Shown here: positions 1-21,289 of the stretch, in pieces
Position numbering within the stretch: the first letter of the stretch is position 1
How the letters are laid out: each line of letters begins with the position of its first letter
Virus record (IMG/VR): IMGVR_UViG_3300048999_000167
Span: 1 to 21,289 of that record
DNA length: 21,289 bases
DNA from: a virus
Strand: one strand, 5' to 3'
Translations under genes and position numbers: made by a program
Notes under the pieces: model-generated
What the model saw: only the letters and a program-made list of their open reading frames with translations
The model's database searches: none
What the model was told of the DNA's origin: nothing

Positions 1-1285
1 CCGTGTCCGTGGTGTCGGCCGCCGCCGACAGCTTCGGCGCGGCCGGGGCCGGGGTGTCGCCCTCGAACGGGATCTGGACCTGGACGGTGTCGGTCTTCGA
101 CGTGTCCGCCTTGTCCGCCGCCGTCACCGTGTAGTTGCCCGGCGCCGTGTACACGAACTTCGACGTGGTCTTGCCGTCGCCCGGGTTGTCGACCGGCTCG
201 CCCTCGCCGAAGTCCACCGACACCGGCTTGCCGGCGTAGTCCACGACCGCGAGCGCCGTCATGTTCGTGGTGTCGGTCGCGTCCTTGGTGACCGTCAGCT
301 TCGGATCGCCGGTGGGCTCCGGCGGCGTGGTGCTGTCCTTCGGCGTGAACGTGGCGGTCGCCTTCTTCGTCGCGTCAGCAACGGACGTCACGGTGATGGT
401 CTGTTCGCCCTTGACGGTGTCGGCGTACTTGTGGCTCTGGTCGCCCTTGGGCCCGTCGGCCTCGGTCTTGGGCGTGCCGTCGCCCCAGTCCACCGACACC
501 TTGCCCGTGGGGAACCCGTCGTACGACGCCTTGACCGTCCGCCCGGCCGTGTCCGTGGTGTCGGCCGCCGCCGTCACCTTCGGCGTGCCCGGCGTCGGCG
601 TGGTGCCGCCGGACGGCGTGAACGTGGCGGTCGCCTTCTTCGTGGCGTCCGTCTCCGACACGACGGTGATCGTCTGCTCGGTGGTGACCGTGTCGGCGTA
701 GGTGTGCGTCGCCGACCCTTCCGCGGGCTGCCCGGTCGTCTTCGGGGTGCCGTCGCCCCAATCGACCGACACCGTGGTGTCGTCCGTGCCCTGGGGGAAC
801 CCGGACCACGTCACCTTGGCCGTGCGCGGGTTCGTCGCGTCCGCCTCGGCCGTGGCCTTGGGCTCGGACACCGGCCCGAACGGCACCGTCACCGTCGCGG
901 TGCCCTTGCGGGTCGGGACGTCGGCGTCCGTCGCGGTGATCGTGAACTGGCCGGCGCGAGGGTACTTGTAGGTGAGGTCACTCTTCTCCGGGCCGTCGAC
1001 CGGCGTCGACCCGTCACCCCAGTCGACCTTGACCGCGCCCTGGCCCGTGTTGTCGACGGTGGCCTTGACCGTCATGCGGGTCGTGTCGGTGGTCGCCTCG
1101 ACCGCGGTCACCTTCAGCTCGGTCGCCGGAGTGCCGCCGCCCGGGGTGAACTTGCTCTTCGTGCACTTGGTGGGGTCAGCCTTCGAGCACACCGTGATGG
1201 TCTGCTCGCCGGTGACCCCGTCGGCGTACTTGTGGGTCACGGTGCCCGTCTCGGGCCCGTCCTGCTTCGGGGTGCCGTCACCCCA
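1..1285 (-). repeat. 273-bp tandem PKD-coding repeats
   Basis: Part of the array has a DNA period of 273 bp (91 codons). A 30-base block at 341-370 recurs exactly at 614-643. A 27-base block at 1-27 recurs at 547-573, exactly two periods away. Repeats nearer the gene start are more diverged. Such near-identity suggests recent duplication or gene conversion, and the array may vary in copy number or collapse in short-read assembly. Confidence 0.85.
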
Positions 1286-1309
1286 GTCGATCGTGACCGG
1301 TCCAGCCAT
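1..1309 (-). CDS. Tandem PKD (Ig-like) repeat protein, 3' partial
   Basis: This minus-strand frame starts at ATG 1309 behind a strong Shine-Dalgarno sequence (GAGGAGAGG) and stays open for 436 codons to the window edge, so the C-terminus is missing. It is built almost only of ~90-residue PKD-like repeats. The hallmark WGDG lies at residues 9-12, 97-100, 184-187 and 275-278, with a divergent FGEG at 367-370; a further repeat is starting at the edge. Each repeat has the pattern VDWGDGTP...H.YAD...EQTITV...TATFTP. PKD/Ig-like folds are common surface modules on phage tails and capsids. No signal peptide or transmembrane segment is visible. It follows the major tail protein gene by 14 nt in another frame, and its first repeat lacks the N-terminal half, which sits at the end of that upstream gene. 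Probable role (inferred): tail-surface decoration or host-glycan contact. Coding and fold are secure; function is not. Confidence 0.85.
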   Translation of the reverse strand, partial: MAGPVTIDWGDGTPKQDGPETGTVTHKYADGVTGEQTITVCSKADPTKCTKSKFTPGGGTPATELKVTAVEATTDTTRMTVKATVDNTGQGAVKVDWGDGSTPVDGPEKSDLTYKYPRAGQFTITATDADVPTRKGTATVTVPFGPVSEPKATAEADATNPRTAKVTWSGFPQGTDDTTVSVDWGDGTPKTTGQPAEGSATHTYADTVTTEQTITVVSETDATKKATATFTPSGGTTPTPGTPKVTAAADTTDTAGRTVKASYDGFPTGKVSVDWGDGTPKTEADGPKGDQSHKYADTVKGEQTITVTSVADATKKATATFTPKDSTTPPEPTGDPKLTVTKDATDTTNMTALAVVDYAGKPVSVDFGEGEPVDNPGDGKTTSKFVYTAPGNYTVTAADKADTSKTDTVQVQIPFEGDTPAPAAPKLSAAADTTDT

Positions 1310-1323
1310 GGTTGCGCCTCTCC

Positions 1324-2745
1324 TCAGCTCTGGGTGTTGTTGACCGTGACCTTGGCCGTGCGGCCGGTCGTGTCCGTGGTGTCCTTGGTCACCGACACCT
1401 GGGGGCCGGTGGTGGGGGTGCCGCAATCCGAACCGAGCGTCAACGCCACCGTCCGGCCGGACGGGTCCGACGGGTCCGCGATCGGCGGGCACACCTTGGG
1501 CGCCTCGCTGCCACTGCATGGCACCTGGATGGCGTCACGGGACCGGAACCGGGTCTGGTCGGCCCGGCGGACGCTGACGGTGTAGATCGAGGCCGCGCTG
1601 TAGGTGTACGCGAGGTTCGCGACACCGCCCGACTTCGACGCGTCGAACTGCTGGGGGTCCTTGCCGTCGCCCCAGTCGATGAGACCGATACCGGTGGACT
1701 GCGGCGGCAGCGTCACCTTGGCCCGGATCTTGAGCGGGTTCGTCGCGTCGTTCGCGCACGACAGCTCGATGACCGGCTCGTCCGCCGGAAGCGGCACGGT
1801 GATCTGCTTCGACGCCGACACCACCGGCGTCTGCTTGTCGCGCACGACGACCGTGTACGTGCCGTCTTGCCCGTACGGGTGGGTGACCCACCGGCCTTCG
1901 ATGGACTCCTCGGGGATCGACCCGTCACCCCAGTCGATCATCACCGGGCCGAAGCCGTGGTTGTCGACGAACATGCGCACCGTGCGCCGCGGGTCCTCGT
2001 TCGGCAGACCCGTGATCATCAGCTCGGCGGGGTCCGGCGTCGGCCGGTCGACGGGCTGTGCGCCGCACTCGGGCTCGGGCGGGCGCACGGTCGTCGTGAA
2101 CAGCCGGTAGTGCGCCTTCTTCGGCACCGGCTTGAGCAGACGCCCCGGCACGTTGTTCGCGTCCAGCTGGACGTTGTACGGGCCCCGCCGCCAGTTGTTC
2201 CCGATCTTGGTCCGGCCGGTGAACGTGAACGACACGGCGTCATTCCCGATCTCAAGATCACCAGGGGCGCCGCCGACGTTCCACGGCAACAGGAGATAGC
2301 CCCACGCGCCTTGCGCCTCCTGGCCGACGCACGAGTCGGTCTCGCCGTAGACGTCCATCCACAGCTCCAGGCTGAAGCCCGTGGAACAGTCCAGGTCGCC
2401 GATCGCGTCGTACCCCACCACGTCGCCCTGGTTGTCCAGGACCTTCTCCCACGTGGGGTTCACCATCTGCACCAAGTCGGGGTCGACGGCGCAGAAGTCC
2501 ATCTCGACCGTGTACCACTTGAGCTGGTCACACGCCTTTTCCGAGATGCACGTCTTGCCGTTGGCCTTGGTGACGCTGACCTCTGCGCCGTCCTCGGTCT
2601 CGGCCGACATCTTGACCGTGACGAACCCGTCGGTGGTGACCTGGTTCCCGTCCCCGTACTGGGGCTGGCCGCACGAGTTCAGGCGGGTGACCCGTAGTGC
2701 GTTGCCGCGCAGGTACGACGGGCACTCGGTTTCGGTGCCGTTCAT
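1324..2745 (-). CDS. Major tail (tube) protein with C-terminal PKD domains
   Basis: 473 aa; ATG 2745 preceded by GGAGACAGG and overlapping the upstream stop as ATGA. Residues 1-235 resemble actinophage major tail subunits as I recall them: an N-terminal CPSYLRGNALRVTRLNSCG, then a DGFV strand near 39, a QLKWYTVEMDF strand near 75, VNPTWEKV near 95, GYLLLPWNVGG near 149, FTFTGRT near 173 and GPYNVQLD near 188. Two PKD domains follow, with DWGDG at 271-275 and 357-361. The C-terminus carries two consecutive N-terminal half-repeats (ADPSDPSGRTVALT, then KDTTDTTGRTAKVTV) and stops. The protein would polymerise into the tail tube with Ig-like domains projecting outward, a known arrangement in siphophages. 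Several cysteines in the core are notable. Assignment of the core rests on recognised sequence pattern and gene order, not on a database search. Confidence 0.8.
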   Translation of the reverse strand: MNGTETECPSYLRGNALRVTRLNSCGQPQYGDGNQVTTDGFVTVKMSAETEDGAEVSVTKANGKTCISEKACDQLKWYTVEMDFCAVDPDLVQMVNPTWEKVLDNQGDVVGYDAIGDLDCSTGFSLELWMDVYGETDSCVGQEAQGAWGYLLLPWNVGGAPGDLEIGNDAVSFTFTGRTKIGNNWRRGPYNVQLDANNVPGRLLKPVPKKAHYRLFTTTVRPPEPECGAQPVDRPTPDPAELMITGLPNEDPRRTVRMFVDNHGFGPVMIDWGDGSIPEESIEGRWVTHPYGQDGTYTVVVRDKQTPVVSASKQITVPLPADEPVIELSCANDATNPLKIRAKVTLPPQSTGIGLIDWGDGKDPQQFDASKSGGVANLAYTYSAASIYTVSVRRADQTRFRSRDAIQVPCSGSEAPKVCPPIADPSDPSGRTVALTLGSDCGTPTTGPQVSVTKDTTDTTGRTAKVTVNNTQS

Positions 2746-3098
2746 CCTGTCTCCGTTCCGTTGCTGCGCGGCCCGTGCCGCTCGTTGTGCGTGTGGTCGG
2801 GCCCGGCCGGTGCGGCATCCGGTCGGGCTCTGTTCGGGCAGGAGGGACGCCCCACGTTCGGCGGTGCGGGGGCGGTAACAAGCGGCGGCGGCACGCACTC
2901 GGCGGCCGGGTCGTCGTCGACGACACCGGCCATCAACCGGGCACGCTCGTACACCTGGACGTGCCATTCGTCCGGCACCTCGACCCCGAGGCGCTCCCCG
3001 CCGGTGTCGAGCTGCACATGCTCCTTGCCGCACACGTCGATCGCCGCGGCGGCCACCGTCCCCAGCGGAATCCGGTTCGAGGCAGGCACGAACGTCAT
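2742..3098 (-). CDS. Small protein in head-tail region, unknown function
   Basis: 118 aa. ATG 3098 overlaps the stop of the upstream 284-aa gene (ATGA) and its own stop overlaps the major tail start (ATGA), so it is translationally locked between the two. The N-terminal 60 residues look folded (TFVPASNRIPLG..., IDVCGKEHVQLD, VEVPDEWHVQVYERARLM). The remaining C-terminus is Pro/Ala/Arg-rich and probably disordered. Position between capsid and tail genes suggests a head-tail joining or tail-completion component, but no diagnostic motif is visible and the product may be something else. Confidence 0.75.
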   Translation of the reverse strand: MTFVPASNRIPLGTVAAAAIDVCGKEHVQLDTGGERLGVEVPDEWHVQVYERARLMAGVVDDDPAAECVPPPLVTAPAPPNVGRPSCPNRARPDAAPAGPDHTHNERHGPRSNGTETG

Positions 3099-3949
3099 CG
3101 CGTGGCCACCGCCTCGCTCATGTCGACGAGGACTCCGGCCATGAGGCAGTCGTGGTCGATCGCGTACGGGCGCTCGGCCAACACGGTGCGCGTGTTGGTG
3201 GTGTCCTGGAACGCCTCGTACGTGCGGATACCGGCCCGATGGATACGGACCGAGCCGGTCGCGAACAGCCAGAACCGGCCGCCGTACTGGCGGCCCGGCG
3301 CGCCTTCGGTGTCGCGTACGCCGGTGGTGTCGAACGGGTTGTCCAGATACCCGGCGCCGAACGCCACCCGGGATCCCAACCGGGTGCGTTGGATCGGCGC
3401 GGTGTCCGCGGTGCGCTGCAACACGCGCCCCAGATACGGCGACGTCCACCGTGGCGCATGCAGCGTGAGCGCGCCCCCGTAGCGGGTTTCGCCCCACTGC
3501 TCCAGCACGCCGACCGCGTACGCCAACGCGACCGCGTCATCATCGAGCGGCCGGCCGAGATGATAGGCGTCTCCCCCGAGGACCTCGCGGGAGAAGTACT
3601 CCTCGACGGTCTTCGGCTCGACAAGCTCCAGCCGCCGCCGGGCGATGAGTTCGGCCTCCTCGAACCCGAGCGCGTTGCATTCGGCCCGCACATACGCGGC
3701 GAACGGATCCGAGCCGGGCACGGTGTTGATGCCTTCGGGGTGCTGCTTGGCGTGGTCACGGGCCGGGTGCGGGCTGCACATGCCTTTGACGTAGCCGCCG
3801 GTGGCACACGCGTCGGTGTCCCATTCGACGCCGCCGATCTCCCACTTGCCGTCACCGTCGATGATCTCGGCCACGGAAAACAGCCCGAACCGGTACGGCT
3901 CAAGTACCGGCGGGACGGTCAGCAGTTTGTTCGGTGCAAGCGCGCTCAC
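3095..3949 (-). CDS. Conserved-looking virion-region protein downstream of capsid
   Basis: 284 aa with GTG start at 3949; AAGGAGG lies 11 nt upstream. The N-terminus (LLTVPPVLEPYRFGLFSVAEI) is followed by a Cys-containing segment around WDTDACATGGYVKGMCSPHP, a long helix-rich middle (FEEAELIARRRLELVEPKTVEEYF) and a C-terminal beta-rich part containing FWLFATGSVRIHR and AERPYAIDHDCLMAGVLVDMSE. I recall similar proteins directly after the major capsid gene in actinophages, without a settled function. Location points to a capsid-associated or head-tail connection role (inference). It is coupled to the next gene by an ATGA overlap. Confidence 0.8.
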   Translation of the reverse strand: MSALAPNKLLTVPPVLEPYRFGLFSVAEIIDGDGKWEIGGVEWDTDACATGGYVKGMCSPHPARDHAKQHPEGINTVPGSDPFAAYVRAECNALGFEEAELIARRRLELVEPKTVEEYFSREVLGGDAYHLGRPLDDDAVALAYAVGVLEQWGETRYGGALTLHAPRWTSPYLGRVLQRTADTAPIQRTRLGSRVAFGAGYLDNPFDTTGVRDTEGAPGRQYGGRFWLFATGSVRIHRAGIRTYEAFQDTTNTRTVLAERPYAIDHDCLMAGVLVDMSEAVATR

Positions 3950-4023
3950 CCCGTGGTCGCCCTCCTTCAGGCGGGCCCCCCGCCCGGACGGGACAGGGGG
4001 TCACGACGGTCAAGAAGGACGGG

Positions 4024-6282
4024 TCAGGCCGGGCAGGGGACCGCGGCCGGAAGCAGCTTGCCGCCGGGCGCCGGGGGCCGCTTGTCGCAGTCGACCTCGA
4101 TGTGCGAGCCCGACAGACCGTTCGCGCACAGGTCGAGCTCGATGACGTACGAGTCGAGGCAGCGCTTGCACACCATCCAGCCCTCCTCGGTGAAGAGGCC
4201 GGTGTACACGTTCTTGATCAGCGAGGCGTGGTCGTAGATGCCATCGAGGATGATCACGTCGTCGGACAGCTCGAAGAAGGTCCCCGACGGGTAGAGCATG
4301 AGCTTGACGTTGTTGGGCCACCGCATCGGGATGGGGCCGCCGAACCCGCCCGGGTTCATGGGGTGTTCGAAGCTGTCCTGCCAGTCGTACACGTACTGCG
4401 GGTTCACCCCGCAATTCCGCAAGTAGCCGTCGATCTGGGAGTCCGAGATCGACCACCGGTTGTCGATGCCGAGCTTCTTCCTCAGGTCGCTCTTGAGGAC
4501 ACCGCGGATCCAGAACGGTGCGATCATCTCCAGCGTGCCGCCGCCGGACTGCGACAGCCGGTCCCGGTAGCGCTGGTACTGGACCTGGAGCTCCAGAATG
4601 CTCAGCAGCGACTCGACGGCGCCGGGGCCGTGCGGGTCGACGACCGGGTCCGTGGGGTTGGTGCCCGGCCGGGGGCCGGGGATGATGACCCGCTCCGACA
4701 GGGCCTCCATGCGCGCGAGCTTCTTCGCGTTCTGCTTGTGCGCGTGGATCAGCAGCGCGCCCTCGAAGAACTGCTGCACCCGCTCCGGCCAACCGCGCTC
4801 CATCAGAATCGGCGTCCTGATGCACAGGCCGTCGACGTCCATGCGGCACTCGGTCCACTCCTGCGGGCACGGCACCTCGACACACCGCTTCTCACGCCCG
4901 GCGATGACCTCTTCCTCGGTCAGCTCGAACCCGATCGACGACCACACCGCAGCCCAGTCGAAATCGGCCGGGTACCGGATGCCGCCACGCTGGGTCTGGA
5001 TCTGCGGAAGGGTGATGAGGCCTTCCTGCGTCATGCGGATCGGGCACAGGTCGTACAGCTGCTCCGACGGCGCGCACCAGCCCGCGGACGCCGTGAGCGA
5101 GCCGCCCGGGAGACGGGTCTCGTCACAGGCGTGGTCGATCTTCTCCTTGACGTCCGTGGAGTTGCGGCCGTCCTGGATGCGGAACTCTTCCGGCATGTGG
5201 CGCTGGATGCGGGCGATGCCCACACGGGTGCGGTCACCGTCCCGTCCCGAGTTCACGTTGCCGGTGACCATCGGCATCATGCGGACTTCCCACGCGTTCG
5301 CCAGTCCGGCCAGCCCGTTGTCGATCGGGTTCCCGGCGGCGAAGCCGGGGACGTCGGCAGCGGCCACGAGGCTGAAGGTGGGGGCGGCCGGGGCGTGGGC
5401 CTGGGCCGGAAGGTTGTCGGGTGCGGTGTGTCCCAGCGGGACCGGGGTGTTTGTGTTCACGGAGGCGTGCACCACTTCAGGCGTCGGGGCGGGGGAGACA
5501 ACGGGAACAGCGGGGTCGGCGGCGGGTGCGTCGTCGGTGGACGGTTCGGCGGCGGCCGGGTCGGTCGTCGGGTCAGCGGCAGGCGCGGCGGGCGCTGCTG
5601 GGGGCTGGTCGTCGGCCAACTGGGGGGCGGCGGGCTCCGGGTCGACCGCAGGGGCAGGCGCACCGGCCGGCGCAGCGGGCGCCGTCGGGGCGGCCGGGGG
5701 TTGGCCGTCGGCGAGCTGGGGCGCGGCCGGTGCGGCGGGCGCCGGGTTGCCGTCGGTCGCGAGCGCGGCCAGGCCGTCGTCTACCGGGATGTCTCCCTCG
5801 GCGGGCACGTCCGTGAGGTCGGGCACCGGAACGTCCCCCACGGGGGCGTCTGCGGGCACGGTGGTGTCGTCTACGGGTGCCGTGTCATCCGGGGCCGCCG
5901 TCGGGTCGGCGGTCGGGTCGGTGCCGTCACCCGCGCCGGTGTCGTCGCCACCGGAGGCGACGGCCTCGATGGCGTCGATGTTCTGCTTCAGGCCCTCGAT
6001 CTTCTGGCCGATCTCCTGCGCACGCGCCGCCTGTGCGGCCTGCGCCTGCACCAACACGTCCACGGCGTCGGCGACTTGGCCGAGCTGTTCGAGCTGGTTG
6101 ACGATCTCGGCCGACAGATCTCCGCCGCCGTCGCCGTACATCTCCTCGAACAGATCAGAGATCTGCTGGCTGATGTCGGTCGCCGGGACGTTGGCCGACG
6201 CGACAGCGTCGGTGATGGCGCTTCCATGCTCCTCTGGCGGCAAATCGGCCAGCGTCTGGAGGAGTCCTTTGACGAAGCTCAC
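4024..6282 (-). CDS. Major capsid protein fused to scaffold-like N-terminus
   Basis: 752 aa. I place the start at GTG 6282, preceded by GGGAG about 9 nt upstream, rather than the in-frame upstream ATG at 6339. Residues 1-108 are helical and coiled-coil-like (DISQQISDLFEEMYG, EIVNQLEQLGQVADAVDVL, EIGQKIEGLKQNIDAIEA). Residues ~110-315 are an Asp/Pro/Ala linker containing two copies of APQLAD (QLAD at 189-192 and 221-224). Residues ~316-752 match the actinophage HK97-fold capsid type: GWCAPSEQLYDLC, TQRGGIRYP, EEEVIAGREKRCVEVPCP, EGALLIHAHKQNAKKL, MIAPFWIRGVLKSDLRKKLGI and GVNPQYVYDWQD. The N-terminal part most likely acts as a built-in scaffold removed by the maturation protease encoded upstream; the removal is inferred. 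Capsid identity is from recognised motifs and position. Confidence 0.85.
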   Translation of the reverse strand: MSFVKGLLQTLADLPPEEHGSAITDAVASANVPATDISQQISDLFEEMYGDGGGDLSAEIVNQLEQLGQVADAVDVLVQAQAAQAARAQEIGQKIEGLKQNIDAIEAVASGGDDTGAGDGTDPTADPTAAPDDTAPVDDTTVPADAPVGDVPVPDLTDVPAEGDIPVDDGLAALATDGNPAPAAPAAPQLADGQPPAAPTAPAAPAGAPAPAVDPEPAAPQLADDQPPAAPAAPAADPTTDPAAAEPSTDDAPAADPAVPVVSPAPTPEVVHASVNTNTPVPLGHTAPDNLPAQAHAPAAPTFSLVAAADVPGFAAGNPIDNGLAGLANAWEVRMMPMVTGNVNSGRDGDRTRVGIARIQRHMPEEFRIQDGRNSTDVKEKIDHACDETRLPGGSLTASAGWCAPSEQLYDLCPIRMTQEGLITLPQIQTQRGGIRYPADFDWAAVWSSIGFELTEEEVIAGREKRCVEVPCPQEWTECRMDVDGLCIRTPILMERGWPERVQQFFEGALLIHAHKQNAKKLARMEALSERVIIPGPRPGTNPTDPVVDPHGPGAVESLLSILELQVQYQRYRDRLSQSGGGTLEMIAPFWIRGVLKSDLRKKLGIDNRWSISDSQIDGYLRNCGVNPQYVYDWQDSFEHPMNPGGFGGPIPMRWPNNVKLMLYPSGTFFELSDDVIILDGIYDHASLIKNVYTGLFTEEGWMVCKRCLDSYVIELDLCANGLSGSHIEVDCDKRPPAPGGKLLPAAVPCPA

Positions 6283-6305
6283 TACAGAGCACTCCCATAC
6301 AGGAA

Positions 6306-6332
6306 TTCGTATGCGGTGCTCCGGCCCATCAA
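6306..6332 (-). promoter_or_regulatory. Possible promoter for the major capsid gene
   Basis: On the minus strand a TTGATG box (6327-6332) and a TACGAA box (6306-6311) are separated by 15 nt, in an unusually AT-rich stretch between a terminator and the capsid start. The short spacer makes this weak. A strong separate promoter for the most abundant virion protein would fit the layout. Confidence 0.3.
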
Positions 6333-6418
6333 CCAGCAAGCATCGGACAAGATATCTGAAAGATCACTAAAAACACCCACATCGGGGCGTTTCGGCGAGT
6401 GGGGTACTGCGCACGGGC

Positions 6419-6457
6419 GAGGCCCCGACCGTCACGCGTTGGAACGGTCGGGGCCTC
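6419..6457. terminator. Terminator-like hairpin before the capsid gene
   Basis: Perfect 14-bp stem (6419-6432 with 6444-6457) and an 11-nt loop, placed 10 nt after the stop of the 78-aa gene. There is no T-run, as is common in high-GC actinobacteria. It separates the portal/protease transcript from the capsid/tail transcript, possibly only partly. Confidence 0.75.
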
Positions 6458-6467
6458 GCTGTTCGTG

Positions 6468-6704
6468 TCACGCCGCGGTCTTGCCCGTCAGGTCTTCGAG
6501 CACGGCGTTCGTCACCGGGTCCACGCGCTCCAGCGTCGTGCCCGGCAGCTGGCTGTGGTCCGAGATGGCCCGGTTGATGTCCTGATAGAACACCTGGGCG
6601 CCGTCGTCGTACGTCAACCGGATGGCCTCCGCGACGCCCTGTGCGTTCACGCGGTGACCGAGTGCGTTACGCGGACCACCGCCGCAACTGGTGCAATTTC
6701 CCAT
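6468..6704 (-). CDS. 78-aa protein with N-terminal CxxC motif
   Basis: ATG 6704 with GGAAGG 8 nt upstream. The N-terminus MGNCTSCGGG carries a CTSC pair close to a GPRNALGH segment. The rest has a short strand pair (AIRLTYDDGAQVFYQDI) and ends TGKTAA. A single CxxC could bind metal on dimerisation or be redox-active; this cannot be told from sequence. It lies between the secreted protein and the terminator upstream of the capsid gene. Function unknown. Confidence 0.75.
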   Translation of the reverse strand: MGNCTSCGGGPRNALGHRVNAQGVAEAIRLTYDDGAQVFYQDINRAISDHSQLPGTTLERVDPVTNAVLEDLTGKTAA

Positions 6705-6741
6705 GACAGAGACCTTCCGAGTCGAAAGCGCCCAAACCGGA

Positions 6742-7221
6742 CTACTCGGTGATCTTACGACCGCCCTTCACCTGAACCCGCGTCAGCGTGCCCGACCCGG
6801 TCCCTGTCGCCTTCATCGACGCCACACTCCCCGACGACCCGCACGTGAACTGCGTGACGACGAACCCGTCCGGCAACCCGGCCGCCGCCGTCGTCACCCC
6901 GTTGCGCGTCTCGCGGACCACCCGCACGGAATCCTCGGTGAACGACTGCACCCGCTCCTTGTCGGGCGACACGTAGTTCGTCACCACCCGCGCCCGCTCG
7001 CCGCCCTTGCCGAACGTCACCCGCACGTTCTTCGAGATGGTGTTCCGCCCCGACCGCACCTTCACCGTCCCGTCGAACACCCCCGACGAGAAGGCCGCAC
7101 CCGTACCGCCACACACCGACTTCGGAGGCGTCGGCGCCGCTTCGGCGTGCACCTGGGACCCCATGGCGAGCGCGCACACCAACGCCGCCGCCGTGGTCAA
7201 CACCCGCGTGTCTCTGATCAT
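6742..7221 (-). CDS. Secreted protein with signal peptide, unknown function
   Basis: 159 aa. ATG 7221 is preceded by GAGG about 8 nt upstream, only 26 nt after the maturation-protease stop. Residues 1-28 form a classical Sec signal peptide: a basic start (MIRDTR), a hydrophobic core (VLTTAAALVCALAMG) and a VHA-like cleavage site. The mature part is beta-rich and Ser/Gly/Thr-rich with two cysteines (KSVCGG and FTCGSS) that could form a disulfide outside the membrane. No catalytic motif is recognised. A secreted protein inside the structural operon is unusual. It may be a lysogenic-conversion type cargo gene, a superinfection-exclusion factor or an exported lysis helper; all are inference. Confidence 0.8.
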   Translation of the reverse strand: MIRDTRVLTTAAALVCALAMGSQVHAEAAPTPPKSVCGGTGAAFSSGVFDGTVKVRSGRNTISKNVRVTFGKGGERARVVTNYVSPDKERVQSFTEDSVRVVRETRNGVTTAAAGLPDGFVVTQFTCGSSGSVASMKATGTGSGTLTRVQVKGGRKITE

Positions 7222-7247
7222 GTCGATTCCTCTGCTCGATCCGGCCG

Positions 7248-10200
7248 TCACGAAGCCCGTGCGGCAGCTTTCATGCGCTCCCACTCGGCGACCGCACTGC
7301 ATGCCTCGCTGCGCGATGCGGCCTTGACGTTCTGGCGGCCCGGGAAGTTCAGATCCCCCGACGCGCACGTCTTCTTCGCGACGTTGACCGCGGTCGCGAT
7401 GGCGTGCGACGTGTCGAACCCCTTCGCCGTCAGGTGATCAGCCACGCGCTTGATGTACGACGGCAGATGACCGCCCTTGCCGGTCTGCTGCACCCAGTTC
7501 TTCCGCGCGAACTCGGCGTCGGTCTTGGTGCCCTGCTTCACCCCGGGGAACGAGCCTTCCAGCGCGGCAGCGAGCGCCGTCGGCGTCCGCAACCCGGGGG
7601 TCTGGTCGGTCTTCTTCTTGACCGCCCGCCCCTTGAGCTTGTTCACCTTGCGCACCGCCAGCTCGATACGGAGCTTGTTCCGGTCCACCAGTGCAGCGGT
7701 ACGGCGTTGCCCGAGACGGTTCACCTTCTCGGCCGCGAGCGCCGCCCGCCGGACGCGTTCGGCGCGTTCGGCCATGAACTCGGCGACGACCGCCCGCATC
7801 CGCGTCTCCATGTCGACCTCGGCGTGGCGGCCGGCACAGGCGCACGGCTTGCCAGGCGGCGCCGGTGGGGCGGTGCGCGCGGCGATGACGTGGTCGGCGG
7901 TGAGCGCGCCCGATGCCACCAGGGCGTAGCCGGAGCGGTCGGTGGGGGCATTCTTGGGGACGTAGAACCCTTCGTGCCCGGCCGGGACCGCCAACGCTGC
8001 CTTGAGGTCGAGCCCACGACCCTCGTCGCGCCAGTCCCCGGAGAAGGTCGCCAGCGACAGCCGCAGTCGTTGGTCCGCCGACACGTCCGGCAACAGCACC
8101 CCGGCCATCCAAATCCCGTACGCGTCTTCCCCACAGCGGACGGCGGCGACGATCGACCCGGTCGAGTCGTAGTGGTCGACCGTCCCCCCGGCGGTCACGT
8201 ACGGGGCGGCGTGGTTGGTGCCCATGGCGAGGACGCCGACTTCGACGATCCCTTCCGAGGTGTGGATCGGGCGTACGTGGAATCGGTCGTAGCGGGTCGG
8301 CGAGTGCGGCGCGAGCACCTTGCGGCCTTGGTAGGCGACGTGGGGGACGCCCCACAGCGCGAGGTGCCCGTACACCCGGCCGTCGTCGGTGACGGTCGTC
8401 AACGTCGGTTCGGTGAACCGGGGGTTGCGGAACGCGCCGGTGTCCGGTTGGAACGCGGGGTGGGCGAACGCGGACGCCGCCAACGCCTGCATCCGGTCGT
8501 CCGCAGTGTCGTCCACGCCGTACGTGAGCGGGGTGCCGTCCACGTTGGCGGTGACCGCGTCCGGGTCCGAGCAGTCGCACGGCACATAGCCGCCTGTGCC
8601 GTCGGGCTTGATGCATCCGTTGCCGACGTCTTCGGCGCCACCACCGGCGGCCGGGTCGGGCGCACGGATGTTGTCCGGCACATCGGGACCGGCGTCCCCC
8701 TCTTCGGTCTCGTCGTCTTCGTCCTCGCCGGTGATCATGTCGGCTACCTCGTCGACGACTTCGGCGATGTCGTCCGCGTCCAGGCCGTCGTCGCCCTCGC
8801 CGTCCCCTTCGATGTCGGCGTCGTCCGGGTCGGGGGCGTCGGTGACGGCCTCGCCGATCGGGATGAGCGCGTCGCCGTCGTCGCCGGTCGGTTGCGCATC
8901 GTCCTCGGGATCGCCCTCTTCCTCGGGCACGGGGGCAACGGGCCCAGGCGTAGCAGGGGCGGCGTCCTGTGGCCCGCTCGCGGCCTGCGGGGGGACGGCG
9001 GGCGCCATCCCGTCCGGACCGGCCGGAACGGCGCCTGCGGCGTCGCACGGGCCCGGCTGCCACCCGCCCGCACCGTCGGGCACCACGCACTGCCCGGCCG
9101 CCGCTGGGGCGTCCACGGCAGGGGCGCCGGCCGAGTCCGCGAGCTGGGCAGCCTCCGCCACCCCGCCGTCGGGCGTACCCGGGGTGTCGGTCGCTTGGGT
9201 CGCTGTCGGGTCGTCGGGCTGGCTCTCCATCGACGCCTGCGCGACCACATCCCACGGCGTCGAGTCCCGCACCTCTTGGCGCAGGGCAGGCATGTCGGGG
9301 ATCGATGCCGGGTCCCACCATGCGACGGTTTCGATCTGGTCGCCGTCGGGGTCGTCCGGGTTGATCGTCGCCCGCGAGTCCTGGTCCGGGTTGATCGGTA
9401 CGTCCGTCTCGGACGGGATGACGAACACGAACGCCTGGTACACGCCGTCCGAGGATGTCCAGGTCGCGGCGAGGTGCGCGAGTTCGCCGGGGAACGTGGA
9501 CCCGGTCTCTTCCTGGAACTCGCGGACCGCGGCGTCCTTGGGGGTTTCGCCGGGCTCGATGCCGCCGCCCGGCCACTCCCACTGGCCCCCGGCGGGGTCG
9601 TCGGGCACAAGCGCGCGCTGGAGCATGATGACCCGGCCGGTGTCGGCCGCCTTCAGCACGATCCCCGCATGCGTCGGCCCACCCCCGTCCGCGGCCGCCG
9701 GGTCGGGCACGGCAGGGTCTTGCGGCACGGCGGCCGGGGTGTCCGCGAGCGCTGCCTCGCCCGGGGTGTTGTCCATGCTGATGGCGGCGTCGGGGAACGC
9801 CGGATGCGCCAACACGGTGGCGCCCATCACCCGCCACGTTTCGTAGATGCGGCCCATGCGGGCGGCCTGGTTCGTGTCCGGGTTGCAGCCGCGCACGATG
9901 GCCCGGTTGTCGTCGAGACACACGCGGCGCTCCAGCGCGTCGTCGACGTCCATCGACACGAACCGGATGTACTTCCCGCTGATCTTGTTCGCGAGCTTCA
10001 CGCCGTCGGGGTCGGCCATGTCGATCTGGCCCCGGCCGATCACGTACTGGTCCTGGACGGCGACGGAGTCCAGGCGCATCAGCCCGAGTTGGGCGCCGTC
10101 GTGCCCACGGTTGAGCCGGTCTTGTACAAGCACCGGCAGCGGCAACGGTCGGGTGGCCAACTGGCCGCCGTCGGGGGCGAGCAGGAGACGGTCGTCGGCC

Positions 10201-11099
10201 GACCACGAGTCGACGAGCCCGATCGGCCCGGACCATGTGCCGTCGTCGGCCACGGTGACCGCGTCGGAGCCGTCCGAGGCGGCGGCCGTCAGCGAGTCGG
10301 GGAAGCGGATCGTGAACGACACCCGGCCGGGCGCGCCGTTCGGGGTAGCGGGTGGGGTGGACATGGGTTCTCCATCGGTGAGGGCGGCGAAGGAGTCGGC
10401 GGACAGCGGTCGTACGGCCAGGCGGCAGCGGCAGTTGAAGACCTCACCCGGCGGGCCGGTGGGGTCGGCGGGGAACTGGAGAGAGGCGTCGCCGATGGTG
10501 AACGGGTCGGCAAGTGGGCGGACTTGGCCGTCGGCGTGCCGGTGCGTGGGCCGCACCTTGGGGTCGTCGCGGGACATCCACGTCTTGACCCAGTTCACCG
10601 ACCCGCCTTGGGCCTGGCGGTGGAACGCCGCGGCCAACGTCCCGGCCGACAAGGTGGCGGTGGTCTCGATGCGGGCGATCGTGCGGGCTTGCCCGTCCCA
10701 CTCGCCGGCCGCCAACAGTTCGGCGAGCTGCTGCCGAAGTTGTTGGCCGGGCATGTCGTGGGCGCGGGCCCGGGTCGCCGCGGTCGACAGCCGGTCGGTG
10801 ATCCGGTCGAGGAAGCCGTGCGACCGGTCCGGCAACCCGGCCGCGAACGACGCCGCGCCGGGGGCGGCGTCGGGGCCGGGCCGGGGGGTGACGGCCCGGT
10901 ATGCCGACAACCACACCCGTTCGACCACGGGGGCGACCCGGCGGGCCAACGCTTCGCGCCACGCCCGCATCCGCGAGTCGTCCCCTGCGGCCGTGAGCGC
11001 CACCGTCAGGTAGGTGTCGCCGGTGGTGTGGAGGAAGTCGCCCACGGCCGCGCGTACGGCCTCGTACACGGCGGTCTCGGGATCCTCGCGGGTGGGCAT
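7248..11099 (-). CDS. MuF-like / capsid maturation protease fusion with inserted Nudix domain
   Basis: 1283 aa. ATG 11099 overlaps the portal stop as TGATG; ATG 11108 is an alternative. Domains in order: (1) residues 1-235, MuF-like minor head domain with WVKTWMSRDDPKVRPTHRHA and a terminal VFNCRCRLAV; (2) ~255-440, prohead-protease-like part with PLPLPVLVQ, GHDGAQLGLMRLDSV (GHDGA 332-336) and VMGATVLAHPAFPDAAI; (3) ~470-610, Nudix hydrolase with a complete box at 512-534 (G-x5-E-x7-REFQEETG; E527, E530 and E531 present); (4) a disordered, very acidic linker ~620-820 with QLAD at 652-655; (5) ~900-1060, a conserved actinophage domain (GRVYGHLALWG, GTNHA, SGDWR); (6) a basic helical C-terminus with LPSYIKRVADHL and SHAIATAVNVAKK. 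It probably sits in the prohead, processes the capsid protein and may retain phosphohydrolase activity on nucleotide-derived substrates. Fusion of MuF and protease is known in actinophages; the Nudix insertion is the odd part. Confidence 0.85.
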   Translation of the reverse strand: MPTREDPETAVYEAVRAAVGDFLHTTGDTYLTVALTAAGDDSRMRAWREALARRVAPVVERVWLSAYRAVTPRPGPDAAPGAASFAAGLPDRSHGFLDRITDRLSTAATRARAHDMPGQQLRQQLAELLAAGEWDGQARTIARIETTATLSAGTLAAAFHRQAQGGSVNWVKTWMSRDDPKVRPTHRHADGQVRPLADPFTIGDASLQFPADPTGPPGEVFNCRCRLAVRPLSADSFAALTDGEPMSTPPATPNGAPGRVSFTIRFPDSLTAAASDGSDAVTVADDGTWSGPIGLVDSWSADDRLLLAPDGGQLATRPLPLPVLVQDRLNRGHDGAQLGLMRLDSVAVQDQYVIGRGQIDMADPDGVKLANKISGKYIRFVSMDVDDALERRVCLDDNRAIVRGCNPDTNQAARMGRIYETWRVMGATVLAHPAFPDAAISMDNTPGEAALADTPAAVPQDPAVPDPAAADGGGPTHAGIVLKAADTGRVIMLQRALVPDDPAGGQWEWPGGGIEPGETPKDAAVREFQEETGSTFPGELAHLAATWTSSDGVYQAFVFVIPSETDVPINPDQDSRATINPDDPDGDQIETVAWWDPASIPDMPALRQEVRDSTPWDVVAQASMESQPDDPTATQATDTPGTPDGGVAEAAQLADSAGAPAVDAPAAAGQCVVPDGAGGWQPGPCDAAGAVPAGPDGMAPAVPPQAASGPQDAAPATPGPVAPVPEEEGDPEDDAQPTGDDGDALIPIGEAVTDAPDPDDADIEGDGEGDDGLDADDIAEVVDEVADMITGEDEDDETEEGDAGPDVPDNIRAPDPAAGGGAEDVGNGCIKPDGTGGYVPCDCSDPDAVTANVDGTPLTYGVDDTADDRMQALAASAFAHPAFQPDTGAFRNPRFTEPTLTTVTDDGRVYGHLALWGVPHVAYQGRKVLAPHSPTRYDRFHVRPIHTSEGIVEVGVLAMGTNHAAPYVTAGGTVDHYDSTGSIVAAVRCGEDAYGIWMAGVLLPDVSADQRLRLSLATFSGDWRDEGRGLDLKAALAVPAGHEGFYVPKNAPTDRSGYALVASGALTADHVIAARTAPPAPPGKPCACAGRHAEVDMETRMRAVVAEFMAERAERVRRAALAAEKVNRLGQRRTAALVDRNKLRIELAVRKVNKLKGRAVKKKTDQTPGLRTPTALAAALEGSFPGVKQGTKTDAEFARKNWVQQTGKGGHLPSYIKRVADHLTAKGFDTSHAIATAVNVAKKTCASGDLNFPGRQNVKAASRSEACSAVAEWERMKAAARAS

Positions 11100-13231
11100 C
11101 ACGCGCATCCGAACTGGGCTACCGCGCGGTGCAGGTATTCGACCCGGTGCTCCTCGCCCGCGGTGAGCAGCGCGCGGACGTAGGAGTCGACGGCCCGATG
11201 CAGACACGGCTCGCTCGGGATCGAGGTGTGGAAGTCGGCGTAGGCGCCGGTGAGCATCTGGTCGAACTCGCCGGGGTCTGCGGCGATGTGACAGTGCACC
11301 GCATACAGGTCCATCTGCTGGAGGCTCGCGCGCTGCGAGCGGGGGACGGACCGGATCAGATACTGGCCCGCCCGCGACAGGGCGCGCCGTACGGCCATGT
11401 CGAGGCACGGGATCAGCCACGGGTCCAGGTCGTCGTCCGTGGGGCCGGCGGAGGCTTGGAGCGCGGGCGGGGTGGTCTGGCGGGCGGGGATCTCGTTCCG
11501 GTTCCCGGCCGCGCCACCCCCGACGGGTGCGGGCGCGGCGGGGCGGCCGATCTTGGCCGTGTTGGGGACGGCCCCCATGGGTGCGGGGGTGCCTTGCGGG
11601 TTGGCCTGCTCCTGTTCAGCGGCGCTGAGGTGGATCCCGAGGCGGGGAAGCAGGATCGGCGCGAGGTTGGCGTTCGTGAGGGCGATCTGTCGGGCGAGCG
11701 CGGCGGCGCGTTCTTTGTCGGTGGGGGCGTCTTCTTCGCTGAAGCCGACCTCGCGCCGGTACGCGGCTTCGCCGATGGCGCCGTTCTGGAACGCTTCGGT
11801 GGCTTCGGGACCGCGGTTGGCCCGCAGCGACAGGTCCGCCGTGTCGTACCAGATCGCGTACCGGTGCCAGTCCTGCACCCCCATGGCCCGGAGGACGGGT
11901 TGGTAGAACTGGACGGTCAGCGCATCGCAGATCAAACCGAGCAAGGGTTCGATATGGAGTTTGATGGCGGCTTCCTCGATGCCCCACTGGCCCCAATGGT
12001 TGATCTTGCCCATCCCGGTCAAGACCTCTGGGGGAAGGTCTAGACCGATCGCGACGCGTTTGACGGCCTGGTCGCGCATCTCCTCCACGCGCTCGTCGAA
12101 CTTCGTCGCGAAGCTGATGTGCTTCATCTTGTCGCCCGCTGCTGCCGGACCGCGCACCACCAACGGGACGATCGCGGATGCGCTGTCCCTGTTTTTCAAC
12201 GGCGCCGCCATGGCCTCAATGAGGCTCGCGGTGAACGTGTCCGAGTGCAGCGGGTTGGGGCCGTCGTCGGACTGCTGCGGGGACGGGATCGCCAACTCTT
12301 CGGGGACGAACAGGATGCCTGCGCCGGCGAGCCTGGATTCCGCGGAGGCGATGATGTGCGCCGACAGGTTCACCAGCTCCGTCAGCGGGCCGCGCAACGC
12401 GTGGACGGGGCTGTCGGCGTCTTGGGCGATGTTGGGGTGTTCCCGCCACATGCGGATCGTCGTCGACCGGCCGATCGGCACCGACACGTCACGGCCCGGG
12501 GTCTCCGGCAACTTGATCCGCAACTGGTCGCCGCCGCCGAACGACACCTCCTGGTTCGAGCACACCTGCCACCGGCGCTCGCCCGTTTGCGGGTGGTCGA
12601 AGCCGACGACGAAGGATTCACCGGGAACGTTGAGGTGATAGGCCAGCCGCTTGAGGAACTTGGACTGACCGCTCCATCCGCCCGTCAACTCCCGCAGCGG
12701 GGACAACAGCAGGCGCGCTTTGGCGAGCGCCTCGGCCAGCTTCGCGGGGTCCGGCGGCGGCGCGGGCGGCGTCTTCTTGCCGGTCTCGCCGCCCGCGCCG
12801 GTCTCCCCGAGTTTGCCGTCCTCGATGTCGGCGCCGTTGTCGGGGTCCGATCCGGGCGCGGACGGGGTGATGGGTTCGCCGTCCGGGCCGACGGCGGGGA
12901 CGTTGATCGGGGTCGGGTCGTTCGACCCGTCCGGGTCGATGACGCCGACATACAGACGAGCGCGGGAACAAGCGTTGGCCGCGTAGTCGATGCCGGAGCG
13001 GAGTTCGGGGATCTCGTCGAACAGCCCCCACACTTCGTTCTGCCACGGCTTGGTGCGCCCCATGGCGAAGCGGACCTGGTCGCGGTTGACGAGCGCGGCC
13101 GACGCGACCATGGCCATGCCCACGACTTGCGGAGTCTTGCCACCGTGTCCGTCGTCCACCATGACCCGGGGGTCGCGCTTGGGGCGCGCATGGAGAGTCG
13201 GCGTGATCGGGTGATCGCTCCATCGGGACAT
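11099..13231 (-). CDS. Portal protein
   Basis: 710 aa, ATG 13231 with GGAGG 11 nt upstream. Actinophage portal signatures as I recall them: KPWQNEVWGLFDEIPELRSGIDYAANACSRARLYVG near the N-terminus, then STTIRMWREHPNIAQDADSPV, LVNLSAHIIASAESRLAGAGIL, DLPPEVLTGMGKINHWGQWG, LCD/FYQPVLRAM and WYDTADLSLRANRG. The portal forms the dodecameric DNA entry channel at one capsid vertex, binding terminase during packaging and the head-tail connector later. The C-terminal ~110 residues (DPWLIPCLDMAVRRALSRAG onward) extend beyond a typical core and look helical. Its stop overlaps the start of the MuF/protease gene, implying coupled synthesis. Confidence 0.9.
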   Translation of the reverse strand: MSRWSDHPITPTLHARPKRDPRVMVDDGHGGKTPQVVGMAMVASAALVNRDQVRFAMGRTKPWQNEVWGLFDEIPELRSGIDYAANACSRARLYVGVIDPDGSNDPTPINVPAVGPDGEPITPSAPGSDPDNGADIEDGKLGETGAGGETGKKTPPAPPPDPAKLAEALAKARLLLSPLRELTGGWSGQSKFLKRLAYHLNVPGESFVVGFDHPQTGERRWQVCSNQEVSFGGGDQLRIKLPETPGRDVSVPIGRSTTIRMWREHPNIAQDADSPVHALRGPLTELVNLSAHIIASAESRLAGAGILFVPEELAIPSPQQSDDGPNPLHSDTFTASLIEAMAAPLKNRDSASAIVPLVVRGPAAAGDKMKHISFATKFDERVEEMRDQAVKRVAIGLDLPPEVLTGMGKINHWGQWGIEEAAIKLHIEPLLGLICDALTVQFYQPVLRAMGVQDWHRYAIWYDTADLSLRANRGPEATEAFQNGAIGEAAYRREVGFSEEDAPTDKERAAALARQIALTNANLAPILLPRLGIHLSAAEQEQANPQGTPAPMGAVPNTAKIGRPAAPAPVGGGAAGNRNEIPARQTTPPALQASAGPTDDDLDPWLIPCLDMAVRRALSRAGQYLIRSVPRSQRASLQQMDLYAVHCHIAADPGEFDQMLTGAYADFHTSIPSEPCLHRAVDSYVRALLTAGEEHRVEYLHRAVAQFGCA

Positions 13232-13256
13232 GGTTGGGTGCGCCTCCGGGCCGGGT

Positions 13257-13694
13257 CTACTGCTGGTCGGTGCGGGTGTCGTGCAACGTCACATGGAGGG
13301 GTTTGACCGGCGGGGGAGAGTCGAGCCAGTCCGCGGCGGTGGCGATCAGCCACGACGACGCGAGCGTCATCACCGGGTACAGGAAGAACCGCGTCCCCAT
13401 CTCCCACTGCCACGGCGGGGCGGCGTGGGTCCAGGTGAGGTAGGCGAGGTTGCCGGTGGCGGCGACGTACATCGAAGCGCACCAGTGGCAGCGGATGACC
13501 CCGGCGACGAAGCGCCACGGGTAGGGGGCGAGGCGTGCGGTGCCGTCGCCGTTGTCACGGAGGGAGGCTCGGGCTTCGATCCAGGTCCGGATGGGTTCGG
13601 TGAGCGTGTCACCGGTCACGAGCCGGGTAGCCCGCGCCATCGCAAACAGGGTGATAAGTCCGATTGCGGCAAGTGTGAGGGGATTGTGCGTCAC
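13257..13694 (-). CDS. DUF1360-like membrane protein
   Basis: 145 aa, GTG start at 13694. The N-terminal hydrophobic segment (PLTLAAIGLITLFAMA) is followed by ARATRLVTGDTLTEPIRTWIE and later CHWCASMYVAA. This combination (R-x-TRLVT-x-D, then CxxC in a membrane helix) is the DUF1360 pattern found in many actinophages and bacilli. At least two further hydrophobic segments follow (MTLASSWLIATAADWL). There is no Shine-Dalgarno sequence; a -10-like box sits 7 nt upstream, so the message may be leaderless. It is first in the portal operon, 25 nt before the portal start. Function unknown; location is the inner membrane by prediction. Confidence 0.75.
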   Translation of the reverse strand: MTHNPLTLAAIGLITLFAMARATRLVTGDTLTEPIRTWIEARASLRDNGDGTARLAPYPWRFVAGVIRCHWCASMYVAATGNLAYLTWTHAAPPWQWEMGTRFFLYPVMTLASSWLIATAADWLDSPPPVKPLHVTLHDTRTDQQ

Positions 13695-13701
13695 GCCCGT
13701 A

Positions 13702-13729
13702 AGAGTACGGGTCCGATGATCTACGTCAG
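13702..13729 (-). promoter_or_regulatory. Candidate promoter of the portal operon
   Basis: On the minus strand CTGACG (13724-13729), a 16-nt spacer and TACTCT (13702-13707), ending 7 nt before GTG 13694. Transcription from this -10 would start at or next to the start codon. A perfect 10-bp palindrome (GAACCGGTTC, 13735-13744) lies just upstream of the -35 box and could be an operator. Confidence 0.45.
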
Positions 13730-13747
13730 GTTTAGAACCGGTTCGTG

Positions 13748-14227
13748 TCAGCTTGTGCCGGTCGCGCGGGACTCAGCATCCTTGGCCAGCCACCGCACCG
13801 CGTCCCAATCCGCTTCCATGTCCAACACCATCCCCAACGTGGCGGACGCCGCGCACACGGCCGTACCCCACCGGCCCGGTTCGTGACGGCCGTCCACCTC
13901 CATGACGGACACGACCGAGAACGGCCCACACGCCCGCCTCAACCGCTCCGCAAGCTGTCCGCCGTCCGGTCCGGGGTGTGCGGCCACGACGACCTCGCAC
14001 GGCGCCTCGGACCGCGCGGTACGCCACATCTGCGCCGCGGTACGCACCCGGTCGTACGCGTCGCCGTCCGCGTCGTTGCCCCGCACCGCCGCGCGCCGGA
14101 CTGACACGATGCCCACCCCGTTGACCGCACACAGAGCGATCAGGGAGCGCTGGGGGCCGGGGGTGACGCACAAGGCGAATCGTTCGGCCTTGGGCGGTCC
14201 GGTCTTCTTCGTTCTCAGGTTCACCAC
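13748..14227 (-). CDS. Hypothetical phage protein, 159 aa
   Basis: GTG 14227 (or the adjacent GTG 14224) is chosen because GGGAGG lies 6-9 nt upstream, although the frame is open to an ATG at 14272. After a basic start (NLRTKKTGPPKAERF) come alternating hydrophobic strands: ALCVTPGPQRSLIALCAVNGVGIVSVRRAAV, CEVVVAAHPG and FSVVSVMEV, then a helical C-terminus. The strand-helix pattern faintly recalls an RNase H-like/RuvC fold, but no acidic catalytic set is visible, so I do not assign one. It is the gene directly downstream of the M4 peptidase and is too unlike known small M4 inhibitors to call it one. Confidence 0.65.
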   Translation of the reverse strand: MVNLRTKKTGPPKAERFALCVTPGPQRSLIALCAVNGVGIVSVRRAAVRGNDADGDAYDRVRTAAQMWRTARSEAPCEVVVAAHPGPDGGQLAERLRRACGPFSVVSVMEVDGRHEPGRWGTAVCAASATLGMVLDMEADWDAVRWLAKDAESRATGTS

Positions 14228-14305
14228 GAGGTGCCTCCCGGTTGTCGTTCGCCGGTGACCCCCCTTCGTCACTGTGATCGAAAAGGGGCCACCGTACGAT
14301 GATCG

Positions 14306-15376
14306 TCAACCGGCGGTGACGCCGACCTTCTCCCACGCGGAGACAACCGCGCGGGCTTCGACAGAACCGTCCCCGAACAGCCGAATGGCTTGGCCGGCGG
14401 TCGCGGCAGCGAACTCCTTGAACGTCGCCTTCTGCGACACCTTGTGCTTCGACGTGTCAGTGAGCGCCGCGTACCAGACCTTGCCCGCGGTCTCCCACGC
14501 CTTGCCGCCGATCTCGGTCGCCGCGAGGTAGAAGGCGTGGTTCGGGATCCCCGAGTTGAGGTGGACGCCGCCGTTGTCCTCGAAGGTCTGCACGAACCCG
14601 TCCATGGTGGCGGGCTGCGGGTCCTTGCCCAGGATCTCGTTGTCGTACGCGGTGCCGGGGGCCTTCATCGACCGCAACGCGACGGTCTTGCCGTCCTTCT
14701 CGATGGCAGGCATGAAGAGTTCGTCTCCGATGAGCCACGACGCCTTGTCGGCGGTGGTCTGGTCGCGGTACTGGACGGCGAGGACGCCGAACACGTCGGA
14801 GATGTGCTCGTTGAGCGCTCCGGCCTGGTCGTAGTAGTCGAGGTTGAGGGTGTTCTGGGTGACGCCGTGGGTGAGTTCGTGGGCGATGACGGTGAGGTCC
14901 TTGGTGAACGTCCCGAACAACTTGCTGTCGCCGTCACCGAACGCCATCTGCTGGCCGTCCCAGAACGCGTTCAGATAGTCGCGGCCGTAGTGGACGGTGC
15001 CATGCAGCGGCAGGCCCTTGCCGTCGAGCGAGTCACGGCCGTACACCTCGCTGTAGAGCTTGTACGTGGCGCCGAGGTGGTCGTAGGCGCGGTTGACGTC
15101 GTCGTCGTCGGCCGGGTCGGCGCCCTCCTTGCGGATCTCCTTGCCCGGCAGGTCTTCCTTGTGTCCGGCGTCGTACACCGTCCGGTCGAGCTTGCCCTTG
15201 GCGGGCGCCGGTGCCGGGGTGGGGGTGGTGACGAGGAGACCACGGTGGGCGCGGTGCCGGGCGTCGGCGAGCAGTGACGCGCGCGCGGCGGCGCCGTAGT
15301 CGGGGTTGTTGGCCAGATGGGTCAGCAGGTGCGGCGGAACGACTCCGCACCGGTGGTGGGGGCTATTGGTGCGCAT
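14306..15376 (-). CDS. Protealysin-like M4 family zinc metallopeptidase
   Basis: 356 aa from ATG 15376; an in-frame GTG at 15385 is possible and neither has a clear ribosome site. Thermolysin-family landmarks are all present: NAFWDGQQMAFGDGD at 136-150, the zinc site HELTH at 166-170 with the third ligand E190 in GALNEHISDVFG, and the active-site histidine H272 in GGVHLNSGIPNHAFY. The C-terminal helical domain is complete. The short propeptide carries CGVVPPHLL (PPHLL 14-18), the type of motif found in protealysin-like precursors. There is no signal peptide, so it would act in the cytoplasm or leave at lysis. M4 peptidases are rarely reported in phages. Possible roles (inferred): degrading host proteins, attacking a cell-surface layer, or processing a virion protein. 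Confidence 0.9.
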   Translation of the reverse strand: MRTNSPHHRCGVVPPHLLTHLANNPDYGAAARASLLADARHRAHRGLLVTTPTPAPAPAKGKLDRTVYDAGHKEDLPGKEIRKEGADPADDDDVNRAYDHLGATYKLYSEVYGRDSLDGKGLPLHGTVHYGRDYLNAFWDGQQMAFGDGDSKLFGTFTKDLTVIAHELTHGVTQNTLNLDYYDQAGALNEHISDVFGVLAVQYRDQTTADKASWLIGDELFMPAIEKDGKTVALRSMKAPGTAYDNEILGKDPQPATMDGFVQTFEDNGGVHLNSGIPNHAFYLAATEIGGKAWETAGKVWYAALTDTSKHKVSQKATFKEFAAATAGQAIRLFGDGSVEARAVVSAWEKVGVTAG

Positions 15377-15527
15377 GCGGGCCACCGTGACACAGGATCA
15401 GACGAGTCATGGGGGATTGACGCGTCAGCCCGGCGTGTTCCGGTTTGAGTGTTTACGTCCCTTTGATCGCTACCATGCCCCGTACCCACTCTTCGGGCTT
15501 CGCGGCCCGGCTTACCAGGAGGTTCCC

Positions 15528-15602
15528 ATGATCCTCGCGGCCGTCGTGTTCGGTGCGTGCCTGATCGTTCCGGTGCTGTGCCCGCTGCTGCTGATCGTCT
15601 GA
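15528..15602 (+). CDS. 24-aa single-pass membrane peptide
   Basis: ATG 15528 with an excellent AGGAGG 5 nt upstream; ends TGA 15602. The whole peptide (MILAAVVFGACLIVPVLCPL and four more residues) is hydrophobic and long enough to span a membrane once; two cysteines and two prolines lie inside. A terminator hairpin follows 18 nt later, so this is a free-standing unit on the strand opposite to the flanking M4 gene. Small phage membrane peptides can be holin-like, exclusion or regulatory peptides; nothing here decides which. Too short for standard ORF callers, hence easily missed. Confidence 0.6.
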   Translation: MILAAVVFGACLIVPVLCPLLLIV

Positions 15603-15620
15603 GCAGCCCCCGATCGAGCG

Positions 15621-15652
15621 AAGGCCCCCGACGGCATGGCGTCGGGGGCCTT
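15621..15652 (+). terminator. Intrinsic terminator after the 24-aa gene
   Basis: Perfect 13-bp stem (15621-15633 with 15640-15652), 6-nt loop GCATGG, followed by TTTCGTGT. This is one of the few hairpins here ending in a partial T-run. Confidence 0.85.
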
Positions 15653-15708
15653 TCGTGTATCCGGAACACATTGACACCGCGATGCCGTATCCAATCCGGC
15701 GCCCGCGC

Positions 15709-15726
15709 TGTTATGGTTGTGACAAC
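15709..15726 (+). promoter_or_regulatory. Extended -10 promoter with inverted repeat
   Basis: TGT-TATGGT (15709-15717) reads as an extended -10 element, and the inverted repeat GTTGT-G-ACAAC (15716-15726) overlaps its 3' end where transcription would start. A similar repeat overlaps the -10 box at 20587-20600, and both are followed by the same CGACGGAGACC leader. A consensus TTGACA at 15671-15676 is too far upstream to pair with this -10. Confidence 0.5.
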
Positions 15727-15755
15727 ATCGATCACGCACCGACGGAGACCAACCC

Positions 15756-15878
15756 ATGGAGACCCTGCTCCGCTTGGGCCGTCTGGCCCGCCTCATCCAC
15801 GCCCGCATCAACCCCCCGCACGCCATCGGATGGTGCTACAACTGCCACACCTGGACACCCTGCCCCTGCAGCAGCTGA
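15756..15878 (+). CDS. 40-aa Cys-rich peptide
   Basis: ATG 15756 with GGAG 8 nt upstream inside the leader element GACGGAGACC. The N-terminal half is a basic amphipathic helix (LLRLGRLARLIHARI); the C-terminal half holds WCYNCHTWTPCPC, that is CxxC plus CxC with a histidine, suitable for zinc binding. A promoter-like element lies upstream and a terminator hairpin starts 14 nt after the stop, so it is an independent small transcription unit. Function unknown. Confidence 0.6.
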   Translation: METLLRLGRLARLIHARINPPHAIGWCYNCHTWTPCPCSS

Positions 15879-15891
15879 ACCCGCACCACCC

Positions 15892-15925
15892 GATGCCCCC
15901 GGGCCGCCCCACGGCCGGGGGCATC
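15892..15925. terminator. Bidirectional GC hairpin
   Basis: Perfect 11-bp stem (15892-15902 with 15915-15925), 12-nt loop, between the converging ends of the 40-aa gene (plus) and the 199-aa gene (minus). No T-run on the plus strand. Confidence 0.7.
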
Positions 15926-15953
15926 GTGCATCCCGTACGACGCCGCGCCCCGG

Positions 15954-16553
15954 TCAGGGTCGGAACGGGTTCCCGAGCTCGCCCCGCACGAACGCCCGGA
16001 CGATCCCGGCCACCTCGGACGCACCGGCCTTCGTCGCCGGAGCCACGATCTCCATCACGGACGCGCCGTCGGCGTCGAACGAGAACATCCACCCCGAATC
16101 GATGTACGCGCCGACCATGACGTTCGCGTCCCCGTAGAAGCCGCCCCGTGGGGTGTTCGGGCCGCGCTCGATGACGACGGAAGCAGGGCCGGGCCCCCGC
16201 TTGGCCGTGAGCCCGAGTTCGTCCGACGTCACCGCCTCCAGCAGATCCCGCGCCATGGCGAACAGCTCCTCAGGTGTGCGCTCCTTGGCCGGGCGTTCGT
16301 ACTGGCGCGCCACCACCTCCAGCGCGCCGCCCGCCAGAGTGCCACTCCATGACCATGCGGACCGGGCGACGCCGTGCTCCTCGCCCGTGGCCCACAACGC
16401 GGTGAGCAGTTGCGCGGCATGCTCGAAGACGCTCGGCGCGTACAGGACACGCAACCCGGCGGCGGACTTCTCGACAGCCTTGTACGCCTCGCTGCTGTAC
16501 GGGGGCGGTCCGGCGCCGTCGACGACGGCTGCGGTCGTGGTGGGGTCGATCAT
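15954..16553 (-). CDS. Hypothetical protein, 199 aa
   Basis: ATG 16553 is chosen because GAAGGGA lies about 7 nt upstream; the frame extends further to 16595 without a ribosome site. The N-terminus is low-complexity (TTTAAVVDGAGPPPYSS), followed by helices (AYKAVEKSAAGLRVLYAPSVFEHAAQLLTALWATGEEHG), a middle helix (RTPEELFAMARDLLEAV) and a beta-rich C-terminus (ASVVIERGPNT, NVMVGAYIDSGWMFSFDADG). It looks soluble, with no signal peptide, membrane helix or recognised motif. Codon pattern and the ribosome site support expression. Function not recognised. Confidence 0.7.
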   Translation of the reverse strand: MIDPTTTAAVVDGAGPPPYSSEAYKAVEKSAAGLRVLYAPSVFEHAAQLLTALWATGEEHGVARSAWSWSGTLAGGALEVVARQYERPAKERTPEELFAMARDLLEAVTSDELGLTAKRGPGPASVVIERGPNTPRGGFYGDANVMVGAYIDSGWMFSFDADGASVMEIVAPATKAGASEVAGIVRAFVRGELGNPFRP

Positions 16554-16668
16554 GGTGTTCCCTTCCGTGGTCGGCCCGCACGGGCCTGGATCCATCCGTA
16601 CACCACCCGATGCCGTCTGTGGGCGGGGTCGACCGTGATGTACGGCGTTCGTGATCGTTGGTCACGGT

Positions 16669-16911
16669 ATGGACCACGCAGGGACGGGACGCCGTCGCAA
16701 ACCACCAGAACCGATCGACTACGGCTGCACGTGCGGCCAGCACGACGAACGCGAGATGTGGCCAGCATGCCGCCACCAGAAACCGGCGCTCGGTCGGCAC
16801 CGGCGGCCGCGGTTGGACGACCCGCCACCGGACGGCGTGGTTTCGCTGCACGAGGCCCGCCTGCTGCGGGACATCCGCCGGGCCACCGGCGAGATCCCCG
16901 TCCCTCACTGA
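16669..16911 (+). CDS. 80-aa Cys/His-rich protein
   Basis: ATG 16669; GTG 16651 is an in-frame alternative and neither has a clear ribosome site. The N-terminal half contains YGCTCGQHDEREMWPACRHQ, a CxC-x2-H-x8-C-x-H arrangement that could hold one zinc ion. The C-terminal half (GVVSLHEARLLRDIRRATGE) is helical and Arg-rich. The overall look is that of a small nucleic-acid- or protein-binding phage accessory factor; this is inference. It sits alone on the plus strand between two minus-strand gene groups. Confidence 0.55.
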   Translation: MDHAGTGRRRKPPEPIDYGCTCGQHDEREMWPACRHQKPALGRHRRPRLDDPPPDGVVSLHEARLLRDIRRATGEIPVPH

Positions 16912-17052
16912 TCGCGCACCGCCGTATGCTGTGCGTCACGGTCTCCGGCCGGTCCGCGACAGCCTCGCGGGCGTACGCTCGGCCGGCTGGAGACCGAGGC
17001 CGGGAGCGGTCAGCGCACGGCGGGCGACGTCGACGAGGCTGATCACCCCTGT

Positions 17053-17127
17053 TGGCGGCCAAGGATCCAGGAGTCGCGCTGCAGAGCCCCAGGATCCTGG
17101 CTACGGGTTCGAGTCCCGTGCCGCCCC
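17053..17127 (+). tRNA. tRNA-like element, probably degenerate or a 3'-end fragment
   Basis: A perfect T-arm is present: stem ACGGG/CCCGT at 17103-17107 and 17115-17119, with loop TTCGAGT. It is followed by GCCGCCC, whose first six bases pair with GGCGGC at 17054-17059. The overall length of about 74 nt is right for a tRNA. However, position 1 would be a U-C mismatch, no 5-bp anticodon stem with a U33-containing 7-nt loop can be drawn, the D-arm is poor, and CCA is not encoded. The middle holds a 12-bp palindrome (CCAGGATCCTGG, 17089-17100). It may be a decayed phage tRNA, a tRNA-mimic RNA, or the 3' end of a host tRNA kept as an attachment site; no integrase is seen nearby. Confidence 0.35.
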
Positions 17128-17141
17128 CGGCCGCATCTCGT

Positions 17142-17188
17142 ACGTCGACGGCCCCGCACCCGGGGATTGGGTGCGGGGCCGTCGACGT
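17142..17188. terminator. Very long perfect terminator hairpin
   Basis: A 20-bp perfect stem (17142-17161 with 17169-17188) and a 7-nt loop, 6 nt beyond the stop of the minus-strand 92-aa gene and just after the plus-strand tRNA-like element. It can work in both directions as a shared terminator. Confidence 0.85.
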
Positions 17189-17194
17189 TGAGAG

Positions 17195-17473
17195 TCAACC
17201 CCTTGAGGCGGCGCCGTCCACCCGCTGGCCCGCCCGACACGCGTGCGCCCGCCTCACGGCCTCATACGCCTCGGGCGCCACCATCCCCACCGACGCCCCG
17301 AACCGGCGCGCCTGGCCCTCGGTGACCGCAACGACGACCGTGCTCCCGTTGCCGTCCAGCGCGGGGATACGGAACGCCACAGGGTCCGGCCACGCCGGAC
17401 GGAACTCTTCCTGCAACACGACCGTCGGCCGCGCCCGTTCGGCACGCCGCTTGGCCCGCTTCCTGGCATTCAT
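17195..17473 (-). CDS. Hypothetical basic protein, 92 aa
   Basis: ATG 17473 overlaps the upstream stop as ATGA, which supports this start over the longer frame to 17629. The N-terminus is strongly basic (MNARKRAKRRAERARPT), followed by two strands (RIPALDGNGSTVVVAVTEGQA) and a helix (APEAYEAVRRAHACR). The basic tail suggests nucleic-acid contact. Second gene of a two-gene leaderless-type operon ending in the 17142-17188 hairpin. Function unknown. Confidence 0.65.
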   Translation of the reverse strand: MNARKRAKRRAERARPTVVLQEEFRPAWPDPVAFRIPALDGNGSTVVVAVTEGQARRFGASVGMVAPEAYEAVRRAHACRAGQRVDGAASRG

Positions 17474-17676
17474 TCCCACACCACCCGCATCCCTCCACCT
17501 TCGATAAGAAGGCTTGCCAGCGCCTTGGCGTCTTCGATTCCCAGGATGACGGGTGCCGACGTGTAGGCGTGGCACCGGCCGCAGTACCCGTGCTCGATGT
17601 CGCCCGGGTGGTACGAGGTCGCCCCGCATTCGGGGCAGGTGATCGACGGGTGTTCCGTACGCCGTCCAGCGGTCAT
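17470..17676 (-). CDS. 68-aa zinc-ribbon protein
   Basis: ATG 17676. Residues ~14-36 contain CPECGATSYHPGDIEHGYCGRC, a CxxC-x15-CxxC zinc ribbon, followed by a helix (IEDAKALASLLIEG). Zinc ribbons of this size commonly bind nucleic acid or partner proteins. No Shine-Dalgarno sequence is present; the -10-like TAGCGT ends 6 nt before the ATG, so the transcript may be leaderless. The stop overlaps the next start (ATGA). Confidence 0.75.
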   Translation of the reverse strand: MTAGRRTEHPSITCPECGATSYHPGDIEHGYCGRCHAYTSAPVILGIEDAKALASLLIEGGGMRVVWE

Positions 17677-17682
17677 GCGGGC

Positions 17683-17688
17683 ACGCTA
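17683..17688 (-). promoter_or_regulatory. -10 box, leaderless start of zinc-ribbon gene
   Basis: TAGCGT on the minus strand, 6 nt from ATG 17676, within GATAGCGTGCCCGCATG. Closely similar boxes precede the genes at 18058 (minus) and 18181 (plus). The -35 region is weak. Confidence 0.5.
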
Positions 17689-17722
17689 TCTCTCCCGGAT
17701 CCTCCAGGGGTGGCGGGGGCGT

Positions 17723-18058
17723 TCAGTCGGCCGCAGCGGGCCACAGCATCAACCCGTGCAGCGGGGGCGCCGGTTCGAACGAGGCGCCTTCCTGCCCGGC
17801 CATGACCCCGTGCGAGCCGGTCACCGTCCAGCGGATCGAGATGTCCCGCATCCGCAGCCACGAGTCGACGTCGCCCACCAGGCGTAGCGCGGTCATCTCC
17901 TGCTGCATCAACAACTTCATGCCGTACGGGGCGACGCCCACCATGCGTTCCGCCTGCGCGTTGTCCAGCCGTACGCGCATGGCGCACATCTCCACCGCTC
18001 CAAGGGCGCTGAACGCCTCCAGAACGGCCTGGCCATCGATGTGGTCGTCATCGTTCAC
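17723..18058 (-). CDS. Hypothetical protein, 111 aa
   Basis: GTG 18058. The N-terminus is acidic (NDDDHIDGQAVLEAFSALG), followed by a helix with methionines (VEMCAMRVRLDNAQAERMVG), a segment MKLLMQQEMTALRLVGDVDSW and a beta-rich tail (ISIRWTVTGSHGVM). Sequence complexity is natural and there is no signal peptide. A TAACGT box 6 nt upstream and absence of a Shine-Dalgarno sequence suggest leaderless translation. Function not recognised. Confidence 0.7.
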   Translation of the reverse strand: MNDDDHIDGQAVLEAFSALGAVEMCAMRVRLDNAQAERMVGVAPYGMKLLMQQEMTALRLVGDVDSWLRMRDISIRWTVTGSHGVMAGQEGASFEPAPPLHGLMLWPAAAD

Positions 18059-18064
18059 GCGGTC

Positions 18065-18070
18065 ACGTTA
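18065..18070 (-). promoter_or_regulatory. -10 box, leaderless start of 111-aa gene
   Basis: TAACGT on the minus strand, 6 nt from GTG 18058, in GATAACGTGACCGCGTG. It is divergent from, and about 100 bp away from, the similar box in front of the plus-strand gene at 18181. Confidence 0.5.
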
Positions 18071-18168
18071 TCGGCCGTCAGGCGGTGCGGAGAAGCCGCG
18101 GGCGAAGGGCGCCGGGCTGCGTCTGGCGCGAACGCGGGATCGAGGCCGGCCGAGACGTCGTGCCCGGA

Positions 18169-18174
18169 TAGCCT
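18169..18174 (+). promoter_or_regulatory. -10 box, leaderless start of 76-aa gene
   Basis: TAGCCT on the plus strand, 6 nt from ATG 18181, in GATAGCCTGCCGTCATG. It matches the boxes before 17676 and 18058 in sequence and spacing. Confidence 0.5.
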
Positions 18175-18180
18175 GCCGTC

Positions 18181-18411
18181 ATGCCCGCACGCCCACGCCT
18201 TACGACCGTCGCCTGTGCCCACTGTGCCGCCACCGTCGACCGACCGCCAGACTGCGAATGGTCACCACTCTGGGCCGCTGGGTGGCGGTGGATCGGCACA
18301 CAGAACTTGTTCTCCTGCCCCGACTGCCCGCCGGTCATCGTGGTGGACGCCGACGGCCGCCACCGGCGCGGCCCCGGCGGCGTGGTGCGGATCGTGGCCA
18401 CGGGCCAGTAG
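18181..18411 (+). CDS. 76-aa Cys-pair protein
   Basis: ATG 18181 without a Shine-Dalgarno sequence but with a -10-like box 6 nt upstream. CAHC at residues 12-15 and CPDC at 46-49, separated by a Trp-rich segment (CEWSPLWAAGWRWIG), form a plausible treble-clef or zinc-ribbon type site. The C-terminus is basic (DADGRHRRGPGG). The product resembles the zinc-finger mini-proteins common in actinophage accessory regions; exact function is unknown. It is followed by two tandem hairpins. Confidence 0.65.
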   Translation: MPARPRLTTVACAHCAATVDRPPDCEWSPLWAAGWRWIGTQNLFSCPDCPPVIVVDADGRHRRGPGGVVRIVATGQ

Positions 18412-18439
18412 GTCGGCGCAAGCTGCCTGTCGGGGCTCT

Positions 18440-18477
18440 CCCGGCAATCCGCCGGGCCGTCGCGGCAATCCGCCGCG
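18440..18477. repeat. Twin hairpins with identical AATCC loops
   Basis: CCCGGC-AATCC-GCCGGG (18440-18456) and CGCGGC-AATCC-GCCGCG (18461-18477), two perfect 6-bp stems with the same 5-nt loop, 21 nt apart. They follow the 76-aa gene by about 30 nt and have no T-run. They could terminate, stabilise the mRNA end, or be bound by a protein that reads the loop. Confidence 0.7.
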
Positions 18478-18600
18478 GGGAAGAGACCTGCACTCCTTCC
18501 CCGTGCACGCCACCAGGCTACCGGCGCACCGGAGGCAACCCGGGGGCGCATGTGGCGCGTACATGATCCAGGCGGTGTGTCGTCGGGAAGGTGCCCGGCC

Positions 18601-18921
18601 ATGATCCGAACCACACGGCGCCTTGTCGCCGCCGCCATCCTGTGTGCCGCCGCCGTCATCGGCGCCGGACCCGCCTACGCCTACGACGGGATCACCGTCG
18701 GACAGGCCATTGCCGAGGCGCCCGCAGGTTACGTGCTCGCCGTTTGCCCTGACTCCGATTCGACGGGCGATCGCTGCATCATCGTCCCCGCCTCCACTGA
18801 CCCCACTCTTCCGCTATCCCAGGTGGCCGAACAGGGTGTGGCCGCGTACTGCAAGACCACCGACGCGGGCCCCCTCGCGGTGGGTGTCCCCTGCATTCCC
18901 ATCCCAACTCCCGAGCCGTAA
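18601..18921 (+). CDS. Small secreted protein with signal peptide
   Basis: 106 aa; ATG 18601 with GGGAAGG about 9 nt upstream. Residues 1-27 are a clear Sec signal: basic MIRTTRR, hydrophobic LVAAAILCAAAVIGAG, cleavage after AYA. The mature protein holds four cysteines (AVCPD, GDRCI, AYCKT, GVPCI) that can form two disulfides outside the cell. No known domain is recognised. It is the plus-strand gene facing the terminase end, and a bidirectional hairpin lies between. Possible roles (inferred) include exclusion of other phages or a lysogenic-conversion factor. Confidence 0.75.
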   Translation: MIRTTRRLVAAAILCAAAVIGAGPAYAYDGITVGQAIAEAPAGYVLAVCPDSDSTGDRCIIVPASTDPTLPLSQVAEQGVAAYCKTTDAGPLAVGVPCIPIPTPEP

Positions 18922-18948
18922 CGTCGCGTTCCGGCGAGATCGACCCGA

Positions 18949-19040
18949 CCCGCCGGACGGCGCCTGCTGCGCCGGTCCATCAGCCTCACCGCCGGCCGAG
19001 GCTGATGGACCCGAGCCCGCCGGACGGCGCCTGCTGCGCC
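18949..19040. repeat. 25-bp direct repeat around the terminase stop
   Basis: An identical 25-base sequence occupies 18949-18973 and 19016-19040, 67 bp apart. The right copy encodes part of the terminase C-terminus; the left copy lies beyond its stop. Between them is the 14-bp hairpin at 18974-19011. This looks like a duplicated gene end. Confidence 0.85.
18974..19011. terminator. Hairpin spanning the terminase stop codon
   Basis: Perfect 14-bp stem (18974-18987 with 18998-19011) and a 10-nt loop. The terminase stop codon (18986-18988) lies in it. It sits at the convergence of the terminase (minus) and the 106-aa secreted-protein gene (plus) and can serve both. Confidence 0.75.
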
Positions 19041-20542
19041 TGGCCCGCGGCCTGGGAGATGGACACCCCGGCGGCGTTGCCGATGTGCTGGTCGCTGCCG
19101 GGGAGCTGGAGCAGGCCGTACACGAGGTACACGGAGGCGTCCAGGCGGCCGGGGGAGTCGGGGACGCCGGGCTGGTAGGTCTCCCACTCGTCTTCGAGCT
19201 CGGTCATGTGCGACCAGGTGCGCACCCGGTCTTCGAGCCAGGCCTGTGCGATCGGCTCGGCGCGGATGAACTTGCCGGTCTTGGCGGTTTTGGGCTCGAT
19301 CCACGGCTTGAGCGCGTGCTTGTCGATGACACCTTCGCGCTGGAGTTGGTCCCATGCACCGGCGATCGGGATGAGCGAGAGGTCGCCGCCGAAGTTCTTC
19401 TCGACGTAGATGACGGTGGCGCCGGTCTCGTACGCGAGGATGCACGCCTTGCGGGCCCACTCGGTCGACGGCATGACGCCCGAGCGGTCGTGGGTGAAGT
19501 AGACGCGCTGATCAGAGCCGAGGAATCCGGCGATGATCCCGGCTTCGTCCTTGCCGCCGCCGGACGGGTCCACGGCCACGGCCTTGCGGACGGGTTCGAC
19601 GATGTGCAGGAAGTACCGCTGGCCTTCGACCTGTGCCGCGGACAGCAGCGCACCCTCGCGGGGCTTGGGGTCGCCCTGGTAGAGCGATCCCCAGTCACGG
19701 ACGGTCGAGCCGGAGCGTTTGGTCTCCCAGTGTCTGCGCAACGCCGCGGTGTCGGCGTCGGCGAGCTTCGGGTGCGTGAGCGGGTCGCCGACCGCACGAC
19801 CTAGCGGGTCGTCCGGACTGGTCGCGAACGCTGGGAGATGCAGAACGTACCATTTGCCGCCTTCCGAGGCGCGGCCCTCTTGCGCGAGGAGACGGCCGGC
19901 GAGGTCTTTCTCGTGCCAGCGCGTGAGCACCAGAACGACGGGCGCGTCCGGCGACAGTCGGGACAGCATGGTCGACGACCACCAGTCCCACACGGCTTCG
20001 CGGAAGACCTTCGATTCGGCTTCCTTGCGGTCCTTGTGGGGGTCGTCGACGAGGCCGACGTTGCCGGGGAAGCCGGTGAGTGCGCCGCCGACACCGGCCG
20101 CGCGCATGCCGCCGCCGGTCGTGAGCGACCAGTCGTCGGAGGCTTGGTCGCCGGGTTGGAGCCGCATCTCGAATTTGTGGCCGTGTTCGCGCACGAGGTC
20201 GCGGACGCGTTTGGACTTCTTGACGGCGAGCGAGGCGGCGTACGAGCCGACCACGAGGCGGTCGCGGGGGTGCTTGGTCAGCCACCAGAACGGCATGTAC
20301 TCGGACACGAGTGTGGACTTGCCGACCTGGGGCGGGGTCATGACGAGGAGTCGTTCGACGGCGCCGGGGCCGAGGCAGGCGAGGGTTTTGCCGATGAGTC
20401 GGGTGTGGGCGCGGGCGTGGAAGTGGGTGGGGTCGAGGTAGCGGCCCATCATGGCCGGGTTCGAGAGCGCGGCGAGGCGTCGGCGTTCTTGCCAGAGGTC
20501 CTCGGTGGACATTTCGGCGTAGGCGATGGTGCGGTCCGTCAT
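18986..20542 (-). CDS. terL: Terminase large subunit
   Basis: 518 aa, ATG 20542 with a G-rich ribosome site 7 nt upstream. ATPase half: Walker A-type TPPQVGKST (69-77), Walker B GLVDDP (163-168) and coupling motif LTRWHE (206-211). Nuclease half (RNase H-like): AVDPSGGG with D325, YVEKNFGG with E381 and RLDASVYL with D468. Length and motif order match complete large terminases. The enzyme powers DNA translocation through the portal and cuts the concatemer. No small terminase subunit is recognisable within the window. The C-terminal ~35 residues are Gln/Ala/Gly-rich, and their coding DNA is partly duplicated after the stop. It is transcribed away from the small plus-strand genes at the right end. 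Confidence 0.93.
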   Translation of the reverse strand: MTDRTIAYAEMSTEDLWQERRRLAALSNPAMMGRYLDPTHFHARAHTRLIGKTLACLGPGAVERLLVMTPPQVGKSTLVSEYMPFWWLTKHPRDRLVVGSYAASLAVKKSKRVRDLVREHGHKFEMRLQPGDQASDDWSLTTGGGMRAAGVGGALTGFPGNVGLVDDPHKDRKEAESKVFREAVWDWWSSTMLSRLSPDAPVVLVLTRWHEKDLAGRLLAQEGRASEGGKWYVLHLPAFATSPDDPLGRAVGDPLTHPKLADADTAALRRHWETKRSGSTVRDWGSLYQGDPKPREGALLSAAQVEGQRYFLHIVEPVRKAVAVDPSGGGKDEAGIIAGFLGSDQRVYFTHDRSGVMPSTEWARKACILAYETGATVIYVEKNFGGDLSLIPIAGAWDQLQREGVIDKHALKPWIEPKTAKTGKFIRAEPIAQAWLEDRVRTWSHMTELEDEWETYQPGVPDSPGRLDASVYLVYGLLQLPGSDQHIGNAAGVSISQAAGQAQQAPSGGLGSISLGRR

Positions 20543-20558
20543 GCCGACACCCCCCGAC

Positions 20559-20600
20559 TTGACACATGAGGCGACAGTGAATTAGAGTTGTGCACACAAC
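20559..20600 (+). promoter_or_regulatory. Sigma70-like promoter with inverted-repeat operator
   Basis: TTGACA (20559-20564), 18-nt spacer, TAGAGT (20583-20588). The inverted repeat GTTGTG-CA-CACAAC (20587-20600) covers the expected start site, so a bound regulator would block initiation. It drives the small genes at 20630 and beyond and lies close to the terminase start on the other strand. Confidence 0.7.
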
Positions 20601-20629
20601 GACGGAGACCGCACCACCCGGAGGACACC

Positions 20630-20836
20630 ATGATCGCCATCAACACCACGAAGACCGCCTGCGCCACCGGCTCCTGCGCCCACACCGCGAACGTCCTCAC
20701 GGTCATGACCACCGGCGCCGTCTTCACCTTCCGCACCCGCGCCCTGTGCACCGGCTGCGCCGACATCGTCGCGACCGCCGCCGCCCACGCCGGAGCCGTC
20801 TTCCAGGCCGCCCCCCTGGCCACCGTGGCGGCCTGA
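20630..20836 (+). CDS. 68-aa Cys-rich protein
   Basis: ATG 20630 with CGGAGGA 5-6 nt upstream. The sequence has ACATGSCAHT and ALCTGCADI, two cysteine pairs about 27 residues apart that could bind zinc, within a Thr/Ala-rich protein ending in a helix (ATAAAHAGAVFQAA). First gene after the promoter at 20559-20600; a 10-bp hairpin follows 10 nt after its stop. Function unknown. Confidence 0.75.
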   Translation: MIAINTTKTACATGSCAHTANVLTVMTTGAVFTFRTRALCTGCADIVATAAAHAGAVFQAAPLATVAA

Positions 20837-20846
20837 CCCACGTCAC

Positions 20847-20870
20847 GCCCCCGGCCGGTGGGCCGGGGGC
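20847..20870. terminator. GC hairpin between small genes
   Basis: 10-bp perfect stem (20847-20856 with 20861-20870), 4-nt loop GGTG, no T-run. It may attenuate rather than stop transcription into the next gene, for which no separate promoter is evident. Confidence 0.65.
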
Positions 20871-20907
20871 AACCCACGCCGCCCACACCGACCACAAGGA
20901 ACACCCC

Positions 20908-21162
20908 ATGGACGCCCCCGTCTTCACCCTCAGCCCCTACGCCCGCGGACTCGTCGGCGAACTGAGCGCGACCACCCTCTTCCTCCTCGCCGAGGCCTAC
21001 CCGAACGACCTGGACACGGCCCTCAACGCCGCCGTCGCCGCCGGTCTCACCACCACGACGGAGATCGCCACGTTCGCCCCGGTCACGCTGTGCCGCTACC
21101 GCAGGAACCTGCCCGAGCACACCTGCATGACCCTCGAAGACCGCGCCCCCCGCAGGCGCTGA
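20908..21162 (+). CDS. Hypothetical protein, 84 aa
   Basis: ATG 20908 with AAGGA about 7 nt upstream; the frame is open further upstream, but this start has the ribosome site. The product is mostly helical (GELSATTLFLLAEAYPND, DTALNAAVAAGLTTTTEIA) with two cysteines (TLCRY and HTCMT) and a basic C-terminus. No recognised domain. It is the second member of the small plus-strand gene series and is followed by another GC hairpin. Confidence 0.7.
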   Translation: MDAPVFTLSPYARGLVGELSATTLFLLAEAYPNDLDTALNAAVAAGLTTTTEIATFAPVTLCRYRRNLPEHTCMTLEDRAPRRR

Positions 21163-21172
21163 TCCACCGCAA

Positions 21173-21195
21173 CCCCGCCGGTCGACCCGGCGGGG
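21173..21195. terminator. GC hairpin after the 84-aa gene
   Basis: 9-bp perfect stem (21173-21181 with 21187-21195) and 5-nt loop TCGAC. Same gene-hairpin-leader order as at 20847-20870. Confidence 0.65.
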
Positions 21196-21234
21196 CGCAC
21201 CCCATCGACAGAGACCAACCCGAAGGAACGCCCC

Positions 21235-21289
21235 ATGGACACCCCCCCCCCCCCCGCCGCCCCCCCCCGCCCCCCCCCCCCCCCCCCCC
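21235..21289 (+). CDS. Start of a further small gene, running into a C-homopolymer
   Basis: ATG 21235 preceded by GAAGGA and the leader GACAGAGACCAACCC. The start region (21223-21246) matches that of the 84-aa gene (20896-20919) in 22 of 24 positions. From 21242 on, the sequence is almost only C, which is not believable coding DNA. Only the start should be trusted. Confidence 0.4.
   Translation, partial: MDTPPPPAAPPRPPPPPP
21242..21289. other. Poly-C tail, likely sequencing or assembly artefact
   Basis: 47 of the last 48 positions, give or take three G interruptions, are C. Nothing else in the window has such a tract. It sits at the very end, as expected from low-quality read ends. Confidence 0.8.

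Follow-up and report, generated by a model that had tools for sequence, protein, structure and literature searches.

Organization of the window

The window, that is, the whole stretch of DNA that was analysed (21,289 bp), is identical to the IMG/VR virus record IMGVR_UViG_3300048999_000167, which is linear and probably a fragment. Every recognised phage gene in it is read from the minus strand. A gene for an M4 metallopeptidase is found among them, as listed here with the neighbouring features.

2 to 1308, minus strand: gene with tandem PKD-like repeats (VDWGDG), which starts about 15 nt past the stop of the major tail protein gene and has its own Shine-Dalgarno sequence
1324 to 3033, minus strand: major tail protein
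4024 to 6339, minus strand: major capsid protein
7248 to 11420, minus strand: MuF/NUDIX/head-maturation-protease fusion of 1,390 aa (profile matches)
11099 to 13231, minus strand: portal protein (phrog_776; profile match)
13257 to 13694, minus strand: small membrane protein with DUF1360 (phrog_781), which precedes the portal gene also in close relatives
13748 to 14272, minus strand: 174-aa ORF, 33 nt downstream of the M4 gene and leading into the DUF1360 and portal genes
14306 to 15376, minus strand: M4 metallopeptidase, a protealysin-like zymogen of 356 aa (ATG at 15376; alternative GTG at 15385)
15530 to 15602, plus strand: putative 24-codon hydrophobic ORF read from the sequence, divergent from the M4 gene, preceded by a perfect AGGAGG and followed by a GC-rich hairpin
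18986 to 20542, minus strand: terminase large subunit (phrog_38; profile matches)

The M4 gene thus lies between the terminase and portal genes, on the same strand as both, and only short gaps separate it from the genes that lead into the portal. The order of terminase, accessory genes, small membrane protein, portal, MuF/protease fusion, capsid and tail is shared, wholly or largely, with the Streptomyces phages BayC and TurkishDelight, the Gordonia phage Wizard and the Curtobacterium phage Kithara. It is also shared with the nearest relatives from metagenomes (L165, L166 and L171), in which the portal is 49-51% and the terminase about 61% identical to those of the window. Because this order is conserved across phages, the M4 gene can be placed inside a phage core module. 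The first-pass annotation had raised the possibility that the segment is host chromosome flanking a prophage, and this is ruled out by the gene order kept in actinophages and metagenomic relatives. Among named phages, actinophages also have the nearest capsid and portal proteins (30-40% identity), and a single-protein portal scan of viral sequences returned one distant contig. The phage is thus an actinophage of soil bacteria, and its hosts are probably Streptomycetaceae.

The M4 gene itself is not a constant part of this module. It was found in none of 80 portal relatives and in none of five Streptomycetaceae prophages whose terminases are 49-51% identical, and the terminase-portal interval of the relatives holds other small genes in its place. 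It is therefore lineage-specific cargo in a variable interval, and a single record carries it within this phage lineage. In a single-sequence viral scan, P0001 had no close relatives.

Identity and integrity of the protease

The product of the M4 gene matches the Pfam families Peptidase_M4 (E 3.5e-26) and Peptidase_M4_C (E 7.7e-48), both above cut-off. In a search against solved structures (phmmer), the best match is the precursor of protealysin from Serratia proteamaculans (2vqx; 52% identity, E 7.7e-97), followed at a distance by the next one (E 1.8e-44). Modelling with AlphaFold2 from 38 window and locus sequences gave a pLDDT of 92.3, and a Foldseek comparison of this model with the PDB again places 2vqx first (E 3.9e-37; next 1.4e-23). 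The TM-score between the two is 0.96 by target length, with the propeptide included. The HEXXH motif, the downstream E/D ligands and the transition-state histidine that define the M4 (thermolysin) family are all present, and H166, E167, H170, E190, D194, R235, D267 and H272 have all been retained and do not vary among 38 aligned sequences. The main elements are the following.

15185 to 15376, minus strand: N-terminal propeptide region, about residues 1-64 (from the alignment of protealysin-like proteases, with a predicted end)
14867 to 14881, minus strand: zinc-binding and catalytic motif HELTH, residues 166-170 (sequence and alignment)
14795 to 14809, minus strand: third zinc ligand E190 and D194, within NEHISD (sequence and alignment)
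14561 to 14563, minus strand: transition-state histidine H272, within GGVHLNSG (sequence and alignment)

Protealysin-like proteases (PLPs) are recognised by a short propeptide of about 50 aa that carries a PPL motif, with a processing site just before it (PMC6778150, PMC7311988). The residue before the first cleavage site is small and the one after it is branched aliphatic (PMC6778150). The N-terminus of the window enzyme, MRTNSPHHRCGVVPPHLL, agrees with both rules: the stretch CGVVPPHLL (residues 10-18) contains a PPL-type motif at residues 14-18, and the first autoprocessing site is predicted between Gly11 and Val12 in Cys10-Gly11-Val12-Val13. The catalytic domain starts near residue 65. No hydrophobic signal sequence is found in this N-terminus, as read from the sequence, which agrees with the first-pass description of an enzyme without a secretion signal. 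Nevertheless, this absence is an ordinary family trait and not a phage peculiarity, because bacterial PLPs likewise begin immediately ahead of the PPL motif, the Streptomyces relatives have no signal sequence either, and protealysin itself is an intracellular enzyme (PMC9505478).

The window enzyme thus has in common with protealysin its fold, including the propeptide, a PPL-type motif, the active site and the lack of a signal peptide. In contrast to protealysin, it is encoded by a phage, has no adjoining gene for the inhibitor emfourin and contains two short insertions in loops near residues 226-231 and 307-311, which the alignment shows to be phage-specific. In addition, the P2 position of the first processing site is Cys, as in Streptomyces PLPs, whereas it is Arg in protealysin. 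Autocatalytic maturation and protease activity are predicted from these features.

The gene is also intact. The sequence GGTGG is found 5 nt upstream of the ATG at 15376 and there are no internal stops. No promoter was recognised in the sequence. In comparison with 23 Streptomycetaceae PLPs, the window enzyme keeps 120 of the 129 invariant positions despite a divergence of about 43%, and therefore it is no chance ORF. Its GC3 of 0.919 falls between the values of the phage genes (0.85-0.89) and those of host PLPs (0.94-0.96). In effect, the first-pass reading of a phage-encoded, catalytically intact and protealysin-like M4 peptidase in the terminase-portal interval is borne out by residues, Pfam matches, structure and gene order, and we regard it as virtually certain that this is a PLP in a genuine phage context.

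Relationship to host proteases

The comparison with hosts consisted of a GTDB genome scan together with three sampled sets, of 396 genomes from the phylum, 395 from the family and 392 from the order, so that about 1,200 actinobacterial genomes were covered. The best host matches are 55-61% identical to the window enzyme, and among the top ones all those with a known name or group are from Streptomycetaceae. The PLPs of this family are the nearest sequences, with at most 61% identity and the same C-x-x-x-PPH start. Close identity to a host genome, which would have pointed to a very recent acquisition, is absent; with a maximum of 61%, a recent pick-up is ruled out for the sampled hosts. Some M4 match is present in 375 of the 395 Streptomycetaceae genomes, for most of them with a best E below 1e-95.

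The position of the window enzyme in trees is less firm. A quick tree groups it with the Streptomycetaceae PLPs (SH-aLRT 99), but more careful trees are unstable: when L027, another long viral branch, is included, the window enzyme joins it. The end branch that leads to it has a length of about 1.1, whereas the median is near 0.2. AU tests reject none of three groupings, with Streptomycetaceae (p 0.46), with the phages of the BM cluster (p 0.33) or with L024 (p 0.25). The trees thus put the enzyme, as a long branch, within the Streptomycetaceae PLPs or next to them, but do not fix its place.

Protealysin-like proteases in other phages

M4 peptidases had been described as unusual phage cargo. 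This holds, but the cargo recurs and has in part been annotated before. All seven Streptomyces phages of the BM cluster, whose terminases are at least 84% identical (Satis, JustBecause, Kradal, Kela, Frankenweenie, EhyElimayoE and Quantum), carry a PLP that is already annotated as 'metalloprotease', and the same type is present on 13 IMG/VR contigs. Pairwise dN/dS values among nine BM-type PLPs range from 0.07 to 0.32 and thus indicate purifying selection. Like the window enzyme, the BM protein is an M4 peptidase of an actinophage, has a PPHM motif in the propeptide and is not accompanied by emfourin in the two records searched. In contrast, it has about 296 aa, is only 34-36% identical over the full length and contains HEFGH instead of HELTH. 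The BM phages are also of a type unrelated to the window phage, and their gene is located far to the left of the terminase and outside the structural operon; it belongs to an accessory left arm, where ThyX and methyltransferase genes are its neighbours.

Other PLPs are encoded by further phage lineages. In the siphophage L024, the gene (9722-10885) immediately follows that of a GH25 endolysin and precedes that of a tail-fibre protein with a GDPD domain. In the Mu-like L025, the protease gene is flanked by the gp44-like hub and gp45-like genes of the baseplate module, and a close homologue of this protease is encoded by L023, a Mu-like contig from the same sample. These enzymes resemble the window one in their PPH motif, in their location among late phage genes and in the lack of emfourin, but they differ in phage lineage and in gene position. 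A single good match, a 299-aa protein, was obtained in the viral structure library BFVD. A literature search on phage protealysins gave no result, and in the BM-phage literature searched the protease is not discussed.

Two further sequences were considered. One is gene 9 of phage Kradal (L003, 5074-5970), noted as 'SprT protease', which aligns as a protealysin-like M4 peptidase with a PPHM motif. The other, MT836139.1 ('Bacteriophage sp.', L004), has a 47% M4 match and was set aside as a phage PLP because of its bacterial-looking neighbours; with genes for urocanase, imidazolonepropionase and TerC, it looks like a piece of an actinobacterial chromosome.

Absence of the inhibitor emfourin

In bacteria, the protealysin gene shares an operon with that of its inhibitor, emfourin (PMC9505478). 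When Serratia lacks emfourin, protealysin is already active inside living cells and toxic to them, FtsZ falls and viable counts decrease by 20-30% (PMC9505478). Protealysin of this organism cleaves RecA and the FtsZ linker, and the two proteins have been proposed as a toxin/immunity-like pair (PMC9505478). This arrangement is also common near the closest host relatives of the window enzyme, as emfourin is directly downstream of the PLP in 76 of the 80 nearest host loci (two of them counted as possible fusions). One of these two, the Knoellia locus L105 (6001-7443), does contain a PLP and an emfourin domain in one reading frame of 552 aa, and a similar fusion is possible in L139.

By contrast with the Streptomycetaceae operons, which hold both genes, the window phage acquired or retained the protease gene alone. 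The first-pass annotation had seen no recognisable inhibitor of the known type next to the gene, and the searches agree: within the 21 kb of the phage genome that this fragmentary record covers, Pfam PF20242 gave no match with E<=1, and an HMM built from host emfourins found none. The complete records of two BM phages and those of L023-L027 likewise gave no emfourin match with PF20242. In all phage records searched, the protease is thus present without the other half of the pair. The adjacent 174-aa ORF was considered as a candidate new inhibitor; it has no match in Pfam or PHROG searches or to the emfourin models, its homologue search was empty and its AlphaFold2 model has a pLDDT of 37. A Streptomyces host may, in turn, make its own emfourin, which could block the phage enzyme.

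Possible roles of the phage protease

The reading that we favour, tentatively and at about an even chance or slightly less, is an intracellular role directed against the host. Expression is probably late, since the M4 gene is co-directional with the packaging and portal genes, and by analogy the late-gene positions of the L024 and L025 enzymes would count towards a late role; however, such timing is not general, because the BM gene is outside the structural operon. The zymogen would be made in the host cytoplasm, with neither signal peptide nor partner inhibitor, and would trim itself before the PPHLL motif. The propeptide of about 60 residues would be shed as the infected cell fails, and the mature protease, with nothing to restrain it, could then degrade proteins of the host in late infection and during lysis, to the possible benefit of the phage. 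FtsZ and RecA are candidate substrates by analogy, the cleavage data coming from Serratia protealysin only. The intact active site and zymogen motif, the missing inhibitor, the toxicity of protealysin in Serratia without emfourin and the retention of PLPs under purifying selection in BM phages speak for this reading, and the lack of an M4 gene in the nearest phage relatives speaks against it.

The main rival to this reading is that the enzyme acts only after lysis. It would be inert in the cell and, once released, would digest mycelial or extracellular proteins and thereby aid release, spread or the feeding of neighbours. The precursor of protealysin does accumulate in cells and is processed and activated after lysis (PMC6778150), and the late placement of the gene in the window, in L024 (by the endolysin) and in L025 would suit such a role. 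Nevertheless, the activity seen in living Serratia cells without emfourin (PMC9505478) and the location of the BM gene outside the late module argue against it, and we consider it rather unlikely.

An intracellular role could also take a more specific form. Unrelated phages may have repeatedly captured a PLP without its inhibitor as a takeover weapon against housekeeping proteins such as FtsZ and RecA, and this enzyme may then have diverged to escape host emfourin. We see this broader scenario as doubtful, about on a par with release at lysis. A related but clearly less probable possibility is counter-defence, or an emfourin-resistant variant, in which the enzyme would cleave a host defence protein or a target that emfourin keeps from the host PLP. 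As PLPs are common in Streptomycetaceae, to supply the activity that the host already has would add little, and the long branch and the two loop insertions also count in favour of this possibility. However, no link to defence genes was observed, and a sequence search of the PDB returned no emfourin complex structure.

It is slightly less probable still that the gene is a passenger acquired by recombination and kept for some time without benefit. Its absence from all close phage relatives and its restriction to a single record in the lineage are compatible with this. Nevertheless, its conserved active site and the selection in BM phages disfavour passenger status, as do the retention of nearly all family-invariant residues without stops, a base composition near that of the phage and the presence of a PLP in every BM phage. 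Finally, the enzyme could be associated with the virion or serve in head maturation, either by cleaving structural proteins of the phage or as cargo of the particle. This is suggested by the location between terminase and portal and by that of the L025 copy between two baseplate genes, but it is very unlikely: a head-maturation protease is already present in the MuF fusion (7248-11420), the relatives of the phage assemble without any M4 enzyme, and the gene lacks a conserved position in related phages and varies in location among phage types.

The window enzyme is a good lead on how phages may damage their hosts and not a new kind of system. The role of PLPs in most bacteria is unsettled, and phages that carry only the protease offer a natural test of which half of the pair is of use for harming the cell. 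BM-cluster phages grow on Streptomyces lividans, so that the idea is directly testable. If it is true, a phage protease that cleaves FtsZ or RecA would represent a mode of host shut-off unlike that of the small proteins with which other phages are known to inhibit FtsZ.

Other features of the record

Some observations concern the rest of the window. Between the MuF and head-maturation-protease parts of the 1,390-aa fusion there is a NUDIX hydrolase domain (residues 585-715, E 1e-17), and the relative L165 has the same MuF-NUDIX-protease arrangement (NUDIX E 2.5e-15); this enzyme part may be carried in the virion. A PKD domain is present within the major tail protein as well. The last 48 bases of the record (21242-21289) are a nearly pure run of C, which is probably an assembly or sequencing artefact. 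In the terminase-portal interval, the ORF at 17195-17629 (minus strand) is a real gene of this phage group, as the same interval of L171 contains a homologue (56% over 95 aa).
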